Below are positions 1-64,000 of a stretch of 64,000 bases of DNA, piece after piece. The notes beneath the pieces are model-generated. The model did not search any database, was not told the origin of the DNA, and was given only the letters and a program-made list of their open reading frames with translations. Position 1 is the stretch's first letter. Each line of letters opens with the position of its first letter. The translations under genes and the position numbers were made by a program. The DNA is taken from the NCBI RefSeq assembly GCF_900106525.1, contig NZ_FNOG01000001.1, positions 634,128 to 698,127 on the forward strand, in the 5' to 3' direction. Source of the stretch: Lysobacter enzymogenes. GTDB taxonomy: Bacteria > Pseudomonadota > Gammaproteobacteria > Xanthomonadales > Xanthomonadaceae.

Positions 1-30
1 TGAAGAAAATGTGACGTCGCTCGCGCAAGG

Positions 31-103
31 GTCACTTTGTGACGCTATGAGTCTCAAAACCTGAGACGAAACAACGCTTAGTGGATAAGTCTTGAATAAG
101 ACT
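31..103. repeat. Three short inverted repeats upstream of the dcw cluster
   Basis: Three small palindromes follow each other: GTCAC/GTGAC (31-43, 3-nt loop), GTCTCA/TGAGAC (51-67, 5-nt loop) and AGTCTT/AAGACT (88-103, 4-nt loop). AGTGGATAA at 80-88 matches the complement of a DnaA box (TTATCCACA) at 8 of 9 bases. No gene is visible in positions 1-299. The region could be the 3' side of an upstream transcript or a regulatory zone; function unknown. Confidence 0.35.
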
Positions 104-155
104 CTCAAGTTCGTCGCAAGCCATTGATGCGCCTAGCGAAATTCAGTCCGGAAAG

Positions 156-184
156 TTGTTGACAACCCGTTGCGCCCTGATAAT
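156..184 (+). promoter_or_regulatory. Probable sigma-70 promoter of mraZ and the dcw cluster
   Basis: A TTGACA hexamer lies at 159-164 and GATAAT, one mismatch from TATAAT, at 179-184. With TTGTTG (156-161) as the -35 element the spacer is 17 nt; with TTGACA it is 14 nt. Transcription would start near 191, about 110 nt before mraZ and inside the GGG-repeat operator. Confidence 0.55.
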
Positions 185-185
185 G

Positions 186-230
186 TGGGCATCCGAGGGA
201 AAACCAGGGTTTTTGTGGTTTTCGGAGGCC
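186..230 (+). promoter_or_regulatory. Probable MraZ operator: GGG repeats every 10 bp
   Basis: TGGGC (186-190), AGGGA (196-200), AGGGT (206-210) and the weaker TGGTT (216-220) and AGGCC (226-230) are spaced exactly 10 bp apart, each pair separated by 5 nt. E. coli MraZ is known to bind TGGGN repeats with 5-nt spacers near its own promoter. The array begins 2 nt after the -10 box and covers the start site, as expected for autorepression. Confidence 0.6.
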
Positions 231-299
231 AGTCGTCCCGGTAGGGTCGAATGAACGAGGCGACCCGTCCGGTAGAGACGGGAGCCCACAAGGTGCGCA

Positions 300-746
300 A
301 TGTTCCAGGGCGAAACCGCCATCACGATCGACGACAAGGGCCGGCTGGCGGTGCCCACCGCCTACCGCGAGCTCGTCGCGCGCGAATGCGACAACCGCCT
401 GGTCATCACCTACAACCCGTTCGAGTCCGGCTCCCTCTATCTGTATCCGCTGTCGATCTGGGAGCGCGTGCGCGAGCAGGTCAACAAGCTGCCCAAGGCC
501 AAGGCGGTCAACCGCACCATGCAGCTCAAGCTGGTCGGCGCCGCTGCGTTCGTCGAACTCGACGGCAACGGCCGCATCACCGTGCCGCCCAGCCACCGCG
601 CCGCGGTCGGCATCGAAAAGAAAGCGGTGCTGCTGGGCATGGGCGACAAATTCGAACTTTGGAGCGAGCAGGCGCATCACGCGCAGATCCGTCAGACCAT
701 CAGCGACGACGATCTGAGCGACGAGCTGCTCGACCTGCAGCTATGA
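300..746 (+). CDS. mraZ: Transcriptional regulator MraZ
   Basis: 148 aa, the usual MraZ length. It has two SpoVT/AbrB-like half-domains, each with the family DxxxR signature: D11-R15 in the first and D88-R92 in the second. MraZ forms a ring-shaped oligomer that binds DNA and represses the dcw promoter in E. coli. It is the first gene of the division and cell wall cluster, and a matching array of GGG repeats lies just upstream of its start. Its stop overlaps the rsmH start (ATGA, 743-746), so the two are probably translationally coupled. Confidence 0.95.
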
Positions 747-1699
747 CGGACGGTGGCATGGAACGCATGCACGCGCGGTCCGGCCACCTTCCCGTGATGT
801 ACCGACAGGTGCTCGACGGCCTGCGGGTGCACGGGAACGGAGCCTATCTGGACGGTACGTTCGGCCGCGGCGGGCATGCCCGCGGCGTGCTTTCGCAATT
901 GCAGGCCGGAGGACGCTTGCTGGTGATGGACAAGGACCCCGAGGCGATCGCCGTGGCCGAACGCGAGTTCGGCGCCGATCCGCGCGTGTCCATCTATCGC
1001 GGCAGCTTCGCCGAACTCGCCCAGTGGGACGCCACCGCCGCCGGCCTCGACGGCGTGCTGTTCGACCTGGGCGTGTCCTCGCCGCAGTTGGACGTGGCCG
1101 AGCGCGGTTTCAGCTTCGGCAAGGACGGCCCGCTGGACATGCGCATGGACCCCGACAGCGGCGTCAGCGCGGCGCAGTGGCTCAACACCGCCGCCGAGAA
1201 GGACATCGCCGACGTGCTGTGGACTTATGGCGAAGAGCGCCAGAGCCGGCGCATCGCGCGCGCGATCCTGGCCCGCCGCGCCGCCGCGCCGCTGGCGCGC
1301 ACCGCCGAGCTGGCCGAGCTGATCGCCCAGGCGGTGCCGCGCGGCGACCAGAAGATCCACCCGGCCACGCGCAGCTTCCAGGCCATCCGCATCTTCATCA
1401 ACCGCGAACTGGCCGACCTGGAAACCGGGCTCGACGCCGCGATGGCGCGGCTCAAGCCGGGCGGCCGGCTGGCGGTGATCAGCTTCCATTCGCTGGAAGA
1501 CCGCATCGTCAAGCAGTTCATCGTCCGCCATTCCAAGGCGCCGCCGAGCAACCGCCGGCTGCCGGTCGAGATCGCGTTCACTCCGACCCTGCTGGCTATC
1601 GACGGCGCGCAGAAGGCCGACGAGGACGAGCTCGCCGGCAACCCGCGCGCGCGCAGCGCGGTGCTGCGCGTGGCGCAGAAGCTGGAGGCGTCGGCATGA
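743..1699 (+). CDS. rsmH: 16S rRNA (cytosine-1402-N4)-methyltransferase RsmH (MraW)
   Basis: 318 aa. It uses S-adenosylmethionine to N4-methylate C1402 in the 16S rRNA P site. The glycine-rich SAM loop ([14 protein letters not shown]) is at about residues 36-49, followed by [11 protein letters not shown] and PLDMRMDP, then the C-terminal [12 protein letters not shown] motif, all typical of the family. The open frame extends upstream to about 251, but the ATG at 743 overlaps the mraZ stop and gives the normal family length, so it is chosen. The end overlaps ftsL by 4 nt. Confidence 0.95.
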
Positions 1700-1959
1700 T
1701 GCGCCTGCTGCTGGTCCTGCTGATCGTGGCCAACGTCGTCTCGGCGCTGCTGGTGGTGTTCGCCCGCCACGAGCACCGGCAGTTGTTCGTGCAGCTCAAC
1801 AAGCTGCAGCGCCAGCGCGACGAGCTCAACATCGAATTCGGCCGGTTGCAGCTGGAGCAGGCGACCTGGGCGGAGAGCAACCGCATCGACCAGGTGGCGC
1901 GCGAGCGCATCGGGATGAAGTTTCCCGAGGGCGGCGAAACCGTGGTGATCCGTCCATGA
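1696..1959 (+). CDS. ftsL: Cell division protein FtsL
   Basis: 87 aa bitopic inner membrane protein. A short N-terminus is followed by one membrane helix (about residues 3-22) and a periplasmic coiled coil with regular leucines ([20 protein letters not shown]). Known role: it joins FtsB and FtsQ in the complex that activates FtsWI septal synthesis. Recognition rests on topology, size and position between rsmH and ftsI, because FtsL sequences diverge strongly. It starts at ATGATG overlapping the rsmH stop and ends by overlapping the ftsI start (ATGA). Confidence 0.9.
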
Positions 1960-3992
1960 ACGTGCGCAAGAACCGCAACGGCAACAACGGCCGCAGCGGC
2001 CCGCTGGAGCGCGTGCTCGGCGAGCGCGGCGGCCGCGGCGCTGTGGACCGCATGGTCGAGAACCTCGGCGACGGCTTCGCCCGCCTGCGCGAGGAGCGCA
2101 GCCGCAACAACAAGCCGCGCGGCCGCAACCTGCAATTCAACCTGCGCAACCGGCTGATGCTGGTCGGCGGCGCGCTCGGCCTGTGCGCGGTGGCGCTGGT
2201 CGGCCGCGCGCTGGACCTGCAGGTCATCAGCAACGATTTCTATCGCCAGCAGGGCGATGCGCGCTCGCTGCGCGAAATCCCGATCCCGACCTCGCGCGGC
2301 ATGATCACCGACCGCAACGGCGAGCCGCTGGCGGTGTCCACGCCGGTCGAGTCGGTGTGGGCGAACCCGAAGGAACTGGCCAAGAACACCGAGCGCCTGC
2401 CGGAGCTGGCCAAGGCGCTGGGCGTGGCCCAGGACGAGCTGGCGCGCAAGCTGGCGCAGCGCGCGGGCAAGGAGTTCATGTACCTCAAGCGCCGGATCAA
2501 CCCCGACGAGGCGCGCCGGATCCTGGCGCTGAAGGTGCCGGGCGTGTTCTCGCAGCGCGAGTTCCGCCGCTTCTACCCGCAGGGCGAAGCGATGGCCCAC
2601 GTGCTGGGCTACACCAACATCGACGACCGCGGCCAGGAAGGCCTGGAGCTCGCGTTCGACCACGAACTGCGCGGCAAGCCGGGCACCAAGCGGGTAATCC
2701 GCGACGGCGCCGGCAACATCGTCGAGAACGTCGATCTGGTGCGCAGCGCCGAGCCGGGCAAGGACATCACCCTGACCCTGGACCGCCGCATCCAGTACCT
2801 GACCTACCGCGAGCTGCGCCGCGCGCTCAACGACACCGGCGCGTCCAGCGCCTCGGCGGTGGTGCTGGACATCGAAACCGGCGAAGTGCTGGCGATGGCC
2901 AACCTGCCGACCTACAACCCGAACCTGCCGGGCGGCACCAGCCGCGACACCCACCGCAACCGCGCCGTCACCGACGTGGTCGAGCCGGGGTCGACGATGA
3001 AGCCGGTCACCGTCGCCGCCGCGCTGAGCAAGGGCACGGTGACTCCGCAGACGTTGGTCAACACCACCCCGGGCTGGATGCCCAACGGCCGCTACCGCAT
3101 CACCGACACCCACAACAACGGCGTGCTGACCGTAACCGGCGTCATCACCAAGAGCTCGAACGTCGGCGCGGCCAAGCTCGCCCTGCCGCTGCCCAACGAT
3201 TACTACTACGGCTTCGTCCACAACTTCGGCTACGGCAGCAAGCCCGGCAGCGGTTTCCCGGGCGAGTCCTCGGGCCTGCTGGCGCCGCCGCAGCGCTGGA
3301 GCGGCACGACCAAGGCGACCATGTCCTACGGCTACGGCCTGTCGGCCACGCCGTTGCAGATCGCGATGGTGTACGCGGCGATGGCCAACGGCGGCAAGCT
3401 GATCGCGCCGACCTTCGTCAAGGGCCAGCGCAACGAGGGCAAGCAGGTGCTCGAGCCGGTCGTGGCCGGCGAGGTCATGCGCATGATGCAGACCGTGACC
3501 GAGCCCGGCGGCACCGCCAAGCAGGCGGCGATCCTGGGCTATCACGTCGCCGGCAAGACCGGCACCACGCGCAAGTTCAGCGCCACCGGCGGCTACTCCA
3601 AGAAGTACGTGTCGCTGTTCGCCGGCGTGGTGCCGGTGGAGAAGCCGCGCTTCTCGATGGTGGTGGTGGTCAGCGAACCCGATCCGACCAAGAAGGGTTA
3701 CTACGGCGGTTCGGTGTCCGGCCCGGTGTTCCGCAACGTCATGGACGGCGCGCTGCGCCTGATGGACGTGGCGCCGGACGACATCGAAACCTGGCTGGCG
3801 GTGCAGGCCGCGGCCGAGGCCAAGCGGCAGAAGCAAAGCGGCGGCAAGCCCGCCGGCCCGGTCGTGCCCGCGGCGACGCGCGCGGCGGCGGCAGCGCCCA
3901 AGCCCGCGGCGCGACCTTTGAATGCAGCGCCGATCGCCGCCGGATCGCCGGCCGCGGTGGCGCAGGCCTCCGCCCACGGAGGCGCGCGATGA
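1956..3992 (+). CDS. ftsI: Septal peptidoglycan transpeptidase FtsI (PBP3)
   Basis: 678 aa. Class B penicillin-binding protein that crosslinks septal peptidoglycan together with FtsW. A cytoplasmic tail of about 65 residues precedes one membrane helix (about 68-85). The transpeptidase domain carries the three active-site motifs: S346-T-M-K349 (catalytic Ser346), S400-S-N and K534-T-G-T. It is longer than E. coli FtsI (588 aa), mostly through the basic N-terminal tail and an Ala/Pro-rich C-terminal tail after about residue 615. It overlaps both neighbours by 4 nt. Confidence 0.96.
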
Positions 3993-5461
3993 GCCGCTCG
4001 ATGGCGCTGGCCGAGCTGTTGCCCGACATCGCCGGTATCCCCGGCGATCTGCGCATCGGTGGCCTGGTGATGGACAGCCGCGCGGTGCGTCCGGGCGATG
4101 CCTTCGTCGCCATCGCCGGCTTCGGCGCGCACGGGCTCAAGTTCGTCGAGCAGGCGCGCGCGTCCGGCGCGGCGGCGATCCTGTTCGAACCGCCGGCGCC
4201 GGACGACTTGCCGGCGCCGGCCGACGCCATCGCCGTGCCGGGGCTGCGTTCGCGCCTGGGCGAGATGGGCGATGCCTTCCACGGCCGTCCCAGCGCAGCG
4301 ATGACCGTGGTCGGCGTCACCGGCACCAACGGCAAGACTTCGACCGTGCAGCTGATCGCCCAGGCCTGGCATCTGCTCGGCGTGTCGTGCGGGACCATCG
4401 GCACGCTCGGCGCCGGCTTGTACGGCCAGGTGGTGCCCAACGGCTTCACCACGCCGCTGGTGCTGCCGCTGCACGAGCTGCTGGCCGGCATGCGCGACGC
4501 CGGCGCGGCCGCGGTGGCGATGGAAGTGTCCTCGCACGCGCTCGACCAGGGCCGCGTGGCCGGCGTGCATTTCGACGTCGGCGTGTTCACCAACCTCACC
4601 CGCGACCACCTGGACTACCACGGCGACATGGCCAGCTACGGCGCGGCCAAGGCGCGGCTGTTCGCGTGGCCGGGGCTGAAGGCGGCGGCGATCAACCTCG
4701 ACGACGAGTTCGGCCGCGAGCTGATCGCGCAGCTGCCCAAGCGCGTGCGCGGCATCGGCCTGAGCTCGCGCGGCCAGGCCGGCGCGACCCTGCGCGCGGA
4801 CAAGCTGAGCTTCGACAGCCGCGGCATCGGTTTCGACCTGGTCGTCGCCGGCAAGGCGCATCCGGTGGCCTCGCGCCTGCTCGGCCGCTTCAACGTCGAC
4901 AACCTGCTGGCGGTGGCCGGCGCGCTGTACGCGCTGGAGCAGGAACCGGCGACGATCGCGCGGATCGTGTCCCAGCTCGAACCCATCCACGGCCGCATGA
5001 ACCGCCTCGGCGGCGACGGCCGCCTGCCGCTGGTGGTGATCGACTACGCCCACACCCCCGACGCGCTGGAACAGGCGCTGGCCTCGCTGCGCGCGCACGC
5101 GCAGGCGCGGCTGATCTGCGTGTTCGGCTGCGGCGGCGAGCGCGACCGCGGCAAGCGCCCGCAGATGGCGGCGATCGCCGAGCACGGCGCCGACCTGGCC
5201 ATCGTCACCGACGACAATCCGCGCGGCGAAGACGGCGACGCCATCGTCGCCGACATCATCGAAGGCTTCCGCGATCCGCAGCGCGCGGTGGTGCTGCGCG
5301 ACCGCCGCGCCGCGATCGAGCGCGCCGTCGCCGAAGCCGGCCCCGACGACATCGTGCTGGTGGCCGGCAAGGGCCACGAGCCTTATCAGGAAATCCACGG
5401 CGTGCGGCATCCCTTCGACGACACCCTGATCGCGCGCGCCGCGCTGGAGGCTCGCCCGTGA
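3989..5461 (+). CDS. murE: UDP-MurNAc-L-Ala-D-Glu:meso-diaminopimelate ligase MurE
   Basis: 490 aa Mur ligase that adds meso-diaminopimelate to the muropeptide precursor in the cytoplasm. The ATP-binding loop GTNGKTS has its lysine at residue 116. The DNPR motif at residues 409-412 is the known signature for diaminopimelate rather than lysine. The frame is open far upstream, but the ATG at 3989 (ATGA overlap with ftsI) gives the normal length. It ends in a GTGA overlap with murF. Confidence 0.96.
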
Positions 5462-6843
5462 AGCGCTTGAGCCTGAGCGAGATCGCGCGCCTGACCGGCG
5501 GCCGCCTGCATGGCGCCGATGCCGAAGTGGACGTCGTGTGCACCGACACCCGCGCGCTGCCGGCGCAGGGCGCGGCGTTGTTCGTCGCGCTCAAGGGCGA
5601 GCGGTTCGACGGCCACGACCACGTCGCCGGGCTGGCCCACACCGCGGTCGCCGCGGCGCTGGTGGCGCGCGAAATCGACGCGCCGATCGCCCAGGTGATC
5701 GTCGCCGACACCCAGCAGGCGCTGGCCGACCTCGCCGCCGGCGTGCAGGCGCAGCGCGCCGGCAACACCGTGGTGGCGATCACCGGCAGCAACGGCAAGA
5801 CCAGCGTCAAGGCGCTGACCACGGCGATCCTGGAGCGCGCAGGCAACACCTACGCGACCCCGGGCAACCGCAACAACGAGATCGGCCTGCCGCTGGCGGT
5901 GCTCGACGCGCCGGAAGACGCGCGCTTCTCGATTTATGAAATGGGCGCGGGCAAGCCGGGCGACATCGCTTATCTGGTGCGCGTGGCCCGGCCGCAGGTG
6001 TCGCTGGTCAACAACATCGCCCCGGCGCACCTGGAGCGCATGGGCAGCCTGCTCGGCATCGCCGACACCAAGGCGGCGATCTACGACGCGCTGCCGGAAA
6101 GCGGCGCGGCGGCGATCAACGCCGACGATGCGTTCGCGCCGTGCTTCGAGCAGCGCGCGGCCGGGCGGCGGTTGATCCGCTTCGGGCTGGATGCCAGCGC
6201 CGAGGTGACGGCTTCGAACGTTCGCGTCGGACCTGAAGGTTCTACGTTCGCCCTCGTTACTCCGTTGGGACGAGTGGAGATCGCGCTGAAGATGGTTGGC
6301 CGCCACAACGTGCGCAACGCCCTGGCCGCCGCGTCGCTGGCGCTGGGCGCGGGCGTGTCGCTGCAGCACATCGCCGACGGCCTCAACGCCGCGCAGCCGG
6401 TCGACGGCCGCCTGATCACCCATCGCCTGGACAACGGCGCGGTGCTGATCGACGACAGCTACAACGCCAATCCCGGTTCGACCGCCGCGGCCATCGACAC
6501 GCTGGCGGAAATGGGCGGCGAAAACTGGCTGGTGCTCGGCGCGATGCGCGAGATCGGCAATGAAGAAATCGCCATGCACGCCGAGATCGGCCGCCGCGCC
6601 AAGGCCGCCGGCCTGCGCCGGCTGTACGCGCTGGGCGAGCTGCCGGCCGCGGCCGCGGCCGCGTTCGGCGACGGCGCGCAGGTGTTCGCCAGCCACGGCG
6701 AGCTGGCCGCGGCGTTGAGCGCGGAACTCGCCGCGGGCGTGCGGGTGTTGGTGAAAGGTTCGCACAGCAGTGCGATGGACAAGATCGTGACGGCGTTGTT
6801 GTCGGCACACCGGCCGGGGGAGGGCACGACGCATGTTGCTTGA
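5458..6843 (+). CDS. murF: UDP-MurNAc-tripeptide:D-Ala-D-Ala ligase MurF
   Basis: 461 aa. Adds D-Ala-D-Ala to complete the UDP-MurNAc-pentapeptide. It has the Mur ligase N-terminal domain, the ATP loop [11 protein letters not shown], the conserved [15 protein letters not shown] stretch and the C-terminal [10 protein letters not shown] motif characteristic of MurF. GTG start at 5458, inside the murE stop (GTGA); the reading frame is open much further upstream, so this choice rests on the overlap and the expected N-terminus ([16 protein letters not shown]). Overlaps mraY by 11 nt. Confidence 0.95.
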
Positions 6844-7918
6844 ATTGACTCGTTGGCTTGAACAGCTGCAAAGCGTGTTCAATCTGTTCGGCTATCTGAC
6901 CTTCCGCGGCATCCTCAGCGCGCTGACCGCGCTGGCGCTGTCGCTGTGGTGGGGCCCGGCGGTGATCCGCCGCCTCGGCCAGCTCAAGGGCGGCCAGCCG
7001 ATCCGCAAGGACGGCCCGCAGTCGCACTTCTCCAAGGCCGGCACCCCGACCATGGGCGGCGCGCTGATCCTGATCACGGTGATCGCTTCGGTGCTGCTGT
7101 GGGGCGACCTGCGCAACAAGTATGTGTGGATCGTCCTGCTGGTGATGCTGGCGTTCGGCGCGATCGGTTGGTACGACGACTGGATCAAGATCGTGCGCCG
7201 CGACCCCAACGGCCTGAAGTCGCGCTGGAAGTACCTGCTGCAGTCGATCTTCGGCCTCGCCGCCGGCCTGTACCTGTGGCTGTACGCCGACGTGCCGGCG
7301 GCGACGACCTTCTACGTGCCGCTGTTCAAGTCGGTGGCGCTGCCGCTGGCCGGCGTGGGCTTCGTCGCCATCGCCTACCTGTGGATCGTCGGCTTCTCCA
7401 ACGCGGTCAACCTCACCGACGGCCTGGATGGCCTGGCGATCATGCCGACCGTGCTGGTGGCCTGCGCGCTGGGCATCTTCGCCTACGCCTCCGGCCATGC
7501 CGAGTTCTCCAAGTACCTGCAGATCCCGCAGGTGCCGGGCGCCGGCGAACTGGTGATCATCTGCGCCGCCATCGCCGGCGCGGGGCTGGGCTTTTTGTGG
7601 TTCAACACTTACCCGGCGATGGTGTTCATGGGCGACATCGGCGCGCTGGCGCTGGGCGCGGTGCTCGGCACCATCGCCATCATCGTGCGCCAGGAACTGG
7701 TGCTGGTGATCATGGGCGGCATCTTCGTCATCGAGACGCTGTCGGTGATGATCCAGGTCGCCTCGTTCAAGCTCACCGGCAAGCGCGTGTTCCGCATGGC
7801 GCCGATCCATCACCACTTCGAACTCAAGGGCTGGCCCGAGCCGCGCGTGATCGTGCGCTTCTGGATCATCTCGGTGGTGCTGGTGCTGATCGGCCTGGCC
7901 ACGCTCAAGGTCCGCTGA
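6833..7918 (+). CDS. mraY: Phospho-MurNAc-pentapeptide transferase MraY
   Basis: 361 aa, the usual length. Integral membrane enzyme with about ten helices that transfers phospho-MurNAc-pentapeptide to undecaprenyl phosphate, making lipid I. Visible landmarks are the substrate loop KAGTPTMGG, the aspartate motif [22 protein letters not shown] and the C-terminal [11 protein letters not shown]. It starts within the end of murF and its stop overlaps the ftsW start as TGATG. In E. coli murD lies directly after mraY; here there is no room for it. Confidence 0.96.
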
Positions 7919-9207
7919 TGGAAAACGCCGCCCGCCAAGCGACCCGCCTGGAAGCGATCCACGGTCGTTACGACCCGTGGCTGCTCGCCGCGTCCGTGGC
8001 GCTGGCGTGCGTGGGCGTGGTGATGGTCGGCTCGGCCTCGCTGGGCGTGGCCAACACCCACGACGTGGGGCCGTTCTATTTCCTGACCCGCCACCTGATG
8101 TTCCTGGCCGTCGGCCTGGGCCTGGCGTTGTGGCTGATGCGCACCGAACTCAAGACCATCGAGCAGCACAACCAGTGGCTGCTGCTGGTGTGCGTGGTGC
8201 TGCTGCTGGCGGTGTTCGTGCCCGGGGTCAGCCGCCAGGTCAACGGCGCGCGGCGCTGGATCAACCTGGGCGTGATCGGCTTCCAGGCGGTGGAAGCGGT
8301 CAAGCTGCTCTACATCATCTGGCTGGCCAGCTACCTCAAGCGTTTCAGCGAGGACATTTCGGCCACCTGGGGCGCGATGCTCAAGCCGATCGGCGTGGCC
8401 ATCGTGCTGGTCGGATTGCTGCTGATGCAGCCGGACTTCGGCTCGTCCTCGCTGCTGCTGGCGATCACCGCCGGCATGCTGGTGCTGGGCGGGGTCAACA
8501 TGCCGCGCATGTTCGGCCCGGTGCTGATCGGCCTGCCGATCCTGGCGGTGATCGCGATCGCCGAGCCTTACCGGGTGATCCGCCTGACCTCGTTCATGGA
8601 CCCCTGGCGCGATCCGTTCGGCACCGGCTACCAGCTGACCAACGCGTTGATGGCGGTCGGCCGCGGCGAGTGGACCGGCGTGGGCCTGGGCGCGTCGGTG
8701 CAGAAGCTGTCGTACCTGCCCGAGGCGCATACCGACTTCATCATGGCGGTGATCGCCGAGGAATTTGGCTTCGTCGGCGTGTGCGGCGTGGTGGGCCTGT
8801 ACGCGCTGCTGTCCGGCCGCGCGCTGTGGATCGGGCTCAAGTGCGTGGAGATGCGCCGCCATTTCTCCGGTTATGTCGCCTTCGGCATCGCCTTGTGGAT
8901 GAGCCTGCAGAGCTTCGTCTCCATCGGCGTGAACCTGGGCCTGCTGCCGACCAAGGGCCTGACCTTGCCGATGATTTCTTCCGGCGGCTCCAGCGTGCTG
9001 ATGAGCTGCGCCGCGCTCGGCGTGCTGTTGCGCGTGTCCTACGAGCTCGACCGCGCCCAGCGCCAGGTCGCGCGCCTGCGCGGCGAAGCGGCCGGCGGCG
9101 CGCCGGCAGCGGCGAGCCCGGCGCCGGCCGCGGCGGCCGCAGGCGCTGCGCGCGGCACCAGCCGTTTGCGCGACCGGGTCGAGCCGTCGCTGGGGAGGAC
9201 CGCATGA
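7918..9207 (+). CDS. ftsW: Septal peptidoglycan polymerase FtsW
   Basis: 429 aa SEDS-family glycosyltransferase with about ten membrane helices, which polymerises lipid II at the septum with FtsI. Family landmarks: [27 protein letters not shown] and, near the C-terminus, [15 protein letters not shown]. The cytoplasmic C-terminal tail (after about residue 385) is rich in Ala and Pro. The start codon shares one base with the mraY stop, and the stop overlaps murG. Confidence 0.95.
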
Positions 9208-10283
9208 GCGCGAACGAGCGTCCCGTGCTGATCCTCGCCGGCGGCACCGGCGGCCATATCTTCCCGGGCCTGGCCGTGGCCAAGGCGCTGCGCGCGCGCG
9301 GCGTGCCGGTGTCGTGGCTGGGCGCCGACGGCGGCATGGAAACCCGGCTGGTGCCGCAGCACGGCATCGAGATCGACACTCTCGCCATCAGCGGCGTGCG
9401 CGGCAAGGGCGTGGCTACGCTGCTGCGCGCGCCGTTCCGCATCGCCGCCTCGGTGCGCGCGGCCGGCCGCGTGCTGCGCCAGCGCCAGCCGCGCGCGGTG
9501 GTCAGCTTCGGCGGTTACGCCGCCGGCCCCGGCGGCCTGGCCGCGCGCCTGGCCGGGCTGCCGCTGATCGTGCACGAACAAAACCGCGCGCCGGGCCTGA
9601 CCAACCGCGTGCTGTCGCGCTTCGCCCGCCGCGTCCTCACCGGTTTCCCCGACACCTTCGGCCCGAACGACGAGGTGGTCGGCAATCCGGTGCGTGCGGA
9701 AATCGCCGCGATCCCGCCGCCGGCGCAGCGCTTCGCCGACCGCAGCGGCCCGCTCAAGCTGCTGGTGCTGGGCGGCAGCCAGGGCGCGCGCGCCTTGAAC
9801 CGCGCAGTGCCCGAAGCCGTCGCCGGCCTGCGCGGGCGGGTGCCGTGCGAGGTGCGCCATCAGTGCGGCGAGAAATTGCTGGCCGATGCGCAGGAGGCTT
9901 ATGCCAAGGCCGGCGTCGCCGCGTCGCTGGAGCCCTTCATCGCCGACATGGCGGCCGCCTACGCCTGGGCCGACCTGGTCGTTTGCCGCGCCGGCGCGTT
10001 GACCCTGGCCGAGCTGTGCGCGGCCGGCGTCGGCAGCGTGCTGGTGCCGTTCCCGCAAGCGGTGGACGACCACCAGACCAAGAACGCGCGCTACCTGGTC
10101 GACCGCGGCGCGGCGCAGTTGCTGCCGCAGGCCGGCGACGACCTCGGTGCGCGCCTGTCGGCGACCATCGAAATCCTGGCCGAGCGCGGCGTGCTGCTGC
10201 AGATGGCCGAAGCCGCGCGCGCGATCGCCAAGCCCGACGCGGCCGAGCGCGTCGCCGATGCGGTGCTGGAGGCGGCGCGATGA
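9204..10283 (+). CDS. murG: UDP-GlcNAc:lipid I N-acetylglucosaminyltransferase MurG
   Basis: 359 aa GT28 enzyme, peripheral at the inner face of the membrane, making lipid II. It shows the N-terminal [16 protein letters not shown] loop, [22 protein letters not shown] and the sugar-nucleotide site ([11 protein letters not shown] ... [14 protein letters not shown]). ATG at 9204 overlaps the ftsW stop (ATGA). It is followed by the only sizeable gap inside the mraZ-ftsA block. Confidence 0.96.
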
Positions 10284-10458
10284 CGCGTACCCAGCGCCAA
10301 CCCAGCGAGCGGATTTGCGTCATCCAGGCGCGCGTCTTCGCCGCCGCTTCACCCGGCCTGATTACTCTGCGCGCCCCTTCAGGCGCGCGCGACATGACCC
10401 GTTTGCAAACCTATTCCCCAAGCATGCGTTCCAACCTTCCAACTTCGGACATCACGCC
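10284..10458 (+). other. Gap between murG and murC
   Basis: This 175-bp stretch is the only break in an otherwise overlapping run from mraZ to ftsA. It contains a GC-rich inverted repeat (GCGCGCC/GGCGCGC around 10,369-10,389) and a more AT-rich end. It may hold an internal promoter or a processing site; I could not pick out convincing -35/-10 boxes. No gene is seen. Confidence 0.4.
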
Positions 10459-11904
10459 ATGAGCACCGCCCTGCGCCGCCGTCTGCAACACACCGGCGAC
10501 CTGGCCAAGGCGTTCCCGCGCGTGCACTTCGTCGGCATCGGCGGCACCGGCATGAGCGGCATCGCCGAAGTCATGTGCACCCTGGGCTACCAGGTGTCGG
10601 GTTCGGACATGGCCGACAACGCGGTGACCCGGCGCCTGGCGTCGATGGGCGCGACCGTGCACCGCGGCCACGCCGCGGCCAACGTGCTCGGCGCCGACTG
10701 CGTGGTGGTGTCCAGCGCGATCAAGCGCGACAACCCCGAGCTGATGGAAGCGCGCGCCCAGCGCATTCCGGTGGTGCCGCGCGCGGAAATGCTGGCCGAG
10801 CTGATGCGCTTCCGCCGCGGCATCGCCGTGGCCGGCACCCACGGCAAGACCACCACCACCTCGCTGACCGCCAGCGTGCTGGCCGAAGGCGGCATCGACC
10901 CGACCTTCGTGATCGGCGGCAAGCTGCTCGCCGCCGGCGCCAACGCCGGCCTCGGCGGCGGCCAGTGGCTGGTGGCCGAGGCCGACGAGAGCGACGGCAG
11001 CTTCCTGCGCTTGAACCCGCAGATCGCCATCGTCACCAACATCGACGCCGATCACCTGGAGAACTACGGCGGCGATTTCGCCAAGGTCCAGGCCGCGTTC
11101 GAGGAATTCCTGCACCGGCTGCCGTTCTATGGCCTGGCGGTGCTGTGCATCGACGACGCCAATGTCGCCCGGCTGGCCGCGGAAACTCCGCGCCACGTGA
11201 TGACTTACGGCTTCAGCGACGAAGCCGACGTGCGCGCCGAGGATGTCACCCAGCATGGCGGCGCGATGCGCTTCACCCTGTGCCTGCCCGACGCCAGCCG
11301 CACCGCGGTGACTCTGGCCCTGCCGGGCCGGCACAACGTGCTCAATGCGCTGGCCGCCGCCTCGGTGGCCTGGCAGCTCGGCGTGGCCAGCGACGCGATC
11401 GCGCGCGCGCTGGAGAAGTTCGCCGGCATCGGCCGCCGCTTCAACCTGCTGGCGCAGATCAAGACCGAGAAGGGCGCGACCGTGCAGTTGGTCGACGACT
11501 ACGGCCATCACCCGAAAGAGCTGGAAGCGGTGTTCGCCGCCGCCCGCGGCGGTTGGCCGGACAAGCGTCTGGTGGTGGCGTTCCAGCCGCACCGCTACAG
11601 CCGTACCCGCGACCTGTTCGACGACTTCGCTGCGGTGCTGTCGTCGGTGGACGCGCTGGTGCTGACCGAGGTCTATCCGGCCGGCGAAGCGCCGATCGCC
11701 GGCGCCGATGCGAAATCGCTGGCGCGCGCGATCCGCGCGCGCGGCCGCATCGACCCGGTCGTGGTCGGCGGCGCCGCCGATCTGGCCGGCGTGCTGCCGG
11801 ACGTGTTGAACGACGGCGACTTGTTGTTGCTGATGGGCGCCGGCGACATCGGCGCGGCGGCGCAGCAGTTGGCCACTACCGGTTTCCAAGGAGAGTCGAA
11901 GTGA
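10459..11904 (+). CDS. murC: UDP-MurNAc:L-alanine ligase MurC
   Basis: 481 aa cytoplasmic Mur ligase that adds the first amino acid, L-Ala, to UDP-MurNAc. The UDP-binding start [17 protein letters not shown] and the ATP loop [12 protein letters not shown] are present, as is [10 protein letters not shown] in the third domain. The frame is open to 10,147, but the ATG at 10,459 gives the usual N-terminus. The stop overlaps the ddlB GTG start. Confidence 0.95.
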
Positions 11905-12881
11905 GTGTCGTCAAGTTCGCCCCGCTGCGCGTCACCGACCCGGCCGTGTTCGGCCGCGTCGCCGTGCTCATGGGCGGCACCAGCGCCGAGCGCGAAGTGT
12001 CGCTGGATTCCGGCCGCGGCGTGCTCGACGCGCTGCGCTCGCGCGGCGTGGACGCGTTCGCGGTCGACGGCATCCCGGCGTTGATCGAACGCATCCGCGC
12101 CGGCGGCGTCGACCGCGTGTTCAACATCCTGCACGGCAACAAGGGCGGCGGCGAAGACGGCGTGCTGCAGGGCGTGCTGGAAGCGCTCGGCGTCCCCTAC
12201 ACCGGTTCGGATGTGCTCGGCTCGGCGCTGGCGATGGACAAGATCCGCACCAAGCAGGTGTGGATCGGCGCCGGCCTGCCGACCCCGCGTTTCAAGCGCA
12301 TCGCCAAGGGCGACGACGTGCACGCCGCGGCGGGCGAGATCGGCCTGCCGGTCATCATCAAGCCCTCGTGCGAAGGCTCCAGCGTCGGCGTGTCGCGAGT
12401 GTTGAAGGACGCCGACATCGACGAGGCCGTGGCCCTGGCCGCGCGCTATCCGGGCGAGATGCTGATGGAGCAGATGATCGTCGGCGACGAGCTCACCGTC
12501 GCGGTGCTGATCGACGGCGACGGCTACACCGCGCTGCCGTCGATCCGGATCGTGCCCAAGGGCGAGTGGTACGACTATCATGCCAAGTACATCGCCGAAG
12601 ACACCCAGTACCTGTGTCCGGGCCTGGACGGCGCCGCCGAAGACGAGATCCGCCGCCTGGCGATGCAAGCCTTCGTCGCCGCCGGCTGCAAGGGCTGGGG
12701 CCGGGTCGACTTCATGCGCGACCGCGACGGCCGCTTCTACCTGATCGAAGTCAACACCGCGCCGGGCATGACCAGCCATTCGCTGGTGCCCAAGGCCGCG
12801 CGCCAGATCGGCATCGAGTACGACGAGCTGTGCTGGCGCGTGCTCGAAGCCACCGTGATCGCGGGAGGTGGCGCGACGTGA
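11901..12881 (+). CDS. ddlB: D-alanine:D-alanine ligase
   Basis: 326 aa ATP-grasp ligase that makes D-Ala-D-Ala for MurF. Visible motifs: [17 protein letters not shown] at the N-terminus, the ATP-grasp segment [16 protein letters not shown] and the C-terminal [15 protein letters not shown] metal and substrate site. GTG start at 11,901 overlaps the murC stop and is preceded by a good ribosome site (AAGGAGA). Its stop overlaps the ftsQ GTG. Confidence 0.95.
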
Positions 12882-13621
12882 ACGCCCTGCTGCGACTTGT
12901 CGGATGGGTGCTGGCGCTGGCTCTGGTGGCGCTGCCGGTCGTGGCCGTGTTGAACGGCTGGATCGGCGCGAACCAGTGGCCGCTCAAGCGCCTGCGCGTG
13001 ACCGGCGAGTTCGAGCGGGTCGACGCGGCGGCGCTGCGCAAGACCCTGTTGCCCTACGCCCAGCGCGGCTTCTTCGCGGTCGACCTGCCCAAGGCGCAGG
13101 ACGCGGTGTCGAAGCTGCCGTGGGTCGAGCGCGCCGAGGTGCGCAAGCGCTGGCCGGACGTGCTCGAGGTGACGGTGATCGAGCACAAGCCGTTCGCGCG
13201 CTGGGGCCAGGATCGTTTGTTGTCCGAGCAGGGCCGCCTGTTCCCGGTCGGCAAGGATCTGCAGGTGCCGGACAAGCTGCCGCAGTTCGGCGGGCCCGAC
13301 GGCCGGGTCGCCGACGTGGTGGCGCTGTACAACGAGTCGCGCGAGCTGTTCGCGCCGGTCGGGCTGGAAGTGCGCGATCTGGAAGTCGACCAGCGCGGCA
13401 GCTGGACGATGGGCCTGAGCAACGGCGCGCGCATCGTCATCGGCCGCACCGAGCAGCGTTCGCGCCTGAGCCGCTTCGTGCACATGCTGCCGCAGCTCAC
13501 CGCGCAGAAAGCGCAGGTGCTCGAGCGCGCCGATCTTCGCTACACCAATGGTTTTTCGCTGACGTGGGCGCCCGCGCAACAGGCGCCGGCGGCCGCACCG
13601 AAGCAGCAAGGACAGTCATGA
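12878..13621 (+). CDS. ftsQ: Cell division protein FtsQ
   Basis: 247 aa bitopic membrane protein. One N-terminal helix (about residues 7-25) is followed by the periplasmic POTRA domain ([15 protein letters not shown] ... [40 protein letters not shown] is the classic FtsQ pattern, spread over residues 33-100) and the beta domain that binds FtsB. GTG start in a GTGA overlap with ddlB. The C-terminus is Ala/Gln-rich. It links early and late divisome proteins. Confidence 0.93.
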
Positions 13622-14853
13622 ACCGCAAAGGCGACAAGTCGCTCATCGTTGGCCTCGACATCGGCACCTCCAAGGTGGTGGCGCTGGTGGGCGAGTATTC
13701 GCCCGGAAATCCGATCGAAGTCATCGGCATCGGTTCGCACGAATCGCGCGGGCTCAAGCGCGGCGTGGTGGTCGACATCGAATCCACCGTGCAGTCGATC
13801 CAGCGCGCGATCGAAGAGGCCGAGCTGATGGCCGGCTGCGAGATCCGCTCGGTCTACGCCTCGATCTCCGGCAACCACATCCAGTGCCGCAACTCGCAGG
13901 GCATCGCCCCGATCCGCGACGGCGAGGTCACCTACGGCGACCTCGATCGGGTGCTGGAAGCGGCCAAGGCGGTGGCGATCCCGGCCGACCAGAAGATCCT
14001 GCATGCGATCCCGCGCGACTACGTGCTCGACGATTCGCAGGAAGGCATCCGCAACCCGGTCGGCATGACCGGCGTGCGCCTGGAGGTGCACGCGCACCTG
14101 GTGGTGTGCGCGCAGTCGGCCGCGGCCAACATCAGCAAGTGTGTGCAGCGCTGCGGCCTGCAGGTGGACGATCTGATCCTGGGCGTGCTGGCTTCCAGCA
14201 ACGCGGTGCTGACCAGCGATGAGCGCGAGCTCGGCGTGATCCTGGTCGACATCGGCGCCGGCACCACCGACATCTCGGTGTTCGTGCAGGGCGCCATCGC
14301 CCACAGCGCCAGCCTGCCGATCGCCGGCGACAAGGTCACCGAAGACATCGCCCACATGCTGCGCACGCCGACCCCGGAGGCCGAGCAGATCAAGGTCCGC
14401 TACGCCTGCGCGCTGGCGCAGATGGCCACCGCCGAGGAATCCATCCAGGTGCCCAGCGTCGGCGACCGGCCGCCGCGGCGCATGCCGCGCCACTCGCTGG
14501 CGCAGGCGGTGCAGGCGCGCTACGAGGAAATCTTCGAAATGATCCAGGCCGAACTGCGCCGCTCGGGTTTCGAGCACCACGTGCGCGCCGGCATGGTCCT
14601 GACCGGCGGCGCGGCGAAGATGGAAGGCGTGGTCGAGCTGGCCGAGGAAATGCTGCAGATGCCGGTGCGCGTGGGCATTCCCCAGCACGTCACCGGCCTG
14701 GGCGAGGTGGTCGGCAACCCGGTCCACGCCACCGGCGTGGGCCTGCTGCTGATGGGCAGCCAGATCGAGAACCCGCGCCGCCCGGTGATCTCCACCGGCC
14801 GCGCCGGCAGCTTCCTGAGCAAGTTGAAGAATTGGTATCGCGGCGAGTTTTGA
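13618..14853 (+). CDS. ftsA: Cell division actin-like ATPase FtsA
   Basis: 411 aa actin-fold ATPase that tethers FtsZ to the membrane. Phosphate-binding loops GLDIGTSKVVALVGE (start) and VDIGAGTTDISVF (about residues 210-222) are clear, and the C-terminal tail FLSKLKNWYRGEF is the amphipathic membrane-targeting helix. ATG overlaps the ftsQ stop. It is the last gene of the overlapping run. Confidence 0.96.
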   Translation: MNRKGDKSLIVGLDIGTSKVVALVGEYSPGNPIEVIGIGSHESRGLKRGVVVDIESTVQSIQRAIEEAELMAGCEIRSVYASISGNHIQCRNSQGIAPIRDGEVTYGDLDRVLEAAKAVAIPADQKILHAIPRDYVLDDSQEGIRNPVGMTGVRLEVHAHLVVCAQSAAANISKCVQRCGLQVDDLILGVLASSNAVLTSDERELGVILVDIGAGTTDISVFVQGAIAHSASLPIAGDKVTEDIAHMLRTPTPEAEQIKVRYACALAQMATAEESIQVPSVGDRPPRRMPRHSLAQAVQARYEEIFEMIQAELRRSGFEHHVRAGMVLTGGAAKMEGVVELAEEMLQMPVRVGIPQHVTGLGEVVGNPVHATGVGLLLMGSQIENPRRPVISTGRAGSFLSKLKNWYRGEF

Positions 14854-15052
14854 GCGGCCGCGGCTCGCGATTGGTTTAGAGGCAAGCGCAAAAGCGGAAC
14901 AGGGCAAACACGGAAGTCGTAACGAAGCAGTACGTCGTTTAGTTGTTCAAACATAAAAACCATAAACGCCGAGAAGGTGATGGAGGGTCGGATCGCGCTT
15001 TGCGAATGCCGCATCCCCAATCCCAAAATCCCGGCTCAAAGAGGACGAGGAC
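14854..15052 (+). other. ftsA-ftsZ intergenic region
   Basis: This 199-bp gap has an AT-rich patch (about 14,925-14,970, including TTGTTCAAACATAAAAACC) unlike its surroundings. Such a patch before ftsZ is a reasonable place for an ftsZ promoter, but the hexamers are not well spaced, so I only flag it. A ribosome site (GAGGACGAGGAC) precedes the ftsZ ATG. Confidence 0.35.
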
Positions 15053-16279
15053 ATGGCACATTTCGAATTGGTTGAAAAAATGGCCCCGAACGCGGTGATC
15101 AAGGTCGTCGGCGTGGGCGGCGGCGGCGGCAACGCCGTGGCGCACATGGTCAGCGGCAACGTCGACGGGGTGGAGTTCATCACCGCCAACACCGACGCGC
15201 AGGCGATCAAGAACTGCGGCGCCAAGCTGCAGCTGCAGCTCGGCAGCAACGTCACCAAGGGCCTGGGCGCGGGCGCGAATCCGGAAGTCGGCCGCCAGGC
15301 CGCGCTGGAAGACCGCGAGCGCATCATGGACGCGCTGACCGGCGCCGACATGGTGTTCATCACCGCCGGCATGGGCGGCGGCACCGGCACGGGCGCCGCG
15401 CCCGTGGTGGCGCAGCTGGCCAAGGAGATGGGCATCCTGACCGTCGCCGTGGTCACCAAGCCGTTCCCGTTCGAGGGCCGCCGCCGCATGCAGGTGGCGC
15501 TCAAGGGCATCGAGGAACTCTCGCACCACTGCGACTCGCTGATCACCATCCCCAACGAGAAGCTGATCACCGTGCTCGGCCGCAACGCCACGATGATCCA
15601 GGCCTTCCGCGCCGCCAACGACGTGCTGCTCGGCGCCGTGCAGGGCATCGCCGATCTGATCGTGCGCCCGGGCCTGATCAACGTCGACTTCGCCGACGTG
15701 CGCACGGTGATGAGCGAGATGGGCCTGGCGATGATGGGCACCGGAGCCGCGCGCGGCGACGATCGCGCCCAGGCCGCGGCCGAGTCTGCGATCCAGAACC
15801 CGCTGCTCGACGACGTCAACCTGGCCGGCGCCAACGGCATCCTGGTCAACATCACCGCCGGCCCGGACTTCACCATGGCCGAGTTCGACGAGGTCGGCCG
15901 CACCATCGAGAACTTCGCTTCCGAAGACGCGACCGTGGTCATCGGCACCGTGCTCGACCCGGACATGCAGGACGAGGTCAAGGTCACCGTGGTCGCCACC
16001 GGCCTCAACCGCGTGGTCGCCAAGCAGTCGGTGCGCGGTCACGGCGCCGGCTACGAGCGCGAAGCGCAGCGCGCGCCGATCCAGCTGGTGCGCAACGCGA
16101 CCACCGGCCAGCCCGAGTTCTCGGCGATGGACGACGTCGGCCACGCGCCCATGCCGAGCTTCGGCGGCAACCTGCGCGGCAGCGCCCGCCAGGAGCCGAC
16201 CGGCCCGGCGGTGGCGGACTTCGGCAGCGACAACAGCTACCTGGACATCCCGGCGTTCCTGCGCCGCCAGGCGGACTGA
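15053..16279 (+). CDS. ftsZ: Cell division GTPase FtsZ
   Basis: 408 aa tubulin homologue that polymerises into the Z ring. The nucleotide-binding GGGGGN stretch is at about residues 22-27, the tubulin signature GGGTGTG at 108-114, and NVDFADVRTVM marks the T7 loop. After a linker of about 70 residues the conserved tail DIPAFLRRQ, which binds FtsA and ZipA, ends the protein. It is the last gene of the dcw cluster and is followed by a strong terminator. Confidence 0.98.
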   Translation: MAHFELVEKMAPNAVIKVVGVGGGGGNAVAHMVSGNVDGVEFITANTDAQAIKNCGAKLQLQLGSNVTKGLGAGANPEVGRQAALEDRERIMDALTGADMVFITAGMGGGTGTGAAPVVAQLAKEMGILTVAVVTKPFPFEGRRRMQVALKGIEELSHHCDSLITIPNEKLITVLGRNATMIQAFRAANDVLLGAVQGIADLIVRPGLINVDFADVRTVMSEMGLAMMGTGAARGDDRAQAAAESAIQNPLLDDVNLAGANGILVNITAGPDFTMAEFDEVGRTIENFASEDATVVIGTVLDPDMQDEVKVTVVATGLNRVVAKQSVRGHGAGYEREAQRAPIQLVRNATTGQPEFSAMDDVGHAPMPSFGGNLRGSARQEPTGPAVADFGSDNSYLDIPAFLRRQAD

Positions 16280-16450
16280 CGGCCGCGCGGGCAGGGCGCG
16301 CGGCGCGACTTCGGAGCGGACGGCGGTAAACCGTCCGCGCCGCGGTTCGTTGCCGGTACTCGTCGCCCGCCAGGCCGGTTGCAGCGGTACCGCCCGCCAA
16401 GGGCAGCACTACCCCGGACCGGACTCGTCCCCGGTCCCCAGGGCACCTTG

Positions 16451-16508
16451 CCCCGGCGCTCAGGCGCCGGGGCTTTTGGGCCGGTCGGCCCGGTTGCGGG
16501 CCGACCGG
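16451..16508 (+). terminator. Terminator hairpin pair after ftsZ
   Basis: CCCCGGCGC (16,451-16,459) pairs with GCGCCGGGG (16,464-16,472) over a 4-nt loop and is followed by CTTTT, a good intrinsic terminator. A second perfect 12-bp hairpin follows at once (16,481-16,492 with 16,497-16,508, loop GTTG) with only TCAGTTT after it. Together they should end dcw transcription before lpxC. Confidence 0.75.
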
Positions 16509-16699
16509 TCAGTTTGCGCCGCGCTGTTGACAACGGCGGGACAGTGTGTCTCTTGCGTTCAGGTTCAGGAACCCGCGTGCTACTCTTGCGCGGTTTCGTA
16601 GCGACCCCAATTAGCTATTCCGCCCCTGCGAGCCACAGCGGCCAGGCGGTCGGATCGTCACAAGAACTCCATCGTTTTCGCGGAAAGCCCTACATTCCC
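16509..16699 (+). promoter_or_regulatory. lpxC leader and probable promoter region
   Basis: A consensus TTGACA lies at 16,527-16,532, but the sequence 17 nt further (CTCTTG) is a poor -10 box; TACTCT at 16,581-16,586 is another candidate with wrong spacing. Since a terminator precedes it, lpxC needs its own promoter somewhere here. The exact site is not resolved. Confidence 0.35.
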
Positions 16700-17611
16700 A
16701 TGTCGCGCCAGCGCACCCTCAAGACCGTCATCCGCGCCACCGGCGTGGGTCTGCACAGCGGCGAAAAGGTCTTCCTGACCCTGCGCCCGGCCCCGGTCGA
16801 CACCGGCATCGTGTTCCGCCGCACCGATCTCGACCCGGTGGTGGAGATGCCCGCGCGCGCCGACCTGGTCACCGAGACCACGCTGTGCACCGGCCTGACC
16901 TACGGCGCCGGCAAGGTCATGACGGTGGAGCACCTGCTCTCGGCGATGGCCGGGCTGGGCATCGACAATTGCTATGTTGAGCTGTCCGCGCCGGAAGTGC
17001 CGATCATGGACGGCTCGGCCGGTCCGTTCGTGTTCCTGCTGCAGTCCGCCGGCATCGCCGAGCAGGACGCGCCCAAGCGTTTCATCCGCATCAAGCACCC
17101 GGTGGAAGTGCGCGACGGCGACAAGATCGCCCGGTTCGAGCCGTTCGACGGGTTCCGCCTGGGCTTCACCGTGGTCTTCGACCATCCGGCGATCCCGGCC
17201 TCGCAGTCGCGCGCGCAGGTGGAGTTCTCGACCGAGAACTACATCCGCGAAGTCAGCCGCGCCCGCACCTTCGGCTTCATGCGCGACCTGGAATACATGC
17301 GCGAGCGCAACCTCGGCCTGGGCGGCTCGATGGACAACGCGATCGTGCTCGACGAGTTCCGCGTGCTCAACGACGACGGCCTGCGCTACGTCGACGAGTT
17401 CGTCCGCCACAAGATTCTCGACGCGGTCGGCGACCTGTACCTGGCCGGCCACGCCATCATCGGCGCCTACGAGGGCTACAAGTCCGGCCACGCGCTCAAC
17501 AACAAGCTGGTGCGCGCGCTGCTGGCCGAGCGCTCGGCCTGGGAGCTGGTCAGCTACGACCAGACCGCGGACGGCCCGGTCGCCTACGGCGGCGAGGCGG
17601 CGTTCGCCTGA
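16700..17611 (+). CDS. lpxC: UDP-3-O-acyl-GlcNAc deacetylase LpxC
   Basis: 303 aa zinc amidase catalysing the committed step of lipid A synthesis. The zinc ligands expected in the family are visible: His78 in [10 protein letters not shown], and His237 and Asp241 in [16 protein letters not shown]. The frame is open to 16,379, but the ATG at 16,700 matches the family N-terminus ([19 protein letters not shown]) and length. Cytoplasmic; a drug target in Gram-negative bacteria. Confidence 0.97.
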
Positions 17612-17934
17612 GGCCGCGCCGGCGTCACGCCGGCGCCTGCGGCGAGCGGGCCTCCCGCCGCCCCGTCGCGATACCCCGCGACTACACCGCGTGTCCAGTC
17701 CGCGTTCCAAGCTGAACGCGCGTCTCTGCCGGCCCGTGATGCCGGCCCAGAAAAGTCAGGAACGTTAACCAGATCACACTCGTGAATGTCACGTGACGGG
17801 TTAACGATTTTCTAACGGAACTTTTCCGGAATGCTTCCGATCGTTTAACAAACCCCGGGAGTTGGGCCAGTAGGATGCCCCGACCCGGCTCTCGGCCCCT
17901 ATCGGAACGCCCCCCGCGCGAACCGCCCGAGCAG
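17612..17934. other. AT-rich intergenic region between convergent lpxC and dciA
   Basis: 323 bp without a gene. The first part has a GCCGGCG/CGCCGGC hairpin just after lpxC. Positions 17,752-17,862 are clearly poorer in GC than the rest, with three GTTAAC-like words (near 17,764, 17,800 and 17,844) and a perfect 10-bp palindrome GTCACGTGAC at 17,788-17,797. A TAGGAT at 17,871-17,876 resembles a -10 box. It may hold a regulatory site or small RNA; nothing is certain. Confidence 0.35.
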
Positions 17935-18396
17935 TCAGTTGGCGTCGCCGCGGCCCTTGGTTTCATCGGGGTCGCGCAGCGAATCCAGCGCGGCCCGCAG
18001 CGCTTGCTGCGTTGCGGCCGACAGGGGTTTGGCCTGTCGCACCGGTGCTGCCGCCGGCTGCGGGATCGTCGTCTTGACGACGAGTTCGGCCGCTTTCAGT
18101 CCGACGGACCGGGCTGCGTCGAGCATTTCGGGTGCGGCCAGCCGTAATTTGGCGCGCCACACCGGAGCATCGACGACATACACGAGCCTGCCGCGTTCGA
18201 AGTTGGCCAGCCGCGCATGCGCGGCGAGCGAAGGCGGCAGGTAGGGGCGTAACCGAAGGTCCAGATCTTCGAGCCATAGGGCTCGCTTGATCGGGTTGGC
18301 GGCGCTGTCCTCCATCAACGCATCCAGAGCGATGCGTGGAGTGGAAGGGCGGCGCGACTGCGGCCTTTTGGGCTTGGAATCAGACATCGGACTCAT
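17935..18396 (-). CDS. dciA: DciA-like protein (DUF721), putative replicative helicase loader
   Basis: 153 aa. The N-terminus is basic (SDSKPKRPQSRRPS), then comes a DUF721/KH-like core (LRPYLPPSLAAHARLANFERGRLVYVV, then W-R-A-K-L-R) and a flexible C-terminal tail. DciA proteins load DnaB in bacteria that lack DnaC, and the position between lpxC and secA is common in Xanthomonadaceae. The ATG at 18,396 overlaps the ATG of the divergent peptidase gene (shared CATG); a second in-frame ATG at 18,387 is a credible alternative. Confidence 0.8.
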   Translation of the reverse strand: MSPMSDSKPKRPQSRRPSTPRIALDALMEDSAANPIKRALWLEDLDLRLRPYLPPSLAAHARLANFERGRLVYVVDAPVWRAKLRLAAPEMLDAARSVGLKAAELVVKTTIPQPAAAPVRQAKPLSAATQQALRAALDSLRDPDETKGRGDAN

Positions 18397-19306
18397 GACC
18401 TATCAATCCATCGTTGAGCACACGCGCGAACGGCTGGGGAACTTCTTCCAGCAGTGCGGCCGGGCCGGCTCCCGCCGCCCCGCACTGGCGATCGCGCTGC
18501 TGCTGGGCACCGGCGTTTGCGTCGGCGCCGGCGCCGGCATCGCCGACAACCGCATGCTACGCGCCGAACTGGCCCAGCAGCACGACCAGATCGCCGTCAC
18601 CCGCCGCGACGCGCAGCGCGAGATCAACGCCCTGGCCGCGCGCATGGGCGAGCTGCAGGCCGAGGCCAACCGCCTCAACGCCCTGGGCGAGCGCCTGACC
18701 CGCATCGGCCAGCTCCAGGACGGCGAATTCGACTTCAACAAGCCGGTCGGCGTCGGCGGCGCCGGCCCGGTGCGCGACATGTCCAAGCCCGAGCTCAACG
18801 CCGGCATGGACCAGCTCAAGCAGCAGTTCAAGGCCTCCGGCGAGCAGCTGACGGTGCTGGAGTCGCTGCTGTTCAACCGCCAGATCGACATGAACGCGGT
18901 GCCCTCGCGCGCCCCGATCGCCAACAGCTACATCACCTCCGGCTTCGGCGGCCGCGCCGACCCGTTCAACGGCGGCGCCGCGTTCCACAAGGGCATCGAT
19001 TTCGAAGCCGACATCGGCGACCCGGTGCTGGCGGTGGCCGACGGCGTGGTCAGCTACTCGGGCGTGCGCTCGGGCTATGGCAACGTCATCGAGATCGACC
19101 ACGGCAACGGCTACGTGACCCGCTACGCGCACAACTCGCGCCTGCTGATGAAGGTCGGCGAGCTGGTCCGCGCCGGCCAGGAAGTGGCCAAGGCCGGTTC
19201 CAGCGGCCGCTCCACCGGCGCCCACGTGCATTTCGAGGTGTGGGAGAACGGCCGGGTGGTCAATCCGGTCAAGTTCCTCAACCAGCAGTCGCCGCTGAGG
19301 GGGTGA
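18395..19306 (+). CDS. Membrane-anchored M23 family metallopeptidase
   Basis: 303 aa. A cytoplasmic N-terminus is followed by one membrane helix (about residues 31-50), a coiled-coil stretch ([20 protein letters not shown] to about residue 110) and a C-terminal LytM/M23 domain. Zinc ligands expected for an active enzyme are present: His198 and Asp202 (FHKGIDFE) and His279 in HVHFE. It should cut or regulate cutting of peptide crosslinks in the periplasm. The frame is open further upstream, but 18,395 gives the cleanest N-terminus. In E. coli this place, before secA, is held by secM. Confidence 0.85.
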
Positions 19307-19676
19307 AGCGGACCGCTCGCGAGCCACTGGCTCGCGGTCCGCTGAACGCCGGCCGCTCCTGCGGCCGGCCGGGTGTGCAACTCGCCGTCGGGACCGACCC
19401 GCGAACTGTGGAATTGGGCAAAGTCCCACATTCCCCCGTCGCTTTTCCCCCTTGATACCGTTCAGGTCGCCCCCCACGCTAGAATGCGTGTGGCCAAAGA
19501 CCAGGCTCGATCCGAATCGGGGGCGCATGGCGCCCCCGATCGCGTTTCAGGGCCCCGAACAGGGGCGCGGACGCGGCGATCGGGCGGTCTGCTGGATTCC
19601 TGGGGAACTTGCCGGCGGCAACGCGCTCTTAACACGTCCCGCCTGTGCAACCCCGTTCGCTTTACACGGACCCGTC
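19307..19676 (+). promoter_or_regulatory. secA upstream region with leader hairpin
   Basis: Two GC-rich hairpins follow the peptidase gene (about 19,310-19,343; and GCCGGCCGC/GCGGCCGGC at 19,348-19,369), neither with a T tract. A TAGAAT -10 candidate is at 19,490-19,495 with no good -35. Just after the expected start site is an 11-bp perfect stem (19,516-19,526 with 19,530-19,540, loop ATG). No SecM-type arrest peptide (FxxxxWIxxxxGIRAGP) is seen. The leader would be about 175 nt long. Confidence 0.4.
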
Positions 19677-22383
<2,707 letters not shown>

Positions 22384-22400
<17 letters not shown>

Positions 22401-23451
22401 GCAGCCCGGCGGCCGCAGCGCGGGCGAAGGACGCCGCGACGGCGCCGGGCCCGGGGATGCGGACGCCGGCGCTTCGGCCGACGCGGAGGTGCCGCGACCA
22501 CGTTCGCGCGTGGTCGAGGTCGTCGCCGGCGTCATCCGCGACGCCCGCGGCCGGGTGCTGCTGACCCGGCGCACCGAAGGGCGCGACCTGGCCGGCCTGT
22601 GGGAATTCCCCGGCGGCAAGCGCGAGCCGGGCGAAACGCCCGAGGCGGCGCTGAGCCGCGAACTGCACGAAGAGCTGGGCATCGACAGCGAGATCGGCGC
22701 CGAGCTGATCCGGGTGCCGCAGATCTATCCCGACAAACGCCTGGTGCTGGACGTGCGCGAAGTGCGCGCCTGGCGCGGCAGCGCGCGCGGGCGCGAGGGG
22801 CAGGCCCTGGCCTGGGTGCCACCGCATAAGCTGGCCAGCTACGCGATGCCGCCGGCCGACCGGCCGGTGGTGGCGGCGCTGGAGCAACCCGACCGGTATC
22901 TGGTGACGCCCGAGCCCGGCGACGACGACGAAGCCTGGCTGGCCGCGCTGGCCGCCGCTTTAGCCGCGGGCGTCAAGCGCGTGCAATTGCGCGCGCCGGC
23001 CCTGAGCGCGGCCGATCCCGCGCGCTGGCACCGGCTAGCCGCCGCCGCGGCCAAGCGTGGCCGGGCGGCCAAGGCCGAGCTGCTGATCAACGCCGATCTG
23101 AACCTGGCGCGCGAGCTGGGCGTGGGCGCGCACCTGCGCGCGGCGCAACTGCGCGGGCTGAGCGAGCGCCCGCTGCCGGCGGAACTGCCGCTGGCGGCGT
23201 CCTGCCACGACGCCCGCGAGCTGCAGGCGGCGCAGGCCCTGGGCTGCGATTTCGCCGTGGTCGGTTCGATCAAGCCTACGCCGAGCCATCCCAGCGTGCT
23301 GGGGATCGGCTGGGAAGCGTTCGCGGCGCTGCGCGAATCGGTGTCGCTGCCGATCTACGCCATCGGCGGGCTCGGCGCGCAGGATCTGGCCGATGCGCGC
23401 CGGCATGGCGCCCAAGGCGTGGCGGCGATCCGGAGCCTGTGGCCGGCGTGA
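22384..23451 (+). CDS. Nudix hydrolase / ThiE-like fusion protein (MutT family)
   Basis: Up to 355 aa with two domains. The N-terminal Nudix domain has the complete box G-x5-E-x7-REL-x-EELG at about residues 77-100, as in MutT, which clears 8-oxo-dGTP. From about residue 190 a thiamine-phosphate-synthase-like barrel follows ([29 protein letters not shown]). This fusion after secA is known in Pseudomonas and Xanthomonas; the role of the ThiE-like half is unclear. ATG 22,384 overlaps secA by 17 nt; GTG 22,489 would give about 320 aa, nearer the family length. Confidence 0.8.
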
Positions 23452-23492
23452 TTGGAGGGGCGGGGGCTTGGGCCTCGCCTGATCGAAAAGCA

Positions 23493-23605
23493 TCGGGCCT
23501 GAAGGCCCTCCCACAAAAGCCAACGCCCGCCCGCAACGATGCGATGGCGGGCGAGCGGCGGCTGTAGGAGGGTCTTCGCTGTTGTGGGAGGGCCTTCAGG
23601 CCCGA
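23493..23605. repeat. Perfect 23-bp inverted repeat in the gap before coaE
   Basis: Positions 23,493-23,515 (core GGCCTGAAGGCCCTCCCACA) are the exact reverse complement of 23,583-23,605, with 67 bp between. Each arm holds a smaller palindrome, GGCCTGAAGGCC or GGCCTTCAGGCC. A partial related word, CTGTAGGAGGGTCTTCGC, is at about 23,563-23,580. It lies between convergent genes and can act as a bidirectional hairpin; it resembles REP elements. Confidence 0.75.
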
Positions 23606-23630
23606 CGCCTTTGTGCCAGCCGCTGCGCGC

Positions 23631-24245
23631 TCAACCCGCTGCCGCAGCCATCGCCCGATAGCGCCGATCCAGGGCTTCCACCTGCGCCTGCAGCGCTTCG
23701 AGCGGCCCGTCGTTGACCACGATGTCGTCCGCCACCGCCAGCCGCGCCTCGCGCGTGGCCTGGGCGGCGATCATGCGCGCGGCCAGTTCGGCGTCGATGC
23801 GGTCGCGTTGCATCACCCGCGTCTGTTGCACCTCGGTGGGGACATCGACCACCAGCACCCGGTCCAGCCAGGGATAGGCCTCGCGGCCGCCCTCGGCCAG
23901 CAGCGGGATCGCGGCGATCGCGTAGGCGCCCGGCGCCTGCGCGCATTGCGCCTGCAGCATCGCCCGCACGCGCGGGTGGACGATGGCTTCCAGCCGCTTG
24001 CGCGCGGCCGCGTCGGCGAACACCAGGCGGCGCATCGCCGCTCGGTCCAGGCCGCCGTCGGCGGCGAGTATTTGCGGGCCGAACGTCGCGGCGACTTCGG
24101 CCAAGCCGTCGCTGCCGGGCGCCACCGCGGCGCGCGCGGCCAGATCGGCATCGGCGACGACGATGCCCAGCGCTTCGAAGCGCCGGGTCGCTTCGCTCTT
24201 GCCCGAAGCCACGCCGCCGGTGACGCCGACGCAGAAGCCGGCCAT
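23631..24245 (-). CDS. coaE: Dephospho-CoA kinase
   Basis: 204 aa. Last enzyme of coenzyme A synthesis, phosphorylating the ribose 3'-OH of dephospho-CoA. P-loop VGVTGGVASGKSEA at about residues 6-19, then the family's DADLAARA and the lid segment with VMQRDRIDAELAARMIAAQ. The frame is open upstream, but the ATG at 24,245 shares its first base with the pilD stop (TGATG), so it is translated with the pil genes, a frequent arrangement in gammaproteobacteria. Confidence 0.95.
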   Translation of the reverse strand: MAGFCVGVTGGVASGKSEATRRFEALGIVVADADLAARAAVAPGSDGLAEVAATFGPQILAADGGLDRAAMRRLVFADAAARKRLEAIVHPRVRAMLQAQCAQAPGAYAIAAIPLLAEGGREAYPWLDRVLVVDVPTEVQQTRVMQRDRIDAELAARMIAAQATREARLAVADDIVVNDGPLEALQAQVEALDRRYRAMAAAAG

Positions 24246-25132
24246 CAGCCCAGTCCGGAGTAGGACAGGTAGGCCTGCAGCAGGCTTTCGCCCCAGAAGA
24301 ACACGATCCAGCCGGCGATGGCCAGATAGGGCCCGAACGGAATCGGGATGCCCATGTCGCGGCCCTTGATCGCGAGCCAGATCGAGCCGATCACCGCGCC
24401 GACCAGGGACGACATCAGGATGACCGGCAGCACGCCCTTGAGCCCGACCCAGGCGCCGATCGCGGCGAGCAGCTTGAAGTCGCCGCCGCCCATGCCGTCG
24501 CGCGGGTCTTTGACCCGTTTGACCACTACCTGGTACTGCCGGTAGATCCAGTTCAACAGCCACAGGCTGCCGTAGCCGGCGATCGCGCCGAGCACGGCCG
24601 GCTTGACCGGGAAATACAGGTTGTCGCTGGCGGCGATGATGCCCAGCCACATCAAGGGCAGGGTGAGCTTGTCGGGCAGGTACTGCGTGCGCAGGTCGAT
24701 GCCCGACAGGATGATCAGGAAGCTGGTGAACACCATCGCCCCGAAGCCCTGCCAGCCGAAGCCGAAGCGGGCGACGCAGGCGAGGATCAGCAGCATCGTC
24801 AGCAGCTCGACCGCCGGGTACTGCATCGAGATCGGGGTCTTGCAGTAACGGCAGCGCCCGCGCAGCGCGAGGTAGCTGAACAGCGGAATGTTCTCGAACC
24901 AGGCAAGCTGGTGCTTGCAGTGCGGGCAGTGCGAACGCTCGACCACGATGCCGGGCGGCGGCGGGTCGTAGACCTCCGGCAGCTCCAGGGCCTCGCGCGA
25001 ATCCTTCTTCCACTCCCACTCCAGCCGCTTGGGCAGGCGCAGGATGACCACGTTGTAGAAACTGCCGAGCAGCAGCCCGAAACCGGCCGCGAGCGGGTAC
25101 CCGAGGCCGGGGTTCTGATCTAGGAATGCCAT
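24245..25132 (-). CDS. pilD: Prepilin peptidase / N-methyltransferase PilD
   Basis: 295 aa polytopic inner membrane aspartyl protease that cleaves the leader of prepilins after Gly and methylates the new N-terminal Phe. The cytoplasmic zinc loop has two CxxC pairs (CPHC ... CRYC) and the second catalytic aspartate lies in GGGDFKLLAAIGAW; the first is in SGIDLRTQYLPDKLTLP. It is the natural processing enzyme for the three pilins at 42.4-44.7 kb. Confidence 0.95.
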   Translation of the reverse strand: MAFLDQNPGLGYPLAAGFGLLLGSFYNVVILRLPKRLEWEWKKDSREALELPEVYDPPPPGIVVERSHCPHCKHQLAWFENIPLFSYLALRGRCRYCKTPISMQYPAVELLTMLLILACVARFGFGWQGFGAMVFTSFLIILSGIDLRTQYLPDKLTLPLMWLGIIAASDNLYFPVKPAVLGAIAGYGSLWLLNWIYRQYQVVVKRVKDPRDGMGGGDFKLLAAIGAWVGLKGVLPVILMSSLVGAVIGSIWLAIKGRDMGIPIPFGPYLAIAGWIVFFWGESLLQAYLSYSGLG

Positions 25133-25151
25133 GCGGTGAGGATATCGCCGA

Positions 25152-26420
25152 TCAGATCGTCGCTGCCAGCTTGAAGATCGGCAGGTACATCGCCACCACC
25201 ATGCCGCCGACGATGACGCCCAGGATGATCATGATCAGCGGTTCCAGCAGGCTCGACAGCGCGTCGACGGCGTTGTTGACCTCCTGCTCGTAGAACTCGG
25301 CGACCTTGACCAGCATGGTGTCGAGCGCGCCGGCCTCTTCGCCGATCGCGGTCATCTGGATCACCATGTGCGGGAACAGGTTGACCTGCTTCATCGCCAT
25401 GTTGACCTGGTAGCCGACCGAGACGTCGTCGCGGATGCGATAGACCGCTTTTTCGTAGACCACGTTGCCGGTGGCGCCGGCGACGGTGTCCAGCGCTTCC
25501 ACCAGCGGCACGCCGGCGCGGAAGGTCACCGCCAGGGTGCGGGCGAAGCGCGCGACCGCGGCGTTGTGCAGAATCTGCCCGACCACCGGGATCTTCAGCA
25601 TCGCCCGGTCGAGGAAATGGGCGAAGGCCGGGGATCGGTTCTTGGCCATGATGAAGGCCACCACCGCGCCGACCAGCATCAGCAGTATCGCCCACCACCA
25701 CTGGATCATGAAGTCGCTCATGCCGATGACCATCAGCGTGAACGCCGGCAGGTCGGCGCCGAAGCTCTTGAACGTGGCCTGGAACTGCGGCACCACGAAG
25801 ATCAGCAGGATCGCGCTGACCAGGATCGCCACCGCGACCACCGTGGCCGGGTAGAACAGCGCCTTCTTGATCTTGCCCTTCAAGGTTTCGATGTTTTCCT
25901 TGTAGGTCGCGACCGTGTCGAGCACGGTTTCCAGCACACCGGCCGATTCGCCGGCCTTGACCAGGTTGCGGTAGAGCTCGTCGAACTGGACCGGGTGCTT
26001 GCTCATTGCCTCGTACAGCGACAGACCGCTTTCCAGGTCCGCGCGGATGGCGTTGAGCAGCTTCCTCATGCGCGGGTTCTTGTGGCCCTCGCCGATGATC
26101 TCCAGCGAGGTCACGATCGGCACGCCCGACTTCATCATCGTGGCGATCTGGCGGCTGAAGATGGCGATGTCGCCGGGGGTGATGCGCTTGCCGGAGGCGC
26201 CGAACAGCGGCTTGCCCTTGGGCTTCACCACATTGGGCGTGATGCCCTGGCGGCGCAGCTCGGCGCGCAGCAGGTGGGCGTTCTTGGCCGCCTGCTCGCC
26301 CTTCATCTTGATGCCGCGCTTGTCGGTGCCCTGCCAGACGAACATTTCCAGGGGATTTTCGCGACGGACCGGGGGGGCGGTCTTGGTGGCGGCGCGAGTG
26401 GCGGATCGGGTCGCGGACAT
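25152..26420 (-). CDS. pilC: Type IV pilus inner membrane platform protein PilC
   Basis: 422 aa with two T2SSF domains (about residues 85-205 and 285-410) and three or four membrane helices, ending with LLEPLIMIILGVIVGGMVVAMYLPIF. It couples the PilB and PilT motors to pilus growth and retraction. It starts 3 bp after the pilB stop, and pilD follows 19 bp later, so the three form one transcription unit. Confidence 0.96.
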   Translation of the reverse strand: MSATRSATRAATKTAPPVRRENPLEMFVWQGTDKRGIKMKGEQAAKNAHLLRAELRRQGITPNVVKPKGKPLFGASGKRITPGDIAIFSRQIATMMKSGVPIVTSLEIIGEGHKNPRMRKLLNAIRADLESGLSLYEAMSKHPVQFDELYRNLVKAGESAGVLETVLDTVATYKENIETLKGKIKKALFYPATVVAVAILVSAILLIFVVPQFQATFKSFGADLPAFTLMVIGMSDFMIQWWWAILLMLVGAVVAFIMAKNRSPAFAHFLDRAMLKIPVVGQILHNAAVARFARTLAVTFRAGVPLVEALDTVAGATGNVVYEKAVYRIRDDVSVGYQVNMAMKQVNLFPHMVIQMTAIGEEAGALDTMLVKVAEFYEQEVNNAVDALSSLLEPLIMIILGVIVGGMVVAMYLPIFKLAATI

Positions 26421-26423
26421 GGG

Positions 26424-28151
<1,728 letters not shown>

Positions 28152-28285
28152 CTCAGCCCTCAGTTTTCCCCACCCTGACTTTACCGCAATCTCAGGTCGT
28201 GGCGAGCGGAACGGCGTCGCTATTCTGCGGTCGGCCCATGTCGGGTCCAACCGGGACAAGGTATCCTCCGCCACGGGGAGGTGGC

Positions 28286-29254
28286 ATGTCTATTTCTATC
28301 GTTTTGCCGGCCAAGAACGAGTCGGAGGGGCTACGCCGTACCTTGCCGGCGCTGCGTGCGGCGCTGCCGGACGCGGAAATCATCGTGGTGGACGACGGTT
28401 CGACCGACGACACCACCCAAGTCGCTGCCGGGCTCGGCGCCAAGGTGCTGCGCTCGCCGTATTCGATGGGCAACGGCGCGGCGATCAAGCGCGGCGCGCG
28501 CGCCGCGCGCGGCGAGGTGATCGTGTTCATGGACGCCGACGGCCAGCACGACCCGGCCCATATCCAACTGTTGCTGGCCGAGCTCGACCGCGGCTACGAC
28601 ATGGCCGTGGGCGCGCGCAACGCCAGCGGCCAGGCCAGCGTCGGCCGCGGCGCCGCCAACGCGCTGTACAACCGGCTGGCCAGCTGGATGACCGGACACA
28701 AGGTCCAGGACCTGACCTCGGGCTTCCGCGCGGTGCGCGCGGGCAAGTTCCGCGAGTTCCTGCATTTGTTGCCGAACGGTTTCAGCTATCCGACCACCAG
28801 CACGATGGCGTTCTTCCGCAGCGCCTACCCGGTGACCTACGTGCCCATCGACGTGGCCAAGCGGGTCGGCACGCAGAGCCACATCCGTCCGCTGCGCGAC
28901 GGCGTGCGCTTCTTGCTGATCATCTTCAAGATCGCCACGCTGTATTCGCCGTTGAAGCTGTTCGCGCCGACCGCGGTGACCTTCGCCCTGCTGGGCCTGG
29001 GCCACTACGCCTGGACTTTCGCCACCCAGGGCCGCTTCACCAACATGAGCGCGCTGATGCTGAGCGCGGCGGTGATCGTGTTCCTGATCGGTCTGGTGTC
29101 GGAGCAGATCACCGGTCTGACCTATCTGCACGGGCGCGACGCGGCGTCCGGTCCCAGCGAGGACGAGCCGGCCGGGAGCGATCCTCTCAAGGCCGCACCT
29201 CTCAAGAACGATGCCCTCAGGAGCGACGCTCTCGGGAGCGGCGAATGGCAGTAG
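28286..29254 (+). CDS. Polyprenyl-phosphate-type family 2 glycosyltransferase
   Basis: 322 aa. The GT2 domain opens with ISIVLPAKNESEGL, has VVDDGSTDDT and the metal-binding MDADGQHDP, and resembles DPM1/DPG synthases that charge polyprenyl phosphate with a sugar. Two membrane helices follow (about residues 228-282). The tail carries four imperfect 5-residue repeats (SDPLK-APPLK-like, encoded by 15-bp units at 29,177-29,236). ATG 28,286 has a strong ribosome site (GGGGAGG). First gene of a ten-gene plus-strand run; substrate sugar unknown. Confidence 0.8.
   Translation: MSISIVLPAKNESEGLRRTLPALRAALPDAEIIVVDDGSTDDTTQVAAGLGAKVLRSPYSMGNGAAIKRGARAARGEVIVFMDADGQHDPAHIQLLLAELDRGYDMAVGARNASGQASVGRGAANALYNRLASWMTGHKVQDLTSGFRAVRAGKFREFLHLLPNGFSYPTTSTMAFFRSAYPVTYVPIDVAKRVGTQSHIRPLRDGVRFLLIIFKIATLYSPLKLFAPTAVTFALLGLGHYAWTFATQGRFTNMSALMLSAAVIVFLIGLVSEQITGLTYLHGRDAASGPSEDEPAGSDPLKAAPLKNDALRSDALGSGEWQ
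29177..29236 (+). repeat. Four degenerate 15-bp repeats in the GT2 gene tail
   Basis: Four consecutive in-frame 15-bp units (29,177-29,191; 29,192-29,206; 29,207-29,221; 29,222-29,236) share a CTCAAG or CTCNGG end and encode SDPLK, AAPLK, NDALR and SDALG. The array lies in the last 25 codons of the glycosyltransferase gene, just before the next start codon. Confidence 0.6.
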
Positions 29255-29946
29255 CCGATGGTCGCGGCGGGCTGCGTGCCCGCTTCCGTGGCTATTCGGG
29301 CGCGCGTCCGGACGTGGTGCGCTTGCTCCCGCCCGAAACCAGGCGGGTGCTGGACGTAGGCTGCGGTGCCGGCATGAGCGCTGCGCTGATCCGCGAGCGC
29401 TGTCCGCAAGTGCGCGTGGTCGGCGTGGAGCCGTCGCCGGAATTGGCCGAGCACGCGCGCGGCCAGCTGGACGAAGTGCTGCAAGGCCGCATCGACGATC
29501 CCGAGACGATACGCGCGCTGGCCGCGCAAGCGCCGTTCGACGCGATCGTCTGCGCCGACGTGCTCGAGCACGTGGCCGAGCCGCTGCCGGTGCTGCAGGC
29601 CCTGGTCGGGCGTCTGGCCGAAGGCGGTTGCGTGATCACCAGCCTGCCCAACGTTCGTCATCTTTCCACTTTCATTGCGCTCGGATTGCTCGGCACCTGG
29701 CCGGCGCGCGAACGCGGCATCCACGACCGCACCCACCTGCGCTTCTTCGCCCGCCGCGACATCCTGCGATTGGGCGCGCAGGCCGGGCTCAGCGCGCGCG
29801 CCGAACGCCGCAACGTGCGCCTGATCGAATCCAAGGCCTGGAGCCTGGTGCCGGCCAAATTGCTGGATTTCTGGCCGTTCCGCGGCTTCGTGACCTTCCA
29901 GTACCTGCACCGCTGGGTGCGGGCCGACCGCGGTCATGGCGGTTGA
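29245..29946 (+). CDS. Class I SAM-dependent methyltransferase
   Basis: 233 aa. Rossmann methyltransferase motif I is VLDVGCGAGMSAALI (about residues 35-49), followed by VVGVEPSPELAEHA and FDAIVCADVLEHVAEPLPVL. C-terminal features (RGIHDRTHLRFFARRDILRL) are typical of glycan-cluster methyltransferases of the Methyltransf_11/23 group. It overlaps the GT2 gene by 10 nt and the next gene by 11 nt. Probably methylates a sugar or sugar-lipid made by this cluster; acceptor unknown. Confidence 0.75.
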   Translation: MAVADGRGGLRARFRGYSGARPDVVRLLPPETRRVLDVGCGAGMSAALIRERCPQVRVVGVEPSPELAEHARGQLDEVLQGRIDDPETIRALAAQAPFDAIVCADVLEHVAEPLPVLQALVGRLAEGGCVITSLPNVRHLSTFIALGLLGTWPARERGIHDRTHLRFFARRDILRLGAQAGLSARAERRNVRLIESKAWSLVPAKLLDFWPFRGFVTFQYLHRWVRADRGHGG

Positions 29947-30796
29947 TGCGCGCAAGGCCTGGCGGCTGGGCCTCGGATACGCCCTGGCCGTAGCGGCGCT
30001 GCTGTTCGCGGCGCGCTACCTGGGCGTGCAGGGGCCGCAGTTCTGGCAGGCGCTGCAGGCGATCGCGCCGGAACGCTTGGCGCTGGCCTTCGTACTGTTC
30101 GCGGCCTCTCTGGCGATCAACGCCGGCGCGTTCGCGCTCGCCAACCGGGCCTTCGCCGCGCCGGCGCGCGGCGGGTTACTGGCCGGAGTGTGGCTGGCGA
30201 CGTTGTTGGCGAAGTACGTGCCGATCGGGGTCGGGCACGTCTTGGGGCGCGGCCTGTCGCTGGCGCGCTTCGGCGTGCCTGCGCGCACGAGCGTGATCGT
30301 CGGCGTGCTCGAACAGGGCTTCTCGCTGGCGCTTTGCGCGGGCATCGCGGCGGCGGCGTATGCGCTCGACCGCGGTTTCGGCCTGGGGTTGTGGGTCGCG
30401 GCGGCGGTGGCGGCCGCGCTGGCGCTGGCCGCGGCGCTGTGGGCGCTGCGCGCGCGCACGCCGGTGCGGGCCGCGCCGCTGGCAGCGTCGCTGGCGGGCT
30501 ATGCCTTGGCGATGGCGCCGTATGCAGGCGCCTATCTGGTGCTGGTCGCGCCGGCCGATGCGCTGAAGTTCGTGCAGGCCTTGTTCGCCGGCACCGTCGC
30601 CGGGGTGTTGGCGATCCTGGCGCCGGGCGGGTTGGGCGTGCGCGAATCGGTGGTCGCCTCGATGTCCGGCGCGGCCGCGGCGAGCGCGGTGCTGGCCGGA
30701 ACGGTCGCGGCGCGGGCGCTGATCCTGGCCAGCGAGTGCGCCGGAACGCTGGCCGGACGGATCTTGATGCGCCGCGCGCAGCAGGGCGGGGCATGA
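29936..30796 (+). CDS. LPG-synthase-TM/YbhN-like integral membrane protein, possible lipid-sugar flippase
   Basis: 286 aa with seven or eight membrane helices and few charged residues. KYVPIGVGHVLGR and the late PGGLGVRES motif (about residues 228-236) match the UPF0104 / lysylphosphatidylglycerol synthase TM region family. Members next to glycosyltransferases are often thought to move lipid-linked sugars, but function here is inference. Coupled to both neighbours by overlaps. Confidence 0.65.
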   Translation: MAVDARKAWRLGLGYALAVAALLFAARYLGVQGPQFWQALQAIAPERLALAFVLFAASLAINAGAFALANRAFAAPARGGLLAGVWLATLLAKYVPIGVGHVLGRGLSLARFGVPARTSVIVGVLEQGFSLALCAGIAAAAYALDRGFGLGLWVAAAVAAALALAAALWALRARTPVRAAPLAASLAGYALAMAPYAGAYLVLVAPADALKFVQALFAGTVAGVLAILAPGGLGVRESVVASMSGAAAASAVLAGTVAARALILASECAGTLAGRILMRRAQQGGA

Positions 30797-31965
30797 GCGC
30801 GCCGACCCTGATCGTCGCTGGATTGCGCGCCTCGGGTTCGGGCTATCCCAATGCCGAACAGACCTTGCTGCAGTTGCAAGCGCACGATGTCGCGCGACTG
30901 CGCGACCTGGGCAAGCCGCTGCCGCCGCAGCTGCATCTGTGGAAGCTGCGCGGGCTGTCGCCGCTGCGGCAGCTGTGGACGTTGGCGCGCCTGGGACTGG
31001 GCAATCTGCTCAGCCTGCTGCGCGTGCTGCTCGCCGCGCGCGGCCGCGCGGTGCCGGTGTACGTGCCGTATCCGAGCCTGTTCTTCATGTGGCTGGCGTC
31101 CTGGCTGCCGGCGCGGCTGCGCCCGCGCTGCATCGTCGATGCCTACATCTCGATCTGGGATTCGATGTTCCGCGACCGCGCGCGCGGCGGCGATTCGGCC
31201 GCTTCGCGCCGGGTCCGGCGGATCGAGGCGCGGGCGCTGCGTGCGGCGGCGGTGGTGCTGGTGGACACCGAAGCCAACCGGCAGGCGATGATCGACGACT
31301 TCGGCCTGGACCCGCAGCGAGTGCGCTCGCTGCCGCTGGCGATCGACAGCGACGCGTTCCTGGCGATCGACGATGCCGCGGCGCGCGGCGACGGCCCGCT
31401 GCGGGTCTTGTTCGTCGGCACCCTGATCCCGCTGCACGGCGTGCCGGCGATCGTCGATGCGGTGCGGCGGCTGTCGGCCGATCCGGCACAGCGCGGGCGG
31501 TTCGCGTTCCGCTTCGTCGGCGACGGCCAGCTCGGCCCGGCGCTGGAGGCGTTCATCGCCGAACAGGCCGCCGCCGGCGGCGACGGCGCGCGGATCGACT
31601 GGGTGCGCGACTGGCAGCCGCTCAGCGCGCTGGCGCAGGAAATCGCCGCCGCCGATATCTGCCTGGGCGTGTTCGGCGGCGACGGCAAGGCGGCGCGGGT
31701 GCTGCCGTTCAAGCTGTACATGTACCTCGCCGCCGGGCGCGCGGTGGTCAGCCAGGCGAAGTCGTCGCTGCCGCAGGGCGCGCCGCCGCCGCCGCTGATC
31801 GCGGTGGCGTCGGCCGACGGCGCCGAACTGGCGCGCGCGCTGGCGGCCTTGGCCGACGACCCCGCGCGCCGCGTCGCGCTGGGCCGGCAGGCGCGGGAGT
31901 ATTTCCACGCGCATCTGGCGCCGGCCCGGCTGATGGCGTTGTGGCGCGGGCTGCTGGCGCCGTAG
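30793..31965 (+). CDS. Family 4 glycosyltransferase
   Basis: 390 aa, two Rossmann-like lobes (GT-B). The C-terminal lobe shows VLFVGTLIPLHGVPAIVDAV, FRFVGDGQLG and, in place of the usual E-x7-E, KAARVLPFKLYMYLAAGRAVV. The N-terminal lobe has PVYVPYPSLFFMWLASW, a membrane-associated acceptor-side segment. Donor and acceptor are not predictable. ATG overlaps the preceding stop. A 184-bp gap separates it from the UbiA gene. Confidence 0.75.
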   Translation: MSAPTLIVAGLRASGSGYPNAEQTLLQLQAHDVARLRDLGKPLPPQLHLWKLRGLSPLRQLWTLARLGLGNLLSLLRVLLAARGRAVPVYVPYPSLFFMWLASWLPARLRPRCIVDAYISIWDSMFRDRARGGDSAASRRVRRIEARALRAAAVVLVDTEANRQAMIDDFGLDPQRVRSLPLAIDSDAFLAIDDAAARGDGPLRVLFVGTLIPLHGVPAIVDAVRRLSADPAQRGRFAFRFVGDGQLGPALEAFIAEQAAAGGDGARIDWVRDWQPLSALAQEIAAADICLGVFGGDGKAARVLPFKLYMYLAAGRAVVSQAKSSLPQGAPPPPLIAVASADGAELARALAALADDPARRVALGRQAREYFHAHLAPARLMALWRGLLAP

Positions 31966-32149
31966 CGGGCGCCGGGGCGTGCGCGGTTTCATGGGAAAAT
32001 AGCCGGCGCACCGGGCCAGGGGGACGGCCTGGAGCGGACGTTGGGGCGCGCGGCGACGCGGCCCGCGCAGCCGGCGACGGCGCGGCTTCGGCCGCGATCG
32101 AGACTATGTGCGAGCGGCTCGCGCGACGAGCCTTGCGACGACCCGACCG
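31966..32149 (+). other. Gap between the two halves of the island
   Basis: 184 bp, GC-rich, no gene of its own. The downstream frame is open from GTG 32,108, so part of it may be coding. CATGGGAAAATAGCC near 32,000 is the only AT-rich spot and might include a -10 element; not resolved. Confidence 0.3.
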
Positions 32150-33628
32150 ATGCAGGATCTTCGAGTGCAGGATCTTCGAGCCCAAATGCCAGCCACGCCT
32201 CCAAACGAGCTCGACGACGGCGTCGCCTTGTGCGTCGACCTCGACGGCACGCTGCTCAAGTCCGATCTGCTGTACGAATCGGCGCTGGCCCTGCTCGGGC
32301 GCAAACCCTGGCTGCTGTTCCTGCTGCCGCTGTGGCTGCTGCGCGGCAAGGCCGCGCTCAAGCGCGAGATCGCCGAGCGGGTCGAACTCGATGCCGCGCG
32401 CCTGCCTTACGACGAGCGGGTGATCCAGGCGCTGCGCGACACCCGGGCGCGGCCGCGCGTGCTGTGCACCGCCAGCGACGCCAAGTTCGCCGATCAAGTG
32501 GCCGCGCATCTGGGTTTGTTCGAATTGGTGCTGGCCAGCGCGGACGGGGTGAATCTGTCCGGCGAAAGCAAGGCGCGCCGGTTGGTGGAGCGCTTCGGCG
32601 AACGCGGCTTCGACTACATGGGCAACGCCAGCGCCGATTTGCCGGTGTGGTCGCGCGCGCGCCTGGCCTGGGTGGTCAACGCGCCGGCGGGGCTGCGCGC
32701 GCGCGCAGCGCGCGCGGCGCAGGTCGCGCGCGAACTGCCACCGGCCGGCGGCGGCGCGCGCGCGTGGATCAAGGCCTTGCGCCTGCACCAATGGCTGAAG
32801 AACCTGCTGGTGTTCCTGCCGTTGCTGGCTTCGCACCGTTTCCTCGACGCCCAGGCCATCGTCGCCGCGCTGCTGGCTTTCGCCGCTTTCAGCCTGAGCG
32901 CGTCGGGCGTGTATCTGCTCAACGACCTGCTCGACCTCGACGCCGACCGCCAGCATCCGCGCAAGCGCCTGCGGCCGTTCGCATCGGGCACGTTGCCGCT
33001 GCTGCACGGCTTGTTCGCCGCACCGTTGCTGGCCGCGATCGGCTTGGCTCTGGGTCTGGTCGTGGGGCCGCTGTTCGCTTGCGTGCTGGCCGGCTACTAC
33101 GCGATGACCCTGGCCTATTCGCTGCGGCTCAAGCGCGTGGTGATGGTCGATGTGATCGCCTTGGCCGGGCTCTACACCGTGCGCATCATCGGCGGCGCGG
33201 TCGCCATCGGCGCGACCTTGTCGTTCTGGCTGCTGGCGTTCTCGATGTTCCTGTTCCTCAGCCTGGCCATGCTCAAGCGCTACACCGAGCTCATGCTGGT
33301 CCTGGGCAACGGCCGCAGCCAGGCCAACGGCCGCGGCTACGCGGTCGACGACCTGCCGCTGATCCAGTCGCTGGGCAGCGCCGCGGGTTACCTCGCGGTG
33401 CTGGTGTTCGCGCTGTACATCAACAGCCCGGAGAGCCTGGCGCTGTACGCGCGGCCGCAGGTGCTGTGGTTGATCTGCCCGTTGTTGCTCTATTGGGTCA
33501 GCCATCTGTGGATCACCTCGCATCGCGGCCGCATGGACGACGATCCGGTGGTGTTCGCCGCGACCGACCGCGCCAGCCAGGTCGTGATCGGCCTGAGCGG
33601 CCTGCTGGTGCTGGGCGCGATCGGATGA
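32150..33628 (+). CDS. HAD-UbiA fusion: polyprenyl-phosphate phosphoribosyltransferase-like
   Basis: 492 aa. Residues about 25-190 are a HAD-superfamily hydrolase (CVDLDGTLLKSD, then FDYMGNASADLPVW). Residues about 200-490 are a UbiA-type prenyltransferase of about eight helices with NDLLDLDADRQHPRKRLRP, the NDxxDxxxD prenyl-diphosphate-type site. The closest known role is mycobacterial Rv3806c, which makes decaprenyl-phosphoryl-5-phosphoribose; the HAD part could then remove the 5-phosphate (inference). Starts at 32,150 or 32,186 (or GTG 32,108) are possible. Stop overlaps the DprE1-like gene. Confidence 0.75.
   Translation: MQDLRVQDLRAQMPATPPNELDDGVALCVDLDGTLLKSDLLYESALALLGRKPWLLFLLPLWLLRGKAALKREIAERVELDAARLPYDERVIQALRDTRARPRVLCTASDAKFADQVAAHLGLFELVLASADGVNLSGESKARRLVERFGERGFDYMGNASADLPVWSRARLAWVVNAPAGLRARAARAAQVARELPPAGGGARAWIKALRLHQWLKNLLVFLPLLASHRFLDAQAIVAALLAFAAFSLSASGVYLLNDLLDLDADRQHPRKRLRPFASGTLPLLHGLFAAPLLAAIGLALGLVVGPLFACVLAGYYAMTLAYSLRLKRVVMVDVIALAGLYTVRIIGGAVAIGATLSFWLLAFSMFLFLSLAMLKRYTELMLVLGNGRSQANGRGYAVDDLPLIQSLGSAAGYLAVLVFALYINSPESLALYARPQVLWLICPLLLYWVSHLWITSHRGRMDDDPVVFAATDRASQVVIGLSGLLVLGAIG
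32151..32180 (+). repeat. Perfect 15-bp tandem duplication at the HAD-UbiA N-terminus
   Basis: TGCAGGATCTTCGAG occurs twice in direct succession (32,151-32,165 and 32,166-32,180), encoding QDLR twice. It lies between two possible start codons (32,150 and 32,186), so a change in copy number would stay in frame. Confidence 0.7.
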
Positions 33629-34962
33629 GCGAGGCCGGGCAGTCCTGGGGCCGCTTTCCGCGCGTCAGCCAGCGGCTGGCGCCGTTGCGCGACCGGGCCA
33701 AGCCGCTGCCGGCTTGCGAAGGCGCGCTGCTGCCTTACGGCAACGGCCGCAGCTATGGCGACAGCTGCCTCAACCCGGGCGGCACCTTGCTGCAGACCCG
33801 CGGCCTGGACCGCTTCATCGCCTTCGACGCCGACAGCGGCGTATTGCGCTGCGAAGCCGGCGTCACCCTGGCCGAGATCATCGACCTGGCATTACCGCAG
33901 GGCTGGTTCCTGCCGGTGACGCCGGGCACCCGCCATGTCACCGTCGGCGGCGCCATCGCCAACGACGTGCACGGCAAGAACCACCACGGCTGGGGCAGTT
34001 TCGGCCATCACCTGCGTTGCTTCGAGTTGCTGCGCAGCGATGGCGCGAGGCGGCTGTGCGCGCCGGGCGATGCCGCGCGGGGCGATGCATGGTTCGCCGC
34101 CACCGTCGGCGGCCTCGGCCTGACCGGGGTGGTGACTTGGGCCGAACTGCAATTGCGGCGCGTGGCCGGGCCGTGGATGCAGGCCGAGTCGATCCGCTTC
34201 GGCGGGCTGGACGAATTCTTCGCCGTGTCGGCCGAATCGGCGCAGACCCACGAGTACACGGTGGCCTGGATCGATTGCCTGGCGCGCGGCGCCGCGCTCG
34301 GCCGCGGCCACTTCATCCGGGCCGAACACTGCGTTGCGCAGGCCGCCGATGCGTCGGCGGCATCTTCGCGCCCGGCCTCGCCGCCGCCGCGGCTGGCGAT
34401 GCCGCTGGTGCCGCCGGTGTCGCTGGTGAACCGGCTCAGCCTGCGGCCGTTCAACTGGTTCTATTACCACCGCCAGCGCGCGCCGCGGCGGCACGACCGA
34501 GTCGGTTACCAGAGCTATTTCTATCCGCTCGACGGCATCGGCGAGTGGAACCGCATGTACGGGCCGCGCGGCTTCCTCCAGCATCAGTGCGTGCTGCCGC
34601 CGGCGCAGGCGCGCGAAGGCGTGGCGGCGATGCTCGCGCAGATCTCGCGCAGCGGCCGCGGCTCGTTCCTGGCGGTGCTCAAGGAGTTCGGCGCCAGGCC
34701 GTCGCTGGGCATGCTGTCGTTTCCGCGCGAAGGCACCACGTTGGCGTTGGACTTCCCCAACGACGGCGCGCAGACCTTCGCCCTGCTCGAACGCCTGGAC
34801 GCGATCGTGGCCGAGGCCGGAGGTGCGGTGTATCCGGCCAAGGACGCGCGCATGTCGGCTGCGCTGTTCCGCGCGAGCTATCCGCGCTGGCGCGAATTCC
34901 AGGACTATATCGACCCCCGATTTTCCTCCGGCTTTTGGCGCCGGGCGATGGAGCAGGTATGA
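33625..34962 (+). CDS. DprE1-like FAD-dependent decaprenylphosphoryl-ribose 2'-oxidase
   Basis: 445 aa. FAD-binding-4/ALO architecture with YGNGRSYGDSCLNPGG and GTRHVTVGGAIANDVHGKNHHGWGS, nearly identical in pattern to M. tuberculosis DprE1. The C-terminal YPAKDARMSAALFRASYPR matches YTAKDSRTTAETFHAMYPR of DprE1, with the catalytic lysine at K406 (Mtb K418). The position matching Mtb Cys387 is Ala374. It should oxidise the ribose 2'-OH of polyprenyl-phosphoryl-ribose. Tight overlaps with the UbiA and DprE2-like genes support one pathway. Confidence 0.85.
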   Translation: MSEAGQSWGRFPRVSQRLAPLRDRAKPLPACEGALLPYGNGRSYGDSCLNPGGTLLQTRGLDRFIAFDADSGVLRCEAGVTLAEIIDLALPQGWFLPVTPGTRHVTVGGAIANDVHGKNHHGWGSFGHHLRCFELLRSDGARRLCAPGDAARGDAWFAATVGGLGLTGVVTWAELQLRRVAGPWMQAESIRFGGLDEFFAVSAESAQTHEYTVAWIDCLARGAALGRGHFIRAEHCVAQAADASAASSRPASPPPRLAMPLVPPVSLVNRLSLRPFNWFYYHRQRAPRRHDRVGYQSYFYPLDGIGEWNRMYGPRGFLQHQCVLPPAQAREGVAAMLAQISRSGRGSFLAVLKEFGARPSLGMLSFPREGTTLALDFPNDGAQTFALLERLDAIVAEAGGAVYPAKDARMSAALFRASYPRWREFQDYIDPRFSSGFWRRAMEQV

Positions 34963-35690
34963 CGCGAGTGTTGATCATCGGCGCCGGTTCGGCGATCGCG
35001 GAGGCGGTCGCGCGGATCTACGCCGCGCGCGGGGCGTCGCTGTTTCTGGTCGGGCGCGACCGCGAGCGGCTGGCGGCGATCGCCGCCGATCTGCGGGTGC
35101 GCGGCGCGGCCGGCGCCGAAGTCCATGCGATGGACGCCAATGCGTTCGAGCAGCACGCGGCCATGCTGGACGCGGCCTGGGCCCGGCTCGGCGGCGTGGA
35201 TCTGGCGTTGATCGCGCACGGCACCTTGTCGGACCAGAAGGCCTGCGAGGGATCGGCCGCGCTGACGTTGGCGGAGTTTTCGACCAATGGCTTGTCGCCG
35301 ATCGCCCTGGCCACGGCGATCGCGCCGCGGCTGGCGGCCGGCGCGACGCTGGCGGCGATCTCCTCGGTCGCCGGCGATCGCGGGCGCGCCAGCAACTATG
35401 TCTACGGCAGCGCCAAGGCCGCGGTGAGCGCATTCTTCAGCGGCCTGCGCCAGCGCCTGGGCGCGGGAGGCGTCAACGTGCTGACGATCAAGCCCGGCTT
35501 CGTCGACACGCCGATGACCCAGGCCTTCGCCAAGGGCCCGCTGTGGGCCAAGCCCGATGCGGTGGCGCGCGGCATCGTGCGCGCGATCGACCGGCGCCGC
35601 GGCGTGGCCTATCTGCCGGGATTCTGGTGGGCGATCATGCAGATCATCCGGGCGATTCCCGAACCCGTCTTCCGCCGTCTCAAGCTGTAA
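34959..35690 (+). CDS. DprE2-like SDR reductase (decaprenylphosphoryl-2-keto-erythro-pentose reductase)
   Basis: 243 aa short-chain dehydrogenase. NAD(P) loop VLIIGAGSAIAEAVARIYAARG, catalytic Ser in ISSVAGDRG and YGSAK (YxxxK), and a C-terminal hydrophobic end (GFWWAIMQIIRAIPEPVFRRL) as in mycobacterial DprE2. Partner of the upstream oxidase: it reduces the 2-keto intermediate, so ribose is epimerised to D-arabinose on the lipid carrier. ATG overlaps the oxidase stop (ATGA). Confidence 0.82.
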   Translation: MTRVLIIGAGSAIAEAVARIYAARGASLFLVGRDRERLAAIAADLRVRGAAGAEVHAMDANAFEQHAAMLDAAWARLGGVDLALIAHGTLSDQKACEGSAALTLAEFSTNGLSPIALATAIAPRLAAGATLAAISSVAGDRGRASNYVYGSAKAAVSAFFSGLRQRLGAGGVNVLTIKPGFVDTPMTQAFAKGPLWAKPDAVARGIVRAIDRRRGVAYLPGFWWAIMQIIRAIPEPVFRRLKL

Positions 35691-35700
35691 CCGCATCGCG

Positions 35701-36654
35701 ATGAACGACAAGAACGCCAAGATCGTACTGACCGGCGCCGCCGGCCTGGTCGGCCAGAACCTCGTGGTCGAGCTCAAGGCGCAGGGCTATGCGCGGCTGG
35801 TGGCGATCGACAAGCACGCCCGCAATCTGGCGGTGCTGAAGGCGCTGCATCCCGAAGTGGAAACGATCCATGCCGACCTGGCCGAGCCGGGCGAGCGGGC
35901 GCGCTGGGAAGACAGCCTGCGCGGCGCCGCCTGTGTGGTGCAGCTGCATGCGCAGATCACCGGCAAGCACGCCGGCGCGTTCGTGCGCCACAACGTCGAT
36001 GCGACCGGCATCGTGCTCGATGCCTGCAAGCGCCATGCGGTGCCTTACCTGGTGCACATCAGCTCGTCGGTGGTGAACTCGGTGGCCGCGGACGACTACA
36101 CCGAAACCAAGAAACGCCAGGAGGCGATGGTCGTCGCCAGCGGCCTGCGCCACTGCGTGCTGCGCCCGACCCTGATGTTCGGCTGGTTCGACCCCAAACA
36201 CCTGGGCTGGCTGTCGCGCTTCATGGCGCGCACGCCGGTGTTTCCGATTCCCGGCGACGGCAAGTTCATGCGCCAGCCGTTGTACGAGCGCGATTTCTGC
36301 CGTTGCGTGGTCAAGTGCATCGAGCGCGAGCCCGACGGCGCGGTCTACGACATCGTCGGCGACACCCGCATCGACTATGTCGACATCATCCGCACGATCA
36401 AGCGGGTGAAGCGCTTGCGCACCTGGATCGTGCACATTCCCATCGGCCTGTTCGCGTTCCTGCTGCGCACCTACGCCGTCTTCAGCCGCAAGCCGCCGTT
36501 CACCGCCGACCAGCTCAAGGCGCTGTCGGCGGGCGACGATTTCAGCGGCGTCGATACCGCGGCGGTGTTCGGCGTGGCCCAGCACGGCTTCGAGGAGGCC
36601 GTGCGCGAGAGTTATTGCGATCCCGTCTATTCCAAGATCGTGCTCGAGCGTTGA
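35701..36654 (+). CDS. Extended SDR, NAD-dependent epimerase/dehydratase
   Basis: 317 aa. N-terminal IVLTGAAGLVGQNLV (GxxGxxG), catalytic Ser in HISSSVVNS and YTETK (YxxxK). After about residue 225 there is a hydrophobic segment (TWIVHIPIGLFAFLLRTYAVF) that may sit on the membrane, suggesting a lipid-linked sugar substrate. It follows the DprE2-like gene by 10 bp. Whether it acts on the arabinose lipid or a second sugar is not known. Confidence 0.7.
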   Translation: MNDKNAKIVLTGAAGLVGQNLVVELKAQGYARLVAIDKHARNLAVLKALHPEVETIHADLAEPGERARWEDSLRGAACVVQLHAQITGKHAGAFVRHNVDATGIVLDACKRHAVPYLVHISSSVVNSVAADDYTETKKRQEAMVVASGLRHCVLRPTLMFGWFDPKHLGWLSRFMARTPVFPIPGDGKFMRQPLYERDFCRCVVKCIEREPDGAVYDIVGDTRIDYVDIIRTIKRVKRLRTWIVHIPIGLFAFLLRTYAVFSRKPPFTADQLKALSAGDDFSGVDTAAVFGVAQHGFEEAVRESYCDPVYSKIVLER

Positions 36655-36693
36655 GCGCTCGGCCGCGGCCGTTTCCAGGACGATGAAGTTCCG

Positions 36694-37998
36694 ATGAGCG
36701 AAGAAAAAAAACGCTATGCGGTCGTGGGCGCCGGGCCGATGGGGCTGATGGCGGCGATGGAGCTGCTCGAGCGCGGGCACCGGGTCGACCTCTACGAGCG
36801 CGACGACCGCATCGGCGGCATGTCGGCGAGCTTCGATTTCGACGGCCTCGAGATCGAGCGCTACTACCACTTCGTGTGCAAGACCGACCACGCGCTGTTC
36901 GAACTGATGGCGTCGCTGGGGCTGTCCGAGCGTTTGAAGTGGACCGACACCCGGATGGGCTATTACTACGACGGCGCCCTGTACGACTGGGGCACGCCGT
37001 GGGCGCTGCTGGCCTTTCCCAAGCTCGATCCGATCAGCAAGTTCCGCTATGCGCTGCATGTGATGGCGACCAAGAACGTCAGCGACTGGAGCGCGCTGGA
37101 CCGGGTCAATGCCACCTCGTGGCTGCGCCGCTGGCTCGGCGAGCGCGGCTATGAGGTGTTGTGGCGGCGCACCTTCGAGCTCAAGTTCTTCGAATACACC
37201 GAGGGCCTGTCGGCGGCGTGGATCGGCACCCGGATCAAGCGCATCGCGCTGTCGCGGCGCAATCTGTTCAACGAAAGCCTGGGCTATATCGAGGGCGGCT
37301 CGGAGACTTTGCTGGAAGCGATGGAGCGCAGGATCCTGGCGCTGGGCGGTGCGATCCATCTGCGCCAGGGCATCGATCAAGTCAACGTCGACGGCGGGCG
37401 AGTGACCGGCGTGCGCGTGGCCGGCGTGGATCGCGACTGCGATGCGGTGCTGTCGACGGTGCCGATCCAGTACGTGCCGGCGATGGTGCCGGCGCTGCCG
37501 GCGCAGTTCGCCGAGCGCGTGCGCAAGATCGAGAACATCCCGGTGGCCTGCGTGATCCTCAAGTTGCGCCAGCCGTTGAGCGGCAACTTCTGGACCAACA
37601 TCAGCGACCGCGCGATCGAGATTCCGGGGCTGATCGAATACTCCAACCTCAATCCCGAGTCCGGCGGCATCAGCATCGTCTACGCGCCGTTCTACATGCC
37701 CAAGACCCATCCCAAGTGGGCGTCGAGCAACGACAGCCTGATCGACGAGGTGATCGGCTACCTGGCTGCGATCAATCCGCAGTTCCGGCCGGAGTGGGTG
37801 CTGGCCCGGCATTGCCACCGTTACGACTTCGCCCAGACCATCTGCCCGCCGGGCTTCCAGGAGATGCTGCCGCCGATGAAGACGCCGGTGCAGGGGTTCT
37901 ACATGGCCGATACCTCCTACTACTACCCGGAGGACCGCTCGATCAACGAGAGCGTGGCGGTCGGGCGCAAGCTGGCCGCGGCCGCGCTGGCCGGTTGA
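36694..37998 (+). CDS. NAD(P)/FAD-dependent oxidoreductase (amine-oxidase/phytoene-desaturase-like fold)
   Basis: 434 aa. Dinucleotide-binding start YAVVGAGPMGLMAAMELLERGHRVDLYERDDRIGGMS with the typical GxGxxG and a following FAD/NAD-linker; C-terminal FAD contact YYPEDRSINESVAVGRKLA. Distantly like UDP-galactopyranose mutase and protoporphyrinogen oxidase, which also act on glycan or lipid precursors in such clusters. Separated from the epimerase by 39 bp. Reaction unknown. Confidence 0.7.
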   Translation: MSEEKKRYAVVGAGPMGLMAAMELLERGHRVDLYERDDRIGGMSASFDFDGLEIERYYHFVCKTDHALFELMASLGLSERLKWTDTRMGYYYDGALYDWGTPWALLAFPKLDPISKFRYALHVMATKNVSDWSALDRVNATSWLRRWLGERGYEVLWRRTFELKFFEYTEGLSAAWIGTRIKRIALSRRNLFNESLGYIEGGSETLLEAMERRILALGGAIHLRQGIDQVNVDGGRVTGVRVAGVDRDCDAVLSTVPIQYVPAMVPALPAQFAERVRKIENIPVACVILKLRQPLSGNFWTNISDRAIEIPGLIEYSNLNPESGGISIVYAPFYMPKTHPKWASSNDSLIDEVIGYLAAINPQFRPEWVLARHCHRYDFAQTICPPGFQEMLPPMKTPVQGFYMADTSYYYPEDRSINESVAVGRKLAAAALAG

Positions 37999-38008
37999 GC
38001 GCGCGGCC

Positions 38009-38413
38009 ATGGTTTCCAGGCGCTTCGTCTTGTTCGTGGCCGCCGGCGGTTTCGCCGCCGCGGTCAACTTCGGCTCGCGCCTGCTGCTGAGCCGGTGGCT
38101 GGATTATGTAGTAGCGATCGCGATCGCCTATGGCCTGGGCATGGCGACCGCGTTCGTGCTCAATCGCGCGTTCGTGTTCGAGGCCTCGGCCGGCGCGTTG
38201 CGCCGGCAGATCGGCTGGTTCGTCGCGGTCAACGCGGCGGCGGTGTTGCAGACCATCGCGATCAGCCTGTTGTTCGCCCGCGTCGTGTTGCCGTGGCTGG
38301 GAATCGCGACGCATGCGGAAACGATCGCGCATGCGATCGGGATCGCGGTGCCGGTGGTCACCAGCTACCTCGGGCATAAATACCTTTCGTTCGCGCCCGG
38401 GCGCGACGGCTGA
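38009..38413 (+). CDS. GtrA family small membrane protein
   Basis: 134 aa with four membrane helices; FVAAGGFAAAVNFGSRLLLS at the start and LGHKYLSFAP at the end fit the GtrA family. GtrA proteins are linked to moving or presenting polyprenyl-phosphate sugars. A GtrA protein (Rv3789) also lies next to dprE1 and dprE2 in mycobacteria, where it was proposed to handle decaprenyl-phosphoryl-arabinose. Last plus-strand gene of the island, facing the convergent gene 22 bp away. Confidence 0.78.
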   Translation: MVSRRFVLFVAAGGFAAAVNFGSRLLLSRWLDYVVAIAIAYGLGMATAFVLNRAFVFEASAGALRRQIGWFVAVNAAAVLQTIAISLLFARVVLPWLGIATHAETIAHAIGIAVPVVTSYLGHKYLSFAPGRDG

Positions 38414-38435
38414 GCGCGCGCGGCAGTGCCCGCGT

Positions 38436-40403
38436 TTACTGCGCTGCGGAGTGCGGCGCCGGTTCGGAGCGCAACGGTTCGCTGTAGCGCAGCGTGTAAT
38501 TGGCCTGGAAACCGGGCTGGCCCAGCCAGTGCGCACCGCGCAGGCGCAGTTTGCTCACGCGTCTGCTTTCGCCGGCCTTGAGCCAGTTCCACAGCGATTG
38601 GGTGCTGTCGATATGCGGCGACAGCAGGAAACCTGCGCGCGCGGCGCCGGGAACGATGCGGAAGCTGTGTTGGCTGCCGTCGTCGAGTTCCAGGTCGATG
38701 TACAACTGCGGCGCGCGCTGCAGCGCCGAGGCCGCGCGCGCCCAGGCGGTGGGCCGAACCTCGATGGCGACGGCGAGCATGCGGCCGGGGCTGGAGGGCA
38801 CGTCGACGAATTCGCCCAGGCGCGCCTGAGCCTCGCCGAGCGGGCGCGATCGCGCCTGCGCTTGCGCGTCGCGGCGCATCAGCAACAGGCCGCGTTCGCC
38901 CGAGTCAGGGGTGTAGGTTTGCAGCACCTGCAGGAACGCCTGCGGGTCTTCGCTGGTCGGAAGCCGGCCGTCGATGGCGCGCAAGTCCAGCAGCATCCAC
39001 TTGGGGCCGCGCGCGGAGGCGATGAAGTCGCGGTTGAGCGCGGTCAGTTCCGGGCTGTAGGCGGAGTAGCTTTGAAACACCGGGCGAGGGCGGTAGTCGA
39101 GCCGGTTGAGGAACAGCACGCCCTGGCCGACCGACATGATGTCGATGCTGTCCGCGCCTACTGCGGCGCGGGTCTGCGGCATCGCCGCCTCGTTGCGCGT
39201 CCTGGCCGCGGCTTGCGCCCATTCGTCGGCGCGCATGGGCAACAGGATCAGATCCAGCGCGCGCTGCGCAGCGGCGTCGGCGCTGGATGCGCCGATGGCG
39301 AGGAACAGTTTCTGATCGGCGCGCAACGCCGGCAGCGCGAATGCGCTCAGCGCGCAGATCAGCGCGGCGACGGCGCCGGCGCGGCGGATCGCGGCGGGCG
39401 CGGCCAGCGCGCCGGCCAGCACCGCCATCAGCGCTGCGGTGGGGAAGAACACCAGCAAGTGGGTCGGATCGACCCGGGTGAACGCCGCCTTGAACGCCAG
39501 CGCCGCGGTGGCGGCGATCAGTGCGAACAGGCCGATGCGTTCGTTCCAGCGCAGATTCGCGCGCACGAACGCCGCGGCCAGCGCCGCCACCACGACGGCG
39601 AGCGCTACATAGCCGATGAGGTCGGTGCCCGCCGCGCCGGGCCGCTGCATCGCATCGGCGTAGCCGACCGCTACCTGCAACGCGGTATGGATGTGTCGCC
39701 CGAGCCCGGAAAACTCCTGGCCGAGCACGCGCCACAACAACAGCGAGGCGGCTACGCTGGCGCCGGCCGCCAGCCATCCGCTGCGGCCGTGCCGCGCCAT
39801 CGTCAGCGGTGCGCACAGCAGCCACAGCAGCCACAAGGGAAACAGGCTGAACTTCGCCAGCCACGGCACCGCGCAGGCGATGCCGGCCACGACCGCCAGC
39901 GCCGTGCGCAAACCGGCGCCGCGTTCGCGCACTTGCCACAGCGCGAGCAGCGCGATGGGGTGGAGCGTGAGCCACAGCACATCGCCCGCCCAGGCCGTGC
40001 CGAACCAGGCCACCAGCGCGAGCACCATCAGCCGCGGCCACAGCGCGAGGGATGAACACGCGAACCAGAACAGCAGCGCGTACGCCGCGGACAAGGCCAC
40101 CTGGCCGGCGATCGCGGCCGGCAGCATCTCGGGCAGATAGCTGAACTGCGGGCTCAACCAGCCGAGGGGGCCGTAGGTGAAGACCAGATCGCGGCCCCAT
40201 TGCGCGCCGTGCTGCGCGCCCCAGGCGACCACGGTGGCCCAGGACGGGTCGATGTCGTAGCCCGCCGGCGGTTGGTCGAAGCGGAACCCGAGCAGGAACA
40301 CCAGCGCGGTGGCGGCAAACAGCGCGATCGCCGACCAACTGATCTTGCGCGGCTGGACGGAGTCGGCCCCGCTTTCGGCACGGTGCATGGCGGTCGCGCT
40401 CAC
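38436..40403 (-). CDS. Large polytopic membrane protein, candidate TfpW-like/GT-C glycosyltransferase
   Basis: 655 aa. About eleven to thirteen hydrophobic helices up to residue 380, then a soluble C-terminal domain of about 250 residues. The first outer loop has YDIDPSW with acidic residues as in GT-C enzymes, and a DLVFTYGPLGWL motif. P. aeruginosa TfpW, a pilin arabinosyltransferase, is also a large membrane protein placed downstream of pilA; similarity here is by topology and context only. It overlaps the upstream gene by 4 nt (ATGA). No name is assigned. Confidence 0.6.
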   Translation of the reverse strand: MSATAMHRAESGADSVQPRKISWSAIALFAATALVFLLGFRFDQPPAGYDIDPSWATVVAWGAQHGAQWGRDLVFTYGPLGWLSPQFSYLPEMLPAAIAGQVALSAAYALLFWFACSSLALWPRLMVLALVAWFGTAWAGDVLWLTLHPIALLALWQVRERGAGLRTALAVVAGIACAVPWLAKFSLFPLWLLWLLCAPLTMARHGRSGWLAAGASVAASLLLWRVLGQEFSGLGRHIHTALQVAVGYADAMQRPGAAGTDLIGYVALAVVVAALAAAFVRANLRWNERIGLFALIAATAALAFKAAFTRVDPTHLLVFFPTAALMAVLAGALAAPAAIRRAGAVAALICALSAFALPALRADQKLFLAIGASSADAAAQRALDLILLPMRADEWAQAAARTRNEAAMPQTRAAVGADSIDIMSVGQGVLFLNRLDYRPRPVFQSYSAYSPELTALNRDFIASARGPKWMLLDLRAIDGRLPTSEDPQAFLQVLQTYTPDSGERGLLLMRRDAQAQARSRPLGEAQARLGEFVDVPSSPGRMLAVAIEVRPTAWARAASALQRAPQLYIDLELDDGSQHSFRIVPGAARAGFLLSPHIDSTQSLWNWLKAGESRRVSKLRLRGAHWLGQPGFQANYTLRYSEPLRSEPAPHSAAQ

Positions 40404-42310
40404 TCGGGCATCTTGGCGATCAGTCCGCGGATCTCTTCGAGTTCGCCTTGGGCGACCCGCTCGAAGCCGCGCACTCGGGCCTCGACTTCAGCCAGGGTGC
40501 GGATCGCATCCTGCTTGTGCCCGTTGTGGATGTAGATGCGGGCGAGCAATCCGCCGACCGCCGGATCCGCAGCGCGGTTCCAGGCCAGCCGCGCATGTTC
40601 CTGCGCACGAATCCAGTCGCCAGAGCGGGTGTAGGCGGTGGCGGCGATGATCCGCAGCAGCCACTTGGGCTTGGAAGTTTCGTCCTGCCGGGACGCCATT
40701 TGCAGGATCTTGTCGATGGCCGCGGCGATGCGGGCGTTGTCGACGCGCGTGCCGCAAGTGCCTTGGTCGACCATCTCCAGCAGATAGCGGAACGACAGCG
40801 AATCCTGCAGCCGCACCGGCGCGGCGAAGTGGGCGGCCGCGCGGTCGAGTTCGGCCGGGTCGCCGCTTTTGTTTTCCCAGCACGAGGCAGCGATGGTGCT
40901 GATGTAGCCGGTGGCGCGGTGGCTGAGGATCGGGTCGTCGGTATAGCGCTTGAGCAATGCCCGCGCCTGGGCGAAATCGCCGCCCTTCATCGCCAGCGAC
41001 GCCGCTGAAATGATCGCGCGCTGCGAATGCGGATGTTGCGCGATCGCGTTGCGGGTGAGGCTGTCCTCGCTGCGCCAGATCTGCACCTGATTCCAGGTGA
41101 CCCAGGAAAACCCGCCGGCCGCGATCAGGAACGCTGCGGGCAGGGCGATGCGGTAAGCGGGCCGGTCGAAACGCCAACGCGCCGGCAACAGATCCTTGAG
41201 CCCGGCCACGGCCACCAACAGGCCGATGCTGGGCAGGTAGTTGCGGTGTTCGAAGTACAGCTCCAGCGGCAACACCGTGGATTCCACGCCCTGGGCGACG
41301 AGGTAGAAGAACCAGCCGGCGAAGAAGCTCGGCGCCCTGCGTCGGAACGCGATGGCGGCCGTGCTGATGGCGGCCAGCGCGAGCAGCGACGCCAGCGTGG
41401 TGGCCGGCGAGAGCAGGCCGTGCGAGATCGGGAAGTCGTCGGTGTACACGCCCATCACGGCGCCGCGCGGCCAGAAGATCTGGGCGATGTACTGCATCAG
41501 CGCGCGCGACTGGCTCAGCAGGCGCTCGACCAGGGTGAAGTCGCGCGCTTCGTAGCCGACCAGGAAATGTTCGGGGTGGCGCAGGATCAGCAGCGTACCG
41601 GCGATCGCCGGCAGCAGCAGGAGCGCGGCGTAGAAGAGTTTGATCAGCGCCGGACGCGAAGACGGGTTGCGGAAGTAGGCGATCTCCAGCACCAGGCACA
41701 GCGCCGGCGCGACCACCGCGTTCTCCTTGCTGAAGGCGCCCAGCGCCAGCATCAGCGGGAACCACAGGAACAGCCGCAGCGCGGCCGCGCGGGTTTCGCC
41801 GTTTTCCAGGCGCACGCGCGCGGACAGATACACCCACAGCGCGGCCAGGGTGAAGAAGGCGCTGAGCTGCGCCATGCGCTGCACCGCATACAGCACGGTG
41901 CTGACGTTGATGGGGTGGATCAGCCACAGCGCGGCGACGGCGACGGCGATCTTTTCCGCATGCGGTGCGAGCTTTTCGTCGCGCGCGAGCATGCGCCGCG
42001 CCACCTGCCAGGCCAGTGCCGCGCACGCGATGTGCAGCAGCAGGTTGCCGAACTTGAACGGAAACGGCCGCAACCCGCCGGTGGCCGCGCTGAACCAGAA
42101 GCTGGCCATGGATACCGGACGGCCGAGCATGCCCGACTGGTTGCCGAAGACGATTTCCAGTGCGTTGGCCTGGCCGCTCAGCCATTGGTCCAGCGGTTCA
42201 AGGTTGAGCGGATCGTCGAAGACGAACGGCCCTTTCAGTCCGCTCCAGTACAGCGCGATGGCGAGTAGCGCGAAGGCGTAGAAGAACAGGCGCGAATTGA
42301 GTTGGGACAT
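40400..42310 (-). CDS. TMTC-like GT-C membrane glycosyltransferase with C-terminal TPR region
   Basis: 636 aa. About ten or more helices with an early periplasmic loop FVFDDPLNLEPLDQW, the DD motif expected of GT-C enzymes, then a TPR-like helical region from about residue 430 (NAIAQHPHSQRAIISAASLAMKGG). Such PMT/TMTC-like proteins transfer a sugar from a lipid carrier to proteins or glycans. It lies directly downstream of a pilin gene in the same direction, so pilin glycosylation is a good guess. The frame is open to 42,709, but ATG 42,310 gives the natural start and lies after the pilin terminator. Confidence 0.65.
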   Translation of the reverse strand: MSQLNSRLFFYAFALLAIALYWSGLKGPFVFDDPLNLEPLDQWLSGQANALEIVFGNQSGMLGRPVSMASFWFSAATGGLRPFPFKFGNLLLHIACAALAWQVARRMLARDEKLAPHAEKIAVAVAALWLIHPINVSTVLYAVQRMAQLSAFFTLAALWVYLSARVRLENGETRAAALRLFLWFPLMLALGAFSKENAVVAPALCLVLEIAYFRNPSSRPALIKLFYAALLLLPAIAGTLLILRHPEHFLVGYEARDFTLVERLLSQSRALMQYIAQIFWPRGAVMGVYTDDFPISHGLLSPATTLASLLALAAISTAAIAFRRRAPSFFAGWFFYLVAQGVESTVLPLELYFEHRNYLPSIGLLVAVAGLKDLLPARWRFDRPAYRIALPAAFLIAAGGFSWVTWNQVQIWRSEDSLTRNAIAQHPHSQRAIISAASLAMKGGDFAQARALLKRYTDDPILSHRATGYISTIAASCWENKSGDPAELDRAAAHFAAPVRLQDSLSFRYLLEMVDQGTCGTRVDNARIAAAIDKILQMASRQDETSKPKWLLRIIAATAYTRSGDWIRAQEHARLAWNRAADPAVGGLLARIYIHNGHKQDAIRTLAEVEARVRGFERVAQGELEEIRGLIAKMPE

Positions 42311-42356
42311 GGTCTGGCGTTCGATGACGGTCGGCTGCGGTCGGTCGGTTCTCCCC

Positions 42357-42388
42357 AAAAAACGAACCCCGGACAAGCCGGGGTCGTT
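42357..42388 (-). terminator. Intrinsic terminator after the third pilin gene
   Basis: ACCCCGG (42,366-42,372) pairs with CCGGGGT (42,378-42,384) over a 5-nt loop; AACG/CGTT extend the stem past one bulged base. Read on the minus strand it ends in TTTTTT (42,362-42,357). It sits between the pilin at 42,415 and the glycosyltransferase start at 42,310. Confidence 0.75.
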
Positions 42389-42414
42389 TATAGCATTCAT
42401 TTGCCGGGTAGACG

Positions 42415-42831
42415 CTACAGCCTGCATTCGGCGGGCAGTTGCGACTTGGGAATTCCGTTCAATTCGGTGCATTGCCATTCGATCCGGCCCTTGCCTTCCG
42501 TGGGCTTGAGCTGGATCGAAGCTGCTTCGCCGCCGGTGTCCTTGGTCACCAATTTGATGACGCCCTGGTCTTCTATCGTCACGGAAGCGCAGTACTTGCT
42601 CGCATTGAACTTGTACGGAATCGAGGTGACGGTGATCAGGGCGAGCTGGCCCAGGTCCTGGGCCGCTTCGGCGACGGCGAGCTTGGCGCCTGCGCCTACG
42701 TAGAGACATTCCGCGTTCTTGCTGCGGATGGAGTAGTCCTGGTAGGCGGGCAGCGCGATTGCGATGAGCAAGCCGAGGATCGCGATGACGATCATCAGCT
42801 CGATGAGGGTGAAACCCGATTGCGATTTCAT
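42415..42831 (-). CDS. Type IV pilin, divergent third copy
   Basis: 138 aa prepilin. Six-residue leader (MKSQSG) is cut before [22 protein letters not shown]; Glu5 of the mature protein is present. Four cysteines (AEC, KYC, QC, AEC) suggest two disulfide bonds. It keeps the PAYQDY and KSQLPAEC ends of the other two pilins but differs widely in the middle. No sigma-54 promoter is visible upstream, and the preceding pilin has a terminator, so its expression may be low or separately controlled. Confidence 0.9.
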
Positions 42832-42950
42832 GGTGGTACCCCTGTAGAGCCTCTTACAACTCTCGATTAATGCTGGAGCGTGCGGACATCGGGATCGTCA
42901 GGGGGGTGATCCGGTGCGGCGGGTTGCCCGGGGCTCGGGCGTCCACCTAG

Positions 42951-42978
42951 AAGAAACCCCGGCGAACCGGGGTTTCTT
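42951..42978. terminator. Bidirectional hairpin terminator after the second pilin gene
   Basis: Perfect 12-bp stem: AAGAAACCCCGG (42,951-42,962) with CCGGGGTTTCTT (42,967-42,978), loop CGAA. On the minus strand the arm ends TTTCTT, acting about 30 bp after the stop of the pilin at 43,009. Confidence 0.75.
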
Positions 42979-43008
42979 TGGAGCCTTAAGCGTGTTGCGA
43001 GAAGCTTA

Positions 43009-43428
43009 TTAGCCGCGGCACTCGGCCGGCAGCTGCGACTTCTTGGCGTTCTTGGTTTCGGTGCACTTCCAGTCGATGCGGCCAGCGCTGAAGGTCGGGT
43101 GCAGCTTGAACTCGGCGACCGGGGTGCCGCCGGTGCCCGACGCGACGGTCAGGATGTCGCCGCCGTCCTGGACGGCAACGCTCTTGCAGTACTTGCTGGC
43201 GACGAAGCTGTAGCCGGTGTTGGTGGTGGTGACCTTGCTCAGGTCGCCACGGTCCTGAGCGGTTTCCGACACCGACAGCTTGGCGGCGGCGGCGACGTTC
43301 AGGCACTCGGCGTTCTTGGTGCGGATGGTGTAGTCCTGGTAGGCCGGCAGAGCGATGGCGATCAGGATGCCGAGGATCGCGATGACGATCATCAGTTCGA
43401 TCAGGGTAAAGCCTTGCTGCTTCTTCAT
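43009..43428 (-). CDS. pilA: Major type IV pilin PilA, copy 2
   Basis: 139 aa prepilin with leader MKKQQG cut before [22 protein letters not shown]. Mature protein has four cysteines and a Thr-rich alpha-beta loop ([11 protein letters not shown], mature Thr61-63 and Thr65), a plausible O-glycosylation region. About 70 percent identical by eye to the pilin at 44,276, so the two are recent duplicates. The frame is open to 43,545, but ATG 43,428 is required for the leader. A near-perfect sigma-54 promoter lies about 100 bp upstream. Confidence 0.95.
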
Positions 43429-43528
43429 GGTGTATCCCCTAGGAGTGTTGGTTGCTTCACGTGCCAGAAGGTGTCGGCTTTCGATCCATCGAAGGTGCCT
43501 GGCCAACTGTTCGTGCACGTAAGGACTA

Positions 43529-43544
43529 CGCACAACCCGTGCCA
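43529..43544 (-). promoter_or_regulatory. Sigma-54 promoter of pilin copy 2
   Basis: Minus-strand TGGCACGGGTTGTGCG: the -24 element TGGCACG is exact and GC lies 10 nt after GG, as required (consensus TGGCACG-N4-TTGCA). Start would be near 43,518, giving a leader of about 90 nt. PilR, encoded 2 kb away, is the expected activator. Confidence 0.8.
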
Positions 43545-44166
43545 AGTAGCGGCGCTGATGGCACCCGCTACGAAACTGCTAGGGCAGTCACGCAACGGGG
43601 GTGGGAGGGGGTGAGCGAGGTGACGCTTTGGGTCAGTCCGAAGGTGCGGGCGGTGACCAAATGCGTCAGGTTGGGAGGCCCTGGCCCGGAAACGTGATCG
43701 TTATCGGCAATTTCTACCTGTGCGCATTCGCGACGCGTGTCGCGAAGGGACTTGGCGAAACCGGGCGGCTGAACAGGGCTTCGGGCTACGTGGCTGAGCG
43801 GGTACCTTGGGGCGTCGTGTGCGTTCGATTGGGCGAGTGACCGAGCGAGGCGGTCGACGCCGATGCGAGCGGGCGCAATCCGTTCGGCTCCGACTATTCA
43901 ATACGTACTAATCGCTGTGTAGCGGCCGCGGGGAGCGGATTGAGTTGGCGGTCCGCGGATGGGGGGCGTCGTAAGTCAGGCGGCCAGGCGTGGCGCGGGC
44001 GGCTCGTGCCGGATGTCGTGGCGGTCCTGCGGGTGTGGTGCGTTGCGGCCGGTCTACGCTGTCTCGGCCCGCTTGCGCAGGATGGCCTAGGTCGGACTGG
44101 GTTAGAAGCTGCTGCTTATAGGAAGCTATGGGGCGGTGGAACGTTCTCGTGTGGATCTTCCGCGCC
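43545..44166. other. Gene-free region between pilin copies 2 and 3
   Basis: More than 600 bp without a convincing gene; short open frames here lack recognisable features. Base composition is more mixed than in the flanks (for example the TTATCGGCAATTTCTACC area near 43,702). It could contain PilR binding sites for the promoter at 43,529 or remnants of an old pilin cassette; no pilin-like peptide was found by eye. Confidence 0.4.
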
Positions 44167-44206
44167 AAACAAAAACGCCGGCTCTTGCGAGCCGGCGTTT
44201 TTGTTT
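44167..44206. terminator. Strong terminator after pilin copy 3
   Basis: Perfect 18-bp stem: 44,167-44,184 with 44,189-44,206, loop TTGC, core ACGCCGGCTC/GAGCCGGCGT flanked by A-rich and T-rich arms, so it works on either strand. It lies 70 bp past the minus-strand pilin stop. Confidence 0.85.
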
Positions 44207-44275
44207 ATCCGGACTGGTGCGCCGCGATGGGCGTCCGGATCCGCTACTCAAGAAACCGCGATGGGATCGCGCGGA

Positions 44276-44698
44276 TCAGCCCCTGCATTCGGCCGGCAAC
44301 TGCGACTTCTTGGCGCTGTTGGTTTCGGTGCACTTCCAATCGATGCGACCGTCATCGGACGTGGGTTCCAGCCTGAACTTGGCGATCGGATTGCCGCCGG
44401 TGCCGGAAGCCTCCGTGGTGATGACGCCGTTTTGGGCGGCAACGGCGACAGTCTTGCAGTACTTGCTGGTTTTGAAAGCGTACCCGGTGTTGCTGGAGTT
44501 GACCTTGTCCAGGCCGCCGCGATCTTGCGCCGTTTCCGACACGGCCAGCTTGGCCGCAGCAGCGATGTTCAGGCACTCGGCGTTCTTGGTGCGCACGGTG
44601 TAGTCCTGATAGGCCGGCAGAGCGATGGCGATCAGGATGCCGAGGATCGCGATGACGATCATCAGTTCGATCAAGGTGAAGCCTTGCTGCTTGTTCAT
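44276..44698 (-). CDS. pilA: Major type IV pilin PilA, copy 1
   Basis: 140 aa prepilin, leader MNKQQG cut before [22 protein letters not shown], with the same four-cysteine layout as its neighbours. The alpha-beta loop reads [11 protein letters not shown], Ser/Thr-rich at the place of Thr61-65 in copy 2. ATG 44,698 has a ribosome site (AAGGGAAAC). It is the pilin nearest to pilR and has its own sigma-54 promoter and terminator, so it is an independent unit. Confidence 0.95.
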
Positions 44699-44796
44699 GG
44701 GTGTTTCCCTTAGGAAGTGTCGGTCGTTGCGTGCCGGCAGGCGCAGCGTCCGCGGGATTCCGACGGTCGTGCGAATTGCTGGTGCAACTCGTACCA

Positions 44797-44812
44797 CGCA
44801 CACCTCATGCCA
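44797..44812 (-). promoter_or_regulatory. Sigma-54 promoter of pilin copy 1
   Basis: Minus-strand TGGCATGAGGTGTGCG has GG and GC 10 nt apart and differs from the site at 43,529-43,544 at only a few bases. It is 99 bp upstream of the ATG, almost the same distance as for copy 2 (101 bp), which suggests that promoter and gene were duplicated together. Confidence 0.78.
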
Positions 44813-45250
44813 ATTCGACGGAGTGTGGAACCGTTGCGCCACGAACGTAGTAGTGAATGCGTATTCGATATGTCTCTTGCCGGCGCAACGAATCGCCGGG
44901 ATTTCGGTTTGAGATAGATGTGCCTAAGAATGAATTTTTTTACTGATGGAATGACTCGAAAAACACGCGTGCACCGGCGATCGTCGATGCCGTCGTCGGC
45001 TTCGCACAAGATCGATCGCGAAGGATTCGTGTCGATGCCAGCGCGAGCGCTGCAGATGTTCGCGCGTCGACTTCGGGCGCGCCGGTGGAGTGGTGGCGGT
45101 CGCGAGGCGCGACGGATCGAGGGGGTGAGGATTCTTGAACCCGGACAGAAGGCCGCGCCGCGTTACGGGTCCGCCAATGCCCAGCCCCCGGACGACGGCC
45201 TCGGAAGATCCATCCGCCGCGACCGCCCCGCCGGCCGAGCCCGCAAACGA
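44813..45250. other. Gene-free region between pilR and pilin copy 1
   Basis: About 440 bp without a supported gene. An AT-rich patch at about 44,910-44,960 (AGATAGATGTGCC ... GAATTTTTTTACTG) stands out. It is the likely place for upstream PilR binding sites of the pilin promoter; none could be defined by eye. Confidence 0.4.
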
Positions 45251-45278
45251 AGACGCCGGACCTCGCGGCCCGGCGTCT
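45251..45278 (-). terminator. Probable terminator of pilR
   Basis: AGACGCCGG (45,251-45,259) pairs with CCGGCGTCT (45,270-45,278) around a 10-nt loop. On the minus strand it is followed by TCGTTTGC. It lies about 60 bp after the pilR stop. Confidence 0.55.
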
Positions 45279-45335
45279 CGTGTTCGCAACAACTCAGTAA
45301 GAAGTGTGGCGACCTGCGGCCGCCACCGCCCGCCC

Positions 45336-46745
<1,410 letters not shown>

Positions 46746-46842
46746 TGCGCCCTCCACCGCCCACGATAACTTAACAAACCTGTCGCGGCCAAGACGCGAG
46801 TGGCACGTTTTCTGCTTGCCGTGCGCGCAGTCACACTGCCGC

Positions 46843-48468
46843 TCAGACCGAAGCCAGCGCGCTCGCGCCGGCCAGACGGATGCGGAAACAGCCGCCGCCG
46901 CCGGGCACGGCGACGTAATCGAGCGAGGCCTGATTGGCGCGGCACAGCTCGCGCGCGATGTACAGGCCCAGGCCGGTGCCGTGCGCGGAGGTGGTGAAGA
47001 ACGGCCGGAACAGGCGTTCGGCGACCGAATCGGGAATACCGGGGCCGCGGTCGAGCACGTCGATCGCCGGCAGCCCGACTTCGTCGAAATACACGTGCAC
47101 GCTGACCCGCGCCGGCTCGCCGGGCTGGCGGCCGTAGGTCAGCGCGTTGTGCACCAACACGGTCAGCGCCTGGTGCAACTGGCGCGGATCGACCAGCGCC
47201 GGCGCCTGCGCGTGCGCGCCGGTGGCGCGCAGGGTGTCCTGTTCGATCGGGTGGCTGGCGCGGTATTCCTCGACGAACTGGCGCACGAAGCTCATCAGCT
47301 CGACGTGCTCGGGCTTGGCCGGCTCGCGCCGGGCCATGCCGAGCACGTTCTCGACGATGCCGTTCATGCGCGAGCCCTGCTGGCGGATGATCTCGAGCAG
47401 GCGGCGGTCGGACACGGCGATGTCGCGCGACTCCTCCAGCAGCTGCACGGCGTAGTTGATCGCCGCCAGCGGGTTGCGGATCTCGTGGGCGAGGCTGGCC
47501 GAGAAGCGGCCCAGCGCGGCCAGGGTGATCGATTCGGCGCGGCGCGAGACCAGCGAGGTGTCGTCGAGGAAGATCAGGGTCTGGTCGCTGCCGGCGAGCA
47601 GGCGGGTGAAGCGCGGCACCACTTCCGGCAGGTCGGGCGCCAGCCGCAGCGGGCTCTCGTCCGGGCGGCCCTCGACCCGCCAGCGGCCGAGCCGGCGCGA
47701 CAGCTCCGGCGAGGCGATCGCCAGCACGCGATGGCCGTGCTGGCTGCCGTTGTGCTCGCCGTTGTCGCCCAGCAGCAGCATCGCCGCCTCGTTGGCCAGG
47801 CGCAGCCGGCCTTCGCCGTCGACCAGCAGCACGCCGGTACGCATGCGGCGGATGATGAGTTCGTTGATCTCGGCGTAGTTGGCGGCCTCGGCGCCGCGGC
47901 GCTCGGCCAGTTCCTGGCTCTCGCGCATCTGCCGGCCGAGCGTGTTGGTCAGCAGCGCGATCGACAGGTAGCCCAGGGCGAACATCACCGGCTCGGCGAT
48001 GGTGCGGCCGAGCGCTTCGTTGCCCAGTTCGGTCCACAGCCATTCGCCGATCAGCCCCAGGCAGGCGACGATCGCCGCACCGATGCCGAAGCGGGTAGGC
48101 AACAGCAGCGCCGCCGCGCCGACGTTGAACATCAGCATCAAGGCGATGCCGGTGCCGGCGCCGGGCAGGGCGTGGATGGACGCGATGCCGAAGAACAGGT
48201 CGCAGGCGATGCCGGCGAAGACCTGCGCGCGCAGGTCGCCGCGGCGGCCGAACACGAACAGCAGCCCGGCGATGAACAGGTAGGACAGCGACAGCGAACG
48301 CGCGAACAGGTCGTGGCGCGGCTCGGCGATCAGGTTGTCGACCGGCCCGAACAGGAACAGCACCAGCAGCGCCGCTTCGAGCAGGCGATAGAGGGTGAAG
48401 AAATACAGTTCGCGGCGCAGCGCGGAGTCGGCATCGGCCGGAGTAACGGGGGCGAGACCTGACGGCAA
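46843..48468 (-). CDS. pilS: Sensor histidine kinase PilS
   Basis: 541 aa. Six membrane helices in the first 190 residues, a PAS-like linker (NELIIRRMRTGVLLVDGEGRLRLAN), the H-box SLAHEIRNPLA and an ATPase domain with LVHNAL, DRGPGIP and GTGLGLYIA. In P. aeruginosa PilS senses pilin level in the membrane. The start is a TTG at 48,468 with ribosome site AGGGAAA; no ATG lies nearby in frame. Two-component partner of PilR. Confidence 0.92.
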   Translation of the reverse strand: MPSGLAPVTPADADSALRRELYFFTLYRLLEAALLVLFLFGPVDNLIAEPRHDLFARSLSLSYLFIAGLLFVFGRRGDLRAQVFAGIACDLFFGIASIHALPGAGTGIALMLMFNVGAAALLLPTRFGIGAAIVACLGLIGEWLWTELGNEALGRTIAEPVMFALGYLSIALLTNTLGRQMRESQELAERRGAEAANYAEINELIIRRMRTGVLLVDGEGRLRLANEAAMLLLGDNGEHNGSQHGHRVLAIASPELSRRLGRWRVEGRPDESPLRLAPDLPEVVPRFTRLLAGSDQTLIFLDDTSLVSRRAESITLAALGRFSASLAHEIRNPLAAINYAVQLLEESRDIAVSDRRLLEIIRQQGSRMNGIVENVLGMARREPAKPEHVELMSFVRQFVEEYRASHPIEQDTLRATGAHAQAPALVDPRQLHQALTVLVHNALTYGRQPGEPARVSVHVYFDEVGLPAIDVLDRGPGIPDSVAERLFRPFFTTSAHGTGLGLYIARELCRANQASLDYVAVPGGGGCFRIRLAGASALASV

Positions 48469-48858
48469 GCGGGTTTCCCTGCGCGGGCGGAGTATCGATC
48501 AGTATAGGGCGGCTGGCCGGCGCGGACGGGCGGCGACTTGGTGACCGAACGTGCCAAGCCGGACGCGGCCGGCGGCCAGGCGTTGCGCCAGGAGCGTGCC
48601 GGTCTTGCCGTATCTGGCCGCAGCGGCCGCGGCCGGGGCGGTTCCGCACGGCCCGGGCGGCATTCGGCCGCGGCTGCGCCGCTGTCGGGGCCGCGCGCCG
48701 GGCCGCCGAACCCCCGCAAACCGGGCCCCGCCGGTCGGCCCGAGCCCCTGGGGTTTTGCTCGCCCCGCCGCGATCGGCGACAATGCGGCCCCCTCGCGCC
48801 CGCTCCGGCCCCCGGCCGTGCGTCCGCGCGGGACGTCTTTCACTCCCCTCGGTGACGC
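48469..48858. promoter_or_regulatory. Divergent pilS / sucC intergenic region with sucC promoter candidate
   Basis: 390 bp without a gene. TTGCTC (48,756-48,761) and GACAAT (48,779-48,784) with 17-nt spacing form a fair sigma-70 promoter for sucCD, leaving a leader of about 68 nt. Upstream sequence is very GC-rich and holds no other clear signal. Confidence 0.45.
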
Positions 48859-50025
<1,167 letters not shown>

Positions 50026-50037
50026 GGGGCTAATGAC

Positions 50038-50913
50038 ATGTCCGTTTTGATCAACAAGAACACGAAAGTGATCGTGCAGGGCTTCACCGGCTCGCAGGGC
50101 ACCTTCCACGCCGAACAGATGCTCGAGTACGGCACCAAGGTCGTCGGCGGCGTGACCCCGGGCAAGGGCGGCACCCAGCACCTGGGCCTGCCGGTCTTCA
50201 ACACCGTGCGCGACGCCGTCGACGAGACCGGCGCCGACGCTTCGGTCATCTACGTGCCGCCGCCGTTCGCGGCCGACGCGATCCTGGAAGCGGCCGACGC
50301 CGGCATCAAGGTCATCGTGTGCATCACCGAGGGCATCCCGGTGCTGGACATGCTGCGGGTGAAGAACACCCTCAACGGCTACGAGGACGTGGTCCTGGTC
50401 GGCCCGAACTGCCCCGGCGTCATCACTCCGGGCGAGTGCAAGATCGGCATCATGCCGGGCCACATCCACAAGCCGGGCAAGATCGGCATCGTCTCGCGTT
50501 CGGGCACGCTGACCTATGAAGCGGTCAAGCAGACCACCGATGTGGGCCTGGGCCAGTCGACCTGCATCGGCATCGGCGGCGACCCGATCAACGGCACCAA
50601 CTTCATCGACGCGCTGAAGTGGTTCCAGGACGATCCGCAGACCGAAGGCATCATCATGGTCGGCGAGATCGGCGGTTCGGCCGAGGAAGAAGCGGCCGAG
50701 TTCATCGCTCAGTACGTGACCAAGCCGGTGGTTGGCTTCATCGCCGGCGCCTCGGCGCCGAAGGGCAAGCGCATGGGCCACGCCGGCGCGATCGCCTCGG
50801 GCGGTTCGGGCACGGCCGAAGGCAAGTTCGCGGCGATGGAAAAGGCCGGCGTCACCACGGTCAAGTCGCCGGGCGACCTGGGCGCGGCGATCGCCAAGCG
50901 TCTGGCCAAGTAA
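50038..50913 (+). CDS. sucD: Succinyl-CoA synthetase alpha subunit
   Basis: 291 aa. CoA-binding Rossmann domain ([35 protein letters not shown]) and phosphohistidine site [14 protein letters not shown] with His248. Forms the alpha2beta2 (or alpha-beta) enzyme with SucC. Followed by a strong terminator, so sucCD is a two-gene operon. Confidence 0.97.
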
Positions 50914-50948
50914 ATCGGCGCGGCCGGGTTCGTCCGGCCGGGCCTGCG

Positions 50949-50974
50949 AAAAGCCGCCTTCGGGCGGCTTTTTC
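50949..50974 (+). terminator. Terminator of sucCD
   Basis: AAAAGCCGCC (50,949-50,958), loop TTCG, GGCGGCTTTTT (50,963-50,973): a stable UUCG-capped stem with a T tract. Confidence 0.9.
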
Positions 50975-51028
50975 GTGAGTGACACAAAAGTGCTACAGTC
51001 GCCTCCAGTCCGTCGCGTGGAGACCTAC

Positions 51029-51319
51029 ATGTCCACCACCACCATCCGCCTCAGCGACGAGCTCAAGTCGCGCATCGCCGACGCCGCCGAACGCGCCGGC
51101 ACCACCCCGCACGGTTTCATCCTCGGTGCGCTTGAGGAAAAAGTCGGCGAGGCCGAGCGCCGCGCGCAGTTCCTGGATGAAGCGCAACAGCGCTGGCACA
51201 GCTTCGTCGCCGACGGACAGGCATTGGAATGGAGCGACATGCGCGACTACCTCGCGCGCCGCGCGCGCGGCGAGAGCGCGCCGGCCTCGGCGAATAAGTC
51301 GGTCGGGCGCGAGCGGTGA
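51029..51319 (+). CDS. Ribbon-helix-helix-type antitoxin
   Basis: 96 aa. The N-terminus [37 protein letters not shown] is a typical ribbon-helix-helix (CopG/ParD-like) DNA-binding fold; the rest is a charged C-terminal toxin-binding part ([28 protein letters not shown]). It overlaps the toxin gene by 4 nt (GTGA) in the usual antitoxin-first order. TACAGT at 50,994-50,999 may be the -10 box. Neutralises the toxin and probably represses its own promoter. Confidence 0.82.
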
Positions 51320-51612
51320 CCCGAATCGTCCTGGCGCCCGCCGTGGCGGAGGACTTCGCCCGGATTGTCGATCACCTGGACCGCCACGATGCGGCAAGCC
51401 GCGAGGAGCGCGTCGGTGGCATCGTGCGCGCGATCGACATATTGGCCGACAATCCGCTGATCGGCCGGCCGGCCGAAGCCGAACTGCGGGAGTTGGTCAT
51501 CGGCCGCGACGCCAGCGGCTATGTGGCGCTGTACCGATATCTGAGCGAGTTCGATACTGTCCTGATCCTGGCGATCCGGGCCCAGCGCGAAGCAGGTTAT
51601 GCGCAGCCTTGA
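51316..51612 (+). CDS. RelE/ParE family toxin
   Basis: 98 aa, GTG start. Compact RelE/ParE fold: IVLAPAVAEDFARIVDHLDRHD, then DNPLIGRPAEAELRELVIGRDASGYVALYRYLSEFDTVLILAIRAQREAGY, the R-x-L-x-I-G...Y-V-x-L-Y-x pattern of the family. Members poison translation (RelE) or gyrase (ParE); which one applies here is not clear from sequence. Forms a module with the upstream antitoxin between sucCD and nadE. Confidence 0.82.
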   Translation: MTRIVLAPAVAEDFARIVDHLDRHDAASREERVGGIVRAIDILADNPLIGRPAEAELRELVIGRDASGYVALYRYLSEFDTVLILAIRAQREAGYAQP

Positions 51613-51694
51613 GCGCGACGAGTTTCCGATCCGGCGCGGGCCCCGAGGCCCGCGCCGGCCGTCCATTGCCGCTTAGCGAACACCGAGTACCCGC

Positions 51695-53332
51695 ATGTCC
51701 GCACCCCTGCGCATCGCCCTGGCCCAGTTCGATTTCCCCGTCGGCGCGGTCGACGGCAACGCCGAGCGCATCGCTGCGCTGATCGCGCAGGCGCGCGACG
51801 AGCACGGCGCCGACGTGGTGCTGTTTCCGGAGCTGGCGATCAGCGGCTACCCGCCGGAAGACCTGCTGCTGCGCCCGAGTTTCCTGGCCGATTGCGAGGC
51901 CGCGCTGGCGCGCGTCGCCGCAGCCGCGCACGGCATCGTCGCCGTGGTCGGCTGGCCGCAGGCGGCCGGGGCGGTGGTGTACAACGCCGCCAGCGTGCTG
52001 CGCGGCGGCCGGGTCGAGGCGACGTATCGCAAGCGCGAGCTGCCCAACTACGCGGTGTTCGACGAGCGCCGCTACTTCGATGTCGATCCCGACGGCGAAG
52101 CGCTGGTGTTCGAGGTCAAGGGCGTCCAGGTCGGCGTGGTGATCTGCGAAGACCTGTGGTTCGCCGAGCCGCTGGCGGCGACCGCGCGCGCCGGCGCCAG
52201 CCTGGTGCTGGTGCCCAACGCCTCGCCGTTCGAGCGCGACAAGCACGCCCAGCGCGACGCGCTGATGGACCAGCGCGCGCGAGAGACCGGCGTGGCCCTG
52301 GCCTATCTCAACGTGGTCGGTGGCCAGGACTCGCTGGTGTTCGACGGCGCCTCGGTGCTGGCCGACGGCGACGGCCGCGTGCACGCGGCCGCGGCGGCGT
52401 TCGAGGACCATTGGCTGGTCGCCGATTACGACGACGCGACCCGCCGCTTCGTGCCGGTGTCGTGGCCAGTGGAGAACGACGAAGGCCGCGACGCGCTGGC
52501 CTGGCGCGCGGTGGTGCGCGGCACCCGCGACTACTGCCGCAAGAACGGCTTCGACCAGGTCTGGCTGGGGCTGTCGGGCGGCATCGATTCGTCGCTGGTG
52601 ATGGCCATCGCGGTCGATGCGCTGGGGCCGGAGAACGTCGTCGCGGTGCGCATGCCCTCGCGCTACACCGCCGACCTGTCCAACGACCTGGCCGCCGAGC
52701 AATGCGCCAGCCAGGGCGTGCGCCTGTTGGCGCTGCCGATCGAAAAGCCGTTCCAGGGCTTCCTCGACACCCTGGCCGACGCCTTCGACGGCAAGCCGGT
52801 GGACGTGACCGAAGAAAACCTGCAGTCGCGCACCCGCGGCGCGCTGATGATGGCGATGAGCAACAAGTTCGGCGGCCTGCTGCTGACCACCGGCAACAAG
52901 AGCGAGTACGCGGTCGGCTACGCCACCATCTACGGCGACATGTGCGGCGGCTATGCGCCGATCAAGGACCTGTACAAGACCGAGGTGTTCGCGCTGGCGC
53001 GCTGGCGCAACGCCATCGCCGGCTCGCCGGTGATTCCGTGGGCGGTGATCGACCGGCCGCCGTCGGCGGAACTGCGCGAGAACCAGAAGGACCAGGATTC
53101 GCTGCCGCCGTACGACGTGCTCGACGCGATCCTGCTGCGTTACGTCGATCAGGAGCAGTCGCGCGAGGAGATCGTCGCGGCCGGTTTCGAGGCCGCGACC
53201 GTCGACCGGGTGCTGCGGCTGGTGCGGATCAGCGAATGGAAGCGGCATCAGGCCGCGCCGGGGCCGAAGGTCTCGCGGCGTGCGTTCGGGCGCGAGCGGC
53301 GTTATCCGATCACCAACCGCTATTCCGGCTGA
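51695..53332 (+). CDS. nadE: Glutamine-dependent NAD+ synthetase
   Basis: 545 aa with two domains. The N-terminal nitrilase-type glutaminase has the triad Glu46 (FPELAISGYPPEDLL), Lys113 (YRKRELPNY) and Cys151 (GVVICEDLWF). The C-terminal synthetase has the PP-loop SGGIDSS from residue 294. It amidates deamido-NAD to NAD with glutamine-derived ammonia. A shared bidirectional terminator lies about 360 bp after the stop. Confidence 0.96.
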   Translation: MSAPLRIALAQFDFPVGAVDGNAERIAALIAQARDEHGADVVLFPELAISGYPPEDLLLRPSFLADCEAALARVAAAAHGIVAVVGWPQAAGAVVYNAASVLRGGRVEATYRKRELPNYAVFDERRYFDVDPDGEALVFEVKGVQVGVVICEDLWFAEPLAATARAGASLVLVPNASPFERDKHAQRDALMDQRARETGVALAYLNVVGGQDSLVFDGASVLADGDGRVHAAAAAFEDHWLVADYDDATRRFVPVSWPVENDEGRDALAWRAVVRGTRDYCRKNGFDQVWLGLSGGIDSSLVMAIAVDALGPENVVAVRMPSRYTADLSNDLAAEQCASQGVRLLALPIEKPFQGFLDTLADAFDGKPVDVTEENLQSRTRGALMMAMSNKFGGLLLTTGNKSEYAVGYATIYGDMCGGYAPIKDLYKTEVFALARWRNAIAGSPVIPWAVIDRPPSAELRENQKDQDSLPPYDVLDAILLRYVDQEQSREEIVAAGFEAATVDRVLRLVRISEWKRHQAAPGPKVSRRAFGRERRYPITNRYSG

Positions 53333-53352
53333 GGCTTCTGCCGGGTCGCTCC

Positions 53353-53661
53353 CTGTAGGAGCGGCGCGAGCCGCGACCGCGGTATCGCGATTGCGACGCG
53401 GCCTGGATCGTGCGGCGTCGTGGCCGATGCCGGGCTTCGGATAGTTGGGTGGTATCGATCGCTTCGGTTGATCGCGGCTCGCATCTGTCTTGCAGGGGCC
53501 GGTCGCGGTTGTTCGGCGAACCGACATCGCCGTCTTTCCCGCGAAGGCGGGAATCCAGGGCTTCTCGTGCGAGATCGCTTGGGGTCTGGATTGTTGCTTG
53601 GCTCGCTGCAAGCGGCGTCGTAGTCGCGGTGTCGCGGTCGCGGCTTGCGCCGCTCCTACAG
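53353..53661. repeat. Inverted pair of the GTAGGAGCGGCG repeat after nadE
   Basis: Plus copy at 53,353-53,381 and minus copy at 53,633-53,661 (29 nt each, core GTAGGAGCGGCG-CG/CA-AGCCGCG). Each copy contains a small internal stem, GCGGC/GCCGC. About 250 bp between them holds no gene but has a TTCCCGC/GCGGGAA hairpin (53,536-53,553). Together with the terminator this fills the 413-bp nadE-bamD gap. Confidence 0.8.
53536..53553. repeat. TTCCCGC-GAAG-GCGGGAA palindromic element
   Basis: Arms TTCCCGC (53,536-53,542) and GCGGGAA (53,547-53,553), loop GAAG. A degenerate relative (ATTCCGGCTTTCGCGGGAAT, 58,321-58,340) occurs elsewhere in the window. Similar elements are dispersed in many proteobacterial genomes. 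Confidence 0.6.
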
Positions 53662-53695
53662 GGGCTTCGGTTGCATCATCGTCCCTGATGAAACG

Positions 53696-53723
53696 AAAAA
53701 CGCCGCCCTGGGGCGGCGTTTTT
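53696..53723. terminator. Bidirectional terminator between nadE and bamD
   Basis: AAAAACGCCGCC (53,696-53,707), loop CTGG, GGCGGCGTTTTT (53,712-53,723). A-rich and T-rich arms let it work for both convergent genes. Confidence 0.9.
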
Positions 53724-53745
53724 CTTGCGGCGGGGAGGGTGAGGC

Positions 53746-54672
53746 TTACTGGCCCTTGCCGGCCTGCTCGGCGCGCTTGGCTTCGAGCTTGTCGCGGTTG
53801 TCCACCGCCGACTTCTCGCCCGCGAACGGGTTGAGCTTGCGCAGGTTGCTCGGGTAATCCGGCCACTTGCCGGTCAGCGCCGGGTGGTTGGGATCGTTCT
53901 GCTGCAGCACGCGCTTGGCGTCGCCGGCCAGGCCCTGGTTGTCCAGGCCCTCGTAGGACTTCAGCAGCACCGCCACCGCGTCGTACTGGTAGCGGCTCTG
54001 CGGGTAGGTCTCGAGCAGGAACTTGGCGCGGTCGGCCGCGGCCACGTAGGCGGTGCGGCGCAGGTAATACAGCGAGACGTCGAGCTCGTGGCGGGCGAAG
54101 GTGTCGCGCAGCACGATCATGCGCTTGCGCGCGTCTTCGGCGTAGCGGCTGTTCGGGTAGCGCTCGACCACGATCTGGAAGTCGTTGTAGGCCTGCATCG
54201 GCGTGGCCAGGTCGCGGCGGCTCACGTCCAGGCGCCAGACCTTCTGCAGGAACACCGTGTCGCGGCTGGAATTGACCAGGCCGCGCAGGTAGTACAGATA
54301 GGCGATGTTGCGGTGGGTCGGGTAGGTGCGGATGAAGCGGTCGATGCTGCTGATCGCGTCGTCGTGCTTGCCCGACTTGTACTGGGCGTAGGCGGTTTCG
54401 ATCAGCGCCTGCTCGGTGTACGGGCCGTACGGGTACTGGGCGACCAGGCGGCGGAAGCTGACCTCGGCCGAGGCCCAGTTGCCGTTGGTCATCGACTTGT
54501 GGGCCTTCTCGTAGATCGCCTCGACCGGCTGGCCTTCGTCGCTGTCCTTGTTCTTCTTGAACATCTTGCCGACCCGCGAGCAGCCGGTACCGGCCACGGC
54601 AACGATCAGCAGCAGGGAAACAAGGCGCAGGACGGCGCGGGACGGGGTGGAACGTACGGTCATGGCAGGCAT
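53746..54672 (-). CDS. bamD: Outer membrane assembly lipoprotein BamD
   Basis: 308 aa lipoprotein of the BAM complex. Signal peptide with lipobox-like AGTGC (Cys at about residue 31), then five TPR-like repeats ([48 protein letters not shown] is the first pair). Essential with BamA for beta-barrel insertion. Starts at 54,672 or 54,663 are possible; neither has a clear ribosome site. Divergent from rluD, which it usually accompanies in gammaproteobacteria. Confidence 0.92.
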
Positions 54673-54768
54673 CGACAGGCGCCGGAGGCACGAAGAGCCG
54701 ATAATAGCAGTCCGCGGGTCCGAGCCCTTAACCGGACCCGTCTTCCCTCACGAGCCCCCGACGCCGCA
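54673..54768. promoter_or_regulatory. Divergent bamD / rluD promoter region
   Basis: Contains GATAAT (54,700-54,705, plus) which also reads TATTAT on the minus strand, either of which could be a -10 box, and an 8-bp inverted repeat CGGGTCCG/CGGACCCG (54,715-54,740). No good -35 boxes are seen. Confidence 0.35.
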
Positions 54769-55743
54769 ATGACCGACTCCCGCCAGACCCTCACCGCGAC
54801 CGTGCCCGACGCCGCCGCCGGCCGCCGCTTCGACGCGGTCCTGGCCGAACTGTTCCCCGATTACTCGCGCTCGCGCCTGGCCGCCTGGATCAAGACCGGC
54901 GACGCCCGCCTGAACGGCCGCGAGGTGCGCCCGCGCGACCCGGTCCAGGGCGGCGAGACGGTCGAATTGAACGTGGTCCTGGACACCCAGACCCACGCCA
55001 TAGCCGAGGACATCGCCCTGGACGTGCTGTACGAGGACGCCGAGGTGATCGTGCTCGACAAGCCGGCCGGGCTGGTCGTCCACCCCGGCGCCGGCAACCC
55101 CGCCGGCACCCTGGTCAACGCCCTGCTGCACCGCGACCCGTCGCTGGCCGCGCTGCCGCGCGCCGGCATCGTCCACCGCCTGGACAAGGACACTTCCGGG
55201 GTCATGGTGGTGGCGCGGACCCTGCCGGCGCACACCTCGCTGGTCGATCAGCTGTCCGCGCGCGAAGTCCACCGCCAATACCTGGCCGTGGTGGTCGGCG
55301 CGCTGGTCTCCGGCGGCACCGCCAACGCCGCGATCGACCGCCACCCGCGCGACCGCCTGCGCATGGCCGTGCGCGAGGACGGCCGCGACGCGGTCACCCA
55401 TTACCGCCTGCGCGAGCGCTTCCGCGCCCACACCTTGTTGGAGTGCCGCCTGGAAACCGGCCGCACCCACCAGATCCGCGTGCACATGCAGCACTTCAAG
55501 CATCCCATCGTCGGCGATCCGCTCTACGGCGGCCCGCTCAAGCTGCCCAAGGGCGCCAGCGATTCGCTGGTGGAAGCCCTGCGCGGCTTCAAGCGCCAGG
55601 CGCTGCACGCCGAGACCCTGGAATTCGTCCACCCGGTCAGCGGCGAGCCGGTGCGCTGCACCGCGCCGGTGCCGGCCGACATGCTGCAGCTGATCGCCGA
55701 GCTGCGCGCCGATTCGCGCGCCGCGGCCGAGGCCGGGCGGTGA
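54769..55743 (+). CDS. rluD: 23S rRNA pseudouridine synthase RluD
   Basis: 324 aa. N-terminal S4-like domain ([32 protein letters not shown]) and RluA-type catalytic domain with HRLDKDTSG, catalytic Asp139 as in E. coli RluD. It makes pseudouridines in helix 69 of 23S rRNA. The frame is open far upstream; the ATG at 54,769 gives the normal start and length. Overlaps pgeF by 4 nt. Confidence 0.95.
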
Positions 55744-56513
55744 GCGCCGACGCGGCGAGACCTTGGATCGAAGCCGACTGGTCGGGGCCGCCGGGCGTGC
55801 GCGGCTTCACCAGCGTACGCCGCGGCCTGGGCGTGTCGCAGGCGCCGTTCGATGCGCTCAACCTGGGCACGCTCTACGGCGAGCAGCGCGACGAGCCGGC
55901 CGCGGTGCTGCGCAATCGCGAACTGCTGGCGCAGGCGGCCGGGTTGCCGTCGGCGCCGCGCTGGCTGCATCAGGTGCACGGCGCCGGCGTGGTCCGATTC
56001 GACGACGCGGGCGACGGCGGCGAACCCGAAGCCGACGCCGCGGTGACCGCCACGCCGGGCACGGTGCTGGCGATCCTCACTGCCGACTGCCTGCCGGTGC
56101 TGCTGGCGGCCGACGACGGCAGCGAAGTCGGCGCCGCCCACGCCGGCTGGCGCGGGCTCGCCGATGGCGTGCTGGAAGCCACAGTCGCGGCGATGCGCAG
56201 CGAACCCGCGCGCCTGCGCGCCTGGCTGGGCCCGGCCGCGGGGCCGCAGCGCTACGAAATCGGCGCCGACGTGCGCGACGCCTTCCTCGCCGTCGATGCC
56301 GCGACCGAAGCCGCGTTCGTCGCGACCCGGCCAGGGCATTGGCTGGTCGATCTGTACGCGCTGGCGCGGCAGCGGCTGGCGCGCGCCGGAGTGCGCGCCG
56401 ATCATATTCACGGCGGCGGGCTGTGCACGATATCGGAGCCCGACCGTTTCTATTCCCACCGCCGCGACCGCCGCACCGGACGCATGGCGACTCTGATCTG
56501 GATGCAACGATGA
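55740..56513 (+). CDS. pgeF: Purine nucleoside phosphorylase-like / polyphenol oxidase family protein (YfiH)
   Basis: 257 aa. The zinc- or copper-binding family motifs are present: [34 protein letters not shown] and the late [19 protein letters not shown]. YfiH/PgeF proteins act on purine nucleosides and in E. coli correct peptidoglycan amino acid errors. GTG 55,740 overlaps the rluD stop, matching the conserved bamD-rluD-yfiH order. Confidence 0.9.
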
Positions 56514-57343
56514 CGCACGCGGTCCCACGGACGGCTCTATTCCTTTCGCTCTGCCTCGCCGCGGCCTGCGGCGCGGTGTCCTTCGACGCGCGCGCCGGCG
56601 ACGGTTGCGACGAGCGTTCCTATGAGCTGCTGCTGGCGGCCTATCCGGGCGCGGACAGCGAGACCGGCGACGACGGCGAATTCCTGCGCACCCCCGGATC
56701 GCCCAAGCGCTGGATCAAGCTCGACGACGTGGCCTGCAAGGTCTGGCCGGCCTCGCCCGGCAAGACCTTGCTGGCGGTGCGCCTGCGCCACGACGCGGCC
56801 AGCGGCGACGTCGATGTCGCCGACCTGGAAGTGCTGGTCGCCGACTCGGCCAAGCCGCGCATCCTGCAGCGTTACCGCGAGAACGACGCGCTGACCTCCG
56901 ATGCGATGCGGATCTCCTCGGTAACCCTGGACACCGCGCGTTATCGCCTCAACGAGGCCACCACCGCTTTCGGTGTGCGCGTGACCTACAGCGGCTCTTC
57001 GCGGGTCAATCCCTACGAAAGCACGGTGCTGAACCTCTACGCCGCCGACGGCGAGAACAAGTTGCGGCCGGTGCTGAGCAACCTGCAAGTGTCGCTCGAC
57101 CGCGGCGAGTGGGACGGCAATTGCGCGGGCGAGTTCGAGACCGTGCAGCGCACCGTCGCCATCGACGCCAAGCGCGACCACGGCTACGCCGGCCTGACGG
57201 TCAACTCGGTCGCGCAGGACAACCGCAACGTCGCCAAGCGCGAGGATTGCGCCGAGGTCCAAGGGGCCAAGCGCAAGACCAGCCAGCGCCTGCCATTCGA
57301 CGGCCGCCGCTATGCGGTGCCTGCCGAGCTGCGTGGTTTGTAG
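56510..57343 (+). CDS. Exported protein of unknown function
   Basis: 277 aa. N-terminal signal peptide (PRTALFLSLCLAAACGAVSFDARAG), possibly a lipoprotein if the Cys at residue 20 is used. The mature part has a repeat-free mixed fold with WIKLDDVACKVWPA, AVRLRHDA and TVAIDAKRDHGYAGLTV; three or four further cysteines could form disulfides, fitting a periplasmic location. I do not recognise a family. It overlaps pgeF (ATGA), and its stop is one base from the next GTG start. Confidence 0.7.
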   Translation: MTHAVPRTALFLSLCLAAACGAVSFDARAGDGCDERSYELLLAAYPGADSETGDDGEFLRTPGSPKRWIKLDDVACKVWPASPGKTLLAVRLRHDAASGDVDVADLEVLVADSAKPRILQRYRENDALTSDAMRISSVTLDTARYRLNEATTAFGVRVTYSGSSRVNPYESTVLNLYAADGENKLRPVLSNLQVSLDRGEWDGNCAGEFETVQRTVAIDAKRDHGYAGLTVNSVAQDNRNVAKREDCAEVQGAKRKTSQRLPFDGRRYAVPAELRGL

Positions 57344-58062
57344 TGGGCGCGGGCGCAGTCAAAGGTTCGCGCGACACAGAGCGCCTGGGCGCGCGCGAAG
57401 GCCTGTATCCGCGCGTGCTCGGCGTGCGCTTCGTGCTGTTGCCGCGAACCTTGCGGCTGCTGCATGGGCGCAGCGGGCGCTGCGTCTATCGCGGCGAAGC
57501 CGAGGTCGAACGCGGCCACGGCCTGCTGTCGCGGGTCTTCGCCCGCATCGTGCGGCTGCCCAAGGCGTATGCCGGGCCGGTCGACGTCGAGATCCAGGCC
57601 GGCCCGAGCGGCGAGACCTGGATCCGCCGATTCGGTAAGTCGACGATGCGCTCGCGCCTGGCCGGGCGCGACGGACTGGTGCTGGAACGGCTGGGCCCGA
57701 TGCGCTTCGCGTTCGCGCTCGAACCCATCGGCGAGGCGCCCGAAGCGGCGCTGGCGCGCACGGTGTCGGCGCACACGGGCGACTCGATCACGGTCTCCTC
57801 CGCGGCGGTGCCGGCGGCGGCGATGGGCGCCCCGCGCAGCTACGGCGCCGAGCACGGCGAAGGCGACGGCCGCGACCCAGGATTGAGCTGGCGGCTGATG
57901 CGGGTGCGCGCGTTCGGCCTGCCGCTGCCGCGCGGCTGGTTCGCCGGCGTGCGTGCGCGCGAGTTCGAGCGCGAAGGGCGGTATCACTTCGAGGTCGACG
58001 CGCAGTTGCCGGTGGTGGGGTTGCTGGCGCGGTATCGCGGGTGGTTGGAGGTGGTGGAGTAG
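57343..58062 (+). CDS. DUF4166-like protein
   Basis: 239 aa. LYPRVLGVRFVLLPRTLRLLHGRSGRCVYRGEAEVERGHGLLSRVFARIVRLP followed by a beta-rich C-terminal domain (FREFEREGRYHFEVDAQLPVVGLLARYRGWL-like) resembles the DUF4166 family, which has no known activity. GTG start overlaps the preceding stop (TAGTG), so it may be translated with that exported protein. The end is close to the repeat-rich gap at 58,063-58,660. Confidence 0.65.
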   Translation: MGAGAVKGSRDTERLGAREGLYPRVLGVRFVLLPRTLRLLHGRSGRCVYRGEAEVERGHGLLSRVFARIVRLPKAYAGPVDVEIQAGPSGETWIRRFGKSTMRSRLAGRDGLVLERLGPMRFAFALEPIGEAPEAALARTVSAHTGDSITVSSAAVPAAAMGAPRSYGAEHGEGDGRDPGLSWRLMRVRAFGLPLPRGWFAGVRAREFEREGRYHFEVDAQLPVVGLLARYRGWLEVVE

Positions 58063-58660
58063 GTTGCCGTGGGGTTGCGGTGCTTGCGTTCGCGGTCGTT
58101 CGCGGCGTTGTCGTTTCAGTTGCTTGTGGAAAATGGGCTGCCTCCTGTAGGAGCGGCGCGAGCCGCGACCGCGACATCGCGCTTACGACGCAAGCCAGGT
58201 TTCGCGGTCGCGGCTCGCGCCGCTCCTACAGGGGTGCTTCGCGGCTGTTCGGCGAAAGCCGGGAGTCTGTTGGTCTATCCGAACGGTAGCCACGCCGTAG
58301 TGGGAGCGGGATCGAACCGGATTCCGGCTTTCGCGGGAATGGCGCGGGCAAAGCGCTGGGAGGGGGCGGGCTTCGGGTGGGGGCGGCGGGGCTTCGTCGC
58401 TTCGGTTGGCATGACCCAATAACCCATCCTTCGCCCTGGAATCGCCCCAAGCCGGCCGATTGGCGGCACACTCGCGACTGCGAACGGATCGCAGGCCCGC
58501 CCGGCATGGAAGCGTCCCTTTCCGCGTTACGAGTACCGTCCATGAGCTACGTTCCCGCTGGCTGGCCAGCATCGTGTTTCGGGTCCGCGCCGGCTTCCGC
58601 GCGGGATGCGCTTGGATGGACGCGGCTCGCGTCGGGCGAGAGGTACGGGGGACGCGGACG
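58063..58660. repeat. 598-bp gap with a close inverted pair of the GTAGGAGCGGCG repeat
   Basis: Plus copy 58,145-58,173 and minus copy 58,203-58,231 face each other across 29 bp and can form one long hairpin. A related palindrome (58,321-58,340) follows. The rest up to the permease shows no recognisable gene; the permease frame itself is open from 58,460 without a convincing start. Confidence 0.75.
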
Positions 58661-60268
58661 GTGAACGTCGATTCCAAGCGAATGCAGCGCTCGTGGTTCG
58701 TCCCCGGCGACTTCAACGGTTTCTTCGGCCTGGTCGTCGATAACCTGTCGATCCTCGGCTTCATCGCCGCCGCGCTGATTGGCATCTTCGGCTTCCCGGC
58801 CGAGGTCATCTACACCCGCATGTTTCCCGGCACCGCGTTCGGCGTGTTGGTCGGCAACCTCATCTATACCTGGATGGCGCGGCGGCTGGCCGCGCGCAGC
58901 GGACGCATCGATGTCACCGCGATGCCGCTGGGCCTGGACGCACCGACCAGCATCGGCATGGCGCTGCTGGTGCTCGGCCCGGCCTTCGTCGGCTTCAAGC
59001 AGGCCGGCCTGGACGAGGCCGCCGCGGCCGACGCCACCTGGAAGCTCGGCATGGCCTCGCTGGTGGTGATGGGCGCGCTGAAGTTCGTGCTGTCTTTCGC
59101 CGGCGACGCGGTCACCCGGCTGATCCCGCGCGCCGGCCTGCTCGGCTCCATCGCCGGCACCGCGCTGGTGCTGATGGGCTTCTTGCCGCTGATCGAGACG
59201 CTGCGCTCGCCGCTGGTCGGGTTCATGACGCTCGGCTTGCTGCTGTACGTGCTGGTGGCGAAGGGCAAGCTGCCGGTGAAATTGCCGGGGGTGTTCGTCG
59301 CGTTCGTGTTCGGCACGGTGTTGTTCTACGGCTTCGGTGCGCTGGGGTTGGGAGCGCCGGGCTTCGTTTGGCCGACCCCGCAACCGCTGCAACTCGTACT
59401 GCCGCTGCCCACGCTCGGCTTCATCGAAGGCCTGCCGCACACCGTGCCGTTCCTGCCGCTGCTGCTGCCGTTCGGCCTGCTGATGATCGTCGGCGGCATC
59501 AACGTCAGCGAGAGCGCGCGCGCCGCGGGCGACGATTACCGCACCCGCGACATCCTGCTGGCGGAGGCGTTCTCGACCTTGGTCGCCGGCTTCGTCGGCG
59601 GCGTCGCCCAGACCACGCCCTACATCGGCCAGCCCGCCTACAAGCACATGGGCGCGCGCAGCGGCTACACCTTGTTGACCGGCTTGTTCATCGGCCTGGG
59701 CGGCATGCTCGGCATCGTCTCGGGGCTGGTGCAGTGGCTGCCGTTGGCGGTGCTGGCGCCGATCATCGTCTACGTGGCGCTCGACATCACCACCCAGGCG
59801 TTCCAGGCCACGCCGAGCAAGCACGCCACCGCGATGGTGTTCGGCTTCCTGCCGCCGATCGCGTACATGCTGTCGATCAAGACCGGCAACCCGGCCTGGA
59901 TCGACCCGGCCCGCCACGCCGAACTGGCCAGCGCGCTCGACGGCCACGGCCTGCCGGAACTGGCGGTGATCGTGACCCTGGGCAACGGCTTCATCATGAC
60001 CTCGATGATCTGGACCTCGGCGGTGGCGGCGATGGTCGACGGCCGCCTGCGCCGCGCCGCGGCGTTCCTGCTCGGCGGCGCCGCGCTGGCGCTGTTCGGG
60101 ATCATCCATTCGGTCGACCCGCGCGGCGGCGTGTACCTGCCGTGGGCGCTGGAGGGCTTGCAGAAGGTCATCGCCTGGCAGTTCATCGGCGCCTATGTCG
60201 GGCTGGCGGCCTTGCTGATCCTGCTGTCGCTGCAGCGCGATCCGGTCGAACCGCCGGCGCAGGCTTGA
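58661..60268 (+). CDS. Permease, xanthine/uracil-SulP-like membrane transporter
   Basis: 535 aa with about twelve or thirteen membrane helices. It begins [30 protein letters not shown], and has [83 protein letters not shown] spread over residues 290-350, which recall the NCS2/AzgA and SulP fold. Substrate unknown. Start GTG 58,661 or ATG 58,682; both ribosome sites are weak. The next gene begins 52 bp later. Confidence 0.75.
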
Positions 60269-60320
60269 GAGCCGGCGCCGCAGGCCCCAGTTCTTCCGTC
60301 TCCCCACACCGGCCCGCGCC

Positions 60321-60851
60321 ATGTCCCTGCAGAACGAACTCAACGCCGTGCCCGGCGTGACCGCGAACCCGGAGGCCGCGACCCGCGACTTCGTGTTCAA
60401 CCACACCATGTTGCGGATCAAGGATCCCCAGGCCTCGCTGGATTTCTACACCCGCGTGCTCGGCTTCACTTTGGTGCGCAAGCGCGACTTCAATGAGGCG
60501 CAATTCAGCCTGTACTTCCTGGTGCTGGTGAACGACCCGGCGCAGATTCCGGCCGAAGAGCCGGCGCGCGGGCAGTGGCTGCTGAGCCAGCGCGGCGTGC
60601 TCGAACTCACCCACAACCACGGCACCGAGCACGACGCGGACTTCGCCTACCACCACGGCAACAGCGAGCCGCGCGGCTTCGGCCACATCTGCGTATCGGT
60701 GCCGGACGTGGAAGCGGCCTGCGCGCGCTTCGAGCAGCTCGGCGTGGCGTTCCAGAAGCGCCTCACCGACGGGCGCATGAAGGACATCGCCTTCATCAAG
60801 GACCCGGACGGCTACTGGGTCGAAATCCTGCAGCCGACCTCGCGGGTCTGA
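60321..60851 (+). CDS. gloA: Lactoylglutathione lyase (glyoxalase I)
   Basis: 176 aa. Two beta-alpha-beta-beta-beta modules of the glyoxalase fold: [50 protein letters not shown] and [12 protein letters not shown], which hold the metal ligands His, Glu, His, Glu. Converts the methylglyoxal-glutathione adduct to S-lactoylglutathione. Followed by a terminator. Confidence 0.93.
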
Positions 60852-60898
60852 TACCCGGTTCCGGCGCCGTCCGCGGCCGCCGGGACTTCGCGCAACCG

Positions 60899-60938
60899 AT
60901 CCCCCGAGCCGCGCCCGCGGCCGGGGGATTCGTTTTTT
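60899..60938 (+). terminator. Terminator of gloA
   Basis: ATCCCCCG (60,899-60,906) pairs with CGGGGGAT (60,922-60,929), with further inner pairing, followed by TCGTTTTTT (60,930-60,938). Confidence 0.8.
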
Positions 60939-60999
60939 CCGGGCCCCGAATCGCCCGTCCCCGGTCGTCCCATTGGCTGAATTCCGCGTCTCCAGCCAT

Positions 61000-61027
61000 C
61001 TTGAAACACCCGCCAAAGCCCGCATTA
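61000..61027 (+). promoter_or_regulatory. Sigma-32-like heat shock promoter of clpB
   Basis: CTTGAAA (61,000-61,006) is the exact -35 consensus and CCGCATTA (61,020-61,027) fits the -10 consensus CCCCATNT at most positions, with a 13-nt spacer. Start near 61,034, about 60 nt before the clpB ATG. Confidence 0.75.
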
Positions 61028-61095
61028 ACAGGTCATTCGCGGCCCGCTTGGCAGACTCGCGCGGCAGCCGCCACCTACCTTTCGGAGAACCCTCC

Positions 61096-63681
<2,586 letters not shown>

Positions 63682-63705
63682 GGCGCGGGGTACATCGGAG
63701 CGACG

Positions 63706-63732
63706 AAAACGGCCCGCGATGCGGGCCGTTTT
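63706..63732 (+). terminator. Terminator of clpB
   Basis: AAAACGGCCCGC (63,706-63,717), loop GAT, GCGGGCCGTTTT (63,721-63,732) followed by TG: perfect 12-bp stem with A and T arms. Confidence 0.88.
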
Positions 63733-63784
63733 TGCGTTCGGGTTGGTGCTCGGGGCAGGGCGGTCGCGCGGTGGTTCGGGTTGT

Positions 63785-63867
63785 CGCGGTCGCGGCTTGC
63801 GCCGCTCCTAGAGGGAGAAACGTAGCCGCGATGTCCTCCTGTAGGAGCGGCGCAAGCCGCGACCGCG
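63785..63867. repeat. Inverted pair of the GTAGGAGCGGCG repeat after clpB
   Basis: Minus copy 63,785-63,813 (with CTAGAG in place of CTACAG) and plus copy 63,839-63,867, 25 bp apart, in the opposite arrangement to the two earlier pairs. It lies between clpB and the convergent partial gene. Confidence 0.8.
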
Positions 63868-63885
63868 CCACCGCAAACCCCGGCG

Positions 63886-64000
63886 TCAGCGTCCGCCAGC
63901 CGCCGTCACCGCAGCCGCCTGACGCGGCGCGATCCCCAACGCCTGCTCGATCTCGCCCGGATCGAAGCGCTTGCCGCCCTTGAACACCGCCACGACCTTG
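63886..64000 (-). CDS. C-terminal fragment of an unidentified protein, cut by the window edge
   Basis: The last 37 codons are visible: VVAVFKGGKRFDPGEIEQAL, then GIAPRQAAAVTAAGGR and a TGA at 63,888-63,886. The reading frame runs off the window at 64,000. The sequence is too short to name a family. Convergent with clpB. Confidence 0.55.
   Translation of the reverse strand, partial: KVVAVFKGGKRFDPGEIEQALGIAPRQAAAVTAAGGR

Follow-up and report, generated by a model that had tools for sequence, protein, structure and literature searches.

The window, the whole stretch of 64,000 nucleotides from Lysobacter enzymogenes that was analysed, contains a block of ten co-oriented genes plus the genes for two membrane proteins, M2 and M1, between pilB and three type IV pilin genes. 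The existence of this block, as given in the preliminary description, was thereby confirmed. The features are as follows, with positions counted from the first letter of the window.

24245-25132, minus strand: pilD (Pfam Peptidase_A24, T2SSF and T2SSE matches across pilD, pilC and pilB)
25152-26420, minus strand: pilC (same Pfam set)
26424-28274, minus strand: pilB (same Pfam set), flanking the block
28286-29254, plus strand: GT2, a polyprenyl-phosphate glycosyltransferase of the DPM-synthase/AglJ type (Pfam Glycos_transf_2, E 2.3e-32)
29245-29946, plus strand: class I methyltransferase (Methyltransf_23, E 4.2e-21)
29936-30796, plus strand: multi-pass membrane protein by hydropathy, weakly LPG_synthase_TM-like (17.7 bits against a cut-off of 33.4)
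30793-31965, plus strand: GT4-type glycosyltransferase (Glyco_trans_4_4, E 4.6e-8)
32150-33628, plus strand: HAD-UbiA, a predicted fusion of a HAD phosphatase and a UbiA-type polyprenyl-phosphate phosphoribosyltransferase (PDB 8j8j, E 2.4e-30)
33625-34962, plus strand: DprE1-like FAD oxidase (PDB DprE1, E 4.6e-77)
34959-35690, plus strand: DprE2-like SDR reductase (best match PDB DprE2, 21gq_C)
35701-36654, plus strand: EPI, NAD-dependent epimerase/dehydratase-like (Epimerase, E 6.7e-18)
36694-37998, plus strand: AOX, FAD amine-oxidase-like, PRK07233 family (529 bits)
38009-38413, plus strand: GtrA-family membrane protein (GtrA_DPMS_TM, E 5.1e-17)
38436-40403, minus strand: M2, GT-C-like membrane protein with a C-terminal beta-sandwich, candidate arabinofuranosyltransferase
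40400-42310, minus strand: M1, membrane protein with C-terminal TPRs (TPR_19, E 7.9e-9) and a TMTC-like motif order, candidate pilin glycosyltransferase
42365-42385, minus strand: terminator-like hairpin with a T run after it, in the gap that separates M1 from pilin 3
42415-42831, minus strand: type IV pilin 3 (Pfam N_methyl, Pilin)
43009-43428, minus strand: type IV pilin 2 (Pfam N_methyl, Pilin)
44276-44698, minus strand: type IV pilin 1 (Pfam N_methyl, Pilin)
within the open frame 45336-47138, minus strand: PilR (read from the open frame alone)
46843-48468, minus strand: PilS (6TM_PilS, HisKA, HATPase_c)

The coordinates bear out the overlapping order of the HAD-UbiA, DprE1-like and DprE2-like genes. 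These three were examined for their likely functions. Two DPPR synthase entries were the sole matches of HAD-UbiA in a PDB sequence search, and the protein scored 663 bits with NCBIfam PRK08238 and 161 bits with the DPPR synthase model, under its cut-off of 207. Its residues D30, N258, D259, D262, D266, R377 and E380 correspond to residues studied in C. youngae ORF15, and the protein thus has the features of a UbiA-family, PRPP-using phosphoribosyltransferase with the ORF15/DPPRS residues. The fused HAD domain, in which a DLDGT motif is present and D30 corresponds to D18 of ORF15, would supply the 5'-phosphatase for the phosphoribosyl lipid; its Pfam HAD score of 26.0 bits lies slightly under the cut-off of 27. 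Mycobacterial DprE1 was the top PDB relative of the DprE1-like protein, which reached 366 bits with the NCBIfam DprE1 model (equivalog cut-off 500). The DprE2-like protein has a YxxxK motif at 149-153 and matched 21gq_C with an E-value of 7.2e-28 and 101 bits, 42 bits above the next entry at 59; with the NCBIfam DprE2 model it reached 180 bits (equivalog cut-off 250). By their top PDB relatives the two resemble a DprE1/DprE2 epimerase pair, although the equivalog cut-offs were missed. The PDB E-values for DprE1, DPPR synthase and DprE2 indicate that the identification of these parts is not due to chance. The earlier proposal that the block encodes enzymes for a polyprenyl-phosphoryl D-arabinofuranose donor is therefore supported by family searches, PDB relatives and the functional residues of HAD-UbiA, and an arabinofuranose (Araf) or Araf-derived donor is very probably made by the block.

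The scores of DprE1, DprE2 and UbiA below the equivalog cut-offs could also be taken to mean that the island is decayed or silent. This view is hardly credible, given that all block frames are open, that the five block genes for which near-exact bounds were used have a third-position GC of 0.88-0.91, that the HAD-UbiA functional residues are kept, and that two other genomes, G005 and G006, carry counterparts of the genes GT2 through M2 at 61-88% identity. A search for the sigma-54 pattern near the pilin genes showed no excess (4 matches in the window versus 6.3 expected).

The cassette also includes EPI and AOX, and it may be asked whether these two proteins alter the lipid-linked sugar, or its lipid, once DprE2 has acted, so that the end product would be a modified pentofuranose rather than plain D-Araf. 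AOX, with EPI alongside, was found in 41 of 91 DprE1 loci, at least three places being entered twice in this set (L101/L108, L103/L109, L104/L110), and in related loci the EPI next to AOX and DprE1 has an identity of mostly 70-84%. At an identity of at least 60%, AOX was present in 8 of 60 genomes, each of which is DprE1-positive; this count leaves out paralogues of 32-33% identity in G005 and in the DprE1-negative G016. These paralogues, and the absence of AOX and EPI from about half of the DprE1 loci, argue against such a modification, and we know of no chemistry for either protein. We therefore consider a modified sugar unlikely. Weak partial FAD-oxidase matches (E 4e-14 to 6e-4) were dropped from the count of DprE1 presence. 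As for the other accessory genes, 5 of the 20 genus members have the methyltransferase, including one with no arabinose cassette, and the GtrA protein may serve the lipid-linked sugar as a flippase or partner.

The preliminary description had assumed that pilSR, pilA and pilBCD normally lie together in this lineage. Among 20 genus members, the window included, such a compact locus was found in only 2, which lack GT2 and M1 and in which a single other gene separates pilB from the pilin gene. In 13 genus members GT2 lies beside pilB with more genes before M1, and in 5 M1 and the pilin copies directly adjoin pilB. The arabinose cassette was present in 4, and in 3 of these it occupies the pilB-pilin interval. 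This spread of locus types shows that most of the Lysobacter genomes examined have a variable glycan locus in this interval, with the arabinose cassette as one allele, rather than a unique insertion. Mapped on a SecA tree of the genus members, the cassette changed at least three times. In all 3 of the 3 independent pairs M2 changed along with it, compared to averages of 0.4 for GT2 and 0.2 for M1; the M2 label in this test is identical to the cassette set, because the four carriers of one are also those of the other.

The two large membrane enzymes that had been noted downstream of the pilin genes are both present, but they do not form one pair: M2 follows the cassette and M1 follows the pilins. 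Their reading as a single arabinosylation pair was rejected because M1 occurs in 18 of 20 genus members and the cassette in 4. Detectable homology by sequence was likewise ruled out (blastp E 5.2; hhalign probability 0.2%).

For M2, comparison of a structure model revealed a resemblance to GT-C glycosyltransferases, with the GT-C membrane fold and the C-terminal beta-sandwich. AftA and EmbB were among the structure matches; GT136 and TfpW were not, which does not exclude a relation to either. A PDB profile search with M2, as with M1, returned at most TPR or chance matches. Residue D52, after the first helix, is invariant in 8 aligned sequences and might be the catalytic acid expected of GT-C enzymes in the first periplasmic loop. 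M2 was found in 13 distinct genomes from overlapping samples, all 13 of them DprE1-positive. This count includes three imperfect genes (G603, two fragments; G300, partial; G353, one stop in the match) and drops a fragment in the DprE1-negative G054 (33% identity over 86 residues, E 1.9e-4), with which the tally for one set of 60 genomes came to 7. Within the genus, M2 was present in 4 of 4 DprE1-positive and 0 of 16 DprE1-negative members (n = 20; Fisher p-value of 2e-4). All 6 carriers in the family sample fell within the 39 DprE1-positive of 297 genomes (p-value of 3.6e-6), and all 6 in the class sample within the 69 DprE1-positive of 369 (p-value of 3.6e-5). Judging from the model and this co-occurrence, M2 is probably the arabinofuranosyltransferase for the donor.

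The acceptor is less certain. The cassette and M2 might act on a different surface glycan (an O antigen, an exopolysaccharide or a glycolipid) once it is polymerised, as three-component pentofuranose systems do, the pilus locus being a mere gathering place of glycan genes. Elsewhere, pilin motifs were found near DprE1 in only 1 of 80 named DprE1 loci. Kelly 2024 (PMC11127046) presents a three-component system shown for O antigens, mentions more elaborate ones in Xanthomonas, and describes carbohydrate-binding domains, to which the M2 beta-sandwich might be compared, on glycan-acting GT-C enzymes. However, all 4 of the 4 genus carriers have M2 at the pilin locus, among them G007, where the cassette is about 109 kb away, and in the window it adjoins M1 and the pilin genes on the same strand. 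Another surface glycan is thus a doubtful acceptor, and the pilin or its glycan the somewhat favoured one.

M1 has a much wider distribution, being present in 90 of 321 sampled genomes. D32, D33, R64, P65, K195 and E196 are invariant in 20 diverse sequences, and the motifs DD, RP and KE occur in the order known from TMTC proteins (motif table of PMC7801869), followed by C-terminal TPRs. Neither a TMTC nor a GT-C Pfam family was among the matches listed for 13 and 20 members, and GT-C was absent from the PDB profile search. Prepilin motifs flank 27 of 30 and 20 of 30 M1 loci in two sets, compared to 0 of 30 SecA loci and 0 of 12 DprE1 loci (control for the 27/30 set). M1 lies directly downstream of a pilin gene behind a predicted Rho-independent terminator, as in Pseudomonas-type accessory genes. 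Terminator-like sites numbered 9 in the region versus 5.5 expected, and one was present in the gap upstream of M1 in 16 of 19 distant loci (all with a prepilin motif), 8 of 19 near loci (G031, G034 and every M1-bearing genus member except G013, hence 17 of 18) and about 1 of 19 random windows. GT2 has two C-terminal hydrophobic segments by hydropathy and matched NCBIfam AglJ with an E-value of 3.4e-34 and 119 bits, under the cut-off of 325. From the 29 non-window M1 loci, themselves the best matches of the 90 genomes, 20 distant ones were compared, and 17 of these 20 have a DPM-synthase-like GT2 of 53-67% identity, whereas GT2 identity did not exceed 36% throughout the 91 DprE1 loci.

M1 may therefore be a TMTC-like pilin glycosyltransferase. 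That it is instead the pilin arabinosyltransferase, a counterpart of TfpW using the arabinose donor, with M2 in another role, is suggested by its Pseudomonas-like position directly behind the pilin gene, after a terminator (PMC11841053). This is quite improbable in view of the distributions of M1 and the cassette, the association of M1 with GT2 in distant genomes, and G018, whose M1 is among the two closest (58% identity) although this genome has neither cassette nor M2. As in M1, eukaryotic TMTC O-mannosyltransferases have DD, RP and KE at similar positions and C-terminal TPRs, and GT2 resembles their Dol-P-Man synthase partner; no significant sequence match was found between M1 and TMTC, and the TMTC motifs RxD, DW, PxxP and ERxxY are absent or partly matched. 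In the open-licence literature, no work on a pilin with a tetratricopeptide glycosyltransferase was found, and TMTC was absent among the listed matches (10 of 1,999) for TMTC or pilus literature.

The mycobacterial arabinofuranose route comprises Rv3806c, DprE1, DprE2, Rv3789 and the Emb-Aft enzymes, and the P. paraeruginosa system has DprE1/DprE2-type enzymes as well. The closest solved relatives of HAD-UbiA and of the DprE1- and DprE2-like proteins are from the mycobacterial pathway, but here a HAD phosphatase takes the place of Rv3807c, an Ala aligns with Cys387 of mycobacterial DprE1, and we know of no arabinan-wall context. Pilin arabinosylation in Pseudomonas, which the preliminary description gave as a precedent, is real and occurs in P. 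paraeruginosa (PA7/Pa5196) through TfpW with PSPA7_6245-6251 (PMC12369383, PMC11841053, PMC11127046). As in Lysobacter, a DPPRS orthologue has been proposed for the arabinofuranose lipid donor (PMC11127046), and the transferase gene lies beside the pilin gene, which has a terminator behind it (PMC11841053). In contrast, P. paraeruginosa has its donor genes on a different island, at a distance from pilA-tfpW (PMC12369383), and its phosphatase is not fused (PMC11127046), whereas the Lysobacter locus combines the fused enzyme, the other donor genes, two candidate transferases and the pilins. PMC11127046 also describes Citrobacter ORF15/ORF14/ORF12 (GT136), with the same N-terminal HAD and UbiA-type PPPRS fusion and functional residues, and a GT-C transferase with an extra periplasmic domain, like M2; DprE1/E2 homologues mark Araf systems among such three-component systems, as they would here. 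The Citrobacter system differs in having a MATE flippase where Lysobacter has GtrA, and its proven acceptor is the O antigen (PMC11127046). Among the matches listed in the open-licence literature (10 of 127), none was by title a pilin arabinosylation system of Lysobacter.

Altogether, we slightly favour the view that the locus is a glycan island tied to the pilus and served by two lipid-sugar routes. In the older, general one, GT2 would form a polyprenyl-phosphate sugar, and the TMTC-like M1, expressed behind the pilin genes past the terminator, would move this sugar to the pilin in the periplasm. In the other, an acquired allele, HAD-UbiA would make polyprenyl-phosphoryl ribose from PRPP, with subsequent dephosphorylation, the DprE1- and DprE2-like enzymes would epimerise C2 to give polyprenyl-phosphoryl D-arabinofuranose, GtrA would assist its membrane crossing, and the GT-C-like M2, with its extra beta-sandwich domain, would add arabinofuranose to the pilin or to the M1-placed sugar. 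The methyltransferase and GT4 might diversify the glycan further. The families, conserved residues, gene linkage and co-occurrence are established by comparison; the final donor chemistry, the transferase activities of M1 and M2, and the pilin as acceptor are inferred.

More tentatively, M1 and GT2 could represent an unnamed bacterial O-glycosylation module, resembling TMTC and Dol-P-Man synthase, in the pilin operon of many gammaproteobacteria, and M2 an unnamed family of GT-C arabinofuranosyltransferases that accompanies DprE1 cassettes. Where both occur in one strain, the pilus glycan would be composite, its outer sugar being swapped by cassette exchange in the pilB-pilin interval. The arabinosylation idea has its precedent in Pseudomonas, but the candidate sugar-attaching enzymes M1 and M2 belong to unnamed families, and the pilin-M1-GT2 trio is more novel than the arabinose cassette. 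In Pseudomonas, pilin glycosylation shields the cell from pilus-binding phages, according to PMC11841053. The variable pilB-pilin interval provides natural experiments in the form of related strains that differ in the cassette. If the proposed scheme is true, M2 would be a non-mycobacterial GT-C arabinofuranose enzyme comparable with Emb and Aft, a sizeable share of gammaproteobacteria would have a pilin glycosyltransferase resembling the human O-mannosyltransferase family, and some strains would add a sugar best known from mycobacteria.

The interval between pilB and the pilin genes had been described in a preliminary way, from the sequence alone, as holding a UbiA-type prenyltransferase, a DprE1-like oxidase, a DprE2-like reductase and a GtrA protein, with two large membrane enzymes close by. 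Gene calls together with Pfam and NCBIfam searches bore out the presence of these parts. Outward from pilB, the locus is organised as follows:

28286-29254, + strand: GT2, a glycosyltransferase of the DPM-synthase/AglJ type, adjoining pilB
+ strand: methyltransferase
+ strand: membrane protein
+ strand: GT4 glycosyltransferase
+ strand: HAD-UbiA fusion (prenyltransferase)
33625-34962, + strand: DprE1-like oxidase
+ strand: DprE2-like reductase
35701-37998, + strand: EPI (epimerase-like), then AOX (FAD amine-oxidase-like)
+ strand: GtrA protein
38436-40403, - strand, facing the GtrA end: M2, a GT-C-like membrane protein
40400-42310, - strand: M1, a membrane protein
Also on the - strand: three pilins
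Also on the - strand: pilR (read from the frame), then pilS

The arabinose gene set of this block, to which EPI and AOX also belong, is referred to here as the cassette. In a PDB sequence search, the sole relatives of the HAD-UbiA prenyltransferase were two DPPR synthase entries (E 2.4e-30), the top relative of the oxidase was mycobacterial DprE1 (E 4.6e-77), and that of the reductase was DprE2 (101 bits, with the runner-up at 59). The functional residues of Citrobacter ORF15 studied by Kelly et al. (D18, N247, D248, D251, D255, R366 and E369; PMC11127046) are all matched in the HAD-UbiA fusion, where the equivalents are D30, N258, D259, D262, D266, R377 and E380. The scores for DPPR synthase, DprE1 and DprE2 did not reach the NCBIfam equivalog cut-offs, and these three enzymes are therefore labelled as 'like'. 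On a direct reading of these sequences, the cassette would produce polyprenyl-phosphoryl arabinofuranose as the donor. A PDB alignment placed Ala (residue 374) of the DprE1-like protein opposite mycobacterial Cys387; Lys (406) is retained opposite Lys418. Both of these mycobacterial residues are important ones.

To our knowledge, EPI and AOX have no role in the known arabinofuranose pathways, to which they are extra. Both belong to the most highly conserved proteins of the cassette, and frequently share 65-84% identity between genera. AOX was present in 41 of 91 loci (90 of the 91 with DprE1, and at least three places counted twice). In a set of 60 genomes, 8 encode AOX with at least 60% identity, and each of these 8 is DprE1-positive.

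The pilB-pilin interval was variable across the 20 genus members, the window included. GT2 adjoins pilB in 13, followed by other genes, while M1 and pilin copies adjoin it in 5. The pil locus is compact in 2, with one gene for a 581-aa sulfatase/EptA-like protein between pilB and pilin, behind the latter (L204 5753-7498 and L205 5735-7480, the family scan being done for L204). This protein is possibly a pilin-modifying transferase, representing another kind of pilin accessory gene. Four members carry the arabinose cassette (G000, G005, G006 and G007), three of them at the pilB-pilin site. A SecA DNA tree of the genus requires at least 3 changes of cassette state; the cassette is absent from the closest relatives, G003, G008, G014 and G018. 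Eleven interval genes scanned in four cassette-free strains include UDP-GlcNAc 2-epimerase, GT4, acetyltransferase, LPG_synthase_TM and oxidoreductase families, with 3 showing no family match.

M1 belongs with the pilin genes. Of the 20 genus members, counting the window, 18 carry it, as do 90 of 321 gammaproteobacteria sampled. Within flanks of up to 1.5 kb, a prepilin motif was present at 27 of 30 near and 20 of 30 class M1 loci, as compared with 0 of 30 SecA and 0 of 12 DprE1 control loci. Among 20 distant M1 loci, out of 29 available and with at most 19 kb per locus, 17 had a prepilin motif, 17 a gene related to GT2 with at least 53% identity, and 14 a PilS relative. No GT2 match above 36% identity was found among the 91 mostly DprE1-bearing loci. 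On the other hand, 5 genus members showed no GT2 within the stretch examined around the pil locus. In the window, pilin and M1 are separated by a hairpin with a T run. Such an element occurs at 16 of the 19 distant M1 loci and at 8 of the 19 near ones, compared with about 1 in 19 random windows. The same layout of pilin, terminator and accessory gene is described for Pseudomonas (PMC11841053). Repeated M1 and pilin sets (three M1 copies) adjoin pilB in a Lysobacter group with smaller genomes (L069, L070 and L072), with no GT2 nearby.

The M1 motifs DD (32-33), RP (64-65) and KE (195-196) are invariant in 20 aligned rows, and the C-terminus carries TPRs. As listed in Table 4 of PMC7801869, TMTC3 shares these motifs in the same order and at similar positions (DD 31-32, RP 71-72, KE 188-189). 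Homology between M1 and TMTC was confirmed neither by sequence profiles nor by a single-sequence structure model.

Gene content, the variability of the site and the M1-pilin linkage together suggest two routes. GT2 and M1 would effect basal pilin glycosylation, and the cassette and M2 would add arabinofuranose. A serious rival view is that the arabinofuranose acceptor is not pilin, but the O antigen or another glycan. Prepilin motifs lie near just 1 of 80 named DprE1 loci (L140), and the off-site cassette of G007 has a membrane-protein neighbour of its own; both findings count against pilin as the acceptor.

That neighbour (L066 14259-15641), a 460-aa protein behind the cassette, contains an SDDW motif, matches no Pfam family and is perhaps a further transferase for the same donor. 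L140 (16941-21074, from a Polarisedimenticolaceae bin) stands alone among the named DprE1 loci in having both prepilin motifs and a PilS-like gene no more than 10 kb away. Outside the genus, a distance of about 5 kb separates M2 fragments from a pilin-like gene in G603 (L197 3975-9990), and G502 (L196 9623-11548) has an intact M2 about 17 kb from pilB, with no prepilin motif found in the stretches read. In both genomes DprE1 is encoded elsewhere, away from M2.

P. paraeruginosa already provides an example of arabinofuranose on pilins (PMC12369383), and pentofuranose systems with lipid-linked donors have been described and occur widely (PMC11127046). The donor pathway itself is therefore ordinary. 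What differs from known systems, in a comparison with the open-licence literature, is the single-locus build, the position of a fused phosphatase beside the pilins, and the presence of two candidate transferase families whose membrane parts carry no Pfam or NCBIfam name.
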